Of a stretch of 64,000 bases of DNA, positions 1 to 64,000 are shown piece after piece. Below the pieces are notes generated by a model. It saw only the letters and a list, made by a program, of their open reading frames with translations. It was not told the DNA's origin and did not search any database. Both the position numbers and the translations under genes were made by a program. The DNA is from Norana najaformis (taxonomy: Eukaryota; Annelida; Clitellata; Crassiclitellata; Hormogastridae): NCBI GenBank assembly GCA_964023275.1, contig OZ029914.1:50298530-50362529 (forward strand), read 5' to 3'. The first letter of the stretch is position 1. Each line of letters begins with the position of its first letter.

Positions 1-167
1 ATTGAATGGCTTTCTGGCAAAGGGTCGATTTAACGTAACTCGTAGCAGCAGTCCTGAATGTTACAGCCTAATTATTACAGATGTTAAACGGGAAGACGCT
101 GGAACGTACACTTGCACCGATAATGGAGGATTGGGGCAATCTACAGGATGGGAACTTATCATTTTAG
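1..167 (+). CDS. Ig V-like domain exon, C-terminal part (gene A)
   Basis: The frame starting at base 2 reads the second half of an Ig domain: RFNVTRSSSPECYSLIITDV followed by REDAGTYTC. This is the classical D-x-G-x-Y-x-C signature around the F-strand cysteine, and a G-strand-like GWELIIL follows. The exon is cut by the left edge of the window. Its right end is a donor at ATTTTAG/GTTAG, with GT at 168-169; reading through meets TAG at once, which supports splicing here. The codon is split after its first base (phase 1), as is usual for Ig exons. The canonical tryptophan and first cysteine would lie left of the window. NVT is a possible N-glycosylation site. The domain is extracellular by context. 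Confidence 0.85.
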
Positions 168-324
168 GTTAGACTGGTCTTGATAAGATTGCCTTTTTAT
201 GTAATGCTTTTGGGCATACGAATACTGACTTCTTAGCACATCTCTATCGATGTAGCTGTGTTATAACCAAATGTACCCTTTTTATGCACAACGCACAAAC
301 GTGCAGTATGAGACCTGGTCCTTA

Positions 325-515
325 CTCTAATATAATCTAATGACTTGTGTAGAGCCGTTATCGAAATGCAAGAGGCATCAATAGATTGTCAAGTGAAACT
401 GTAGTCAAAAATTGTAATCCGCTAAGGAGAAGTTGGTCTAAATTCGACAGGTCAGAGACTCCAGAAGTCAAACTATGATGGATAAATAAGTAGAGACTTT
501 TAAGTTTTGACTTGC
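325..515 (-). repeat. LINE 3'-end remnant in intron of gene A
   Basis: This stretch (gagaagttggtctaaattcg, then caggtcagagactccagaag) resembles 31085-31130 and 33830-33900, where the same wording lies next to an antisense LINE reverse transcriptase C-terminus. I take it as a short decayed 3'-end fragment of the LINE A/E family. No coding potential is recognised. The rest of 516-1290 is AT-rich intron in which I see nothing. Confidence 0.4.
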
Positions 516-1294
516 TTGACATTGGCGAACTGATAGAACGCACAGAAATGGGCAACGATTTCAGAAGCTTTAGACCAGTAATTTCATTATCCAGACACTG
601 GACGTTTGATGGTCCAAATAAAAAGAAACGTACGCATCTGCAAATCGCTTCTACTGTTCAGGTTAAAATTTATAATTGTGCTTACTTATCGCAATCCCAA
701 ACTCCAAAGCTGTATTGGTATTTAACCGAACTGAATAAAAATTTTAAAATAAAAATAAATATCACGTGCTATACAAATAAATTATTCATAACTGCATCAA
801 AGTACTTGTATTACATTGACTAAAGATCACATTAACTTTTTCGTATGTTTCCTAAGATCAGATTAGTCCATAACTATGAACTTTTCGGATTATCATGAAA
901 TACTTCAGATACAAAATAAGCTTAAATCATTGACTTTTCTTTAACTTTCTCATATATTCTTCACGAATAAGCAAAATGCTGTTGATCTTCATATCTGTTC
1001 TTAGTGATGAACTACTCATAATATGCAGCTGTTTCTGTCAAACTTGCTGTCTAAACTCAGATAAAGACTAGTTGCATGGTTCTTAAATATATGATTATAC
1101 CGGATGCAGACCAAATATGAATATTAATAATGTAAAAATTCATCAGGTGCACGATACTAAAGTCACTGGTGTCTTAATTAATAATAAACTTAAGTCGAAT
1201 AATCACAATGACATAATTGCTTATAAGATGTCAAAGGTAATCAGATTTCTGCGTAGGGTTGGATATATGTGCCATGACCAACTCAAGTTATTAC

Positions 1295-1535
1295 ACCACG
1301 CCTCCTTCCCATTCCTCATTCCCATTTATTTCAGCTTAAACGCAACCCATCCTTGCAGCTCTTCTCCCTGCTCTCTCTTGTCTTCTGGCAACCGAACTTG
1401 GTTCTTGACAAGGAATCTTTGACAACCCCATTGATTTGACGCAATGCTCGTGAATAAGCTGGTACCCTGCACTCAGGTTTTAAGTAGAGCTTTAGAAATT
1501 TCGAGTTTACGACTACGATTAAGACTACGATTTTG
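1295..1535 (+). mobile_element. LINE C family, truncated 3' end
   Basis: This is a sense-oriented 3' end of the LINE C family. The text from the short interval ctggcaaccgaacttggt through gaataagctggtaccctgc to ttttaagtagagctttagaa matches 61180-61310 closely, and it matches the reverse complement of 26105-26260. It ends in the family tail of TTACGA/ACTACGATT repeats near 1510-1535. Only the 3' untranslated portion and a few C-terminal codons survive, which is typical 5'-truncated LINE insertion. It is one of few elements in gene A lying in the same orientation as the gene. Confidence 0.7.
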
Positions 1536-1664
1536 GGAATCGCATTACAACACTTGCAGCCTTCATCGAATATTAAATTAAGATTGTCAAAATTTGCTCG
1601 CATCTTTGGCTTATTATGCCCCATAGGTGGCTGACCCCTCTCCTAGAAGGGATTAATTCCAATC

Positions 1665-1728
1665 AGAAGAAAGAGGAAGAAGAAGAAGAAGAAGAAGAAG
1701 AAGAAAAAGTAGAAGTAGAAGAAGTAGA
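1665..1728 (+). repeat. (GAA)n microsatellite
   Basis: This is a run of GAA/AGA triplets, about 20 units, with GTA and GGA interruptions. Translated it would give a poly-glutamate stretch, but there is no sign of a gene around it. Confidence 0.95.
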
Positions 1729-1729
1729 C

Positions 1730-2725
1730 CCCAATGGCTCAAGGGTCGTTGCTTGGATCACACAACGTATACTGTTAGTATCATCACTGCCCCTCCATAA
1801 AAATACCATTACCCACCCGGTCGTTTAATTTTGACGCCGACGCTGTTCCTACATACAGTTTGTAACGTATCTGCTTAAGACTTTAACAACTCTGCTATGC
1901 CCAAAAGCTTCATTTTTATAAGAAGTTTGAGACTAAAGCTACTCATCGTTTTTATAAATTACATTGAATCCAACACTTGATCTAGCAAACTAAGGTCATA
2001 TTTCGATATCTGTCGCGGTTGTGTTACACTTATCTGCTGTAAGTGACCAAGCTTCAATGTCTGCCGTGAGTGATCACGAGTCTCACCCGGCTAATGGCTC
2101 CTAGAACAGTCTATAAACACACCTGGGTGCTAGGCCAACTCCTCTCCTATTTCCACATGATGTATTGCATGCAAAGAAACAACTAAAAGAAACAAATAAA
2201 AATATACGATGTTGATAAACTGAATCGATGATGATAAAAAGAAAGTGGGTCTTAAAGTTCACTCAAAGTCCTATAGATTTAACTGACCATTGCATGCATT
2301 AACCTCTTTCAGACGCGCCAAGTTGGTCATGTCCACGTCCCTAGATCAGTATTATTAAGTATTCAGTGTTTAACCACATCACATGGCTGCCATGATCGTT
2401 AACGTCGCCTCCTGAGATAGTCCTAATACATATAGATATGCAGCTTGGAACAATTCAAAGGTATTCCTCTGTATAGAGCTGTATTTGTGGCAAACGGACA
2501 TTTGTGCGTGTGACGACATAAGACATTGTTGTCCTTACATATCTGGCATCTGCATCTTCAGTGTGGCAGCTTGTCAAAGTGTAGACGATTGCGTTAATTC
2601 ACAAACTGTTTTAAGCACGTGGAACATCAGAGATCATGAAAACGAATCCAAATCCGTGGCCAAAACTATAATCATTGTGTTTGATAAAATTTTCATTAGC
2701 TAAAACTCTATGTTATGTATTGCAG
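1730..2725 (+). other. Intron of gene A, nothing recognised
   Basis: This is AT-rich sequence between the (GAA)n tract and the next Ig exon. A 72-codon open frame at 2485-2703 is cysteine-rich but has no domain pattern. It is separated from the exon at 2726 by an in-frame stop, so I treat it as intron. Confidence 0.5.
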
Positions 2726-3058
2726 AATCTTTCGAATGTCAAGAAGAGAATGGTAAAAAGGACTACATGGGAGTCAATAATTTCGATTTAGCACAAGATG
2801 TCATCGCCATTCTGTGTATTTCCACATATAATGGCAATATGCCCGCAAAGTCAATATGCGAATGGTCTTCTGGAAAGGAGCTACACAATAAATATCAACA
2901 AGTCACGAAAACGAATACAAGCATGACTTTGAGAATTCAAATGCCAGCTACAAAAGAAATGAACAACAATACGCTTTACTGCTACGCAAAGATTGAAATG
3001 GAGTCCAGTGAAAACCAAAATCCGACTATTTGGAAATCTACAAAATTTAGAATAAATT
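2726..3058 (+). CDS. Ig-like domain exon (gene A)
   Basis: This is a complete phase 1-1 exon of 333 nt (111 codons). The acceptor is TATGTATTGCAG (AG at 2724-2725) and the donor is AATT/GTAAGT (GT at 3059), a near-perfect consensus. The protein begins ESFECQEENG and contains AILCISTYNG (B-strand cysteine) and SICEWSSGKEL (C-strand tryptophan). TSMTLRIQMPATKEMNNNTL then leads to the F-strand Y-C-Y-A-K. The Asn-rich stretch before the second cysteine holds an N-glycosylation sequon (NNT). Its start (E-S-x-x-C), E-W-S core and T-S-M-T-L-R strand resemble the gene B exon at 63892-63554, so the two genes look paralogous. It is an extracellular domain; its ligand is unknown. Confidence 0.85.
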
Positions 3059-3159
3059 GTAAGTATTACCAGGTTGTAAAGTACAGATTGCTTTGTTACA
3101 CAGTCTCAACTAGTATACATATTACATAGTCTATTATTATTCGGGTATGAATGTTGAAT

Positions 3160-3270
3160 CATAATCGTAATATAGAGATTTCTGCAGCCCCCAACAAAAG
3201 CTAAATCACGGGAACCAGCTTGTTCAAAGACGTTCAGTAAATATGAAATCGATAGGTGGGTAAAGAATGA
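3160..3270 (-). mobile_element. LINE C family 3'-end fragment
   Basis: It contains aatcgtaatatagagatttc, then aaagctaaatcacgggaacc and agcttgttcaaagacgttca. These are the reverse complement of the LINE C terminus and match 12175-12260, 26125-26230 and 29235-29330. It is antisense to gene A and reduced to about 110 bp. Confidence 0.6.
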
Positions 3271-4435
3271 ATATACTTTCATGTCAATTAGATATAACTT
3301 TGAAACATCGCATTAAAATGACAACCTTTCCCTTACATAGCATTTCCGAACTCTTATGCCGATTAGACCAAGAAAAGACCAAGATATGTAGAAACAGTTA
3401 AATAATAAAGAAACAAAAGGCAAGAAAACACGAAATGTTGCTAAAGCCCATCTTTCTGTACAGATGAGAATGCTGGACATGATAAAGCAAGATCAGAAGT
3501 ACAATTACCTATTAACAGAAGTAAGTTGCAAAAAACGTGCAGGAATCTGAAGAGGACAAAAACATGAAGTCGTCCATTTGAACGAATCCTACACGAGGCA
3601 ATACATAAATAAACAAAGGAAACCAATTCTACTCTATACGTGCACATAGTCAAGGACGAAACTTATAGACTACACAAATGGCCCAAAAGAATGACGATCA
3701 CTCATTCGCACCTGTCGTTGCCAAATTACTGGTAATGGGAACAGACCATGATGATGATTATGAGTCGATTTGTAGAGTGCCAGATAATGAAACTACATGC
3801 ACCGCAAATACGCTAAAGTAGCTATTTGTACGGTGACATAAATAGACGAGTCTTCATCATCTTTGCGAAGCTCTACAGTGATATTTCAGGATCATGTATG
3901 ATGTGCGACAAGCAGAGCATTCCATACTGCTGGGAAGGATGCGCGACTGTCCAGCCGGTCTATGCTGGACCTTTCTGCTCACATTAGGTCGAATTCTTTA
4001 GCAGAGGGCAGTCGAGATCGTCCCGTTACCAATGAGGCAAGCACACGATCTTCCGCCAGGTACGGTGGTGCTTGTCCATATGAACATAAACCAGCGTGGT
4101 CGACTTAAAAACATTATTCTGGAACGAGTTGTGCTGAAGATGACGAACAACGACGGGCGTTGATGTCCGCGGTTCGTGATAACACCACCGTAGTTGGTAG
4201 AAGATGTAGTCTCAAGCGTAGGTAGATATGATCCATCAGGTTCGTAAAAGTGTTCGGAGAGAACAAAAACATCTGGAACGGCTACATCTTGTCAAGTTCT
4301 GACTGAGTAAAAGTGCCACGAAAGGCAACCTGGCATTAAAACGCTAAATTGCAATTGCAAGATGTTGCAAGATGTAACTGCTTTGTTGTGTCTCCAGAAG
4401 TTTGAGTTAGTCACTTATCCAAGTCCGTAATGAAA
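3271..4435 (+). other. Intron of gene A, unclassified
   Basis: No gene or known repeat is recognised. The stretch 3880-4230 is less AT-rich than its surroundings and has the texture of a decayed transposon, but no frame gives a recognisable domain on either strand. Confidence 0.4.
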
Positions 4436-4439
4436 TCGA

Positions 4440-6098
4440 GCCCATTGCTATTTACTTATAATACAAAGGTTTCCAATGCCAGCGGTACAAAGCGGTATGT
4501 TGAGAAGTGTTGACTGTACTTGGCATTTTTCTGGATGCCGCCGATTCTGCTGCTGCCCCCGTTGCTATAGCAGTTGCCTGCAAATGAGATGAAGCCACAA
4601 TGTAAGTTACTGTGACATCCCTGATGAGGCTGCGGCTCATACGCCAAGGGATCAGGGTGAGCCTATACGGTCTCTTATCATCTGTTCTGGACAGCCTGTG
4701 TGGCTCTTTGACAGCTTGAAAGTCAGAACATGTTAGGCTCAGACAGATCAGGGCATTAGGACAGCATTCTGGATGCACGGCCAGGGGCAAGATCGCAAGA
4801 GAGGCCATGCGAACCGCCCGTCGTCCCTATTGATCCTCAAGAACAACCGTGTGGCACACATATGCTTGCCCCAGGCGAAATCCGACAGCAATTCATACGG
4901 CCAGTCGCAAACCACTAGTCGTTATTGGTAGGGCAAACAACCAGTCGTAGGCATCGATATATGTGGCGCCAAGTGATTTCAACTTTCTAAAGTAGAGGCT
5001 TATCTCAATAAGGTCTTTTTTGGCGAGGTTATTGTTTTGGTGCAAAATTTGGCTTTCAGCACACCAGTGATGTACCAGAGCTTCAAAATGTGCGAATGGT
5101 TTGGCCTGCACATTGCCCAGCATGGAGTACTGGAAACGTGGGTGTATGCAGCTGAAGCCAAAAAAGGCAGGAAGCGCAGGTGAATGCCAAATCCTCCAAG
5201 CTTAACCGGAAAAAGCAAAGGCCCTCACGTGAGAAAAAGTCTTATTTATCCAGGAGGGGATTATCAATGCATGGGCTGCATCGAAGAATGTGTAGTAGTA
5301 TCGGACAACTGGGTTGACTTCTGAGGAGGATAGAGCATCGCGCTTGTCGATTCTTCCTAATATAGCAATTGCTAAAGTAAGTTCCCTTTAAAACAAACCA
5401 AGAGAGGTTCCTAAATGGGCATGGAGCACGTAGCAAGCAGACCATTTCAGGCCTAACTTTTAAAAACTTTGAAAATGTCACTAGTTACCGCGACAGAGAA
5501 ATGCGAGATCATCTGGCATTTGGAGCGATTAAGACGCAGCCCCCAATGAACTACGTTCTCGCTTAGTCTTCTATGCATCTTCCGGCATAATGAACACTTC
5601 TCCTCAGAGTAAAGGTTGTCAAAGTATCCAAAAACTAGACAAAGAACAGGTTCTGCAAAACTGATTGCAATTGAAGGCAAAAAGGGGCGGACCGAATAGA
5701 TCACCCTGTCGTGTCCGACTTGTGACAGAGGGGCGAATTGGCAAAACCGGAGTTCAGAAGCTGCAACATAGGCAAGACACGAAAAGGGTGCTAATTCTGG
5801 TAGGATGTAACCTATTGCGGTATTTGCAAAGACAAGACTGCTGAAAGCATTAGCAAACTTCTCGCACAGACAGGTTTGAGTGAGTATACCCGGTTTATGC
5901 GATGCAGCAGTGCATGCGTCTAGGTGCGGATTTTGATGGTTGATGTTAAATTATGGCGCCCCATCCTTTTACAGACTGTTCTAGAGTAACTGCTCCAAAG
6001 AACAGAACTTGTAAGACCGTAGGGTTATGAATAGCCATAAGAGTCTTATTAGTAATGATGGTCAAAAGCCTGTCCAAGCTTGGTCTGGGGACTTTGGG
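4440..6098 (-). mobile_element. Non-LTR retroelement with R2-type (restriction-like) endonuclease, decayed
   Basis: On the minus strand, running from high to low coordinates, several broken frames together give one reverse-transcriptase protein. They are a palm-entry region (5946-6095); a catalytic-loop remnant FGYFDNLY (5580-5640, where such elements have GYLDD); HILRCSPCIDNPLL (5250-5300); KLGGFGIHLR (5165-5205); and a C-terminal block AVKEPHRLSRTDDKRPYRLT then LIPW..RDVTV (4600-4730). The last block corresponds to the family motif RPDG...WDVTV, which I read as a PD-(D/E)XK endonuclease core; that reading is inference. The motif has decayed here (PDG to PYR, WD to RD), and frameshifts occur throughout. 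The element is dead and lies antisense to gene A. It abuts an (ATT)n tract at 6100. Confidence 0.75.
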
Positions 6099-6099
6099 A

Positions 6100-6127
6100 A
6101 TATTATTATTATTATTATTATTATTAT
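6100..6127 (+). repeat. (ATT)n microsatellite
   Basis: About nine TAT/ATT triplets form the junction between two antisense retroelement fragments of the same class. Confidence 0.95.
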
Positions 6128-6179
6128 GAAACAAATCTATTGTGTCACTTCAATTATGATACAAATCTATTGTTGCTGG

Positions 6180-6892
6180 AGCAACTAGAGCTGCTGTGGC
6201 GTCCTGGTTGGTACACTGGAAACAGGTCGACTAGCTGCACCTCCGAATCGCGTGATCTTGTCTTTAAGCGCCGTGGTGAAGAAGCAACCCTGAGTTAGCG
6301 GTCGCGTAAGTGTAGAGCGTTCTGTGGGCGTTTCTTCGATGGGGCGCAAGAACTTCCGGTGTGGATCGGACGAACATCCAGCACCACCAACTCCCTCCTC
6401 TTCATCGCCGTCGTCGTCTGCTTCGAAAGCGCCTGCGTCGTGGGCTTCGCTGACCCGAGCGTCGACGTCTCCTCGACCTCGACCCGCCGGCTGACCTTCG
6501 ACAGGCGGTGTGGCTCTTTGACCCAGAGGATCGGTTGGGGCCCGTCGGCTGGGTTTCGACGACCAGTTCCAGGTTCTCTCCTTTTCTTTAATCTTGGCTT
6601 CAGGCACGGTGATTGTTCTCTGGAATTGCCAGTCTTCGCTTAAATCTGGCTCCAAGAATGTGCCATTAAAGGCAATCGCGTTAGATCGCTGGATGGCAAT
6701 GGAGAGGCGTTGGAACAGGAAAGAAGTCTCCCTCTTATCTCCCGATGCTTGAGTTAAATGGCGTCCGATTTTCTTGATGAGGCTGAAGCCTTCCTGATTT
6801 ATGGGGCCTAGAGTCTCGAAGGCCAGAGGGACGAAGCAGTGTGTCGAGAGAATATCACTGTATTTTGAGGTCTTTCGTTCTGCTGCGATCAC
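6180..6892 (-). mobile_element. C-terminus and 3' region of a second R2-endonuclease-like retroelement
   Basis: A 235-codon minus-strand frame (6892-6185) begins with RKTSKYSDI and FVPLAFETLGPINQEG. It continues with SFLFQRLSIAIQRSNAIAF, the C-terminal block that follows the endonuclease-like motif in the same retroelement class as 4440-6098. The related copy there has SRKMPSTVN at the equivalent place, so these are two subfamilies. After FNGTF the protein becomes a GC-rich, Arg/Pro/Glu-rich stretch that probably represents 3' untranslated sequence left open by chance. It is flanked on both sides by ATT tracts. No catalytic part is present. Confidence 0.7.
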
Positions 6893-6953
<61 letters not shown>

Positions 6954-7069
6954 TATCGAAATGACAGATATGCGAACTTATTATTATTGTTGATATTATT
7001 ATTATTATTATATCTTTACCCAAGGTATGCATGATCCATCAGGATATAAAAAAATTCTCCGAAGAATGA

Positions 7070-7113
<44 letters not shown>

Positions 7114-7133
7114 TATTATTATTACTGCTTGTA
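6892..7133 (+). repeat. Compound (TTA)n / (ATT)n / (ATC)n microsatellites
   Basis: (TTA)n at about 6892-6949, an interrupted ATT tract at 6978-7011 and (ATC)n at 7072-7110 grading into ATT at 7111-7131. They lie in the intron just upstream of the next gene A exon. Confidence 0.95.
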
Positions 7134-7322
7134 TTAGCCCTACTATCATAACTTTCTCAAATGCACATTGAATTTTACTCTCCAAAGTATTTGCAAAGTT
7201 TATTCTACCTTTTATAGACAGATTCCTAATTTGCTTTAGAATTATATCTTTAACAGGGGAACATTTATTCTGAAATATTGTACCACAATTTCAATTTTGC
7301 TATTATTTGTGTATCCATCTAG

Positions 7323-7490
7323 ATGCCAATTTCCAGCACAAGACAGTATCAAGTTGTAGTGGTGACGAATTGTCTCTGGACTGCAATCCGCCTTGCAAGG
7401 CGAGTCGAATTACCAATGGATCGCACATTTGCGAGATTGCATACCCAAGTCACACCGTTAAGAAATTTTACGTCTTGCTACAAGACTACA
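7323..7490 (+). CDS. Cysteine-rich ectodomain exon, possibly lectin-like (gene A)
   Basis: This is a phase 1-1 exon of 168 nt. The acceptor is TGTGTATCCATCTAG (AG 7321-7322) and the donor is CTACA/GTAAGT (7491). It encodes DANFQHKTVSSCSGDELSLD, then CNPPC, RITNGSHICEIAYP and KKFYVLLQDY. The C-x-G-D-E-L-S-L-x-C start resembles the first strand of SUEL/galactose-binding lectin domains (C-x-G-x-x-L-x-L-x-C). The exon is only about half a lectin domain long, and a half Ig domain or membrane-proximal stalk is equally possible. Position between an Ig exon and the TM exon places it next to the membrane. NGS is a glycosylation sequon. Confidence 0.7.
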
Positions 7491-7609
7491 GTAAGTAAAT
7501 GACTTATACAGGAAGAAAAACAAGAAGTTCTTAACGACTATTTGCTTTCCTAAGCAACAGTTTGCAGCAAATGTCATTCTCAGCTGCTCTTGAGGCTCGA
7601 ATCGCACGT

Positions 7610-8165
7610 GAGACTTTCTGTGAAATTAGTTATTCTTCCTCGACTTTCATACTTGCAGATAATATTCTACGGTTGTGGAGCCTTCATTGCTTTGTTTGCC
7701 AAAAGATTTAACCATCCCAGGGTAACATTTTAACGCGCTTCGACTACTGTGTTTCCATCCTTGCAGGTCTGTCAAAGTTCAACATCCGCAAGATTCAGTC
7801 CTTCTTATCTCCGCCGCCCAAGTACTGGCCAATCTGCACAGGTTTCTCTCACATCGGATTATGTGAGGGAAACGCTCCTTTGGCTTACCCGTAGATGAGA
7901 TAATAAAGTTCAAGATTCTCTTCCTGGGGCTGTTCGGTTCTGTACCCGTATACATCAGGGAACTCTGTGTTAAAGTTTAGAATCAACCAGATTGGCTGCC
8001 ACTGCACTCTTCTGCTCGTGCAGATATGCATTTGCCAGTTTTAGTTTTCACAATTTTATTGCCAAAGGAGCCTTTCCGCCTACTTAGGAAATCTAAAACA
8101 CGTGATTCATAGCGACAAGCCTGCAAGGCGACGGCTTCCTGAAGGCTTTTAGACTACTGCGCATT
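7610..8165 (+). mobile_element. Degenerate LINE B-type reverse transcriptase C-terminus
   Basis: With frameshifts, the plus strand reads FDYCVSILAGLSKFNIRKIQ, then LRKIQ-type text and short matches (YVRETLLWL) to the CR1-like RT C-terminus seen antisense at 13433-13729 (FGNAIFAGLSLTNISKLQS). Many stops show it is old. It sits in the intron between the Cys-rich and TM exons, in sense orientation. Confidence 0.55.
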
Positions 8166-8306
8166 TCACCACAGTGATAAGTAAGCTTGCGTTTTAGTTA
8201 ATCTTGTTCAGTGTATCTTTATTACACTTAAAGAATAATAATTTTAAAGGCTTATATGTTATTATGAAAAATTTAACGGTAACGGTCATTTTTATAATCC
8301 TAACAG

Positions 8307-8426
8307 ATGAGCCTATCAAAGAAAATGGTGTGCCGATCGCGACTGTAGTGCTGGTTACATTCGGTGTCTCGGCAATTATTGCTATATCTATGGGCATAGT
8401 CATTTGGCGTTTAAAGAAGAAGCATG
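8307..8426 (+). CDS. Transmembrane exon (gene A)
   Basis: This is a phase 1-1 exon of 120 nt. The acceptor is TTTATAATCCTAACAG (AG 8305-8306) and the donor is AGCATG/GTAAGA (8427). It encodes a short membrane-proximal linker DEPIKENG and a hydrophobic helix of about 24 residues (PIATVVLVTFGVSAIIAISM and on to IVIW). A basic stop-transfer RLKKKH follows. Linker, helix and basic flank are the standard type I single-pass layout, so what is encoded downstream should be cytoplasmic. The gene B exon 54662-54546 has the same size class, phases and layout. Confidence 0.85.
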
Positions 8427-9360
8427 GTAAGATTTTAAACATGATTCAGAGACCTTACGAATTTGCCAATCGGTCGAGCTTCCAATAGTAGACTCGATTT
8501 ATAGCGTAGCGTTAATTCACTCGACTGGTTGTTGTATAATTAATTAAATTAACAGTTAAATCGCGAGAGTTACTTCTATCTCCAATATAAAACTTCTACA
8601 TGCGAAATCTATAAAGTGCTATGGTCAGCAATGATCCACGACATTTGTAACTCAAGCAAACAAATGAATGAGTAAACGACAAATATCATTACTTCATGTC
8701 GCATGCTGCATGTTCTTAATGCATTTGCGACCTTCGCATATACTATACATGTAAGTTCGAACTTGCCGGGTCAGCAGACAAGTTCAGACAAGAACATGAG
8801 TCACCGCTTGCGTCACAAAAATATTTCACGGACGTTTGCAAAACGCTTCGCACTCCCTACCAATCACAAACATATGATCGAATCGTGATAGCCAAACGCA
8901 CCCAGCAATCGCAGACACGTGCCACAGACGTGTCAGACAAGTCAAAAATTTGATGATTTAGTGACGCTTACTTTATTACAAATTCCGACACCTGTAGACG
9001 CGTTGCTATCCAGAACGCCTGAGCTTGTCTCAGAACATTTTAACTCATCAGCGGAAAAATTCCGCTCACACACGATTTTAAATTATCAAATCTAAAGCTA
9101 TATCTTCAGCATAAGACCACACCGCTATCAATCAGATTTCATAAATCCTAATCGATTTTGAACGTATATTTATTTGAAATGACCCTTAAATTCTTTTAGT
9201 GTAAAAAAAACTAAAATGATTGTTAACGGTAACACAATACAAACGACACATTTGAAGCAGCAAATATTAAGCGCCAATACTTTCAGACATTATCAATGAT
9301 CAACAGCAGAAAAGTTTTTAAAGAGTTGGGGCTTTATATTTGCTGTTTTAAGCCACACAT
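8427..9360 (+). other. Intron of gene A, nothing recognised
   Basis: The intron is AT-rich. A frame reading through the TM exon donor ends at 8488 (NMIQRPYEFANRSSFQ, stop); an unspliced form would therefore add a short tail, but the GTAAGA donor makes splicing more likely. Nothing else is seen before the LINE at 9362. Confidence 0.4.
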
Positions 9361-9361
9361 G

Positions 9362-12170
9362 TCATTCCATTATATTGCCGTTAAGTCTCATTCTTAAGCG
9401 ACTAGATTTTACGCTAATATTTACTGCTTTATTACCATTAAGATATTTATTAAGGCAGTGAGCAATGAGAGGAGAGCAATCCCAATTCCCTTGCAGTTTA
9501 CTAGGTCGGGTATATATTGGAGGCGTATCCCATCGAAACCCAACACGGTCCTGGTATGAGAGAAAACAAGTCTTAGTGTCCACTGGTCGAGTGCAAAATT
9601 TTTTTGGTATGACTGTTGAGCATGTTGAGTGATATGTTGTTACTTAGGTGTTTTCATTATAGTTCTAGCCAGAGAATTTTGAACCATTTACATTTTGTGT
9701 AGATTTCTTTGCAATGCCGAAAAGAAGTGAGTTAATGTAGTCAAGCCTGCTGGAAACCAATGCATTAGCTAGTCAGACCAAGTTAGTATGAGGCAAAATA
9801 GATCTGACTCTAAGAATATCCAGTAAGTGAAAATGAGCTGTTTTGCATATGGCGTCAACATGTTTAGAAAATGACATAGTGAAGTCAACTATTACACCTA
9901 GACTGCGTGCACAGTCAGTACGATTGACAAACAATACATCCAGCTGAATAGATGTGACATAGTCAAATTTATGGGGTTGTTGGCTAGTGCTAGAAGAAGG
10001 AATTCAGTCTTTGAAGGTTTCAGAAGAAGCTTGTCACTAGCCATCCAAGACAGAATTTGATCAAAAACTTAAGAAAGTCGTTGGAGAGCACGATTTACGT
10101 ACAACTACTAAATGAGAGGAATAGCTGAGTATCATAACCGTACAAGTGATAGTCAAGACAGCTATCAGTAAGTAGTGAACCAAGTGGAGTTGTGTACAGT
10201 GTGAATAGGAGCGGTCCTAGTACCTTGTGGAACGCCACAATTCTAGAAAGTGGGCGCGGAAGAGAGTTGATTGATAGACACTGACTGAGTACAGGGTGGA
10301 GGTAAGATGCAAATCAATGGAGAGCGGGACCGGAAAGACCAAACCACTGTTCGAAGCGATGAAGGAGTTTGCTGTGATCAACAGTATCAAAAGCGGCATA
10401 TAGGTCAAGAAGAATGAGAGCAGTAACTTTTTCTTGGTCAATGGAGTTGATTATGTGATTGTAAACGACAAATAGTGTGGTTTCAGTGGAAAGGTATTTG
10501 CGATAGGCAGACTGGAAGGGAAGGTACAGGTTATGCGATGGAAGATGATTACTCAGACGACTTGCAACTATTTTCCCAGGATTTTGGAAAGAAAATTGAG
10601 AATAGAGATGGGTCGACAGTTTGATAGATCATCAGAAGAAAGAGATGGCTTTCTCAGAAGAGTGTAAACCACGGCATGAGCGAAACAGATGGGAAAGCAG
10701 CCTTCAGCAAATGATAAGTTAACAGTGGATGAGATGATGGGGCCCAAGATATCGAAGCATTCTTTTGGAAGGGCGGTAGGACTAACGTCCAAGATACATT
10801 GTTTATCAGAAGATGCTAAATGGGATCAAGAATCTCAGCCAGGGCTGTTGGTTGGAATAGACTGAGACCCGGTGGAGGAGATATGGGATATGATAGGGCA
10901 CTGGAGGAAGAAAAGTTAGAAAACTTAAGTCTCAGGGTCGAGATCTTGTCAGGAAAGAATTGCAGGAATCTGTCAGGAAGAGAAGAATGTGGAGAGGTGC
11001 TAGGTAGTATATTGCACTTGTCACGGTGCAGGATCTTGTTCACCGCTTGCCATAGCACTTAGGAGAATGGGAGCACACAGAGACCAGATTAGACAAGTAG
11101 GCAGATTTCGCCGCTGAGACAAGTTTGCGGACATTACAACACTGGCGCCTAAATTTGAGGAGGTGGGAAGGAGGTAAATGGGAGCGTCGCCAACACCTCA
11201 CAAGCCGGTAGTGCAGCCTTCTAGCAGTGGCAATGTCTGAGTTGTACCAAGGTTGGGAAAGTCGCGCTGCAACTCTCTTAGACTTAACCGGCATGAGCTT
11301 TTCCAGAATTTCAGATAAAGTTGAATTTTGTTGAGCAGCAAGTTCGGCAGAATTTTGTGCTGGGCACAACCACAGAGGGGAAGCAAGAATACTAGCTTTG
11401 GAACACTAGTATCGTCAAGCATTTTCCAAGGGCTGTAGCTGATGAAAGAGTAAGTGGGAGGTGGCTTATGGTGGAAAGAAACCTGAGTAGTAACGGCAGT
11501 ATGGTCGGAAAATATGACTCAGAAGGAGAGATATTCTTAACAGCAGAACAGCTGGACCGGGATATAAGGAGATCAAGAGTATGACCCATGAGTTGGAAAG
11601 GTGGCTTGCTGCATAAGATCAAAGAGAGAGAATGGAGATCTCGGAATTTTTGTGAAGCATAACCCAGAGTATCCATATGTATATTAAGGTCACCCGTTAT
11701 AATAAGTTCTGAGGGAGAAGAGACCAGGAATTCAAGCAGTGATTGGAATTCAGAGAAACAGGCGGAAAGTGAAAGGAGGGCAGAGGCAAACATTAAAGAA
11801 TATGAGGCGCTGATTTCCAGAGTTGAGGGTAGCAATAAGGCTTTCAAATGATTTTGGAGTTGGAATGGGTCAAGGGAAGCAAGCAAGTTTCAGGTGTGAT
11901 TTGTGGAGAAAGGCAAGTCTGCCACCGAGTCCATTCAGCCGAGGTTCATTTAGGAAAGAAAAGACGAAGGAATTTTGTCTGAAATAAAAGAAGTTGTGTC
12001 AGACTGTTGGATCCAAATTTCGTTGAGAACAAGAATATCTATTAGATTATCCGCGATGTAATTTTCCAGACAGAGGGACTTATTACCGACAGAATAGACA
12101 CTGAGATGGCGAGGACTAAGCTCAATGTCACCAGAAAGAAGCACCAGAAAAAAAACTAGCAACAAGTATT
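9362..12170 (-). mobile_element. LINE A: CR1-like non-LTR retrotransposon, decayed
   Basis: Minus-strand frames read in order. A leader has GDIELSPRH (family motif GDIELNPGP) near 12120. The endonuclease has ELIITGDLNIHMD at about 11690. A linker carries QPWYNSDIATARRLHYR (11230). The RT entry has CFDILGPIISSTVNLSFAEG and NCRPISILNFLSKILGK (10568-10760). RT core and thumb remnants run to 9362. Several frameshifts and stops break the single ORF. It is antisense to gene A and lies in the intron after the TM exon. LINE E (55500-59160) is the same family. Confidence 0.85.
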
Positions 12171-12171
12171 C

Positions 12172-12535
12172 GTAATCTCGAGATTTCTACGAGATTTCTA
12201 CAGGGCCCGACGAAAGCTAAGTCGCGGGAAACAGCTTATTCACAAGCGCTCAGTCAAAACAAAATCGATAGGCAAAAGGGTTAGGTTCTTGGTCAAATGC
12301 CACGAGTCAGAGACTCGGACAGCTACGGTGGATGGTGTCTGAAATTGAAGCGAGAACAGAAAGGAGAAGAGGAAGACTCAGGATGAGATTTTGGAAAAGA
12401 AATGTTTTCAGTTTAGAGTGAAAGACCAGCGTAGAAACTGAAACAGGTGGTGTTGGTGAGTTCGTATGATGAATCAGATAATTGTCGTAATTCTGACGGG
12501 AATTTATTCTAGATGGGTGGGGCTGCTATGACTAT
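12172..12535 (-). mobile_element. LINE C family 3'-end fragment
   Basis: The stretch runs from gtaatctcgagatttctacg through agctaagtcgcgggaaacag to gtcgtaattctgacgggaat. The same order of blocks occurs at 18605-18955, 26105-26620 and 29225-29545. It is about 360 bp, 5'-truncated, antisense, and abuts the 5' end of LINE A. Confidence 0.7.
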
Positions 12536-12539
12536 GTAG

Positions 12540-13185
12540 CTGTGGCGCTTCCTATTTTTTGGATCCTTTGGCGATACAAAGATGCTTTATAAATCGCTAG
12601 AGACGCCTGAGAAGCGCCATGCTTCAATATCGATCACATATTGAGTGCATATTACTCAAGCATCTGTTCTTTCGTGTGATTGATGTAAATGCCAGGCTCG
12701 TTTACAGACAGTCACAGAAATAGTTTTGGTGATCTATATTGTCAAATTATTCTAAATAAATGTCCATAACAATCATGTAACTTGAATGCCTAGCTACCTA
12801 ACTATGGCCATCTATACTAACCTATGTATATAATTTATTTGACCTCTTCCCACGCGTATTTCAGTCTGGATTCCACCTTCTTTCCAGCTCCTGGGATGAG
12901 AGTTCACGGATTGGAAACTGATTCGAAACCGTGCATTTTCCTCTTGGCTTTCGATGTTTCGAAGATGGCGATGTAGCCGGTTCTTCCTCACGAACGCAAT
13001 ATATCAACGATTGACGAATAATCCTTCATAAGCGTTTCTCGCGATCAGTTCGCTACCTTTGCTCTTTCGTACGGTGACAGTTATACCAAAGATTCGCAAC
13101 TTTCGATAAACTATACGTGTTTAGTTCAACAATTATCGTTGCGTCGAAGATTTTGTAGTTTCTCAGTCACGACGTAGGCAACGGA
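12540..13185 (+). repeat. Repeat family X, copy I, left half
   Basis: It shares scattered but ordered blocks with 32380-33000, such as aaaccgtgcattttc, ctttcgatg and a cgattgat/acgaata stretch. Read with 14463-15010 it forms one copy of a roughly 1.2 kb repeat split by LINE B. No coding potential or terminal repeats are recognised, so the class is unknown. Confidence 0.55.
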
Positions 13186-14462
13186 TTGTAATTGTAATTG
13201 TAATCTGACATTTATAAGGCGCCAATTCAAGAATAGACTCATCAGAGGCGCTCCCGACCCGAACCAGTGAGACCACTGTCAAATAATACAGACTTCAGGC
13301 GCTTGCGAAACTGCGGAAGGGACAAACTGAGGAATGCAAGCCGGAGCCCTCGGGAAAGGCGATTCCAGCTATTAGGTCCAACATAGGCAAAGCTTCTAGA
13401 CTGCGCTGTAGCAGTGCGAATATGAGGGACAGTCAGTAGTCCAAGGGAGGCCGACCGGAGAGTGCTACGGCCTGGAACCAAGGAGACCGGAATGCAGAAG
13501 TCCCTAAGATATGATGGAACAGAGTCAACGAGACACGCATAAGCGTTAGGATCTTGAACTGGATACGCTGGTGAATGGGAAGCCAGTGCAGAGTGTCCCG
13601 CATAAAGGAAGTTATATGGCCATACCTGGGGACGCCTCCAATAAGACGGACAGCAGCACTGATAACAGACTGAAGCTTTGAAATATTGGTAAGTGAGAGT
13701 CCAGCAAAGATAGCGTTGCCAAAGTCCACCCTGGTGCAGATAAGGGCATGAATTAGAGTAGTAACGGCATGAAAGGAGAGGGAGCGGCGGATTGTACGAA
13801 GCTAACAAATGTGGTAAAAGCATGAGCGGGAGACATTGTCAACATAATCGGTCAAGGAGAGTTTCCGGTCCAGAACAACCCCAAGATCACGGACTTTGGA
13901 ACAGAATAGAATGTCCGGAAACCTCTGGCGTAAGGATGATGAATCGATCTTAGAAAGCTGAGCACGACCACCAAGCCAGATGAACTGGGTCTTAGCACAG
14001 TTCAGTCGGAGCCGATTAGAGGACATCCAGAGACCAAGCGTAGATGTTGAGTCAAGAATCCTCTCAACCAGAGAGGAAGCCGCTTTCGCTGGGCCATGAG
14101 CGAAGGCCTGAGTGTCGCCTGCATACTGATGGACAGCAACACCCATGGGAAGGAGATCCCGTGCCAGGTCGGCAGTGTACAGAATGTAGAGGAGAGGGGC
14201 CAGAACAGAACCCTGAGGAAGGCCAGAAGGTATAAGGGACCAGGCGGAACGTGTAAAACTTAAGATAACAGAATGAGAGCGGTCTGAGAGGAATGACTGA
14301 AACCAAAGAAGGGCAGTATCGGTAATGCCAAAAGATTTTTCTAGACGCTCCAAAAGGATAGAGTGATCCACATTGTCAAAAGCAGTACTGACATCATAGA
14401 GGGCAAGAAGAGTAACCTGTCCACTGTCAAAAGCTCCAAAGATTATCTCCAGAGATCGATTC
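13186..14462 (-). mobile_element. LINE B: CR1-like reverse transcriptase, 5'-truncated
   Basis: A long minus-strand RT frame (14500-13802) reads LLALYDVSTAFDNVDHSILL, WFQSFLSDRSHSVI and GLPQGSVLAPLLYILYTADL. Its catalytic loop is QYAGDTQAF where active enzymes have YADD. It continues with RLRLNCAKTQFIWLGG. A frameshift leads to the C-terminus (LHWLPIHQRIQFKILTLMR, then RTATAQSRSFAYVGPNSWN) ending at 13242. The 3' tail is TTACAATTACAATTACAAT (13187-13205), preceded by TTATAAATGT. The copy at 47453-48055 ends the same way. The YADD-to-YAGD change removes a catalytic aspartate. It is inserted into repeat X. Confidence 0.9.
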
Positions 14463-15010
14463 TTTCGCCCGATTCCACGAACTTTCGATCGGTGAGTCAA
14501 TGGACCTCTTACTGTCGGATCTATGACTCAATTAACCGCGAGTAATACAGCAATTAATTGCCTTTAAACTACTGAAAACTCGTCTTTTCTTAACGAGTAA
14601 TGTGCAGCCATTTTAACGGTCTTTATTCTACCGTAGCTCGACACAAGACTGACTATTTCCAACGTTCTGTCGTATAAATACCCATTAGTTCGTATTCTCT
14701 GAAGCGTGACGTAGGCATCCTACGTGGCAAAAGCACGATCACTGGATCTCGTTTCCATGATAAACAGCTGTTTGAATTTCAACGGCATCTTTCAATTCTG
14801 CAGATTTACCGTCTGTTTTAATCCAATTGAACGACTGACTTGCTCCGTAACGCTCAGCCAATGCCACCCAAACGCCCAGCTAAACTGCATAAAATCTAAC
14901 TATCTACTTAAGCTGGCCATTTATTAATAATAAAACCCTACCTATTCTGTAGCTGGCTGGCTAATCTTAAATGTAGATCTTAATTAGGTACCCTAACTAG
15001 TCTGTACACT
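14463..15010 (+). repeat. Repeat family X, copy I, right half
   Basis: The blocks follow the same order as 33030-33600: atgactcaat/tatgactcaac, atttccaacg/attttcaacg, ggcgtctttcgattctg-like text and ctaagctggcc. It completes the copy begun at 12540, which indicates that LINE B inserted later. Confidence 0.6.
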
Positions 15011-15058
15011 AGATTTCAACAATACTAAGTATATAAACGCAACGCAATATTATTCTAA

Positions 15059-18000
15059 TCAAATGCGTAATAAATGGGGTTCGCTACAGTAGCGATTTCC
15101 AAATTTTAAGGATGAGGTGACGAGAGGGCGAAGAAGGGTTAGGATAGACGAGGAGTGGGTTGAACAGAGAAGTTGGATTGTAAATAACTGACTAAGGTAG
15201 GAGGGTTGGGATAATTGAAGTGTGTTGTAGGTAAGGGATAAGACTTTGTACTCTATTCTTTCAGGTATTTTAAACCAGTGAAGTGATTTGAGAACACGGA
15301 TGATGTGGTGGTGTTTGGGAGTTTTTTGTGACAGCACGAGCAAGAGCATTCTGAATAGCTTGAAACCGGTTTACTTGATTGGTATCTATATTGAGGAAAA
15401 GTGAATTACAGTAATCAAGTTTTTCACGAACTATGGATGTGGCAATGGTAAATAAGGTTTTGAAGTCAAGCACAGAGCGGATTCTGCTTCAATTTCAAAC
15501 ACAATCCAACTGTTTGACTCCTGGCTCTCGACCTGGAAACGAACCATTTTGCCTATCTATTTTGTTTTGACTGAGCGCCTGTGAATAAGCTGGTAGGCCT
15601 AATGCATAAAGCAAGAGCGGGAAAGATGGGTGACATGATCAGAAAATGAGGCTTTGGTCGAATATTAACCTAAATTTGCCGACAGTAGAGTTAGTATCAA
15701 AGTTGTGGGTGGAGCCAGAGTCCAGGCTGAGGGAGATAGAGGGGTCAGGAATTTTCTTCAGCTGATCGCGTAGGCAAATAAGTATGTATTCAGTTTTAGA
15801 TGGATTCAGGCACAAGAGATTAGATGTCACAAGAGAGAAGATGATCTATAGACTCGCTGAAATAATTCGGAGAGAAAGAGGTGAATAGTTGGGCGTCATC
15901 AGCCTAGAGGTGATGGTAAACTGAGGATGCTTTAATGAGCGAACTGAGTGGGGTAGTGTAGAGGATAAACAGAAGGGTCCAAAAACGAAGCCTTGCGGAA
16001 CTCCGTAAGTGAGAGGACATGACTCAGAAGAGGCTTCTGAAGTTTTAAAGAAGAAAGAGCGGGAGAAGAGAAAAGACTGTATCCATAGGAGAGCAGTGTC
16101 AGCAAAACCAAACCAGGTTGAAAGTCGGTGGAGTAAGATATAGTGATCTATGGTGTCGAAGGCTGCAGAGAAACAAGGAGACAGAGCCAAGAAACCCGTT
16201 GATAAGAGGAGGCGGAAACAAGCTTGTTGTAGAGAGATGTCAGCAGAGTTTCAGTTAAGTGGCTTTTAGTAAAACCAGACGGGTGTGGGTAAAGGAGTGA
16301 GTTTGTAGCTAGATAATCATTGATCCGAGAGAGGACAATCCGTTCCATTATCTTGGAGATGGACGTCAGGTTAGAAACAGGCCGGAAGTTCGAAAGATTT
16401 CCTTGTCAAGAGATGATTTCACGAGAAGAGGGGTAACAAGAGAGTGTTAGGGGAAGGGGTAATTACACGTAGATAAGGAGAGGTTAACTATTTTGGTAAT
16501 GATTGGGACAAGGACAGATGCACAGCCTTTCAGTAAGGAGGTGGATATAGAGTCAAGTTCACAATGTTTGTTAGGAAGAGCGTTTAATAGATGCAGTATT
16601 TCAGTCTCTGATGTGGATTCAAAGACAGATAGTGAAGATCGAGATGAGGAGGGTGGGCAATCATAATTGGGAAAGGAAGCATCAGCAGATGGATAATTGG
16701 TGGTTTTGGAAAGGAGAGAATGTAGAGAATGACGGATGGTACGAATTTTGTCAGAAAAGAAAGAACAGAAGGAGTCAACTACTAAAGAAGAAAGAAGATA
16801 ATTTGGAAGTGGGCTGGATGAGTTCCGATGAAGGAGTTGGTTTATGGTTTTCCAGAAAAGGCGAGGATTAGACGATCGGGAGCGAACTAACAAAGAGTAA
16901 AATCTCTTTTTAGCAGCAACAACGAGGTAATGACATTTATTTGTGGCAGATTTAAGCGCAGACAGAAGCTGAGGATCACGAATGCGTTTGTAAGCTCGTT
17001 CAAGGCGTCGCCAGAAAGATTTGAAGGCCGAAGATAGGAACTGTACCTAGGATTGTTAGAGTGAGAGCTGGATTTGGTAATAATAGGTGCATGTTTGTCA
17101 AGAGTCATGGAAAGGGTAGTATTGCAGGAAAAGAGAAGGAGCGTGTATTTAAAACGAGGTCAGAACAGGAGATATCTTGTTTGAAGGCTTCGATATTTAT
17201 TGAACTAATGCGACTAAAAGAATGAAAGGCATAATCAGGACGGGGAATCGGAAGAATGCTAAGACGTGTAAAGATGGGATAATGATCAGATGGTGTGTCA
17301 AAACAGAAAGATGTAACAGGTGATAAACTGAAGAAAGATGTTGTGATAATAAGGTCAAGTGAGTGATTGTGAATGTTGGTGGGGAATTTGACATGTTGGA
17401 CCAGATTAGCTGAAGATAAAAGGGTGAGGAATTCAGAAGCAAATGTGTCAGAGGGGTTATTGACACGTATACTGAAGTCACCTGTAATCAGAATTTCATG
17501 AGGTGTAGTGGCGGCAGTGAAAAGGATGGTGGTAAATTCTTTCAAGAAGACCGATTGAGGACTTGAATATGAAGAGGAGGATGGAGGTCGATATACGTTA
17601 AAGATAGTCAGATTTGTGTGAGGAAGTTTAAGCGTAATTGATGCACACTCAAACGAGTGGAAACAATAAACAGGTGAATCTAGAACTGTGGCAGGTTCTC
17701 GGGTCAGAAAGGCAATAATACCACCACTTGGGCCTATGTTGGAAGAGGTAGATGATTTGCAAGGTCGAGATGTACTGTAAATATGATGGCCTGGAGGAAT
17801 ACAGTCCTAATATTGAGCAAGAGTTGTGTTTAAATTGAACCAGGTTTCAGATAGTTTCTTGGGAATGTGAAGGATGCAGTAATGATCGAATATTTAGCGT
17901 GCAAATTAAGAAGCTGCTGTTTTCTGTATAAAGAATACTGTCGAGAATGCTGGAGGATGAAATTCTGAAAGGAAGAGGAGGACATGTAGGAGTAGGTGAG

Positions 18001-18180
18001 GGAAGATGACATGAATGAAGATCCAGTGGACCAGGATTTGGGTAGATATCCCGGCGAGAAAGAGCAGTATGTTGAAGATGCTATGGCGGGTGAGATACTG
18101 CGGTGGTCGTCTGAGAAATGAAATCAGGAAGAACGATAAAGGAATACGACGCATATGTAATTCCGGTGTGCTCTCGACCT
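15059..18180 (-). mobile_element. LINE C: CR1-like retrotransposon, the most complete in the window
   Basis: The minus strand carries an endonuclease region around 17740-17105 (GGIIAFLTREPA, NLTIFNVYRPPSSS, HEILITGDFSIRVNNPSDTF, HNHSLDLIITTSFF, TPSDHYPIFTRL). Next comes a linker (16893-16447), with SRSSNPRLFWKTINQLLHRN. RT follows, with AFDTIDHYILLHRLSTWFGF and CPLTYGVPQGFVFGP (16190-15846). The C-terminus (15473-15059) includes REKLDYCNSLFLNIDTNQVN. The catalytic-loop region (near 15890) is shifted out of frame. A short oppositely oriented LINE C 3' piece lies at 15525-15610. Several frameshifts occur. The family's 3' ends recur at least eight times in the window. Confidence 0.85.
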
Positions 18181-18405
18181 AAATGCTGAAATGGAAAAAT
18201 AGGAGCATGGAAAGCGAACAAACTGAAGCAGGAGAAAGCTTACCGGATTATTAGACATTACTGGTTGGATTTGGTTAAAGGAATGAGATTCACAAGCATG
18301 GCGAAATAGAATAAAGGATTAGTTCCAACAACGACATGAGGCGCTGGGTGGATAAACTGAGGACCCGTATACATGCAAATGTGAACAGAAGAGAGGGGCT
18401 GTAAT

Positions 18406-18604
<199 letters not shown>

Positions 18605-18955
18605 ATGGTTACGGAAGATGGTGTTTAGAATTGGATTTTCAAGATAAATAAGGGGAAGAAGAGGAATCAGGATACACTCTGAGGAAGAGTTGTGTTTTCA
18701 GTTTTGAATGCAAAAATGCGCAGAGATTGGAAGGGGTGAAATAAAGGTTAGTTCGTAAGACTAATCAGACAATTGTCGTAATTCTGGCGGGAGTTTACTT
18801 CAGAAGGTTGGAGCAGCAATGGATATGGAGCTATTTCCAAGTTTCAAGAGTGAGGTGACGGCAGGGCGGCGAAGTGTCAGGGAAGAAAAGGAGCGGGTTC
18901 AGCGGAGTGGTTGGATTGTAAATAACTGGCGAAGATAGGTCTAAACAAAATTTTA
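18605..18955 (-). mobile_element. LINE C family 3'-end fragment carrying the (CAGG)n tract
   Basis: Blocks gatggttacggaagatggtg, aataaggggaagaagaggaa, gtcgtaattctggcgggagt and ggttggattgtaaataactg match 26290-26600 in order and match the 3' coding end of LINE C at 15080-15190. It is antisense. Confidence 0.75.
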
Positions 18956-19694
18956 ATAACATTTTTTCAATATTTCACAAAAAACGCTATTATTCGTTTT
19001 CACTGTATAACACCTAATTTTGTTTGCTTCGTAAACTTGTAAATAAGTCTTTTGGATCCTCTATTTTATTAATAAAAATGCAATAAAATCCATGCATGCC
19101 AAAGTTTAACCAAATTTATTGCAATATTTTATTTACCTTTTTGAAAGAGACATTCCGGAAAACTCACATTTGACACCATACAAAATAAGAACTCGCTAAG
19201 CAACTCAACCTGAAGCGTGATGGATTAAGCATTAAATAATTTTTCTGAAAATCTCATTCTAGTTCCTCCTCTTTTCCTTATCTTTCTCACCGCTCCAATG
19301 CCTAACAGCACCAAGCGCAGCAGTCTTCCTGTCTACTTGCCTGATATTTTCATTTTGATTCGGAAACGAACATTCTTATATATGTTTTACCGATTTGCTA
19401 TAATATTATTCACACATAACAATATATATACATATTTATAAAATCAAGTATTTATTACTTTGACCGATTTGCAAGGGTTATAACTAAGTGAATATTTCTT
19501 TTATTCTAGTTCAAACTTTCTAGAAAAACATTTGGAAACTGTGATACAATTCGAAGAAAAACGATGAGAATGAGAGCAGTCTTAATGCTGATTAGGCTGT
19601 CAACTGATAAGATAATCGCTCTCCAGTTGCAAGTTTGTGCATTATTGTAGTACACTTGTCGTCTGTATTTAATATTTTTAGTTTATATTTACAG

Positions 19695-19742
19695 CTCTCG
19701 AAACAACTAGAGCTTCACTTAAGCTGGAATTCCCCGAATCAG
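19695..19742 (+). CDS. 48-nt exon 1 of the array (gene A tail)
   Basis: The exon is 48 nt, phase 1-1, between GTTTATATTTACAG (AG 19693-19694) and CAG/GTAAGC (19743). With the leading G supplied by the preceding exon it encodes ALETTRASLKLEFPES. It has no Cys and is rich in Ser/Thr and charged residues. The branch/polypyrimidine region (gtctgtatttaatatttt..) and both splice sites are conserved in all five cassettes, while the peptide diverges. By position after the TM exon it would add 16 residues to the cytoplasmic tail. The function is unknown. Confidence 0.65.
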
Positions 19743-19800
19743 GTAAGCCATACTGAATGCGCATAGTTTGCACATGTAACTGCAGAATGACGATTTACAG

Positions 19801-19806
19801 ATCATC
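19801..19806 (+). other. Possible 6-nt microexon (cassette 1)
   Basis: The site reads TTTACAG/ATCATC/GTAAGT. Acceptor and donor both match consensus and lie 6 nt apart, 58 bases after the 48-nt exon. Six nt keeps phase. Equivalent sites exist in cassettes 3 and 5. There is no transcript evidence. Confidence 0.2.
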
Positions 19807-21512
19807 GTAAGTATTGTGTTATTCTACGATGCTTTACATTGTCAATTGCTTTCGCGTTTTTTTAGCAAGTGCTGAAAGAATTAAACAATAGATCAAATTT
19901 CATATGTTCTTTGAAGGCTTGAAACCTCTTGACCTGGTTTGTTTGTTGCTACCACCCGTTAAAATATACTTCAGAGAGCAGATAGGTTTGAGATTGGCAG
20001 GTTGACTTTGACATAGGCCCCTATGCAATAATAGTTTCATTCTGTTCATACGGCACTATAGAAGACCCGAGCATCCGACGTCATCGAAGTTCTGTTCGTT
20101 CTTCTTGTCCAGTGCAGTAAACCACATCACATGGACTTCAGTGGATTTAGATTCCCCTGTAGACACCGGAGGCAAAGTTCCACGTGTCTACACTCAAACA
20201 CGCAAACACGCCGGTACACACAATAACCTCTAAAATGCTTGCACTGGAAAATCGAAAAATATATGCAACCCTCAGCGCATTAGCCGATAGTGTCAACAAA
20301 ACTGTTTTCAACACGATCTTTACTTATCTAATGACTTCTATAGCGCAGTTACGATGAAGCGTCCATATCTATTTTGCGCTTCCTTAATATTGTAAATAAC
20401 TCTTTTGGATCCTCTGTTTTATTGATGAAAATGCAATAAAACATTGCATACCAAAGTTTAATCAAATTGATTGAAATATCTTATTTACTCTTTTGAAAGA
20501 GACATTCCGTAAAATTCAAATTTTGACAACATGCAAAATAAAATTCCGCTAAGAAAATCACTTCAGGCTTAAATGATTAAACCATTATAGAAGAGGTGCA
20601 CAGGAAGAAGAAATTGGAGAAAAAAACTCCGAGGGTGACGGATTGGTGACAAAAGTTGAACCTTTTAAATCTATGTTATGCATTAGAGGGTAAATAAATA
20701 CACCGAAAATGGGCTTAAACCAGTGAAAACTGGTCATATTTAAAATAAATCCGAAGCTACTCGAATTTCCTTCAATAACAAATTTAAATAAATTGGTTCA
20801 AATTTGTTCATAAAATGCACACAGTTCACACTCACTTGAATTGCTACGATTTGGTCTTAAATCCCAAAAAGTCACTTGATTTTATTCATCAGTTATCGCC
20901 GACTTCTATAGCGGAATCATAACACCGTAGCAATCGGTGACTTCTTCAAAGTGAAACTGAAATATGTTACAAGACCTATTGGTCAAAGTCTGATCTAAAT
21001 TTGAAATGTCAGAGAAACTAAGGTGACGGGCTACTGTGGAAAAGCATGTTGGGAAAGATTGTTTTTGAGACTGAACCTGAACGAAAACAGGGAAGTTGGC
21101 GGCAAGTGCCAAAACTCAGTTAACCTCTAGGAGCGTTAGGCCTACAATTTTCATCTTGATTTCATATTCTTAAAAATCAACGGGTTTCATAGGCGTGTAC
21201 TGCTGACAGAAGCCCGGGAGCCATGGCGCCAATGGCGCCGATGCTCACACAAGTTTTGGCTCTGTGACGCCGAGGCAGGATCATGCTCAGACAACTTTTT
21301 AGGGCAACGGAGATATCTACCTATGCCACTGAATAAACATTAATACTATAAAAGTATTAATGTGATATATAATCTGATATTACGTCACAAATTAATTTTA
21401 TCCAGGTTAGGCCTGCGTTTGGCTGAGGTTGGCTCGCACAACTTTTAAACACTTCCCGGGCCACTGACTGCTGAATAATCGACAACTCTTTGATATTGAG
21501 TTTGCTCAGACA

Positions 21513-23870
21513 TTTTATTTATTTATTTATTTATTTATTTAAAGCACTTGTAACGCGCGCAATGTCAGTAAACCTGAATCTGAGGCGCGAATGTATGTTC
21601 GTTAGGGGTCAAGATGGAGTCATGCAAAAGCCAGGATGAAGTAATGAGTCTTAACAAGTGATTTAAAAGATGATAGCGAGTTTGCAAGACGGGCCTTTTG
21701 TGGTAGACGATTCCAAATGCGAGGAGCACAACAGTTAAAGGCACGTGATCCTACAATTGTCCTGAACCTAGTTTCTTGCAAAAACCAGTATCAGAAGAAC
21801 GCAAGAATCTTGGAGGGTGATATGGAATCAGCAAAGTATTAAGATATGATGGAAGGCCAGTGTTCTGAGCCTTAAAAGTCAAGATTGCAATTTTCAACTT
21901 AATACGCCACTCAACAGGAAGCCAGTGAAGTTCACGAAGGCGATCTAATGCATTTGATGAAGCAGAACATGTTACAACCCTAGAAAGAGAGTTTTGAACC
22001 CTCTGGAGCTTTTTTACATTAAGAGAAGATATACCATATAACACCGCATTTGCATAGTCTAATCGGGAACTTACAAGTGTACATGCCACGGTTTTAGCCA
22101 TGTCATTAGTCAGAGAATGCCTGATGTGGTAGAAACAAGACCTACAAATCTAAGATACGTGTGAAGTCATTGTGAGCGAGTTGTCAAGGGTGACATCAAG
22201 AGTTTTGATTTTGTCTGATAGTGGGATTTTGGTTCCTGCAAGGTCAATGGAAGAATGTGAAGTGAAAGACTGCATACACTGGTGAGTTGTGAAAAGAATT
22301 GCCTCTGACTTATCTGGATTGATTGCAAGAACATTAAAGCAGAACCAAGTGTGAAGAGAGGACAAACAATTTTCGAGTTCAGTTTTAGCTGAGGAATCTG
22401 TTGCAGATAGAGCAACATAGAGTTGAGTATCATCAGCATATTGCTGGACCAATGTATTATGCGTGCGTGCAATTTGACAAATGGGCGAAATAATAATAGA
22501 AAATAGGAGAGGTCCAAGGACAGCACCCTGAGGTACATCTGAACGACAGGCAATAGGATCAGAGCGAGATGAGTTTATTGCCACTCGGTGAGAACGATCA
22601 TTGAGATAAGATGATATCCAGTGAAGAGCAGGACCAGTAATTCCAAAAGATGTGTAGAGTCGAGACAGCAGAATACCATGATCTACAGCATCAAATGCAG
22701 CACTCAAATCAAGAGATATAAGAAGAGATGCTTTTGCCGGAATCCACTGAATTAAATATAATGTTGTGTGCTAGTAAGAGCAGTCAGAGTTGAATGATGT
22801 TTACGATAAGCCGACTGAAAAGGACTAAAATTTGGAGATGTTACATGCCCCTGAAGACGTATGAGGAAAAGGCGTTCAAGCAGTTTGGAGATATTACTGA
22901 GATTGGAAATAGGCCTATAATTAGCCAGAAAGTCCTTATCAAGATCAAGTTTTTTTAGTAGAGGTGTTACAAGAGCAGACCAGTCTTAAAAAGCAGAGGG
23001 AAAACAGGCTTCACAAAAAGAGAGAATAGTCAGGTGAGCAATGAGGATAGAAAACACATTTGAACAGGATTTAAGAAAGGAAGTTGGAATGAAGTCCAGT
23101 TGTGACGATTTAGATGGAACATTTCCGATGAGCCTAGCAACTTCCGGTACTGTAACGGGAGGTAAGGTACAAAACTAATTGCCAGGATGTGTAACATCAG
23201 GAAACAGTTTTGCCCTGTCTAACCCAGACCTACTCTTTGATATGGCAGACTTTAAGTTAGATATGTTAGCAGGAAAAAAATTTGAAAAACCTACACAGAG
23301 CTTTTTGTCTGCAAGGTCACTAGATAAATTGGAAGAACTGTTCGAGGAGTGAAGCAGCTTCTTTATGATGCTCCATCGGTCTTTAGATGTTTCGACAATG
23401 TCCAACTGGTTACGGAAGAACTGCTGTCGAGACGTTACAGTTAGTTTGTTAGACACCCTTCATGCTCTTCGGTAGGCGATTCGATCGCTTTCCTGCAGAG
23501 TTTTCTTCCACCGACGTTCCAGATGATGACGATCACGTTTAGCCTGCTTTGCTTCATCAGAAACCCATTTTGTGATTGGCAGGTCTTCTAAAGCAGGTGC
23601 GAACAGGAACAACTTTATCCAGCTTCCTCGAAACAACAGTAGAGAATTGCTCTTCAAAAGCATCTGCTGTCTGGGCTGGATCTGAAGACAGTTTAATGTT
23701 GAACAGAGCCTCCTCAAATTCGACTGGGTTGATCTGGTTGATTGGGCGAAAGGAAAAAGCAACTGGTCTGCTGGACGCACCCACTGCTATTGTAGTAGTG
23801 ATAAGACTGTGGTCAGAGATACAGCCAGCATCACCGACCCGAACATTTCCAACTGTCGCAGGATTATAAT
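21513..23870 (-). mobile_element. LINE D: CR1/L2-like reverse transcriptase, (AAAT)n tail
   Basis: The minus strand carries a linker (23784-23175: KWVSDEAKQAKRDRHHLERR) and an RT core (22707-22150). The core has AFDAVDHGILLSRLYTSFGI, VPQGAVLGPLLFSIIISPIC and an intact catalytic QYADDTQLYVALSA. The C-terminus (22101-21751) has RLDYANAVLYGISSLNVKKL and LHWLPVEWRIKLKIAILTF. The 3' end is an (AAAT)n tract (21513-21541 on the plus strand). The endonuclease end is missing beyond about 23870. Frames are broken between blocks, but this is the only LINE here with a clean YADD. It is antisense to gene A. Confidence 0.9.
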
Positions 23871-24106
23871 AATTACTAGTTGTGCTGCAGTAGCAAGCAG
23901 GTGCGGGTACCTCAGAATAGGTATCTCTGAGAACCTAACGGCTCAATAGAAGTAGACACAGGCGAAAACTAGTCTAACGTGCAGGCCAGTAGGACAGGAA
24001 CGACTAGCAGTACAGCTGGAATACATAAGGTCTGGAGAGAATTCATATGAGCGCCTGCCAGACACGGACAAGAGGTCAGTCAGAAGTCAGCGGCCAGAGC
24101 AGTCGG

Positions 24107-25661
24107 TCAGAAGTCAGCCTGTAGTGTTGCATTCAGACGCGCAGAACTGGCAAGATAGTCGACGGGTCGGCCGAACATTCGTTTAGAATAGACTGAGCTG
24201 AAAGTCCGGCAAGGCGAACATTCTCGTTCTGTGTAATGTAACTCTATCAACCTAGAAAACGTTTGGAGGACATTCGCGTTGAGAAGACTTTCGTATCGTA
24301 AAGACATGCATATCCAGAGAGTTGATAAAACTACAGAAGTTCCTCTCAGTTTAATCACACACACAAAAGAACTCTCTGACAGTACTGTACAACCACATGA
24401 GGATGAAGATAGATTAGCTTCTTTAGTCCATCTGACCAACGCCTGACTTGGCTCACCGGTTTGATGCCAAAACAACGTTGCTATCATTCCATCTCATTGC
24501 CAGCATTTCAGACTTCCTCTCTAGACGATAGTCATAAGATTCTCGTGTTTCTTTCCGTAACTCTTCCACTGATTTCAGAAGGCATTTTCCCATCCTGTTC
24601 ACTCTTACAGCTCCTACGACAGATATATTCTTTTCTCTGAGGTAGCCCAAAAGACGAAGGAGGTGAAAAAGTGTCAACAAACAATTTGGCACTCCAAGAT
24701 TTGCATCATACGATCCTTACGAACCTTGGTAAGGTTCACACTGAATCAGACAACCTAAACGCGACTTTAGACACCATACTTTGAATCTTGAGCTTATAGG
24801 TTTTTTACGTATAAACTGCTTTAAAGAATGACGGCCAAAATATATAGGGTACCATCGATTCATATACAGGTACATTCTGTTCAAGTGGCCAATTCTTCAG
24901 AAAACGTTTATTGTTCATGTTGAATAATAGACGCAATTTGGCCATTTTGTCGTTAGCTTCAAGGTTGTTGTTGTAACATACGTGCAAGAATTGTAACAAT
25001 TCTTCGAAACGATTTCAGGGTAGAGCACTACTCACTGCTTCGTTGTGTCTTCACCGTTTTCTCAAAACATACGTCTGTTTACATCGTCAGATATCAGCAA
25101 AATTACCAACACTAGTCTGATTTCCGCTGAGGTTGCCCCCAGCTATCAGGGAGGTTGGGAATCATAGAGGTTCAATTACTTCATCAGCAAAAAATTCAAA
25201 CAGCTGCTGGAGATAATTCTATAGTGTGAATATTCGTTTGAGATGCAATCCATGGCAGATCAGGATCTCGAAGGTCAGTTTTTACCCATTGACACTCTGA
25301 TGACACTTTCTTCTTCCTATGATTTACTTTGGTTGCACAATGGGTAGCCACTGAAATTCTGGTCTGGTGTAGAGATGATGCCGATTTTCTTGCGTGTTTT
25401 TGCTGGAGGAACAATATTTTCTGCAGGCAATGATTGCTCAGGTTCATCGGTACTGCATTGGGCAAGCAATTCCTGATTATCTTCGGTCCTATCATATTCG
25501 TCTAAAATGCCAATGAAATTTTGCTCGTAAGTTGATACCGTTGTTGTTGCTTCTGCTTTTGCACGCAAGTAACTTCCTGTAAAATTATTATCTACATCAC
25601 CGTCATCGTCTTCTGGTCCACTGTCTTCGTCAGATCGTGTTGGGTTTTTGGGTGGCAGCAT
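24107..25661 (-). mobile_element. piggyBac transposase pseudogene
   Basis: The minus strand shows the family layout. An acidic N-terminus (25661-25317: RSDEDSGPEDDDGDVDNNF) is followed by a segment ending in ECQWVKTDLRDPDLPW (25270). A core block (24999-24805) reads QFLHVCYNNNLEANDKMAKL, then [21 protein letters not shown] downstream block has LREKNISVVGAVRVNRMGKC and SYDYRLERKSEMLAMRWND (24692-24453). The ESM motif keeps the position of a catalytic aspartate (D to Y/E change in VDESM). Stops and frameshifts divide at least five frames, so the gene is dead. No terminal inverted repeats or TTAA sites could be assigned. It lies between exon cassettes 1 and 2. Confidence 0.8.
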
Positions 25662-26104
25662 AAATAATTATTAAATATGTTGGCATTTTGAAATTCGTCG
25701 CCTTCTTGCAACAAGCTTACGACTTCGGCAACTGTATATTTAACTAAAATTGCAAATACTGTCCATTCACTGCTTCTATAATATGAATTAATGTTACCAG
25801 TATGAGTGTAACCAGTGTACTAGAATTAATTTTAGGTCTAAACAAAATTTGAATACAATTTTTCTAATATTTCACAAAAATCGATATAAATCATTTTCAC
25901 TGCATCAAACCTTCTTATTTTGTGCTTCCTTAAGAACATATGTGCATTGATTAATGCTGAAATACAGTTGTAGTCGTACTAATGGACACAAAAGTGTTTA
26001 ACTAGCGCCTATTATTTTGACTAGTCTGTGAAGTACACGCGGCCTCTGGCACATGGCGTCCTGTTTAAAGGACAGTCATGAAATTATTTATAGCTGCAAA
26101 AGTA

Positions 26105-26620
26105 AACAACCTTGTAATCTTAGTAGTAATCGTAATCTCAAGATTTCTACGGCGCCCAACGAAAACCAAGTCGCGGAAACCAGCTTAATCACAGGCGCTC
26201 AATCAAAACAAAATCGATAGGCAAGAAGGGTTTGGTTCCAGATCATTTCGCAAGAGTCAGACAGGCAGGCAGGCAGTCAGACGGCTACGGTGGATGGTGT
26301 TCAGCATTGGATCTTCAGGATTAATAAGGGGAAGAAGTGGAATCATGATAGGATCTGAGGAAGAGAAGTTTTTTTCAACTTTGAGTGCAAGACCTGAGCA
26401 GAAATTGCAAGGGATGAAGTGCTGGCGAGTTCGTAAGATGAATCAGATAACTGTTGTAATTCTGACGGGTGTTTATTTTATAGGGTTGAAACAGCTATGG
26501 TTATGAAGCGATTTCCAAACTGTTTGAGAATGAGGTGAGGGGAAGCGGAGAAATGTTAGAGCAGATGAAAAGCGGATTGAACGGAGTGGTTGGATTTTAA
26601 ATAACTGGAGAAAAGAGGTC
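26105..26620 (-). mobile_element. LINE C family 3' end
   Basis: A well-preserved antisense 3' end. The terminus is agtaatcgtaatctcaagat, then ccagcttaatcacaggcgct and a short CAGG seed at 26260-26277. The last coding bases of RT (cggattgaacggagtggttg) lie near 26570. It is a typical 5'-truncated insertion of about 515 bp. Confidence 0.8.
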
Positions 26621-26889
26621 TAACCAAATAACATTTTTAGAATATTTCAAAAAAATTCTATTATTCGTGTTTCCTGCATAAAACCTTGTTATTTTGTGCT
26701 TCTTTAACTTGTAACTAACTCTTTGAGATCCTCTGTCTTATCAATAAAAACGGAATAAAAACAATACATACCAAACTAAATTAAATGCACTAACAAGCAT
26801 TAGATTAGGCATTAGGAAATTAATTAATTAAATATGTGCACATTTATATCCACCAACACAACATCAAATGCAAATTCAAAAGGAGGATC

Positions 26890-27500
26890 GCTACAACGCC
26901 ACGGAAGCTTACCCCACTGACGCCTTTCAAAAGGCTGGTTGGTGCGCTCCCAAGCAAGTCAAAGAGGGTGTATGAAGTTCGGGAAAGGATACGTTAAACA
27001 ATTCTTTGTGAAACAATGGGGTAACTTTACGAAACCTTACCTCATTGGTGCCGCTTGAGACACCGGTAAGTGCGCTCCCGGAAAAGTCACAACCACAAAC
27101 TCCACTGTCTGGTTCAGATACGGCTTCAAAAGAAACAGATTTTAGGGTACGGATCTACTCTGTTGCAAGATCGCGAGACAGACCGATTCCCAATAGCAGG
27201 AAAACAGGAGCTTGTGTGAAGCTCGTGAAAGGATCCGTTAAGCAGGTCTTGCGAAACAAGAGCCTAACCCATCGGTGCCGATCGAATTCCTGGTCAGTGC
27301 GCTCTCGGGAAAGTCACAGCCGTAACATTGGCTATTCAGATGCCGCCTCAAAAGGATCCGATTTTAGGGTATAACCCAACCTTCGCGAGGTCGGTAGACG
27401 GACTGTTGTAGATGGCAAGAAGATCAGAGCTTGTGCGAAGTTCGGAGAAGGACATGGTGAAGACTACGAAAACCCACACCACAACGTTCCCAAGTAAAGG
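26890..27500 (+). repeat. Unclassified degenerate tandem repeat, about three units
   Basis: A pair of landmarks recurs about every 215-250 bp. They are tgcgctcccggaaaagtcac-type text (26941, 27068, 27294) and a gaagttcgggaaaggatacg-type block (26973, 27219, 27436). The best frame (27045-27374) carries the repeat at the amino-acid level, SDTASKETDFRV then SDAASKGSDFRV. That suggests an ancient coding minisatellite, but the frame is open for only 109 codons. I do not recognise the family. Confidence 0.5.
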
Positions 27501-28239
27501 AAAGACTAAATCAGACGAAGAAAAGATCATCGAAAGTTTAAATCGCTCGAAGAAAATAACCGATATGTCAAATTCAGGGTTACCCTGATAGAGCAGAAGT
27601 TGACACGGTGAAACCGACTCAATATTTACTTGTCATAAAGCACAGCTCAGAGAACTGACTGAAATTTGAACGTAGGGCCCCTACGTTCATATGTCGGGAC
27701 GAAGGTCTGTGTGCAAACAGCGAAACGTTCACAGTTCGAGTTTCATAGAGATTCTATTGGTACTTTCAAAGCAAAATTATTAACTATGTTGGTCGAGAAC
27801 TGCCAACGAGAGGAAGTCCGTAGTTAAGAAGGGACACGAAAAGGGACCATAGCCGGCAAAGAAACGTATCCTGTTTTGAGGAAGGCCATCCTCAGGACGT
27901 TGTCTTTCGGCTATTGCGAAAGAGGCAGAATTCGATCTTGATAGCTCTTTACGGAATTGCCTCCCTTATGGAAGCTGCCAATCCTGAATCTTCCCTGGCA
28001 CGAACGGGCCCTATGGGCAAAAAAGATACGGAGCGATCATTTTACATCGAGAGGGGCAGTGATGCGGGTTGCTCTGAGCATAGAACTTAGCGAAGTCATT
28101 TTCAGACCGCAACAGCCACAAAATCTTTTCCTAATAAAATCTAATCTCTTGCGTCTGAACCCATATAATCTACGTCAGTAATTCACAATTCATTCACCCC
28201 GACCAACCGATTCCTGAGCAGTAGCTTTACCCACAGGCC
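27501..28239 (+). other. Unclassified sequence between tandem repeat and cassette 2
   Basis: Moderately GC-rich stretch with no recognisable domain in any frame. It interrupts the alignment of cassette 2 to cassette 1, so it and the tandem repeat probably arrived as one insertion after the duplication. Confidence 0.35.
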
Positions 28240-28700
28240 TTTCATTCAAAAGTGAAAATAATAATTTTCCCAAAAATCTGAATCCTACTCTTTTCCTTAT
28301 CTGTTTCATCATTCCAGTGCCTAACGCCACCAATCGCAGCCGTTTTCCTGCCCAATGTTTTCATTTTAGTTCGGAACCGAACATGATTATACATTTTTAA
28401 CCGATTTGTTTTAATAATATTCACATATAACAATACATAAATATATAAATACAAGTATTTATTGCTTTGACTGACTTCCATTTGTTATAATTAATTGTAC
28501 ATATCTTTCTTTTTAGATCAAAGATTCTAGAAAAACATTTGAAAACTTTAACTCAAACGAAGAAAAAGATGAGAATAAGAGCAGCTTGAAGGCTGATCAG
28601 GCTGTCAGATGCTACGTTAATCGTTCTCAAATTGTTAGGCTTTTACAATAATGTAGAGCAATTGTCGCCTGTACTTAAAATTTTTAGTTTGTATTTACAG

Positions 28701-28748
28701 CTCTCGAAACAACCGGCGCACCACTTTCGCCGAAATTAGCCGATACAG
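28701..28748 (+). CDS. 48-nt exon 2 of the array (gene A tail)
   Basis: This exon is 48 nt, phase 1-1, between GTTTGTATTTACAG and ACAG/GTAGGC. With the leading G it encodes ALETTGAPLSPKLADT, sharing its first five residues with exon 1 and then diverging to a Pro-containing sequence. The microexon-like site downstream has lost both splice dinucleotides here (28800). Confidence 0.6.
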
Positions 28749-29224
28749 GTAGGCCATGTGCATAGTTTGTATATGTAACCGTAAAATGACGATTTACATA
28801 TCACCTGAAGTAGTGTGCTATTCAATAGTGTTTTACATTGTCAATTGTTATCGCAAGATATTCTGAAAGTGCTAAAAGTAATAAACAACAGATCAAATTT
28901 CTATATGTTCTTTGAAAGCTTGAAACCTCTTCTGACCTGGTTACTATGTTGCTACGGCTCGAAAGAATCAATAAAACTCTGCTTTTCAACACTATCTTTC
29001 TTGTCTAATGACTTCTATAGTGCAGTTACCATCAAGCGTCAATGATTATTTTGTGCTTCCTTAACTTGTAAATAAGTCTTTTGGATCCTCTGTTTAATTA
29101 ACAAAGATGCAATAAAACAATGCATACCAAAGTTTAACAAAACTGGTAATAATATTTTATTTACCTTTTCGATAAAGACATTCCGGAAAGCTCAATTTTT
29201 GACAGCATGCAAAATATGAATTCA

Positions 29225-29545
29225 TAATCGCAATCGTAAATCCGAGATTTCAACAGCGCCCAGCGAAAGCCACGTCGCGGGGGCCAGCTTATTCACAGGC
29301 GCTCAGTCAAAATAAAATCGACAGGCAAAAGGGTGCGGTTCGAGGTCAAGATCCAAAAGTCAGACGGAGAGACAGCGTGGCAGCTGTGGGGGATGGTGCT
29401 TGGGGTTGGAGAGGAGGGAGAGATAAGAGGAAGAAGGGATGTCAGCGTAAGATCTGTGAAAGAGGAATGTTACAGCTTTGAGTGAAAGGCCGATGCAGAA
29501 ATTGCAAGTGGTGGAGCATCGATGAGTTTATATGAAACCGCTCAG
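29225..29545 (-). mobile_element. LINE C family 3'-end fragment within cassette 2
   Basis: Blocks ataatcgcaatcgtaaatcc, gccacgtcgcgggggccagc and tcaaaataaaatcgacaggc identify the family. It is absent from the corresponding place in cassette 1 (20540), so it inserted after the duplication. Confidence 0.7.
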
Positions 29546-30352
29546 GAAATCGAGTTCATGCTTAATGGATTAAACGATTATCGAAGAGGTGCACAAGAAA
29601 AGGAACTTGAAAAAACTGTGAAGGTGGCGGGTTGGTGGCAAAATTGAACCATCCTTTAAAATGGATGCTATGCATTAGAGGGTTTGAATGTAACTAAATA
29701 CACCGCAAATGCGCATTAATTAATAAAAAACGGCCTTAATTGGTCATATCTAAAAGCAAAACCGAAACTAGCCGAATTTTCGTTGATGACAAATTTAAAT
29801 ATTTGGCTCAAATTTGCTCCTAAAATGCACACAGTTCACTCACTTGTTTTGCTAAGATTGGGTCCTAAATCCGATAAAGTGACTTGATTTCATTCATCAG
29901 TTATCGCAGACTTTTGTAGCGGTATCATAGCACCGTAGAAATCGACGGATTCGTAGAAGTGAAATTGAAATCTGTTTCGAAACCCATCGATAAAGGTTTG
30001 GTCAAAATTTCAAATGTCAGAGAGACTAAGGAGACGGGCTACTTTGGAAAAGAATGTTGGAAAAAAGCATTTTTGAGACGGGACCTGAGTGACAACAGGG
30101 AAGATGGCGGCAAACCCTAACCTTAAGGAGCATTAGGCCTACAATTTCCATTTCAATTTCATATTCTTAAAAATTAAGAGGTTCCATAGGCGCTAACTGA
30201 TGAATAATCATCAACTCTTTGATTTTTAGTTTGCTCTGACATATTAATGTAACAACCTTTCAGTTGTTCTACAAGCAGTTTCAGCGAAAAATTTATTATA
30301 CTACTTTGAAATTTTGTTTTGATCTAACCTACTTAACTCTGTTCTGTTTCAG

Positions 30353-30382
30353 ATCTCAAAACCGTACTTGCTAGAATTGAAG
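30353..30382 (+). CDS. Candidate 30-nt exon between cassettes 2 and 3
   Basis: An acceptor with a pyrimidine tract (CTCTGTTCTGTTTCAG, AG 30351-30352) is followed 30 nt later by GAAG/GTACTG. Phase 1-1 reading with a leading G gives DLKTVLARIE. It fits the phase rule of gene A but has no homologous copy in the window and a weaker donor than the 48-nt exons. Confidence 0.3.
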
Positions 30383-30730
30383 GTACTGATAAAAAACATT
30401 ACAGTTGTAATCTCATTGTAAATAAGACGATTATTTCGGATCTTTGCTCACTCAAATAGTAAGTAGCCTAATGCAATCTCGTAAAAACTGGGTTACGGTG
30501 GTTTAAGAATAAGCAGATTTTCATTAAAAATGTTAGAAACATTAAATTTAAAAAATCGTAAGTACAGAAAGAGTTGAATGTACAAGACCCAAATACTTAA
30601 AGACAGCAATCACCGCTACAACGCTCTAAGATATAGAGTAATAAGTCAAGTTTTTCCCTCATTCATATGATAAATTGTACCCTGCATACCAACTATGCAA
30701 TGGCATTCACGTGGAAATATGCATACCACA

Positions 30731-30920
30731 GGGGCACGGTAGCATATTAGATAAAGCGCTTGGCTTGTAACGCCGTGAGTACGGTTTCGATCCTCCTCCG
30801 AGTCGATTGCTGTGTGAATACCTTGTGCAAGTCCTTACTTACATTACCGGGCGTCATCGATTGATGCTAAGTCATTGGATATTGGCGCGTAATAGATGCA
30901 AAAATATATTAATAATAATA
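30731..30920 (+). mobile_element. tRNA-derived SINE with TAA-rich tail
   Basis: An A-box-like TAGCATATTAG (30740-30750), an anticodon-loop-like CTTGTAA and a B-box-like GGTTTCGATCC (30783-30793) are spaced as in a tRNA. A family body (catcgattgatgctaagtca, then ttggcgcgtaatagatgcaa) and a short TAATAATAA tail follow. The body recurs at 37795-37845. The acceptor stem does not pair, so it is a SINE head rather than a functional tRNA gene. Confidence 0.7.
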
Positions 30921-31768
30921 TGAGCTGTAATGAAGACTCACTAATCTATTCTTGAGGATCGCACATGTCTAAACAAATAACAATAATAATTTACTAATCA
31001 GCAAATCCAGTCTAATAACTTGTACATCACCGTTGTAATAATGTAAAAAATTGGTCGCTTGAAATACAATCGCAGTCCAAAATTATAATCCTTTGGAGAA
31101 GCCTGGTAGAAATTCGATATAAGCCAGAGGAACCTGATCAGTAAGATTACCCGCGATCCCTGTTTTTAAAATTCAATGATCGCTCTTCTGCTCAATCTGA
31201 TCCACCTATTTGGCAATACCTCCTACAATAACTATGGCAACTATTTAATCTATGCTACAGCTCAGCATCTCTTCTCCGCTTGCAATTTCTGCGCAGGCCT
31301 TTCATTCAAAAGTGAAAATAATAATTTTTCCAAATATCCTATTCTGAGTCCTCCTCTTTTCCTCATCTACTTCATCGTTCCAATGCCTAACAGCACCAAG
31401 CGCAGCAGTCTTCCTGTCTACCTGCCGGATATTTTCATTTTGATTTGGAGCCGAACATGATCATACATTTTCACCGATTTTTTAAAATAATATTCACACA
31501 TAAAAACACATAAATATATAAATTCAAGCAGTTATTACTTTGACCGATTTGCAAGGGTTATAATTAAGTGCACATTTCATTTGCTGTAGTTCAAAATTGC
31601 TGGAAAACATATGAAATTTTTGATTCAAACAGAAAAGAAAAAAGCTGAGAGAGCAGTTTGAGGGATGATTAGCTGTCAGGTGCTACGTTAGTCCTTCTCA
31701 AATTAAGTTTTTACATTAAAGTAGTACACTTGTCGTCTGTATTTAATATGTGTAGTTTGTTTTTACAG

Positions 31769-31816
31769 CTTTATCAAGAGCAGAAGCTTCATCAGCGACG
31801 GGATTCGGCGATTCAG
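31769..31816 (+). CDS. 48-nt exon 3 of the array (gene A tail)
   Basis: This exon is 48 nt, phase 1-1, between GTTTGTTTTTACAG and TTCAG/GTAGGC. With the leading G it encodes ALSRAEASSATGFGDS: Ser/Ala/Gly-rich with an acidic end, no tyrosine. Length, phase and both splice sites match the other copies exactly. Confidence 0.6.
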
Positions 31817-31869
31817 GTAGGCCCTAATGAATGTGTTTATAAATATAACTGTAAAATGTCGATTTACAG

Positions 31870-31875
31870 AAAATC
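31870..31875 (+). other. Possible 6-nt microexon (cassette 3)
   Basis: The site reads TTTACAG/AAAATC/GTAAGT, 53 bases after exon 3, the same arrangement as 19801-19806. There is no transcript evidence. Confidence 0.2.
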
Positions 31876-32282
31876 GTAAGTAGTATGCTATTCTATGGTT
31901 CTTTACATTGTCAGTTTTCAGTGCAGGCTTTTTCAGCATGTTATAAAAGAGTTAAACAATAGCTCCAATTCCATATGTTCTTTGAAGGCTTGAAACCTCT
32001 TGAACTGGTTTGTTTGTTGCTACCACCCGTTCAAATATCCAGAGAGGAGACACGTTTGGGATTGGCGGGTTGATTTTTTCTTGCGGAAGTAGCAGTTCAT
32101 CGGACACTACAGAAGACTCAAGCATCCGACGTCGTCGTAAAAGGGTAGCTCTGTTCGTTTTTCTTGTCCAGCACAGTAGACCACATCACATGGACTTCAC
32201 TGGATTCAGATTCCCCGTAGCCACAGCATGCAAAGTTCTACGTGATTACCAGTATATGAACCCGCCTCGTTCTCAAGTCTAT

Positions 32283-32285
<3 letters not shown>

Positions 32286-32330
<45 letters not shown>
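32286..32330 (+). repeat. (AC)n microsatellite
   Basis: About 22 perfect CA units. A shorter one lies at 33639-33656. Confidence 0.97.
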
Positions 32331-32332
<2 letters not shown>

Positions 32333-32379
32333 TGACGCTTGTCTATACTTTACCGTATCTTTTTTTCAAATTTGACGCA

Positions 32380-33600
32380 ATGGCGCTCCATGAATAGCTA
32401 CAAACATTTGAGCAGAGCCATGTTACAACATCGATCTGATGTTGATTACGCCTTACTCAAGCACTTGTTCATTCACTCGACTATTCTAATGTCTTGGCTC
32501 GTTTTAAATAGTCAAAAAATAAAGTTCTGATGAAGGTTCTTCCCACAAGAGACCATTTACTATAATGCAGTTCCAAAAATTTCTAATCTTCCCTATCTAG
32601 GCCAACTAGTTACTTGACGTAAGAAATAATTTATTTACCTCCCTCACGCTTGAAGAAAATCTTTGGAATTTGACTCCGCTCCCAGTCTTTTAGATGAAAG
32701 TTAGCAGTTTGGTTTGTGATGCGTAACCGTGCATTTTCTTTTTCTCTTTCGATTTGCTTTCGAAAATGGCGTCGTCAACAGCAGACGTTGATTCGCACGT
32801 AGATAAAATCGCCGATTGATTCGCGATTTCTTCGTAGTAATTTACAATGATCAATTTGACAGCCCTCTAAGTTGTTTCGATGATAGTTCTACCGAAAAAA
32901 AACAACTTATCCTTCGACAACTTAAACGGATTTAGTGCGACAGCTTTGCGTTGCGATAACAGTTCACAATACCTTCAGCCACGTCTTGTCTACGGATTTC
33001 TTTTCACAGTTTTATCAACGCCCGAATCAATTAACTTTCAATCAGTGAGTCTTTCAGCTAAATCTGCCAAAATTATGACTCAACTATTTGCAAATTTCAC
33101 GGTAATTAGCTACATTTGAACCGCCAAAGCTTGACTTTCACTCGAGAAATGTGAAGGCTATCGACACGGCTTTATCGTCACCAGTGGCCAACAAGACTGT
33201 CGATTTTCAACGGTCCCTCGCTTAAATACACCTCGCAGATCGTCTGCCAAACCGTGTCATAGACACTAAACTCGGTGAAGACGCGATCAGCGCATCCGTT
33301 CCAATGGTAAAATGTCGTCTGCAACATCTATGGCGTCTTTCGATTCTGTAGATTCACTGTGTATAATATTTCCATTGAACGCTTGATTTGTACTGAAACG
33401 CTTAGTCAAGGCAGTGCAAATCCCCATCTAAACTAACTAAATCTAATTAACTACCTAAGCTGGCCTTTAGTAATATTAAAGCCCTACTTACGCCATAGCT
33501 GACCGGCTAAGATTAAGCCAAAATCTAGTCATTCTGAACTAATTCTTAACAAACTTCGACAACTAGTGAGTTTAAGCCATATCTAGTCAAGTAAATATGT
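32380..33600 (+). repeat. Repeat family X, copy II (uninterrupted)
   Basis: It shares ordered blocks with 12540-13185 plus 14463-15010: ttactcaagcacttgttcat, gcgtaaccgtgcattttctt, attttcaacggtccctcgct and ctacctaagctggcctttag. The 1.2 kb length shows the size of the unit without LINE B. No open reading frame, terminal repeat or tRNA-like head is recognised. Confidence 0.6.
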
Positions 33601-33764
33601 ACATAATCACGATAAAATGCGGATTAAAAGTACGGCGCACCACACACACACACACAATAACTTCTAAAAAGCGTGCACAGTGAACTCGAAGAACATGTGC
33701 AATCCTCAATGTATTAGCCTACATAGTCATCAAAACTCTGCATTTCAATACTATCTTATCTTAT

Positions 33765-34325
33765 CTAATGACTTCTATCATGAGGCGCAAAGTATAAATT
33801 GATGGTATCTCCAAGGGAACTCGCACTGAAATGTAATTCGTTGGAGAAGCCAGGTCGAAGTTCAAACAGGAAGAGAAACCAGAAGTCAAGTTACGGCGGG
33901 TCTGCAACCTAAAAGTTTTAAGATGAGTTTTAAGCTAAGATTGAAACGACACTAGAAAACCCACAAAACGCACATAACTAGGCAGTGAATCCCAAAGCCT
34001 TGGACCAGTCACCGAGAACACCCCAGCGCTCAACACTGTTCCGGTGCGTGGCGCAACAAGAGTCAAAGTGTCCGTTGATCGAATGCTATATTTGATAATA
34101 TGAAAGGTGAACAAGGACCGGAGATAAGTCGGCTGATCTACGTGTAATGCCTTGTAAGCTAAAAACATTTTTAAACTGAGGGCTTTGCTCATTTGGCAGC
34201 CAATGCAATGAATAGATATATTGGAGTAATATGCTCATACTTAATTAAGAGTTTTTATTATGTCTCTGGCCAGAGAATTCTGAACTATTCGTGGATTGTG
34301 CAAACATTTTACTTATTCCATAATT
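33765..34325 (-). mobile_element. LINE A/E family RT C-terminus and 3' end
   Basis: The minus-strand frame (34192-33935) reads FLAYKALHVDQPTYLRSLFT, then RSTDTLTLVAPRTGTVLSAG and FSVTGPRLWDSLPSYVR, the usual extreme C-terminus of CR1-like RT. The 3' region with tggagaagccaggtcgaagt resembles 325-515 and 31085-31130. Its upstream part (34190-34320, caatgcaatgaatagatata) recurs at 34745-34860, so it was duplicated together with exon cassettes 4 and 5. Confidence 0.75.
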
Positions 34326-34715
34326 GTTAAGTTTATTTGTCAATAATGTAGTACAATTGTCGTCTGTATGTGATACTTCATGTTCGTTTTTACAGGTGTC
34401 CCAACAACCTACGGTCCATCTTCGCGGGGATTATCCGGTTCAGGTAGGCCCTAATGAATATTCATAGTCTGTAAATGTAACTGTGAAATGACGATTTATG
34501 GATCATCTGAAGTAGTGTGCTATTCAATAGTGTTTTACATTGTCAATTGTTATCGCAAGATTTTCTGAAAGTGCTAAAAGAAATAAACAACAGATCAAAT
34601 TTCTATATGTTCTTTGAAAGCATGAAACCTCTTGATCAGGTTTGTTTTTGCTGCTACTCGTTAAAATATCCTTCAGAGAGCAGAGAGGTTTGAGATTGGC
34701 GCGTTGATTTTTATA
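34180..34715 (+). repeat. Exon cassette 4
   Basis: The LINE remnant (ctctggccagagaattctga) precedes the conserved intron block (atgtagtacaattgtcgtct), exon 4 and the shared downstream block (cagatcaaatttctatatgt at 34589). Downstream it is nearly identical to cassette 2 (gttttacattgtcaattgtt), so those two are the closest pair. Confidence 0.75.
34396..34443 (+). CDS. 48-nt exon 4 of the array (gene A tail)
   Basis: This exon is 48 nt, phase 1-1, between TTCGTTTTTACAG and TTCAG/GTAGGC. With the leading G it encodes GVPTTYGPSSRGLSGS, with one tyrosine in a Pro/Gly/Ser-rich context. The downstream microexon site is lost, as in cassette 2. Confidence 0.6.
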
Positions 34716-34942
34716 TATGCAAACTCAGTTCTTTGTTCATTGGGCAACCAATGCAATGAATAGCTCTATTGGAGTAATATTCTCATGTTTGAGAGATTTT
34801 GTTATGTCTCTGGCCAGAGAATTCTTAACCATTCGTAGTTTGTGCAAGCATTTTACTCATTCCCTATTTGTTAAGTTTTTTACATTAATTAATGTAGTAC
34901 AATTATCGTCTGTATTTGATACTTTAAGTTTGGTCTTTACAG

Positions 34943-34990
34943 TTCGCTCAGCATACGACGCTATGTATTTCATGGAATTACCCGAATCAG
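34943..34990 (+). CDS. 48-nt exon 5 of the array (gene A tail)
   Basis: This exon is 48 nt, phase 1-1, between TTGGTCTTTACAG and TCAG/GTAGGT. With the leading G it encodes VRSAYDAMYFMELPES. It shares the L-P-E-S end with exon 1 (F-P-E-S) but has two tyrosines. Y-D-A-M fits the Y-x-x-M form of SH2 docking sites, so inclusion could change signalling. That role is inference. Confidence 0.6.
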
Positions 34991-35048
34991 GTAGGTGCTA
35001 ATGAGTTTGCATAGTTTGCAGTTATAGCTGTAAACTGAGGAACAACAG

Positions 35049-35054
35049 ATCTTT
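35049..35054 (+). other. Possible 6-nt microexon (cassette 5)
   Basis: The site reads AACAACAG/ATCTTT/GTAAGT, 58 bases after exon 5, the same spacing and size as in cassettes 1 and 3. There is no transcript evidence. Confidence 0.2.
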
Positions 35055-35482
35055 GTAAGTAGTGTGCTACTTTTACGGTGTTTCTGAAATATCATTGAGC
35101 ATTTCTTCTGAAAAGTGAGCTGCAGTAATCGAGTCGGCAAGAAACCAGAGGAGTTGCTAGTGAAATCAAAAGAGTTTGAGGCATGTAAGATCTGATTCTG
35201 CAAATGTCCGTTATGCACAAAGTCCCCTATTTTGGACACACACTTTAAAGTTTGACAAGTGTCCAGGACATAACAATTATTTTAGACATGTGTACAGTTT
35301 TATACTAGAAACTCTAGCGCAATGATATTACCCATGCAACTAGTGTTCATACGTAACCCGAAGTTTAGTGGGCGCAGGGTAGCTTCCACTGTTTTATTCC
35401 ATTTGTTTCGGGGGCGTCCGACAGTTCTCTTCCAAACTCTCTGAGGGTCAGAAATCATCGCTCGCAAGGCCCTGGCATGGTC

Positions 35483-37035
35483 CTAGTCACCTACACAGCG
35501 CGCGAGGTGTCCACACAGCAGTAATCTCCTTGTTTGAATCAAATCCGACATTGGAATGTGCATTGTGCGGCGATATATTTCTGCGTTGGTGACATGCGCT
35601 GTGTAGGGAATGCGCAGTATCTTCCTTAGGTACCGCAGCTGGAAGGAGTCGATCTTCGTCTCCAGGTCCTTGGTAGGCAACAATGTATGTGCCTTGAACA
35701 GGCGGAGCTTCTTGTCCAGCTGGATGTTAGTGTTCCAAATTCCTCGTTGTAGGCTGCTCATGCAATCCCGGGCGATGGCTATATGCCGCCGATTCTCAGG
35801 TCCACTGCCGCCATCAGCCTCAACATGGGAACTGTAGTGAAAAGTTGTAAAAACAATGGGGGTTTAAGTTTTTGCATGTTGTGGACTGTAATATGTCGGA
35901 TAATTTAGCTTATGTATTTGTGCAATTAATTCGTACGGAACACTGGGGAACAGTTAGGCGAGGAAGTCATTAACGAGAGGCGGATAGGACGCCCGTGATT
36001 GACAAGTGGAAGTAAATGAGAGAGAGAGATAGAGAAAGAGAGGGGCGGAACAGAGGGACGCTGATCGGATGGCGAAAGGGAGAAGTTGGATGATTGACAG
36101 ACGAAGCAGAAAGTTAAAGAAGGGTGCGAAGCGAAGAAGGCATTCGCTAAGTAACGGTCAAAGAGGCGTTAGGTCTGGAGAGCAGAAATAAAATAATATT
36201 GCATCTCTTAAACAGCCACGCTAGATTAATAGACCGATGCGAATCGAAAGACTCTGATTTTGCTGAATTTGCTGTATATATACGTGTGAAAGAAGTAATC
36301 GTCGTTACGTCTCTGTACGGTCGGACTGATCCATTCAAGAACCCGCGTGCTGTTAAAGACCTAAAGTCCCCGAAGATAAAGCCTCTGATCAATAGCACCG
36401 CTCGCCACCATATCCTGAAAGGAGACTTGTGTTCGCCAGCGACCCTTGATGCGCAGGACTCACAAGCAAACTCATCTTTCAGTACAGGAACCCAGATAGG
36501 AAAACTAGTGAAACAGCTGCACTTGTTTTCCCGCAACCCACATATAAAGCGGTAATATTTGGCATTAGTTCACTGAATTCTGAATTTGTCTTTTGGCACA
36601 ATTGACCTCAAATCCGAATTGGTTCATTATCTCCAAAGACGTCACCAAGATTTCAAGCGTCTCGCCAAGGAGAGCCACGTCATCGGCATAATCCAGGTCA
36701 GTAAACCGCTCCAACACCACGTATGCACATGGTTGTCCTTGCTTCACGGTTTTTTCATGATCTTATCCATTGGGCTCAGGAACAGGTCTGGTGTCATTCT
36801 ACAACCCTATCGCACTCCGCTATCCACCCTGCACCATTTTGATGTTAAACCACCAATGCGGATTGCACTCAGAGTGTCTGTTTGCAAGTTCTTCATTAAG
36901 TCAACAATATTCTCTGGCACCCTTGAGACAGGAGTAACCTCCAGATGGCATCATGACCAACTGAATCAAAAGCTGCCCTCAGATCGACATAGGCAATTCT
37001 TAGCGGCAGTCGGAATTCTCTTCTAGTTTGAATAA
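35483..37035 (-). mobile_element. RTE/endonuclease-RT type LINE, decayed and interrupted
   Basis: On the minus strand, RT palm text EFRLPLRIAYVDLRAAFDS (37020-36965) is followed by GCRMTPDLFL (in-frame stop just before GC, where QGC is expected). The catalytic stretch is FTDLDYADDVALLGETLEIL (36705-36645). After an interruption at about 35837-36560 the protein resumes with HVEADGGSGPENRRHIAIAR and MSSLQRGIWNTNIQLDKKL (35830-35700). It then gives LRYLRKILRIPYTAHV and the H-L-A-R end at 35490. The split frames and stops make it a pseudogene. The break is filled by repeat N copy 1. Confidence 0.8.
35837..36480 (-). mobile_element. Repeat N, copy 1 (nested in a LINE)
   Basis: About 640 bp. Read on the minus strand it starts TTGCTTGTGAGTCCTGCGCA (36474) and ends CAACTTTTCAC (35837). 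Copies 2 (56450-57122) and 3 (62855-63335) share cgtccgtacagagacgtaac-like text, attcgcatcggcctattagt, the CTCTCT tract and tccgacat near the end. No coding potential is recognised; 36480-36555 may be part of it. It could be a solo LTR or a non-autonomous element, but I could not confirm target duplications. Confidence 0.65.
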
Positions 37036-37691
37036 TGCTTTTCAAGGTGAATATGCGATCTGTAGTTGACCATCCCTAATTATATTTCGACTCTCGGTTC
37101 GCTCCACAATGTAGCGACTGAGCACTATACCCTAATTAGCAAGTCTCCTAGTTCTCCTTAGCCGTGTACTCCAACTCATCCTTCATTGTAACAAACAAGG
37201 TACAGTCGAGAGGCAGAGGCCTTTTATATACAGAATTTTGTGACAGACAATTTTTCTTAGGCACTGTATCCGGGACAGTTTATCATATCACTCATACATA
37301 CATTTGCACGTGCATCCATTAATCCATCAATCCATCCATTTATGCAAAGTTAGAGACATACATGCATGTGTGCATGCATAAGAAAACATACGTGCATACA
37401 TAAGCCGTGCATATATACATACATGCATGAATAGAAGCATACTTACATATATAATACTTACTTACTTACATATATACATACATAGGCCTACGTATTACGT
37501 ACATGAATACATACACACATAATATGGAATCATTAAGCAAGATGTTAGCGTTGATGTCAGTGCTGATGGTGATAATAATAATGATGATGATGACGACGAC
37601 AAGGACAACGAAGTGGACGGTGAGGAAAGAATAATTTCACCGTATTTTAATTTTACAGATGATGGACAGATTTCGATCACGGAATATGACT

Positions 37692-37844
37692 AAGAAACCT
37701 CGCCTTATAAAGCGAAGAGAATGAATTCGAGCCTCCTCTGATACGGTTATTGTGTACTAACCGCAAGAAAGTCTCCCACAGTTTATTGCTCATCGCCATC
37801 GATTGATGTTTAATCATTATACAGTGGCGCTTGATAAATGCATA

Positions 37845-37894
<50 letters not shown>

Positions 37895-37900
37895 TAATAA
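37692..37900 (+). mobile_element. tRNA-derived SINE, second copy, with (AAT)n tail
   Basis: A B-box-like GAATTCGAGCC (37723-37733) precedes the same body as at 30731-30920: gccatcgattgatgtttaat, then gtggcgcttgataaatgcat. An (AAT)n tail of about 17 units runs from 37845. The head is more decayed than in the first copy. Confidence 0.65.
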
Positions 37901-37931
37901 ACGTTTTTCTGCATATTATGGAAATATTCCC

Positions 37932-38150
37932 GCATCATCATCATCATCATCATCATGCTCCATGGGTCAAGAGCCCGTAGGTGTCCACTGCATGCATTGT
38001 CACTTGTCTCCACAGTTCCCGATCTTGTGCTGTTCTTATCAAGGCGTGCAAGTCTTGCTTACACCAATCCCTTATATCATCTATCCACTCCCTATTAGGT
38101 TTACCTCGTCTCCCATTTCCACCCATAATTCCCGCATCAGTTTTCTGAAA
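37932..38150 (-). mobile_element. LINE ORF2 C-terminus
   Basis: The minus strand reads GRRGKPNREWIDDIRDWCKQ, then DLHALIRTAQDRELWRQ, a terminal motif (GRP..W.DDI...A.DR..WR) common to several LINE ORF2 proteins. It is flanked at its 3' side by an ATC tract (37932-37957). Only the last 60 codons or so are present. Confidence 0.75.
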
Positions 38151-38159
38151 TTAATTGGG

Positions 38160-39430
38160 ATACTTGACACGTGCGGACAGCATTAAGTAGCCTATTGAAT
38201 GAAATATTTAAATTTTTTATATTTGTCATAAAGTTATTATCTTATGATATATATTCAAAACTATTATCTTACTTCCAATGAGAAGCTTTAATGTTATTGC
38301 ATAATTGTCTAATTGATGTCTGATTGAAACTATTATCTAGCTTTTAGTGATAGATTGCAACTTTTTCTACTGTGCTTGCAAAATCAATAAATTAAATGTA
38401 ATCAAGAATTACAAATGCAGGCCTAAGCAATGAAAGTGAAAGAATAATTGGCGGCGGCATCGATTTGTGAAACTGACAAGCACAGTCGCACAAGAGGCCA
38501 ACCGCCATTTTTAATTGGCCAACACAGGCCTTTGACAGGTGAACTGGCTCCTGATTGTCGGGTCAGAGACTTACATGTTCTCTCGGCAGAACAGAGAGAT
38601 CTTGGATTCGGTGATGCAACCGCAAGCCAGGTTTTTTGGAGTAGCGTCGAACTTTCACCACTGTGAGGTTCTGCAACCAACAACCAGCCAGCTGCTAACA
38701 AATTACTGTTCTGCAGAGATTTTGCGCTTCTATGTAAGGGCGTAATTAACGCAGCGTCATCTACAAGGGAGTACCAGTCGGTGAGCATAGTCTACAGTCT
38801 GTCGTCTTTCCTCGTACTCAGTGCAACCTTGGACCACAGGAATTAAAATAATTATGTTGTCAAATCCCAAGCCCTATTTGGAGTCCTTTGTTTGGGTTCT
38901 ACGTTTGCGCGAGAGGCCGCCTTATCTAGCTATTTCGGAGTCATTTGCTTATAGATTAGCTTTTTGATATTGAACTCTTACATAATTTTGACTAACAAGT
39001 AGAGCCTTCAAAATGTTCTCAGATGGCACTATAACAATGTTAAGTCATATAACATTGTATGCATATAATAATACATATTCATACCTCAAACTAGAAGCAT
39101 GTATAACTTTCTTGTAAATTAAGAGAGTGTGCACGGTTGTCAGTTTCAATTACTTCCGTAAAGTGACCTATTATGTTTTCGCTTGTAAGCTATGTCAAGC
39201 ACTAATTAACTAGTTACTTGATTTAGTTGTTATATTAAAAAATAATGCATTTGATTGAAGTATCTTGTTCATTTCCGACAAAATCACCCAGAAATGTTCC
39301 CTCTTAATTGTATGCATGCTTCACTGCATCATCCATTACAAAAATCTGCTTTACTAATACACCTGAACTTCAGTACTTTCTTAATGCGTGTTGTGCCACA
39401 CAGCTTTTTAAAAGCTATAGATTAGATCCC
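38160..39430 (+). other. Intron of gene A, nearly featureless
   Basis: This is AT-rich sequence. A 121-codon minus-strand frame at 38788-38423 (DDAALITPLHRSAKSL at its start) faintly recalls an RT catalytic region but does not continue convincingly. I see nothing else. Confidence 0.35.
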
Positions 39431-39434
39431 TTAG

Positions 39435-39515
39435 TGTAATCGTATTCTCGAGATTTTTGCTCCACCTAAAGAAAGCTAAGTGGCTGTAACAGCTTGACAT
39501 GTTAGTCGTCTCACA
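39435..39515 (-). mobile_element. LINE C family 3'-end scrap
   Basis: Text gtaatcgtattctcgagatt and ctaagtggctgtaacagctt matches the LINE C terminus at 12172-12235 and 26125-26190. About 80 bp remain. Confidence 0.5.
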
Positions 39516-39973
39516 CTTTAACCTCGGCATATGAGGTCAGGCGTGTAGCCAGCCATCTTCTTCGCCTTTAGATTTCCCAGATAGTTTATTTACTCATTTA
39601 ATAGCTGAGTTCGCTATGTGGAGCGGGAGTAATATTGAAATAATTTGTTCTACCTAGATGGGATAAATTAATAAATAAATAGCGATCATGCTACACTTGT
39701 ATGAATGGAAAAATCCCTTATAAAATATTGTTATGAAGCTTTGTTAAGAAGTTCATTGTAAGCGCTCAATGCAGCGAAACAGTTGACAAAACGAAACGAA
39801 CCTGGTTATAAGAAAATTGAAAGGCACGGATAGCAAGTGACCCTAAGATCAAACAAAATTCAAGGCACAAAACGTTGTGAATGAGTTGTTTGATCGACTA
39901 CTAGGTAAGGTAAGTAATCACCAATCTGGGGTCCTCCATCAAAGACATACGGAAAGAGGGGAGAGAGGGCTCC

Positions 39974-40297
39974 CCAAATGCGGACAAATGCGGACAAGGG
40001 AGTGTGCCCAATACGGGCGACAGCACCTAACTTGGGTACATAGAGTTGTTTCAGTACAGCATGTTCCTTAAACACCAACTTCAGTTAGAGAGTATTCCGT
40101 TTCTACTTCTTTATATCAAATTAGAGTCCTTTTGGTGGGCGTGGTAGTGTCAAAGTACCCAACCCCTTAGCACAGTTACCCCTACACGAACAATAGGGAT
40201 ATCTAATCTAGGCCTTAGTACTCCGTTTGAGTGCCGACGTCTGCAAAGATTAAGGTGGAGGAGTGTAATGCCAAATGCGGACAAATGCGGACAAGGG
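39974..40297 (+). repeat. Pair of 27-bp direct repeats, each an internal duplication
   Basis: CCAAATGCGGACAAATGCGG followed by ACAAGGG occurs at 39974 and again at 40271, 297 bp apart and identical. Each contains the 10-mer AAATGCGGAC twice. The intervening sequence shows no gene. Confidence 0.85.
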
Positions 40298-40786
40298 TAA
40301 GGGATGTGGTCCAAAGTAGGTCATTTTTGCAGAAGTTCATTATAGACGACCTCATTTGCACGTGCCTTTCAGCATTACTCCTCACAAGTATGGCCTTAGA
40401 GTTGTATTAGAAATTTTCATCGTGCCAAGTACAATCTTTGTAAAATAATCATTTGCATTTTTTTAAAAATATTCTTTGTTTAAATGTAAACAATTACGTA
40501 AACAAAATGCTGCATTCTTTGGCGCATTAGGACAACATTTGCTATGAATCATACAAGATCCTGTTAGCTTATGCAGGTCTGCTGCTCATCCCAGCCTGTC
40601 TCATAGCAAGACACGATGCAGACTGTAGGCCACGGCAAGAATCTGCGTAACTATTAGCTAGGAGACTTCAGTAAAAAATATCTCGTCGCCTGGTTCATGG
40701 TCAGTTTAATTAACACGCGAGACATACAGTAGAATGACAGTTGAGTTGCCTAACAAAACGTATTAGGCCTACTTAGAAACTAAACA

Positions 40787-40852
40787 ATGTTATTCCTTAT
40801 TTACCTTGTTTTATGTTCGGTCGTCTTGTTCTATGTTCGACGCAGAACACCG
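40787..40852 (+). CDS. Candidate N-terminal hydrophobic exon
   Basis: An ATG after an in-frame stop opens 22 codons, MLFLIYLVLCSVVLFYVRRR then TP, ending exactly at CCG/GTAAGT, a perfect donor. The hydrophobic run followed by RRR looks like a signal anchor or a poor signal peptide. The donor leaves phase 0, unlike the phase-1 Ig exons around it, so it is not an obvious partner for them. It may be chance or an alternative first exon. Confidence 0.25.
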
Positions 40853-40859
40853 GTAAGTT

Positions 40860-42290
40860 GCGACAATTCATGAGGTTTTTATTTATTTTCTTGTATTTGC
40901 TCACTTTTATTAATCATTTCATCTGCAAATCTTTGACTTTCTGAGCTTCCACTCCAAGGCTCTGGACTTTGCAGCCTGTTTCTGTCCGTTCTGCCAGTTC
41001 TCTCATGTCGTTGAGGTATCTCTCGGATTAAGTGATGTAAACTGTGAATGTAAACGTTTTTCTATAGCGACCGTATGACCTCGACCCTGCTCATTATTCA
41101 GTGAATTAATCGGGTGAGATCCTTCACCACCAGCCTTCGAAGCCTTTCTTTTGATACATGTAGCATCGTTGACTTATACTGGTTCTAACCAAAAGAATTT
41201 TATTTCTGACACGAACAAATGATACCATGTGCGTTATGATAACTGAGCTATAGGAACTTCAAGATTAAATTAGAGATAAAGCTAGTGCAAACGGTTAGAA
41301 AGTTTCATCCCTGCAGTTTTACAAAATTGTAAATTGTAGCCTCTTTTGCCAAAATTTGCTAAAAAATTATTTTATTTTTAGTAATTTAGTATTTAATACT
41401 GCGTAAATAAGGGTTTATGAAAACTAAACACCTGCACAGTAGACTTACAATTTAAATGGAATTATTTTTATAAATTGAACTCGAATTGACAAAAAACTTA
41501 TGCTTTTTAAGACCAAGAAGCAAAGTCAGGCCTTTTGCTTTAAAAGAAATATTTGCTAAACCTGCCTGTAAAGTTGGCGTCTTTAATTCGAAAATTTCAT
41601 AGTTATTATATTGTTTTATACAATATAGTTTTATATTGATTTGACTCTCAAACATAGACGAACCTCCATCTTTCATCAAGACTTCGCCGAAGCTTCTTTA
41701 TTTCAAGTTCAGCGACTTTGTGAACCTTGACTTTAAGGCTGTGGAAAAACCGTCGATTAAGTAAGTAGGCCAGTTTTCCTTCAGACTTCGCAAGTTAAAT
41801 TAATTATGTAAACGGTAAATGATTATCAATTAAGTCAGTTTGTTGTCATAATTTTTTCCCCATCCCACCATAGATCCTGCGTGTGAAACTGCGTCTGTCC
41901 GGCTTAGAGGTCATTTCCTCTGGCAGGCCCTTACAATTGGTTTCATACATTTGCAGTTGTGCGAGCATGTTTCTGAATATACTTACTCACTCTCTTCCGA
42001 TATCATTTGAAATAACACTTCATAATCACGCCAAGTAAAAGCAATTGTTTAGTATATGTTCTCGAAATCTAAGTAGCATCGACAGGCACTTGTATTTATG
42101 CGAAATGCTTATTTTAGGTCTACTTAATTTTTGGTCACATATTTTACACTTCTCAAAGATGCTCCCATACCCTACACCTGGATATTTTCTACGCTTACAA
42201 AGGAGTATATTTATTAAAGAAAGCCCTCATATCGATGATGATGGCCTCAGAAGTCAAATCCAGATCGGCGACGTAATATCTATCGGTTTC
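40860..42290 (+). other. Anonymous intronic sequence
   Basis: AT-rich sequence, no repeat shared with the rest of the window and no domain in any frame on either strand. Confidence 0.4.
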
Positions 42291-42291
42291 G

Positions 42292-42366
42292 CATCACGGT
42301 CCAGGGTATCAAACCCCAACTGTAAGGTGAAAAGCAGACGCGCTAACCGCTTTGCCATCTCTACGC
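42292..42366 (-). mobile_element. tRNA-derived sequence (pseudo-tRNA or SINE head)
   Basis: On the minus strand AGATGGCAAAGCGGTTAGCG contains a D-arm/A-box pattern (TGGC..AGCGGTTAGC), and GGGGTTTGATACCC forms a T-arm with a B-box-like centre. The spacing fits a tRNA. The anticodon arm pairs poorly and no acceptor stem is evident, so it is unlikely to be a working tRNA gene. No SINE body like the other two copies follows. Confidence 0.55.
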
Positions 42367-42577
42367 TTATCAAAATAACGCAATATGATGGGTAACTGTA
42401 AGATCCCCATTTTTTACATATAACCACTACACAGTTTATATCTGTACTTTTTATACCACATTAGCAGGTATGCCTGTATTTGGACATTTCTATAGCGCCT
42501 TTGTGAAGCTGTCAAACGAGCCGACTTTTTTGCATCTGCTGATAGCAGTGGCACCCGTTGAGGTGTTTATTTTTTAG

Positions 42578-43064
42578 GCATAAATGCAGGAAAAACGGAT
42601 TAAATCTCGACCTCAGTGCTCCCAACATTCTTCGCCAAGACGATGGCAATATTCTTATTTCCCCAACGACTCAACTGGATGAAGGATTCTATCAGTGCGT
42701 AGCTGAGAACAAGTATGGGGTCACAGTTTCAGATGTCTTTCAACTACAGAGAGCAGTGATTCAGCCGATTGAACTAACACAGCTCACAAATCATCTAGAG
42801 GCCGTCGAGGGTCAGCCTTTCATGATACCTGCTTCGAAATTCAAGGTCATTCCAAGGTCAAGTTTTCAGAAACGGTACATGTGGATGAAGAATGTTGGTG
42901 ACTTGATTGTAAGTCCACAACAGATCGTTAACGATAGAAGGATTCATATTGCTCAGAATGGTGATGTTATTTGGAATAAATGCTTTGAATGTAGTAGATT
43001 ATGCCTTCCGAGGACGAGCAGACTGTGCTTATGATTTCAAAAAATTTCCCCAGCTTTGCAAAAT
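42578..43064 (+). pseudogene. Ig-domain fragment of the L1CAM/contactin/neuroglian type
   Basis: The stretch reads the end of one Ig domain (RKNGLNLDLSAPNILRQDDG, then NILIS, QLDEGFYQCVAENKYGVTVS) and runs on without an intron into the next (LEAVEGQPFMIP, KRYMWMKNVG, RRIHIAQNGDVIW). This order and wording match the first two Ig domains of L1/neuroglian-type adhesion molecules, not the receptors of genes A and B. The tryptophan expected before RKNG is a cysteine (HKCRKNG). After DVIWN the frame is lost, while the +1 frame continues domain-like (NVVDYAFRGRADCAYDF). It may start at an acceptor TTTATTTTTTAG (AG 42576-42577). It is most likely a truncated pseudogene or duplicated exon scrap. Confidence 0.6.
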
Positions 43065-43847
43065 ATAACAAAAAGTACAAGGGCCAAAATAAATGTCCAT
43101 TTTTTGCATATAATATTATAATCATAATGATAGAAATAATCGCATAAATTGACATTTATTTAATTAACAAGCAGTAAGTGACCAACTGTGCACCAAGACT
43201 AAGGACATCAGAACATAAAAGTTATATGTTTACTAAAGCACAGTTACTAATGAAAGCAGAGTTTTATATATGATTACTCCATTTATCTTGACACAGTACT
43301 TATGGTAAGAACAATACATGGTGATATGCATTGTTACAGCAACGGAGGTAAAATAAGGTGGTATATAGCATATAATTCGAAAGAGCTTTTTATTGAAAAG
43401 AAATAAATTAGTGTGCAGCTACATGAGGATAACTATCCTACTATTTGTTAAAGTTTTGACGGGTGAATCTCCTCATAAAGATCTCACAGTATTGTATGCC
43501 CGTCTGTTGCACACACCGTAGACACAGCGTTGAGTCCATGTATGGTAGATCACTGTTGTAGGCGGATGATATAGGCCGGGTACGCCACAATGGCGTGTTT
43601 GGTAGCATGCGATGGACTAAGTTAACTCTTTGTGATGACGAACTCGGAGCCGTAGATTTAAGTTTTATTTGTAATTGCAATTGCTAATTTATATAGCAAA
43701 TCTCTTCAGTTGGCAGTCGACAGGCAACCAATCTATGTCGATGCCCTCTACCCTAGCTAAGCAAGCCTTGAATCCTACCAGTTGATTGCTAAATTGGTCG
43801 TGATTTCCACTGAAAGAATTCTTGAATGTGTTTCAGTTGTTGGGCAG

Positions 43848-44020
43848 AGAATACGGTAATTGTCGGATGGGTCAAACTGTGTTGGACTGCCGGACAAACA
43901 TCAACTATCCACTACGTTGGGGGAAAGACAGAAAAGGAAATAATTGTTTATTCAGAATTTGAATTTGGAAAGGGACTGAACAACGTCTACTCCTTTCTAA
44001 AGGACTCCTTCGGACAATAG
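43848..44020 (+). CDS. Probable terminal exon with tyrosine-motif tail (gene A)
   Basis: A phase-1 acceptor at GTTGTTGGGCAG (AG 43846-43847) opens a frame that, with G supplied by the previous exon, begins E-N-T. It continues VIVGWVKLCWTAG, STIHYVGGKTEKEI, IVYSEFEFGKGLNNVYSFLK and DSFGQ-stop (TAG 44018). AATAAA lies 81 bases beyond the stop. The gene B tail also starts E-N-T right after its acceptor, which supports homology. Two motifs YSEF and YSFL lie 9 residues apart, close to but not matching an ITAM (YxxL/I-x6-8-YxxL/I). An alternative acceptor at 43835-43836 is better by pyrimidine content but gives phase 2. The link to the upstream exons is inferred. Confidence 0.5.
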
Positions 44021-44101
44021 TCTTTCGATTGACTTTGGTTTGACTGACCAACATACCGACCGGCCAGCACGTCTGGTTTGCATTGTTCGCTAGTAACACA
44101 A

Positions 44102-44107
44102 AATAAA
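44102..44107 (+). terminator. AATAAA polyadenylation signal (gene A)
   Basis: A canonical hexamer 81 bases after the TAG at 44018-44020. A GT-rich stretch (gttagtgttgcgtctcagtg) follows directly, as expected of a downstream element. Confidence 0.55.
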
Positions 44108-44333
44108 GTTAGTGTTGCGTCTCAGTGTACTCAAGATATTTGGTGATTGGATTACTACATGAAGCGATCTTATAGATAACCATGTATACTTTGCATATGA
44201 GAAATGCCTCGCCTGTTCCTCCATAAATACATTCATTTTAGCCTGACATCCGCTCCTAATGCTTTGCAGAACGCTATCACATAAAGCTATAATTCAGTGG
44301 AAATTTCAGCCAGTTGACACAGTCGATGCAGAA

Positions 44334-44391
44334 GTCATATTTAACGGACATAACTTGTCAAAGTCATATTTAACGGACATAACTTGTCAAA
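44334..44391 (+). repeat. 29-bp tandem duplication
   Basis: GTCATATTTAACGGACATAA plus CTTGTCAAA occurs twice head to tail without mismatch, so the duplication is recent. Confidence 0.95.
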
Positions 44392-44399
44392 GAGGCTAT

Positions 44400-47017
44400 C
44401 CGATTTTACAGTTAAAAGCATACAATTCGGGCAGTTTGATCTGACGAAAGGACATAACTAATTTGGAAGACGCGGTAACTTACTTGTGCATCCACAGACT
44501 CAGAGATCAGCAAGCGAGACATTTGCAAGCAAATACAGCACAACTGGTGATATTAGGTCAGTTCTAAATTTTATAGCACGTGCACGCACCATAGTATAAG
44601 AATGAGTCTTTTGGACACCACAAAGTATTGCTAGTAAAAAACAAACTCAAAGAAAACTTCAAACTTACCATTAGTTACTATTAAGGTTTTAATTTTTGAT
44701 AGCTTGTTCATAAACAACTATATATTTATTTGACTACAGTATTCTTGTAGCATTCTCTAAGTCGTAGGAGACCACTGTAACATTCTGTCATATTTTGTAA
44801 CTTTCTTACATAGCGTTTAATGCGATATTGTAAAACATGGACTACTCGAAGGATGATATTATAATTCAGACGCTCGCAAGGGATGTAAGTGAGCAGCAGA
44901 ATTGGTGAATAGGAATATATGCTGATCATCGACTGGACTTATTCGCAATAAGGGGAGGGTCATCCCTTAAAAATTTCGCAGGCCATAACCATAGAATACG
45001 CGTAAATAATTCAGTTAACTAATTCAGCTTCAAAAATTTGCTTCTTTCAGCTGAAACAAATTAGTTCTATTGATATTCAACTGAAATCGACTTGTGTTAT
45101 CATTATTCATTATTTCTGCATTTAATACTCGCTGAACAATTTTGAATGAGTAACCGTCTCATGGAAGACACGAACTCGTACTAGAAGCGTTTCAAGGCAA
45201 AAGAAAAGCTCTACCGAATTGGCTGCTGTTTCCCACTATGGTAAAGGTCTTAGGTAGTATTACAGTGACGCAGGCAAGACAGAATAAGGCAATGTAAAAT
45301 AAAGTTTGACCCAAGATTGTTACATGTTTCGACTGATCCGCAAAAAAACTGAAAGTACAAAACATGACTCTGCTGATTTAAGAATCCTGTATGCAGCTAG
45401 ATTGTTACGCAAGAAAAATAGCAAATTAGATAAACTATTTATAAGGCAAACCACAAATAACTATTTCAAACACGATAATATAAGGAACCGTCTAATGGAA
45501 ATACTGGGTTCAGATCTTGCTTTCTAGCTTTTGAAAACTATATATGTATTTCGTGGGTTGGGACCAAAACCAGATAAAATATTTCTTGCCTAATGAAGTT
45601 GTCAAGTAACGCTGTCTGCAATGAAAAAATAGAGAACCGCTGATAGATTCGTGACAAGATATTCAAGATTGATATATATATGCTATATATATGTATGTAG
45701 TATTATAAATTAGATAACTTTCCAAAATTTTATGCATTGATAGACCTGGAATGGTTTTCTAAATTGCTTTGACTACTAATTCATTAACATAATTTCACTG
45801 AAGGTTTTCTATATAGGCCTACACCTTGACTGCAAATTTATTAACATAATTTCCCTAACAAGTTGTAAAGAGTGGAATATGATCAAACTTATGGCACATA
45901 AATATGGCAATAATCAATTTTATAGTTTTTTAAATTATAGCTTATGCTAACGAGTCTTTAAAGCGCAACATTATATGCAGGAATATGTGTTGACTTCACG
46001 AGACTGATACAAAGCAACAAAGGAGCGAGAGAGAGAACGACAAACAGACAAAACGACAACCAAAGACAGATAGAAGTAGACACAGAGAACCAGACAGAAC
46101 CAAATGCAAGATATTGTGTAAAATAAAGACAGGAGGAGAAAAGAGGCAGAAATATGAATTCAATATTTTTGCCGCTGCACCCAGCTAAAGTTTTTAGATT
46201 AAACAGTAATTTACTTAATGAACAATAATGCGTGTTAATTACTGAATAATTAACTTACTCGGTTTATCTGTAAACTTTTCGTTTGATTTCCTTGACCTCG
46301 AACTAAGACCATTATAACTGAAGAAAACAGAAGAGGAGAACATAATGAAAATCCAATATAAAATACCAGTTCAACTGTGATTGTGATTAGTTCGGGTAAT
46401 TGAAGTACGTGCGTATCTCCATGACTATTAATATAGCGCCTATCTAGAACGTCAAAAAGGAGTAAGAAAAGGAAGAGCAGGAACATGAACACGAAAACAG
46501 AAGTTAGTTGGACACGATTGGTTGTGCTTTCAATGCATTGCACCACTGAGTGGGCGTTTTGAGTCTTCCTTAAGCATTCCTCTGCGTTTGACCTTTATCA
46601 AGTAGTTGCTTCGATCAAGCTTCTTTAACAGATTCTGATGTTAATCTGCGGTTTCATGTGAAGCAGCCATCGATTGACGCCTTCTGAATCATCATAACAG
46701 CGTTATAGAAAGTAACATTATATAGTCTAGTAAAGCATGCATGGCCTAGTAGTTTGGTCTTACTTGCAACACCGTTCCAAAATTAGAATAGATTCGTCTC
46801 AGCCTGAAATAAACCAGTCTTTTTCATGACTTGTTTATTTCAAGCTGAGACGTTATCTACTCAGGCATTGTTTTAAAGTAGAACTTCGGATCCTTTATGT
46901 AGGCCACTCACTCTTGCAACAGCCTGCCTAGCTTCATTTCGAAAGCGGTTTGTAGAGTAAGACGCAGTTCTAAGGATGATTAGTCGTTTGACATGAATTC
47001 GTTCTACTGAATGAAAA
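44400..47017 (+). other. Intergenic sequence between genes A and B, little recognised
   Basis: AT-rich sequence. A 73-codon plus frame at 45306-45527 is Lys/Arg-rich with no domain. A 98-codon minus frame at 46546-46250 contains two hydrophobic runs (FVFMFLLFLFLLLFDVL and a later IVE-type run), but there is no splice or promoter context and no family resemblance. I do not call either as a gene. Confidence 0.35.
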
Positions 47018-47096
47018 ATGTACACTAAAGAAATGATAACGTTCCGCCAGCATCGACTCATCCCGATTATACTGCTGCTACTTGTAATAGTTACAG
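47018..47096 (+). CDS. Orphan signal-peptide exon, candidate first exon
   Basis: ATG opens MYTKEMITFRQHRL followed by IPIILLLLVIVT, and the exon stops at ACAG/GTATTC, leaving phase 1. A basic n-region, a hydrophobic core of about 12 residues and a phase-1 donor are just what a first exon feeding a phase-1 Ig exon would have. A second in-frame Met lies five codons on. No Ig exon in the same orientation follows in the window; LINE, hAT and gene B come next. It could be the leftover start of a lost paralogue or of a gene with distant exons. Confidence 0.4.
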
Positions 47097-47452
47097 GTAT
47101 TCTACGTTCAATTATTAACTAATTTCTTGTGTAGTCTGCACACAACAATTAACAAAGTTTGAAAAATATCAAAAGTAAAAGTGACAATATAAGATGGCGG
47201 TGATCAAATGACTAGGCTTATAATTATTAAAGTATGAACTGTGTTGCAAGCAAGATCAAACTTCTAAGACCAAGACCAATTCAAAGACCAGAGGGTTCAA
47301 GGCCAAGACCAGAGTTCAAGATTAAAACCATAAACGTTTCGGAATTCACATCATTTTACTAGTATTTGCTGAGACACGACTGAGCAACTACAACTGCTGC
47401 AGATGTAGTGGAATGGTAGTAGTGGTCTTGGTAGTATTTGAGAGTAGTAGTA

Positions 47453-48055
47453 ATAATTGTAATTGTAATTGTAAACGAACATTTATAAAGCGCCATTTAG
47501 GGAGCAGTGGCGCTCCCGACTTGAACAAACAAAAAGGATTTCAGGCGTTTGCGAGACTGGGTAGAAGAGAGACTAAGTAACTGAAGCCGCAGTTCAAGAG
47601 GAAGGCAGTTCCAACTGGAAGGGCCAATAAAGGCAAAGCTCCTGGACTGGGCAGTCGTAGTGCGGACGCGAGGGACTACCACGAGACCACGGGTAGCTGA
47701 GCGAAGGGAGGCATGGGCAGGCAACGAGGAAACCGGAATACAAACAGAAGTTAAGTAGGACGGAGCAGAGCCTAGAAGGCAGTTGCGCATAAGGATAAGA
47801 ATCTTAAACTGGATGCGTTGACTGATAGGAAGCCAATGAAGTGAATCACGAATAAAAGTAGATATATGGGCAGACTTTGGAAGACCACTTATAAGGCGTG
47901 CAGCAGCATTAAGGTGTTAATTGCAGAAAGTCCAATATAGGCAGCATTGCCAAAGTCAATCCTAGTGCAAATCAGGGCATGGACCAAGGGAGTGATCGCA
48001 TGAAGAGGAAGCGAGTGACGAATGGAACGGAGTTGTCGTAGGTGGTAAAATTATT
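47453..48055 (-). mobile_element. LINE B family RT C-terminus and 3' end
   Basis: The minus frame 47790-47497 reads NCLLGSAPSYLTSVCIPVSS, then RSATRGLVVVPRVRTTTAQS and RSFAFIGPSSWNCLPLEL, closely matching LINE B at 13242-13520. Upstream thumb text continues to 48050 with frameshifts. The 3' tail is TTACAATTACAATTAC preceded by TTATAAATGT, the same as at 13186-13215. It is a 5'-truncated copy of about 600 bp. Confidence 0.9.
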
Positions 48056-48406
48056 GTTCTTTTAAACCCGAAAGAATTTCTCTAAGAGGCGGGCGGCAAA
48101 AATTTGTAATAACAAGAAAAAACTAAATTTTAATTTTAACAAACTATATTTTTTAACTTTCTAATTCAAATTTAATTTAAAATAACATTATCAATACAAT
48201 AGAAATTTATTCCAATTTCTTTAATAAAATACGAATAAAAATTATGAATAGCCTACATTTACTTAATACTCAGACTTACAGATAAGGCTGCTCGAAGTTC
48301 TCCATCATCTAACCAAATAAATCAGTATGATGGCACTGACAGGATAGGCCAAACTGCCAAACATTGTTGCCTCTTATTCCTGTTGATTTATTGTCTGGAA
48401 TAATTT

Positions 48407-49490
48407 TTATCCTCGAGGGAAGACTATGAAATCTCTTTTCAAGGGATATAGACGTAGCAATGTTGAGTGGTACTTTACTTGGTGTGAGGCTTCAGTTAAT
48501 ATTTTGTACAGAGCCACAACAGTTGGCACCACGCACCCTGTTCTTGCGCCATCTCCCTGGGTGTTGTCAGCAGCTTCTGCAAATGGTGCAAGAATGTCTA
48601 CCAACTCGGTCAACATGCTGACCTCTCTTGAAGACAAAGACAAGTTTGAGTGATCTGTTTACCGCAACAGATCTTCAAGTTTGTTTCCTCCAGATTTGCA
48701 CAAACTTTCAGCTGGTAGAATAGGCTGTTCCATCTTGTGGTTGACCACAGGAATAGATCGGCTAGCACCAAATCACTGTTCAAATTCACCATTGAACAAG
48801 GCACTATGGTGCACGAGATTAGCAAGGGCAGAGCATTTAGCCAGAATTGGGGAAGATGTGATTGAACCAGGACCTGCAACGCTTTCTTCATTTTGGACGC
48901 TTTGTCAGTTACAATATATGACAGTTTAGACTCCAGGTGATACTGGACAATTAATTTTCCTATCTCTTCCTCTATCCTCAAACCTCTGTGCGATCCTCTG
49001 AAGCTTTTGGAAAGTCAGTACGAATGTATTTGGCTGACACCACACGATTGAATGTGCCGTTACCCCCAGAAAAGCATGATTGCGTCGATTTGTCCAAAAT
49101 GTCCACTGTCAACAAGAGATGTCGCGCTTGTTTAAGCGTTCGACGAACTGCGTTATCAACCTCCTTAACCAGCATCGGAAGGTGCTTTTCGATTATCTGG
49201 TGGCGAGATGGCAAAACAAACTTTGGATCTAGGTCAATTACAGACTGGTTGAAGTCAGGATTATCTACCAGTGAAAGACGCATGGCACATGAGACTATGC
49301 AGTTTTTTTTATAAATGATGAGGATTTTCACACCTACTCGATGCTTTTAGGCCCATATCTGTCAGCTCCTTGTTGCGGAAAAAATGTTGTCAAATTCGGT
49401 TGTTGGTCATCATTACTGCACAGTGATCTCTGGTAATCCTGAAGCACCATAGGTTGCTTGTGCTGCAAATGCCTAAATTATAAAATTATA
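48407..49490 (-). mobile_element. hAT-superfamily transposase pseudogene (BED zinc-finger type)
   Basis: Minus-strand frames read in order. A start with HLQHKQPMVLQDYQRS (about 49480) is followed by MRLSLVDNPDFNQSVIDLDP and KFVLPSRHQIIEKHLPML (49290-49180). Then come LTVDILDKSTQSCFSGG (catalytic-region text), YHLESKLSYIVTDKASKMKK (48930) and FLWSTTRWNSLFYQL. The C-terminal part is LVDILAPFAEAADNTQGDGA. The layout is that of ZBED/hAT transposases. At least two frameshifts separate the frames, and the C-terminal dimerisation domain is missing. No terminal inverted repeats were identified. Confidence 0.85.
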
Positions 49491-49599
49491 AAAATTAATG
49501 CAAAAGCTTTAACATCGAAGTCGTTAAATTATATTTTAAGTGAATATTCTGTTGGGATGAGAAGAACCCTAGTCCTAGCCTTCATTTTCGGGTAGATAT

Positions 49600-49765
49600 A
49601 CTTCTTCTTCGGGTTCTCTGCCTTCTAGGCAGGTTCATACGTCCAATGGCGCCACTCTTCACGGTGCTGAGCATCTCTCTTCAGTTCGCTGTATCCATCC
49701 GTGATCATCCAGTCCAGCAACATCTGTCTAGGTCTTCCTCTTGTTTTTCGTCCCTCCATCCATAT
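49600..49765 (-). mobile_element. LINE ORF2 C-terminus, second subtype
   Basis: The minus strand reads [20 protein letters not shown], then [20 protein letters not shown] and a stop, the same class of C-terminal motif as 37932-38150 but of a distinct subtype. Only about 50 codons survive. Confidence 0.7.
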
Positions 49766-50509
49766 ACAAGATATACAAGCAGCACTAATTATAATGAATT
49801 TTAGACCTACACCCGCTCATTGTATTGTACTGTAATCATGTAAGAAGCACAGGGCCATCCGCGAACCATCTGGGCCAGAAAGAACGTTGGAACACGTGAC
49901 TTTGGGGACGTTTGGGCTGCATGCAGCATAGAAGAAGGGTGAAGACAGGACCGGACAGGACATGAGTTCGCCCGTAACACGATGGAGACGACAATGACCA
50001 ATCTTACTAATGTGCATGATCCTAGACCGAACACAGTTGAAACACTAAATTCTGAAGTTGCTTGACGAATTATGTAAGTTGAGCTTTGCAGATTAACTTG
50101 AAAAAATATATATAATAACTGTTGAAAGTTAGGTGAACAAGAAAATGAACCTACCGTTTAAATGAAGTTATTGAGTTGCACCTCGCACCTCAGTTATGAT
50201 AGTTTTTCAATGTCTATACGTGACCATCCGCTTATTGGCATTTCTCATAATTGTGAAGTTTTTGAATGCAAACTTACAAACAGCGGGCTTCAAAGCAAAT
50301 GACATTTAAAATGGTTTCTTAACAATTCTTAAAGAAACTGAAGCGTCACTCATTCCCTAGTAGTCTACTCCCGAACCAAAGAGCGGGGAAAAGACGGAAG
50401 TTTAACACGCCGAAAATCAATTAAAAGCAAAGAACTTCAGATCGATGTAATGATCGGAAATAACCAGTAAATACTTAACAAGAAATAATCATATGAGTTG
50501 CCATCAAGA

Positions 50510-50690
50510 CCACACGCTAGAGACCAAGACCAAGACCAAAGGCTAAAGATCAAGTCCAAGACCAAGACAGGAGTTTTAAGACCAAGATTAAGACCAAGAC
50601 CGGCACATTCGAGACCAAAACCAAGACCAAAACCGCATTTTTGGTCTCGAGATGGTCTCGAGACCAAGACCGCGGTCTCGAGGACATATC
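50510..50690 (+). repeat. AAGACC-rich minisatellite with inverted end
   Basis: Irregular reiterations of ACCAAG/AAGACC run from 50510 to 50640. They are followed by the reverse-complement wording GGTCTCGAG at 50643-50690, so the tract could fold back. A shorter relative occurs at 47258-47330. It lies just upstream of the LINE at 50745. Confidence 0.8.
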
Positions 50691-50744
50691 ACTGGCTATA
50701 GAGCCTGTGATAGTGTATATGCCTCTCTCAGTGTGCGTGGTCTA

Positions 50745-52195
50745 TCAGCAAACACATTTTTTGCAGTTGGTTCTTTCAATCTCCACGGTCTCAACCAGGG
50801 CCAAGCAATGTTAGTTGACCTGTGCGAAACGTGCAGTATAATTTTTGTGCAATCTTGATTGCCTATCAGAACTAAATGATAATATCACTGCTGCGGCTAG
50901 CTCGGCATTTGTCGAGGCGTCTTAAGAGGCAGGCCATTTGGAGGGGTTGCAATACTTGTTGACAACGAACACTCAACAAGCCCAGGCACCACATTCGCCT
51001 CCCCTCAGCTGCAACGACAGACGCTGCAGTGGCAGCACCTATTAAACTTTTTTTGTATCCATAATTGTATCGTGTTTGAGGTTCGCACTCGCATGTTTGA
51101 CCTCCTTTCGCTCTACACGATGTGTAGAGTTGCTCCCCCGCCACGTCCAGGCGCGTGCATAGGTCTTCACCCCGACCATCTCCAAACGGTAAAGTGGCCG
51201 AGGGTTGGGAGAGCTGAAAGTTCTGGCTAAGCTAGATAGACTTGTTGCAATGAAATTAAGAACTGCGTGTATATCAACGTTTATTTCCCTGTACGTAACT
51301 ATAATGCCTATGAGGACATAGTCTCAGAACTGGTTGTGGCTATGAAAAGCATTTTAAACGATAACCTTAACTGCATTGTGATTCTGGGTGGAGATTTTAA
51401 TCTACAGTTTGAGGATGGGTTATCATGTTTTGCAATATTCAGTGATTTTGTTAACTCTGCCAGGCTCAAGTTGTGTGGCTGCAAATTAATCGAGGTGGAG
51501 TTTCTCCCCCGCCAAATTTACATACTTATCTATGCCTAACAGCTCTAAGTCATTTACTGATAATTTTTTCACTGATGAAGTGCTGTTCGACAAAGACCAG
51601 TCATCAGAGATAGTCGATAGCGGTGCGAATCTTTCTGACCATTTGCCACTAATTTTATATGTTTCAGACAGTCTTTTGGACAAAGATAGTGATAGGGCTC
51701 CAGTAGTGTAAGGCGAGGTCGTTTACGGTGGGACAGAGAGGATCTCATTTTCAATTATTGTGCTACTAATGTGTACCTAAGTGCTATTGATACTTCATAT
51801 CTTGCTACAAAGTGTGAAGTTGGGTGTCAATGTACACATGGTAATACCATAGATGACATGTATAACAAGATGTGTATATAAGCGTGCCATTATAAACAAG
51901 AAATCTGCGGAGGATGCCTATATATACAATGGTCTGCATGAATATCTCCTGGCAAAGGATACCAACTCTTTCTGGAAAACTTGTCAAATCAAATTCAAAA
52001 CTAAGCATAAGCCTTCATTATCGGTTGAGTGGTTTAGTGAACCAAGTTTTAAAAGTCATTAAAGTCCTTTCATAGCAAATGGTACAAATCCTGCAAGCCT
52101 GTATTGCTACATCTTGTTAGCACCCAGTGTAAACCTTTTTTCCTCTATGGAATGGAAGCTGTTAGCCTCACCAAGAGTGAACTGAACTCCTTATA
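50745..52195 (+). mobile_element. LINE H: sense LINE with endonuclease domain, internally deleted
   Basis: The plus strand reads an apurinic-type endonuclease in pieces: FFAVGSFNLHGLNQGQAMLV (50755-50820), INVYFPVRNYNAYEDIVSEL, NCIVILGGDFNLQFEDG (51370-51420) and SGANLSDHLPLILY (51615-51665). A linker block near 51700-52030 (RRGRLRWDREDLIFNY) follows. It ends with FLYGMEAVSLTKSEL (52140-52185), text that normally lies at the RT C-terminus, so the RT core is deleted. Stops are frequent. This is a different clade from LINEs A-E. Confidence 0.75.
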
Positions 52196-52199
52196 AGTA

Positions 52200-53300
52200 C
52201 ACGTTCAGTGCTGCCATATGTAAAATATTTTAAGTCGGTCATAATAATGTTGAGTCTGTACTGTTCTTCACATAAGAGCCTAATATCAATGACAGTCGGC
52301 TCACCAGAAGACTTTTCTCAGAAAAATTTGGTCAGTGATAATGCTATTGTTAGTTAAGTATATGCTTTTCTCAGCCACCTGAATTGAACTGTTCTCATAG
52401 GGTTATGGCTGTGGCAACTTTTACTATAACATTACAGGCAGGTCTGCTGCCTGATGCATATGCTATACTTTTTTATTTTTTTTGTTTTTATCCTATCATT
52501 GTTTGATAATTAAAAGCCCAAACATGTAAGTGAAACAAACAGTTTAAGTTGCACGCATTTTCAATTAGCGCCAGCTGCTGCTTTTCTTAACCTCGTAGTT
52601 CAGCAGGCATCCCGTAGATCTCTACAAACTATAATAAATCTGCTTTACAAGTGGCCTAACTGATATAAGCAGACAAACAAGTTACATGCAATTTCACTTT
52701 ATAGACCACCCCTACTGACAAGCGATGAGCTGTTGTGCTACAAGTTTTTAGTCAGCTATCTCATTATATGATTCTATAAAACACTTTTCATACTGTATCA
52801 CTGCTTAAATGTTGCTAAAACAGGCATAATATAAATTATATATATATATGTATGCAAAATGTATTACACAACATGTATTAGCTTTTCGTAATAAAATAAA
52901 GTGGGCAGGTGAAACCTAAAATTTTCAAATGACACACCAATGAAGTATGGTATTATGCAATTGATAATTTTTAGTATTGTAAAAATATTGTAAAATGAAA
53001 AGTTTGGTTCTTGGCCATTACCTTCAGTGTGTTCTGTGGGAAAAATTGAATAAAGTTATTATGTTAACCGGCTAGTTGTTTAGAGTGGTCAAGTAATCTT
53101 CTTTAAATGCGCCTTGCAGATGAAGATTAAAATGTAGGTGTTAAGACAAATAACCGCAGGATAAATCTCATGAAATATGTGTCTTTTTTGTTTGTCATAG
53201 AATTTATAATCAGAGCAGGAATTCTATATCTTGTAAGGCAGCACTTTTGTCTAACTGTACGAAGAGTATTGTCTGCTCCACATTACCAAAACGCCCTGCG
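52200..53300 (+). other. Intergenic AT-rich sequence, nothing recognised
   Basis: Includes a short TATATA run near 52835. No domain in any frame and no repeat shared with the rest of the window. Confidence 0.4.
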
Positions 53301-53306
53301 TTTATT
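53301..53306 (-). terminator. Possible polyadenylation signal of gene B
   Basis: TTTATT on the plus strand gives AATAAA on the minus strand, 452 bases after the gene B stop. It is the first canonical hexamer I find downstream; closer variants were not excluded. Confidence 0.3.
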
Positions 53307-53758
53307 CATCAAAACTGCAATATAGCGTATTCAATTAGCCTTGTTGATAATCAAAGGTGCCAATAGCAAGCTATAAATCGATTTTGACAAATACAGTAAC
53401 TAAATTCACAAAACATAACATTATCATGGCAATAAAATGTTATTTTGTTATGTGGTCTTATACTATGGTAACTTGCATCTAACGACCTATGACTTAATGC
53501 TACAAATAAAACTGCCGAGCGTAGGCTACTATCGACAGAACGTATTTGTAAATTTATGGTAAATCAGTAGTAACTGCTTTTCTTGGATATATTGCTATAA
53601 TATCGCTACGGTTTGTAGCAATCTATGGAATGTTATAGTAGGATTGTGGTATACTTGATACTGTGCTGCTCTCCTCATCTATTTCAAATGCCACAGGTAG
53701 TATGGCTGCATGTCCACCGAGTTGGTTGTATGCAGTTGGCTGATGTTGAGTTATCGGT

Positions 53759-54048
53759 CTATCCAGTAAACAACTGGTCATCACGGATCACCAAATGCGT
53801 ATAGGTTTCATGTGCTAAATTATTTCTAGCATCATTGACTTGTGTCGGATAAGCAAGTATGTTTAATTCCACCACCTCTCCATCGTCGTCTTCCTCCTCT
53901 TCGTTCTTGTTCTCCCCTTCCAGGTTTTCGACTGTTGTAACCGGATCTCTTCCCAACTGATTCACCTGGATATCTGCATCGCTGATGGAATCGTACTCGT
54001 GTGGTGAACTAGGCACTTCTGTTGAATGTTCTTTGCTTGTATTCTCAC
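53759..54048 (-). CDS. Terminal cytoplasmic exon (gene B)
   Basis: The acceptor is TTTTTACCATATACGTAG (AG 54050-54049) and the entry is phase 1. With C from the TM exon the first codon is Arg, then ENTSKEHSTEVPSSPHEYDS, ISDADIQVNQLG, an acidic run (KNEEEEDDDGEVVEL), NILAYPTQVND and HETYTHLVIRDDQLFTG before TAG (53761-53759). Three tyrosines sit in Y-D-S-I, Y-P-T-Q and Y-T-H-L. The first and third are YxxI/L (SH2-docking or endocytic type). YPTQ has the YxxQ form known from STAT3 docking. None has the full ITIM residue at -2. The strongly hydrophilic, tyrosine-bearing tail fits a signalling receptor. Confidence 0.8.
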
Positions 54049-54545
54049 CTACGTATATGGTAAAAAGACCAAAACTGGAAGCTGTTAATATTGACTTACG
54101 CCTACATAAGAACTTAAAGTCTAATCGGTATTGAAATTTAAATTGTCTGATTATGAATAGTCATAAGCTGACATCAATGGGCAGTAGCATAAACGTCCTT
54201 TTCCTAATGAATCAAAAGTTAGTTTTGAATCAATGCAGCACATGTCTAGCTATGTCGGTCGTCATTTTCTCTTCATTTGCCTTCTTGTTGGTCTAACAGA
54301 TTCATTTTAAAACCAACTTAAAGTATCAATTTCGCATCTCCTTCAAAGTCAAGAATAAAACACCAGAAAAAAATAAAAATTGTGTAAGGTTTGCTATAGA
54401 GATAGGAACTAAAGGATGGAGTCCACCAAAGTGTGTATGTATGTAAACTTTACTAGCGCTATGGAATCTGACTAGATGATACTATCACAACTTAATAAAA
54501 CCATATTATTGATTGTGCTGCATTAAAACGGCAAGAGCTACTCAC

Positions 54546-54662
54546 GGCGCCTTCGTTGCATGCGTTTTCGTATACCGGTCACAATTACCGAAATAATAAT
54601 GCTTCCGACGGCGGTTCCCACTGCTATGCCGATAATAAAATATTGGTGAAATGTCCAAGTAT
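54546..54662 (-). CDS. Transmembrane exon (gene B)
   Basis: This is a phase 1-1 exon of 117 nt. The acceptor is GCAACTTTTCAG (AG 54664-54663) and the donor is CGCC/GTGAGT (54545), a strong match. It encodes DTWTFHQY, a hydrophobic helix FIIGIAVGTAVGSIIISVIV and the stop-transfer TGIRKRMQRRR. The Gly/Ala-spaced helix (GxxxG-like) could favour helix packing. Reading through the donor would give only E-stop, so splicing to 54048 is needed for a tail. Confidence 0.85.
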
Positions 54663-55499
54663 CTGAAAAGTTGCAAGTTCTTTCATACACTCTGCTTTCA
54701 AAGCTGTTACATTTTATTTGTAAATTTTTGTAAATTTGTAAACTTGAGTTCATAGCATGTGAAGAGTGTTTGTTGAACATGTTTTTACCACCTACGTCAG
54801 GTTGATCCCGGCAACGCTTTAATGTATGACTAACTCTTTCCTGCATTCACCAGCTGCAATCTAGTTTCATGCTGGAGGAACTGCGCTAAATTACCGATGC
54901 AAAAACGCATTGAGATCTTAATGCTGATGCGAATGTCTTGCAGATGGTGCTCCATCTTATCTTAGGGAGCTATATGTTTCAGTGTCATCCAATTTTGGTC
55001 GAAACTTTCTTCACTCTGCCACGCATGGTGACGTGATTGACCCGCCGGCCCGACTTTCCACAGTTCAGCATATATGCTACTCTGAGACATCTTGTCTAAC
55101 GCAACATGAGCTCTCTGCCTCTTTCCAGTAAAAGCTTGAAAACCATTCTGTTGGAGCGTCGTTCTGTTTTGTCAGGTCGGCTGGCCAAATCTGCGGACTT
55201 TTTTTACCAATACAATTAGAATTTTTGTGTCAGATTCATACTCAAATTCAAAGCTATCAAAAGAAACAATACTATTTTATACATAGACTAAACAGGAAAT
55301 TATGAATACAAATAGACTACTATATACTCTGCCTTCTAAAAACATCTAATTCAGCTGGAAATGTATTCGTTTAAAAAAATTTAATGTTTTGCCACATGTA
55401 AATCTAAATCAATGTTGGACCACAATTAATGAAGAACGAGATAAGATCAACCTCGCAGATTCAAAGCGTCTTTGAGTTTTAAGTTGAGCACGGAATGAC

Positions 55500-58400
55500 A
55501 AAAGCGACTGAGCAGAACGGACAACAAAATTTAGGTCCAGTAACCGAAAAAGCCCGTTTACCCAGAACAGTTCTAGTCCAGGTTATGACCAGAGAAAGAC
55601 AATCAGATGACCTTGAAGAATAATGATAAGTCGGGAATAATGACTGATTTTAAGTATTGGGGTTGGCCGCAGTTCAATGTTTTATGAAATGTAAAACCCA
55701 ATTTGAAACAAATCCTTTGCTGAAGAGGAAGCCAATGCAAAGAATTTAGCACAGGGGTAATATGATCATATTTTGAAGTATTTTTTATGGCTGTAGCCAA
55801 GGATTTCTGAACTCTTTGGAGTTTCTGCATATTTGACTTTGTGATACCAACAAGGATTGAGTTACAATAGTCAAGGCGACTAGAGACCAATGCATTTGCC
55901 AATGATATTCTAGAAGACATGGGGACATAACGCCTAATTCTGCGTATGCCATGAATATACATGTAGGGTGATTTACAAATACCATTTACATAATTTGTGA
56001 GACATATTAGAATCAAAAGCAACGCCCAAGTCACATGCAGTATCAGTTAACTCAACAAATGAGTCACCCATTTTTAAGGATTTAAGCCATTCAGACTTAT
56101 CATCTGCATAAAAATGATATCCTTATGAATGAATTTACAGCAGTGTACCTAAAGGTGTGGTGTGTAATGTAAATAATAGAGGACCACGTAAAGAATCCTG
56201 CAGAACACCACAGGTCAACAAAGCACTAGATGAATAACGTTCATTTAAATATACTTATTGAGTGCGTGTCCTGAGATAAGTAGCAAACCAATGTAGGACA
56301 GGACCAGAAACCCCAAACCAATGCTGGAGACGATGCAAAAGGAGAGAATGGTCCACAGTATCAAAGGCGGCAGACAAATCAAGGAGAACAGGAGCTGTCA
56401 CCTTACCGTTATCCTTGGAGCACATCACATCATTATTGTACTGAAAGAAGAGTTTTTGCTTATGAGTCCTGCCCATGATGGATCGCTGGCGAACACAAGT
56501 CTCATTTCAGGATATGGTGGCGAGCGGTGCTATTGATCAGAGGCTTTATCTTCGGGGGACTTTAGGCCTTTAACAGCACGCGGGTTCGTGAGTGGATCAG
56601 TCCGTCCGTACAGAGACGTAACAACGATTACTTCTTTCACACGTATATTACAACTATGTACACCGTATATACAACAAATTCAGCAAAATCAGAATCTATG
56701 ATTCGCATCGGCCTATTAGTCTAGCGAGGTCCGTTTAAGAGATACAGGTTTATTATTTTCTTCTGTTCTCCGGAACCTAACGCCTCTTTCGACCTTGTTT
56801 AGCGAATGCCTTCTTCGCTTCGCACCCTTCCTTAACTTTCTGCTTCGCCTGTCAATCATCCAACCTCTCCCTTTCGCCATCCGATCAGCATCCCTCTGCT
56901 CCGCCTCTCTCTCTCTCTCATTCTCTTCCTCTCCCTCTCTCTCGTTTACTTCTACCTGTCAACTACGGGCGTCCTATCCGCCTCTCGTTAATTACATCCA
57001 ACTGTTCCCCAGTGTTCCGTAGGAATTAATTACTCAAATACATAAGCTAAATTATCCGACATAATACAGTCCACAATATGCACAAAGTTAAACCCTCATT
57101 CTTTTTACAACTTTTCACTGCAATTATGAACAGCAAGAATTTAAGATTCTGTTGAATGAAACTTGCGATAAGCGGATTGAAATGGAGAAATTAATGGGTT
57201 GGAAGATAGACGAGCTTGCATAAGATCCCAAACTACCCGTTCAAGAATTTCAGACATAAAATTCAAAGTTGAGATGGATCTGTAATTAGACAGGTCAAAC
57301 GGGTCGAGAGAAGGTTTCTTTAGCAGAGGATGAACTATGGCATGAGCAAAAGCAGATGGGATTGATCCCTCGAGTAACGAGAAATTGATTACTGATGTAA
57401 TGGTTGGACCAGGACATCAAAGCATTCTTTCACAAAAGATGTAGGAATGGTGTCAAGGAGACGGCTTTTGCTAGGTGAAGAAAATATAAGCCTGCGAACC
57501 TCTGGAATAGTTGTTGGCTGAAAGTAGTCTAAGACCGGTGATGAAGAACTAGGAAGAAGAAATTTATCACATACCGAATAGCCAACTAGTTTCAGCCTAA
57601 TACATGAAATCTTATCAGCCAAAAAAGGTCAAAATTTTACTGGCTAGATCTTGGGTAGCAGAGAACACAGCAGAGGATAAATCTAACTTCTCTCTGTGTA
57701 ATAGTTTGTTCAAAGCCATCCACAAAGTTTTTGGTGATATAGAACTTTCAGCAAAATTATTCATGAAATATTCAGATTTTGCAGATTAAACAAGTTTGCG
57801 CACAAGTTTGCACTGTTGCTTAAACCTGTTTTGGTCAGGGAAGGCGACAGTGGCGCCATCAACGCTCTAACTGACTTCTACGACGCCTAGCTTTAGAAAT
57901 GGCAGAATTGAACCAAGGCTGTAGTGTGCGCTCTACTACTCTCTTAGTTCTAGCAGGAATTTGTCAAGAAGCTCAGTTAAAGTGGATTGGAACTGCACAG
58001 CTAACTCATTCGCGGTTTGTGCAGGAGCTAACCACAACGGAGATGTTGCGATATCATGTTTCGGCTTATTTAATTCAATTTTATGCCAAGAGCGAAATTT
58101 AACAGTTTTATAATTTGGGGGCAGTTTAAATAGGATGTCAAATTTAAAGAAAATTGCAACATGATCTGATAGATATGATTCAACAGGAGCGACAGAATGA
58201 AGCGAATTCGAATCAGAATGAGTTATCAGGACATCGAAGGTGTGGCCTTTATTATGGGTCGGAAAGGTAACAAGTTGGTTCATGTCAAACCCTTAAAACA
58301 TATCAAGAGAAGATGAAGAACCATGACCAGCGACATCAAAATGAATATTAAAGTTACCCAAAATAACTATTTCAGAGGGGGAGGAAATCAAATATTCAAG

Positions 58401-59160
58401 TAGTGACTGGAATTCATTAAGAAAATCAGTCAAAGAGAGGATTGGTGGACGATAAATATTTACAAGCAATACCTGTTTATTGCCCGAAATGAGAGTAGCA
58501 GCCAGGACTTCAAATGACTTGGGTGCAAGAATAGGCAAAGTGAATTTTTTTCAGTTTCAGATATGACTTAAAAAGAAAGGCAAGCCCATCACCATTATCA
58601 ATGCACTCATTCAGCTTAAGATAGTTGGAGGAGTAACGTCAGAAACCAAAACCAGGTGTGTCACTAGGATGACGCTAGGTCTCAGTAAGGGTAACTATGT
58701 GCAATGAATGCTCACAAAGAAAATTATGTAGGTCAGCAACTTTATTACGAAGGGAACAAATATTTAATTGACCGATATTCAACTCTGAAATCTAACTGGT
58801 TCAGGATTTATCTCATCATCACCCGCCAAAAGAAGCTACAGAAACAAATTCATAGACAAAATTCATGGCATGCAGCAGATGTTCTGTGTGAAATTACAAT
58901 CAACCCAGGGCGAAACTTAATGTTACTGGTATTAGATAGCAGCAGGATATATCAATGAACTGAAAATGCAGTACCATGAATCATATAAAATGAATGGGCT
59001 TGAGCCAAGTTCCAAAACAGATCAGACCGTAGTGATGCATGAGTAAATGTAGCAGCAGACCTACCTCCATCGTATTTGGCAAGGAGGAGTAATATGAACA
59101 AAATAACGTACAAAAGCGGGCAACTTAATGCGGTATCCATAGTAAGAGACATGGAAACCA
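55500..59160 (-). mobile_element. LINE E: CR1-like retrotransposon (LINE A family), nearly full length but broken
   Basis: On the minus strand, a hydrophobic leader (59161-58952) precedes LLLAGDDEIN (family GDxExNPGP), then NIGQLNICSLRNKVADLHNF and HIVTLTET (58780-58680). Endonuclease text follows: LISGNKQVLLVNIYRPPILS, SEIVILGNFNIHFDVAGHG and ESYLSDHVAIFFKFD. The linker and RT entry (57622-57389) are next. RT reads PVLLDLSAAFDTVDHSLLLH (56390-56330), and the thumb/C-terminus (56034-55603) has SSRLDYCNSILVGITKSNMQ and LHWLPLQQRICFKLGFTF. An insertion of repeat N (56450-57122) splits it. It lies in the intron between the second Ig exon and the TM exon of gene B, sense to that gene. Confidence 0.85.
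56450..57122 (+). mobile_element. Repeat N, copy 2 (nested in LINE E)
   Basis: It starts at TTTTGCTTATGAGTCCTGCC (56456) and ends at TACAACTTTTCACT (57106-57119). In between are gtccgtacagagacgtaaca, gattcgcatcggcctattag, aacctaacgcctctttcgac and a CTCTCT tract (56904-56943). It cuts the RT frame of LINE E between the AAFDTVDHS block side (ends 56476) and the upstream block beginning at about 57125. Confidence 0.7.
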
Positions 59161-59540
59161 AGCACAGTAGAAAATAAGGCGTGACCTAAGTAAGAAAAAA
59201 GCAGTACTTCAGTTCATGGGCCACTCATGAACTCAGAAAATTAAAAGAAGGCCGGGCGATATTAGTGTGGACTTAAAAACCATACACAATTATGAGAATG
59301 TGGCTGGAATTCCACTGTGCCATCGTCATAAAACAGAAAACACAGATGATATGACGTCCGCACACAACGACACCAAAATAAACACAAAGAAGAAATAAAT
59401 ATTCAAAACTTATCTGACAAGTGAAACAGAAAGGAAAATACTAGTCAGAAAATAAAATTTAAAAATCAGAAACGATAATTTAGCTGTTTAAAAAGTCAAA
59501 ATTAATGTAGAAAACGCCGATAAATTTTAAAACAACATAT

Positions 59541-59660
59541 CCGGTATACATACAAACGTACATACATACATACAAACATACATGTAAACATACATACATA
59601 CGTTCATCGATACATACGTACTTACATGTATTCATACATATATACATTCATACATACTCA
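59541..59660 (+). repeat. (CATA)n-type microsatellite
   Basis: Imperfect CATA/TACA tetranucleotides. A similar imperfect tract lies at 37285-37515. Confidence 0.9.
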
Positions 59661-59713
59661 TATGTTCGGAAACTGTGTTTTCACTTAGCATTAAAAGAGA
59701 AGAGTTGTCAAAC

Positions 59714-59986
59714 CTGTCTGATCTTTGACCCGAAATGTTACAGTGGCTGACTTGTAAGTTCTGACACCGGCAATCACGTTTTCTGCTTTGCATTGATAAT
59801 TGTACATCTGATCCCCTCTCATGTTTTCGTCGATGATAAGAAGGCATCCTTTAGCGACATCTTTTTTTGCATCCAGGTCTATCCAGCTGCATGATGGATT
59901 TGGGTTTCCATCGGCAACACAGTACAGTTTGTCTTTCGGTGAATAGGATACAGCAACAGGCGTTATCTCTATTTTCTGTACACCAA
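59714..59986 (-). CDS. Ig-like domain exon, membrane-proximal (gene B)
   Basis: This is a phase 1-1 exon of 273 nt (91 codons). The acceptor is TTTCTATGCTTAG (AG 59988-59987). The donor is CAGACAG/GTTTGA (59713), a weak match. It reads VGVQKIEITPVAVSYS, DKLYCVADGNPNPSCSWIDL (B-strand Cys and C-strand Trp), GCLLIIDENMRGDQMYNYQC and KAENVIAGVRTY, ending TVTFRVKDQ. This is an I-set style domain with a Y-x-C F strand and the K-A-E-N that often follows in I-set domains. An extra cysteine pair (PSCSW, KGC) is unusual. Confidence 0.8.
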
Positions 59987-60269
59987 CTAAGCATAGAAAG
60001 AGAAACGACTCACACAACTAGTTATTCAGCTTGACTTTTATTTTCTTTTTAAAGATGTGTTACTGCCTATAATCCTATAGCACAAAAATTAGCAGCCTAT
60101 GCTACTTTGTCAAACACTTCTATAGTATATTGTAAAGAAACGATGACGTCGCTACAGGATGAAGCGCCAGGCGTAGGGTTTAATACGCATTAACTAGGCT
60201 CCGTGTTCTATCAGAAGGCAAACTTGTCTATCAGAAAGGTTTAGCAACTCTTCTGTTTTCATGCTGAAT

Positions 60270-61320
60270 GACACTCAACTCTTCATATCCTTGTCTTAAA
60301 GTTTTATTTCCTCATCCATCACCCTGTTACTTGACGCTAACCAAATTTCAAAATGGATGTCCTGTAACCTCTTCTGCCTCAATTTTACCAAAACCGAATT
60401 TATTTTGATAGGTCTACCAAACCAGATAAAAAATTTCTGACCCCTCCATTTCCTATCAACTGATTTATTTACTCTGAGCTTCACCTATAATTTATCCGTA
60501 CTCAATCTTGGCATCACCTTTGACCCATATATTTCTTTTCAAATCACATCTCTAACGTCTCTCGCACCTGTTTCAGTCATGTCCGCGACATTCGCAGTAT
60601 TCGTTTTATGCTCGATTTTTCAAACTCTACCATACCATTGCCACCTCCATTGTCCACTCCAAGTTTGACCACTGCAATTTTCTTTTCTTCAATCATAAAT
60701 CCAATCAAATAAAGCGCCTTCATTCATCAAAAATTCACTTGCCCGAGCTGTCACCAGGACCCCCAAGCATCGTATCAATCCTATCCTGGAATCACTCTAC
60801 TGGCTGAAAATCACGGAAAGCATCCAATTTAGGTTTCTTTCCCTAACTCTCTCAAATGTTCCTAACCTACTTTATCTTCGCAAGCTTTACCATCAAATCA
60901 GACAAGCTCTACTCGCTCATCCTCTTATCCTGTCCGTCCCTCTGTAACTACAAAGTTCTCTAACCGATCCATATGCTACACTGCACCTAAACCCTGGAAC
61001 GATCTTCCTCCTAAATTTCACAAATTCTCTGCTCCTTTATCCCTTTCTTCTTTCACTCTGTTACTACTCATTCTAAACGGAAATCTCACATTTTCAAGAA
61101 ATCCCACCCTAATCAGTCTTCCCATATCTCTCAGTTTAAACACAAGCCACCCTAGCCTCCTCTCCGCTCCTTTCTCTGGTCTCCTGGCAACCGGACTTGG
61201 TACTTGACATGGCGTCTTTGGACAACCCCACGGACTTGATGCAGCGCTTGCGAATAAGCTGGTGCCCTGCGCTCAGCTTTTAAGTAGCGCTTTAAAAATT
61301 GCGAATTTACGATTACGATT
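60270..61320 (+). mobile_element. LINE C family, RT C-terminus and 3' end, sense on +
   Basis: Frameshifted plus-strand text reads TEFILIGLPNQIKKISDPSI, then HFQ/SVLNLGITFDP and KNSLARAVTRTPKHRINPIL. It continues with ESLYWLKITESIQFRFLSLT and the terminus DNPTDLMQRL near 61230. The 3' end is ttttaagtagcgctttaaaa plus gcgaatttacgattacgatt at 61290-61320, the best example of the LINE C tail. It matches the antisense LINE C (KKIPDPSIS at about 15740). It lies in the intron between the two Ig exons of gene B, in the opposite direction. Confidence 0.85.
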
Positions 61321-61399
61321 GAGGAGTTTAAGCCAACGAAGACCTTCTCGTTTTCAACTTATATTACTTCAATGAACGCTTATTCCTAAGATCTACATA

Positions 61400-62700
61400 A
61401 AAGCTTGAGTCGCATCTGCTGGTGTTCGACGGTGTGGCCGCTCTTCGTTTCGAGTCGACCCTTCCTTCTTCCACTTTGTCGTTGAGAGTGTGCGAGACTT
61501 CGTCTTCGTCGCCGCGATCCTTTCTTTCTCCTATACACTGCCAGCGTGATCATTTTCATAGCCGTTGATGAGGCTGGTTGCTAAGGTGGTCATTTGTTAA
61601 TAAAACTGGTTGCTGAGAAGTTTGGTTGTTAAGGAGGCTGGTCGCCAATTGGGTATATTGATACACACTTCACCAATCAGAAAAACCGAAATTCCCCATT
61701 ATGGATAACATCAGGCTACAACAGTAGGCCATTCGCAACGTGAGTAATTACCACTCTACGCAAAACAGCTGACGGGCCATCAACAGTGTAAGATAATATT
61801 AGCAATAAACAATTCTCAATCAGCGTTAAACGCGTCCTTAGCAATAATTGAGCAGCCTACTGCATTAGTTTTTCCGCTTTGCGACAAAAAGAAAACAGTT
61901 CAAAATACCACTAATTGTCACAAGTTGCGTGTTCGGTTTCTTCGCTTTCTGACAAAAGAAAAACAAAAGAAAAACAGTTCGTGACTCCAACAGAATAACA
62001 TCCTTGTGGTCAGTAAGCTCTTCGATGGCAGCCAGAGATAAAGAGAAGACGACAGCCATCCAGTTCTGTCTCGACGGTTGTACAGTATATTTTGGAAGAT
62101 GCCGAGAAGCATCCACCCCCGCAAACGCGGGAAACGAAGCAGCATAATCTCACCCAATAAGATGAAAGCCAACTGACTACCCTTCCTGACGACGTCCGCC
62201 AAGTCCTCCTCTGCGACGTCACGTCCGTCTTCCGGCGGCAGCAGATCCATCAGGATTCAGGCAAGATTTCGGTCGAGCTCCCTCCCACCCAGGCTAGTCA
62301 ATGGTTCAAAGAAATTGGACGCTCACTCCGTCACACCGGCAATTTTCTCCGGCGAACATAACGCTAGTCCTGATCCATGTCGAGCTACCATCCCGAGAAA
62401 TTTAGAATCGGCAGCCTGAAAAAGTTACTCGCTTCCGCTATCGCACTGCCTCCTGGCAGAAGTCGTTGCTCGCGCACGACCCGAATTAGCAGGCTATGCG
62501 CATGTCGGTGGTGTCGCCTTACAGATTGAGCGGCGACTTTTTACGGAAACACATCCCGCAGATCTTACAAACGATCACAGGTCGGCCAGTCGAGGAGTAG
62601 CTGCTACCTCCACGCGCATGGCAAATATATAGTCTTCCTCGGCCCCAGTGGTCATAGTAACGAGCGATAAAAACCATTATGGCCGGACATGCGCAGAACC
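61400..62700 (+). other. GC-richer coding-like stretch of unknown origin
   Basis: The composition rises against the surrounding intron. Plus-strand frames hold unbroken pieces such as MAARDKEKTTAIQFCLDGCT (62023), DDVRQVLLCDVTSVFRRQQI then SVELPPTQASQWFKEIGRSL (62190-62330), and ARPELAGYAHVGGVALQIER (62475-62535). The pieces need frameshifts to join. The texture is that of a decayed transposon ORF, but I do not recognise the family, and the long minus-strand frame at 62250-61918 looks like a shadow. Confidence 0.35.
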
Positions 62701-62854
62701 TCAGATGGTCTCTGTATGCTCTTCCTCTCCTGGGTTGTTACGGCAGGCGGTAAACAGGATCAACAAAACAAGTCATTTCCCCAAATTTTCAAGATTTAAG
62801 CCATTCAAACTTCTTGAGCTGCTGTGGAGTGCCCAGTAGTAGAAAAGAAAAGAA

Positions 62855-63335
62855 GACGATTGCTTGTGAGTCCTGCGCATCAAAGGTCGCCGGCGAACAC
62901 GAATTTCCTGTCAGGATATATATGGTGGCGAGCGGTGCTATTGATCAGAGGCTTAATTCTTCGGAGGACTTTAGGCCTTTAACAGCACGCGGGTCCTTGA
63001 ATGGATCTGTCCGACCGTACAGAGACGTAAAACCGATTCTTTCTTTCACACGTATATTACAAGTATTTACTCCGTATTTACAGCAAATTCAGCACAGTCA
63101 GTCTTTGATTCGCATCGGCCTATTAATCTAGCGAGGTCCGTTTAAGAGATACAGGTTTATTATTTTTCTTCTGTTCTCCGGAACCTAACGCCTCTTTCGA
63201 CCGTTGTTTAGCGAATGCCCTCTTCGCTTCGCACCCTTCCTTAGCTTTCCCCTTCGTCTGTCAATCATCCAACTTATCCCTTTCGCCATCCGATCAGCGT
63301 CCCTCTGCTCCCCCCTCTCTCTCTGTAAAACTGAC
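62855..63335 (+). mobile_element. Repeat N, copy 3 (truncated)
   Basis: It starts ATTGCTTGTGAGTCCTGCGC (62859) and follows copy 2 block for block (ggcgagcggtgctattgatc, gtccgaccgtacagagacgt, attcgcatcggcctattaat, aacctaacgcctctttcgac). It stops at the CTCTCT tract near 63333 and lacks the last 150 bp or so. Confidence 0.7.
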
Positions 63336-63553
63336 CAATAATCTTACAATTGCCTTCTGATCTTCAGGACATTCCGATCTTCTGGACACTGACGTCTAAT
63401 TATGGCTTGGTTTTGGGCGCTATTGTTGATACCTTGCGAATTAGACACCGATGCAACAGAAGTTGCTAACTAATAATAACATTATTATTACCATAGCGCC
63501 TGTGAAAAATATACTGCATACATTATGAGGCTACTTGAAAACAGAATACTCAC

Positions 63554-63892
63554 ACAACACATTTGCCGTATAGTTCCAAAAAAATGTATATGTCGGCGCT
63601 TTTCTGACTTGAGTTTCGTGAATTTCGGTTGATTTGGCAAAAGCCGTTTTGCAAGTAAAAGTGACACCATTGTCACTTGCGTTGAGGCGAAATGTAAGCG
63701 TTGACGCTGTGTTCGTATTATGCTGACTAATAGTGGACATTGTTGTAATATCTATTCCATCGTTTCTAGACCATTCCATGTAAGGTCTCCAGTTGCCAGT
63801 GTAGTTGATGGTACAAGACAACACAAGGATGTCATCTATTTGCCCTTCATAATTGACCGAGCTAGAATTTGTGCTACATGATGGATGAGATT
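63554..63892 (-). CDS. Ig-like domain exon (gene B)
   Basis: This is a phase 1-1 exon of 339 nt (113 codons). The acceptor is TTTTGTATTAAATTAG (AG 63894-63893) and the donor is GTTGT/GTGAGT (63553). It begins ESHPSCSTNSSSVNYEG, then DDILVLSCTINYTGNW, RPYMEWSRNDGIDI, TASTLTFRLNASDNGVTFTC and KTAFAKSTEIHET, ending VRKAPTYTFFWNYTANVL. Several N-glycosylation sequons (NSS, NYT, NAS) support an ectodomain. The opening E-S, the M-E-W-S core and the T-L-T-F-R strand resemble the gene A exon at 2726-3058. About 20 residues follow the Ig fold before the donor and could be a linker; an earlier donor was not seen. Confidence 0.85.
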
Positions 63893-64000
63893 CTAATTTA
63901 ATACAAAATAAGAAACAGGTTAAATGTTTTCTTAATATTGTAATCAATGCTGCAATTATTACTATTTGCTTCTAAAATTGTTATTCTTTGATTTTTTCCC

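Follow-up and report, generated by a model that had tools for sequence, protein, structure and literature searches.

An array of 48-nt exons that most likely represents tail cassettes of an immunoglobulin-superfamily receptor under strong diversifying selection

Five homologous 48-nt exons that extend over 15 kb are, on the evidence of the sequence, most likely a small array under strong diversifying selection that supplies tail cassettes to an immunoglobulin-superfamily (IgSF) receptor. Among the copies the silent sites are near the intron level of divergence, the replacement sites exceed both, and the splice signals are retained. The reading that we favor, at a probability of about 0.55, is that these exons encode optional cassettes for the cytoplasmic tail of an IgSF type I receptor and that selection has favored amino-acid change in them.

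The window analyzed (the whole stretch of 64 kb, C2:50298530-50362529, from a genome of 608 Mb in 17 contigs) has a GC content of 40.2%. All five exons lie where the initial annotation had placed them, on the forward strand, each exactly 48 nt long and phase 1-1, and all have ACAG acceptors, GTARG donors (GTAAG or GTAGG) and an open phase-1 frame (Table 1). A profile of the exon plus its flanks picks out these five copies and nothing further in the 64 kb. A DNA search of the whole genome with one 173-nt copy, which may miss strongly diverged copies, finds six places, all on the forward strand and in one cluster, namely the five in the window and one in a neighboring paralogous gene at 92406 (a window coordinate that lies outside the window, as do others below). 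On the two strands of 304 kb, 7 distinct places combine a T no more than two bases ahead of ACAG with a 48-nt stretch, GTARG and an open phase-1 frame, and six of the seven are members of this exon family. The array is confirmed as real and more than a product of chance. The initial annotation would have been refuted had splice-site identity among the copies been no higher than in the flanking intron, but it is higher: 10 of 13 splice-site columns are invariant in the six copies, versus 43 of 108 other ungapped flank columns (Fisher p 0.012).

Table 1. Features of the presumed host gene (gene 1) and of the exon array, in window coordinates
Feature	Position	Strand	Evidence or remark
Ig-type ectodomain exon, 333 nt, phase 1-1	2726..3058	+	open frame, splice sites; paralogs 77% and 68% aa identity
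Second ectodomain exon, short and with Cys, 168 nt, phase 1-1	7323..7490	+	paralogs 85% and 56% aa identity
Transmembrane (TM) exon, 120 nt, phase 1-1, ending KKKH	8307..8426	+	hydrophobic segment
Duplicated unit with copy 1	19235..20186	+	matches 31320-32244 at 77%; partly 28260-28955 at 77%
48-nt exon copy 1, ALETTRASLKLEFPES	19695..19742	+	frame, splice sites, profile search
Duplicated unit with copy 2	28260..28955	+	flank matches
48-nt exon copy 2, ALETTGAPLSPKLADT	28701..28748	+	frame, splice sites, profile search
Duplicated unit with copy 3	31320..32244	+	flank matches
48-nt exon copy 3, ALSRAEASSATGFGDS	31769..31816	+	frame, splice sites, profile search
Duplicated unit with copy 4	34173..34720	+	upstream part resembles copy 5; downstream part closest to copy 2
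48-nt exon copy 4, GVPTTYGPSSRGLSGS	34396..34443	+	frame, splice sites, profile search
Duplicated unit with copy 5	34721..35197	+	also matches gene 2 unit at 92177-92660
48-nt exon copy 5, VRSAYDAMYFMELPES	34943..34990	+	frame, splice sites, profile search
Weak candidate for a common terminal coding exon, phase 1, 31 codons before the stop	39023..39115	+	open in genes 1 and 2

The presumed host gene lies upstream of the array, which begins 11 kb downstream of the TM exon with LINE-type sequence between, a separation that counts against the favored reading. Its first ectodomain exon has neither a Pfam Ig match nor a V-set match, and we assign it to the Ig type because it is homologous (31% identity) to a relative at C2:50467727 that narrowly passes the Pfam ig cut-off (22.1 vs 21.8 bits). 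The second ectodomain exon has no Pfam match, and in a protein database search with the receptor as query none of the 69 candidates had an E value of 1 or below. By inspection, the TM exon is the sole hydrophobic segment that the two genes have in common as far as 41.7 kb (genes 1 and 2), and no second TM exon common to both genes was found between it and that point; therefore, the 48-nt exons should be cytoplasmic if they are downstream of the TM exon in the transcript. We infer that they are part of a TM-containing transcript from their order and phase and from the same order in gene 2. In whole-genome searches for other protein families there were 73 innexin profile matches, 16 of which span the profile, give or take one position, as a single uninterrupted match, and there were no matches to connexin or GH6 in searches that had no positive control. 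These results would fit a protostome or a cnidarian better than a tunicate. For COX1, four pieces were found, on C15 and with in-frame stops.

Gene 2, a segmental copy of the host gene region about 72 kb downstream, has its Ig exon at 74717, second domain at 82724 and TM exon at 85502, followed in the same order as in gene 1 by a 48-nt exon. It has one intact copy (VPSKARNDSLMEKTDP, at 92406) and one destroyed copy (87784-87860), in which the intron is kept up to the acceptor and is followed by unrelated sequence. A third relative at 222456 has both ectodomain exons, and no TM or 48-nt exon was detected there. With five copies in gene 1, one intact copy in gene 2 and none detected at 222456, the copy number therefore differs among paralogs. 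Ig-type ectodomain exons (Ig by homology) and a TM exon are thus found in several paralogs, as in an IgSF receptor cluster, and the best reading is that the receptor sits in an expanding one.

How might such exons be used? Because the recognized exons (333, 168, 120 and 48 nt) all begin and end in phase 1, any 48-nt copy could be included or skipped with the frame intact, and the gene could in this way put different 16-residue cassettes behind the TM segment. The 32 tails counted by the initial annotation are potential combinations of this kind. Inclusion of the exons would presumably be alternative and their product cytoplasmic. Selection would then have favored amino-acid change in the cassettes while the splice signals were retained. 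As to what drives the change, our guess would be a partner protein that acts in signaling or trafficking, or else an intracellular factor from a pathogen.

The ends of the transcripts bear on this reading. No convincing terminal exon and no shared signal exon was found for the receptor gene, and between 35 and 41.8 kb the search for a shared tail exon yielded just the weak candidate at 39023, which has, as raw counts, 5 silent and 8 replacement differences between genes 1 and 2. The 48-nt exons could instead be alternative last exons, such that the TM exon is joined to one of them and transcription ends behind it, which would give one C-terminus per form (for example, ...PESGKPY or ...GDSGRP) and no combinations. 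The absence of an evident shared terminal exon fits this idea, as do a stop 3-5 codons past the donor in all six 48-nt exons, an AATAAA at +132 of copy 2 and at +139 of copy 4, an ATTAAA at +138 of copy 1, and the short tails that are described as arising by intron read-through in chicken BG genes (PMC5938342). However, such hexamers are absent within 500 nt of copies 3 and 5 and of the copy in gene 2, donor columns +1, +2, +3 and +5 are invariant in the six copies, and the nearby stops count for little because they are inherited among homologous introns. We consider alternative last exons unlikely, if still a plausible way for the exons to be used.

The initial annotation had ended the gene with a terminal exon near 44.1 kb, but that stretch looks like a broken Ig-type exon, and contactin-like exons (41657-43010) separate it from the array. 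The stretch at 43838-44017 matches sequences at -27290 (44%) and 104699 (47%), and the relative at -27290 continues unbroken into an apparently complete Ig V-type domain (Pfam Ig_3, E 0.0011, 19.9 bits, which is below the cut-off of 30); the short stretches of this type alone have no Pfam Ig match. A frame break and a stop are common to genes 1 and 2, and gene 1 has additional breaks. Since the relative at -27290 reads through, the stop in gene 1 is attributed to the frame break, although the stop common to both genes may have come into later use as an end. The second contactin-like exon has contactin-2 as its best solved-structure match (E 1.7e-17), and a protein database search with the contactin-like query found one relative among 13 candidates. 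The 48-nt exons could also belong to another product, either as exons for an extracellular part at the 5' end of the contactin-like sequence (41.66-43.0 kb) or as part of a secreted receptor made by skipping the TM exon, in which case the diversifying selection would act outside the cell. The phases would allow both, in that the first contactin-like exon can start in phase 1 and the TM exon (120 nt, phase 1-1) is symmetric. Against this, the contactin-like fragment appears to be broken (gene 1 has a Phe where gene 2 has a Cys, and the gene 2 alignment lacks the second exon), and no 48-nt exon was found near the other contactin-like copies at 232-242 kb. We consider an extracellular product of either kind rather unlikely.

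Is the divergence of the 48-nt exons greater than their age would give? The six-copy statistics that follow use all six intact copies, with the destroyed gene 2 copy and a partial match at 127996 left out. With splice sites excluded, all 15 pairs show more divergence in the exon than in the flanks next to it (12 at p < 0.05 singly, 3 not individually significant), and in three non-overlapping pairs 59 of 144 exon sites differ versus 87 of 351 flank sites (p 3e-4). The contrast is weaker with wide untrimmed flanks, which extend to where the units cease to be homologous: of 10 pairs, one has an upstream flank (150 nt) and two have a downstream flank (220 nt) with less similarity than the exon. 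In a four-copy alignment none of 204 sliding 48-column flank windows within -70..+220 reaches the exon divergence; in a longer three-copy alignment 190 of 805 such windows attain it, and in non-overlapping blocks of the three copies all other blocks from -432 to +287 are below the exon while four blocks from +288 on are above it. On a partitioned tree the exon rate is 2.5 times the flank rate (2dlnL 28.6); when the exon is split by codon position, this factor is 3.5 for positions 1+2 and 1.4 for position 3 (2dlnL 37.6).

The excess is in replacement change. Comparison of synonymous and nonsynonymous change among the copies, the check that the initial annotation had called for, gave by the Nei-Gojobori method pS 0.19 and pN 0.50 for the five copies and pS 0.21 and pN 0.53 for six, and a one-ratio codon model (M0, own code) gave an omega of 6.95 for the six copies (2dlnL 20.2 versus omega 1). 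These are tests on 16 codons in six copies, a small sample, and common ancestry and exchange between copies (mosaic units) limit or could disturb those that are based on a tree; within the exon itself, mosaicism was indicated in 1 of 15 pairs (p 0.003), which is not convincing after correction. The other exons of genes 1, 2 and 3 serve as controls: omega is 0.44, 0.49 and 0.67 in three pairs of Ig exons, 0.42 between second-domain exons and 0.89 between TM exons, and so the high-omega signal is local to the 48-nt exon. The initial annotation had the peptides drifting under selection for exon function; homology, kept splice sites and selection on the exon all stand, but mere drift does not, since replacement change is greater than both synonymous and intron change. 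The pattern looks like diversifying selection rather than drift.

The same measurements bear on the idea that the exons are decaying or were never used, that is, neutrally evolving copies of a lost exon. The one destroyed copy in gene 2 is as such an idea would have it. On the other hand, six stop-free copies arise in 5% of neutral simulations at the exon rate and in 21% at the flank rate, the observed pN-pS was reached in neither of two sets of 4000 such simulations, one for each rate (pN alone was matched in 1.8% at the exon rate), the splice sites are retained, and the exon rate is above that of the flanks. We consider neutral decay quite improbable.

The 48-nt exons are homologous duplicates within segments of 0.3-1 kb (Table 1). 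The longer flank matches between units cover 300-970 bases at 76-82% identity; the units of copies 1, 2 and 3 match one another at 76-77% over 700-970 bases (a blastn match of copy 1 to copy 2 stops at about +210), and the match of copy 5 to copies 1-3 is confined to about 200 bases at 68-73%. Copies 4 and 5 have their upstream part in common and the downstream part of copy 4 best fits copy 2, and the units have therefore been partly reshuffled. The array would have arisen by local duplication of a 0.3-1 kb segment that carried a single coding exon (48 nt, phase 1-1), which gave five intact copies. Carriage of the exons by a mobile element is very unlikely: parts of the outer units do match dispersed repeats, but the exon-bearing matches are at six clustered places in one orientation, and among the 43 matches to a wider 718-base query those on other contigs span about positions 6-169 of the query, a dispersed repeat without the exon.

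The ectodomain is where one usually looks for positive selection in an immune receptor. Strong positive selection is less expected for a cytoplasmic segment. Between the paralogs here the ectodomain exons look constrained (omega 0.42-0.67), versus an omega near 7 for a 16-residue, probably intracellular cassette, and the introns serve as a built-in yardstick for the divergence of the cassettes, so the array is a compact system for testing the diversification of tails. It is possible, though we hold the idea as doubtful, that the most rapidly diversified part of this receptor is its array of optional intracellular cassettes and not the ligand-binding ectodomain, and that the array reflects a conflict or a signal-coding system inside the cell in which each copy would be free to change since the others cover for it.

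Among known systems, the conotoxins are described as having a mature-peptide coding exon that evolves far more rapidly than the other parts of the gene, with conserved introns (PMC3862624), and in snake toxins short exon segments are reported to be replaced (ASSET; PMC2711939). As in those genes, one coding exon here outpaces the other exons, but the toxins are separate genes for secreted products whereas the array is a row of exons by one membrane receptor; and, unlike in conotoxin exon 3, where silent divergence is also reported to be high (PMC3862624), silent divergence in the array is at the intron level. Dscam is like the array in having tandem duplicated exons in one IgSF gene, but the Dscam arrays are described as mutually exclusive ectodomain exons, while the array exons are presumed to encode a tail. 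In the window, a search for Dscam-type docking/selector complementarity with one 22-nt element (up to 3 mismatches) matched just the copies themselves, and no docking-site pairing was found with that element. The Botryllus fester genes and fester co-receptors are described as clustered polymorphic Ig-type receptors that lie side by side, one class having YxxI/L/V tails, and the much alternative splicing of the fester family is described between the Ig/sushi domains and the TM segments (PMC12065747); fester is said to have three TM segments, unlike the single TM exon of the receptor here. The neighboring receptor types and the GC content given for Botryllus (40.5%, against 40.2% in the window) had prompted a comparison with fester, but the innexin, connexin and GH6 results would make a tunicate origin less probable.

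The initial annotation knew of no described receptor family with this arrangement, but a closely similar layout is described for the BG genes of the chicken (butyrophilin family). In the published account (PMC5938342), they have signal, Ig-V and TM exons and behind these a long series of short tail exons, each with its first codon split behind the first base, which corresponds to phase 1; the number of tail exons differs between genes, tails are shortened by read-through (above), and counts of replacement and silent changes are said to support selected tail variation. Gene 1 is alike in that its Ig exon(s) are followed by a TM exon and then several small duplicated exons of one phase, an order read from genomic DNA, and gene 2 has the same order with one intact 48-nt copy. 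The BG tail exons are given as 27-37 exons of 21 nt that encode heptad repeats of a presumed coiled coil (PMC5938342), whereas the array exons are 48 nt long, fewer (five), spread over 15 kb, strongly diverged and, by eye, without heptads. The receptor Ig exon also differs from the Ig-V of BG and butyrophilin in having no V-set match, a comparison made through Pfam. If the tail-cassette reading is true, the array and chicken BG together would suggest that receptor tails are a recurrent target of diversifying selection.

The intron 3' of the exons in the array of five 48-nt phase 1-1 exons is homologous to sequence that lies outside the window, at window coordinate 127880-128073 (profile match, E 1.7e-9), in the intron 3' of the end of a likely transmembrane (TM) exon, identified by eye, of another IgSF gene. 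This homology is a hint that the array descended from post-TM sequence. The introns of the array have been made longer by the LINE-type remains listed below, and a perfect CAGG tetranucleotide tract of ~50 units lies between the TM exon of the presumed receptor gene and copy 1.

Part of the region is segmentally duplicated, with window 1-45500 matching window coordinates 70315-106314 in blocks of ~65-87% identity that carry the receptor, 48-nt exons and contactin-like fragments. The convergent gene in the table represents another IgSF receptor type, and its tail exon encodes YDSI and YTHL motifs.

Features within and around the window (coordinates that are negative or >64,000 are outside it on the same contig)
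Feature	Position	Strand	Remarks
LINE-type reverse transcriptase + endonuclease remains	13805-14527, 17108-17806, 22153-22770	minus	
CAGG tract	18406-18604		
Contactin-like Ig exons	41657-43010		degenerate tandem fragments
Further contactin-like copies	232195-233046, 241060-241895		
Ig V-type exon	43838-44017		broken; uninterrupted relative at -27290
Second IgSF receptor type	53762-63890	minus	two Ig exons, TM, tail exon
Exon sets related to second type	-4868..-9140, 195525-193537, 215027-212528		

Across the genome the receptor query gave 70 matches, the majority with E above 0.1. Matches at 0.58-12.8 Mb, 39-40 Mb and 48-50.5 Mb of the same contig (C2), at 12.7 Mb of contig C16 and at 2.9 Mb of contig C8 hint at a large Ig family dispersed over C2, together with a tight C16 cluster. 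On contig C15, two COX1-like stretches with in-frame stops (412069-412726 and 570464-571281) are probably nuclear copies of mitochondrial DNA.
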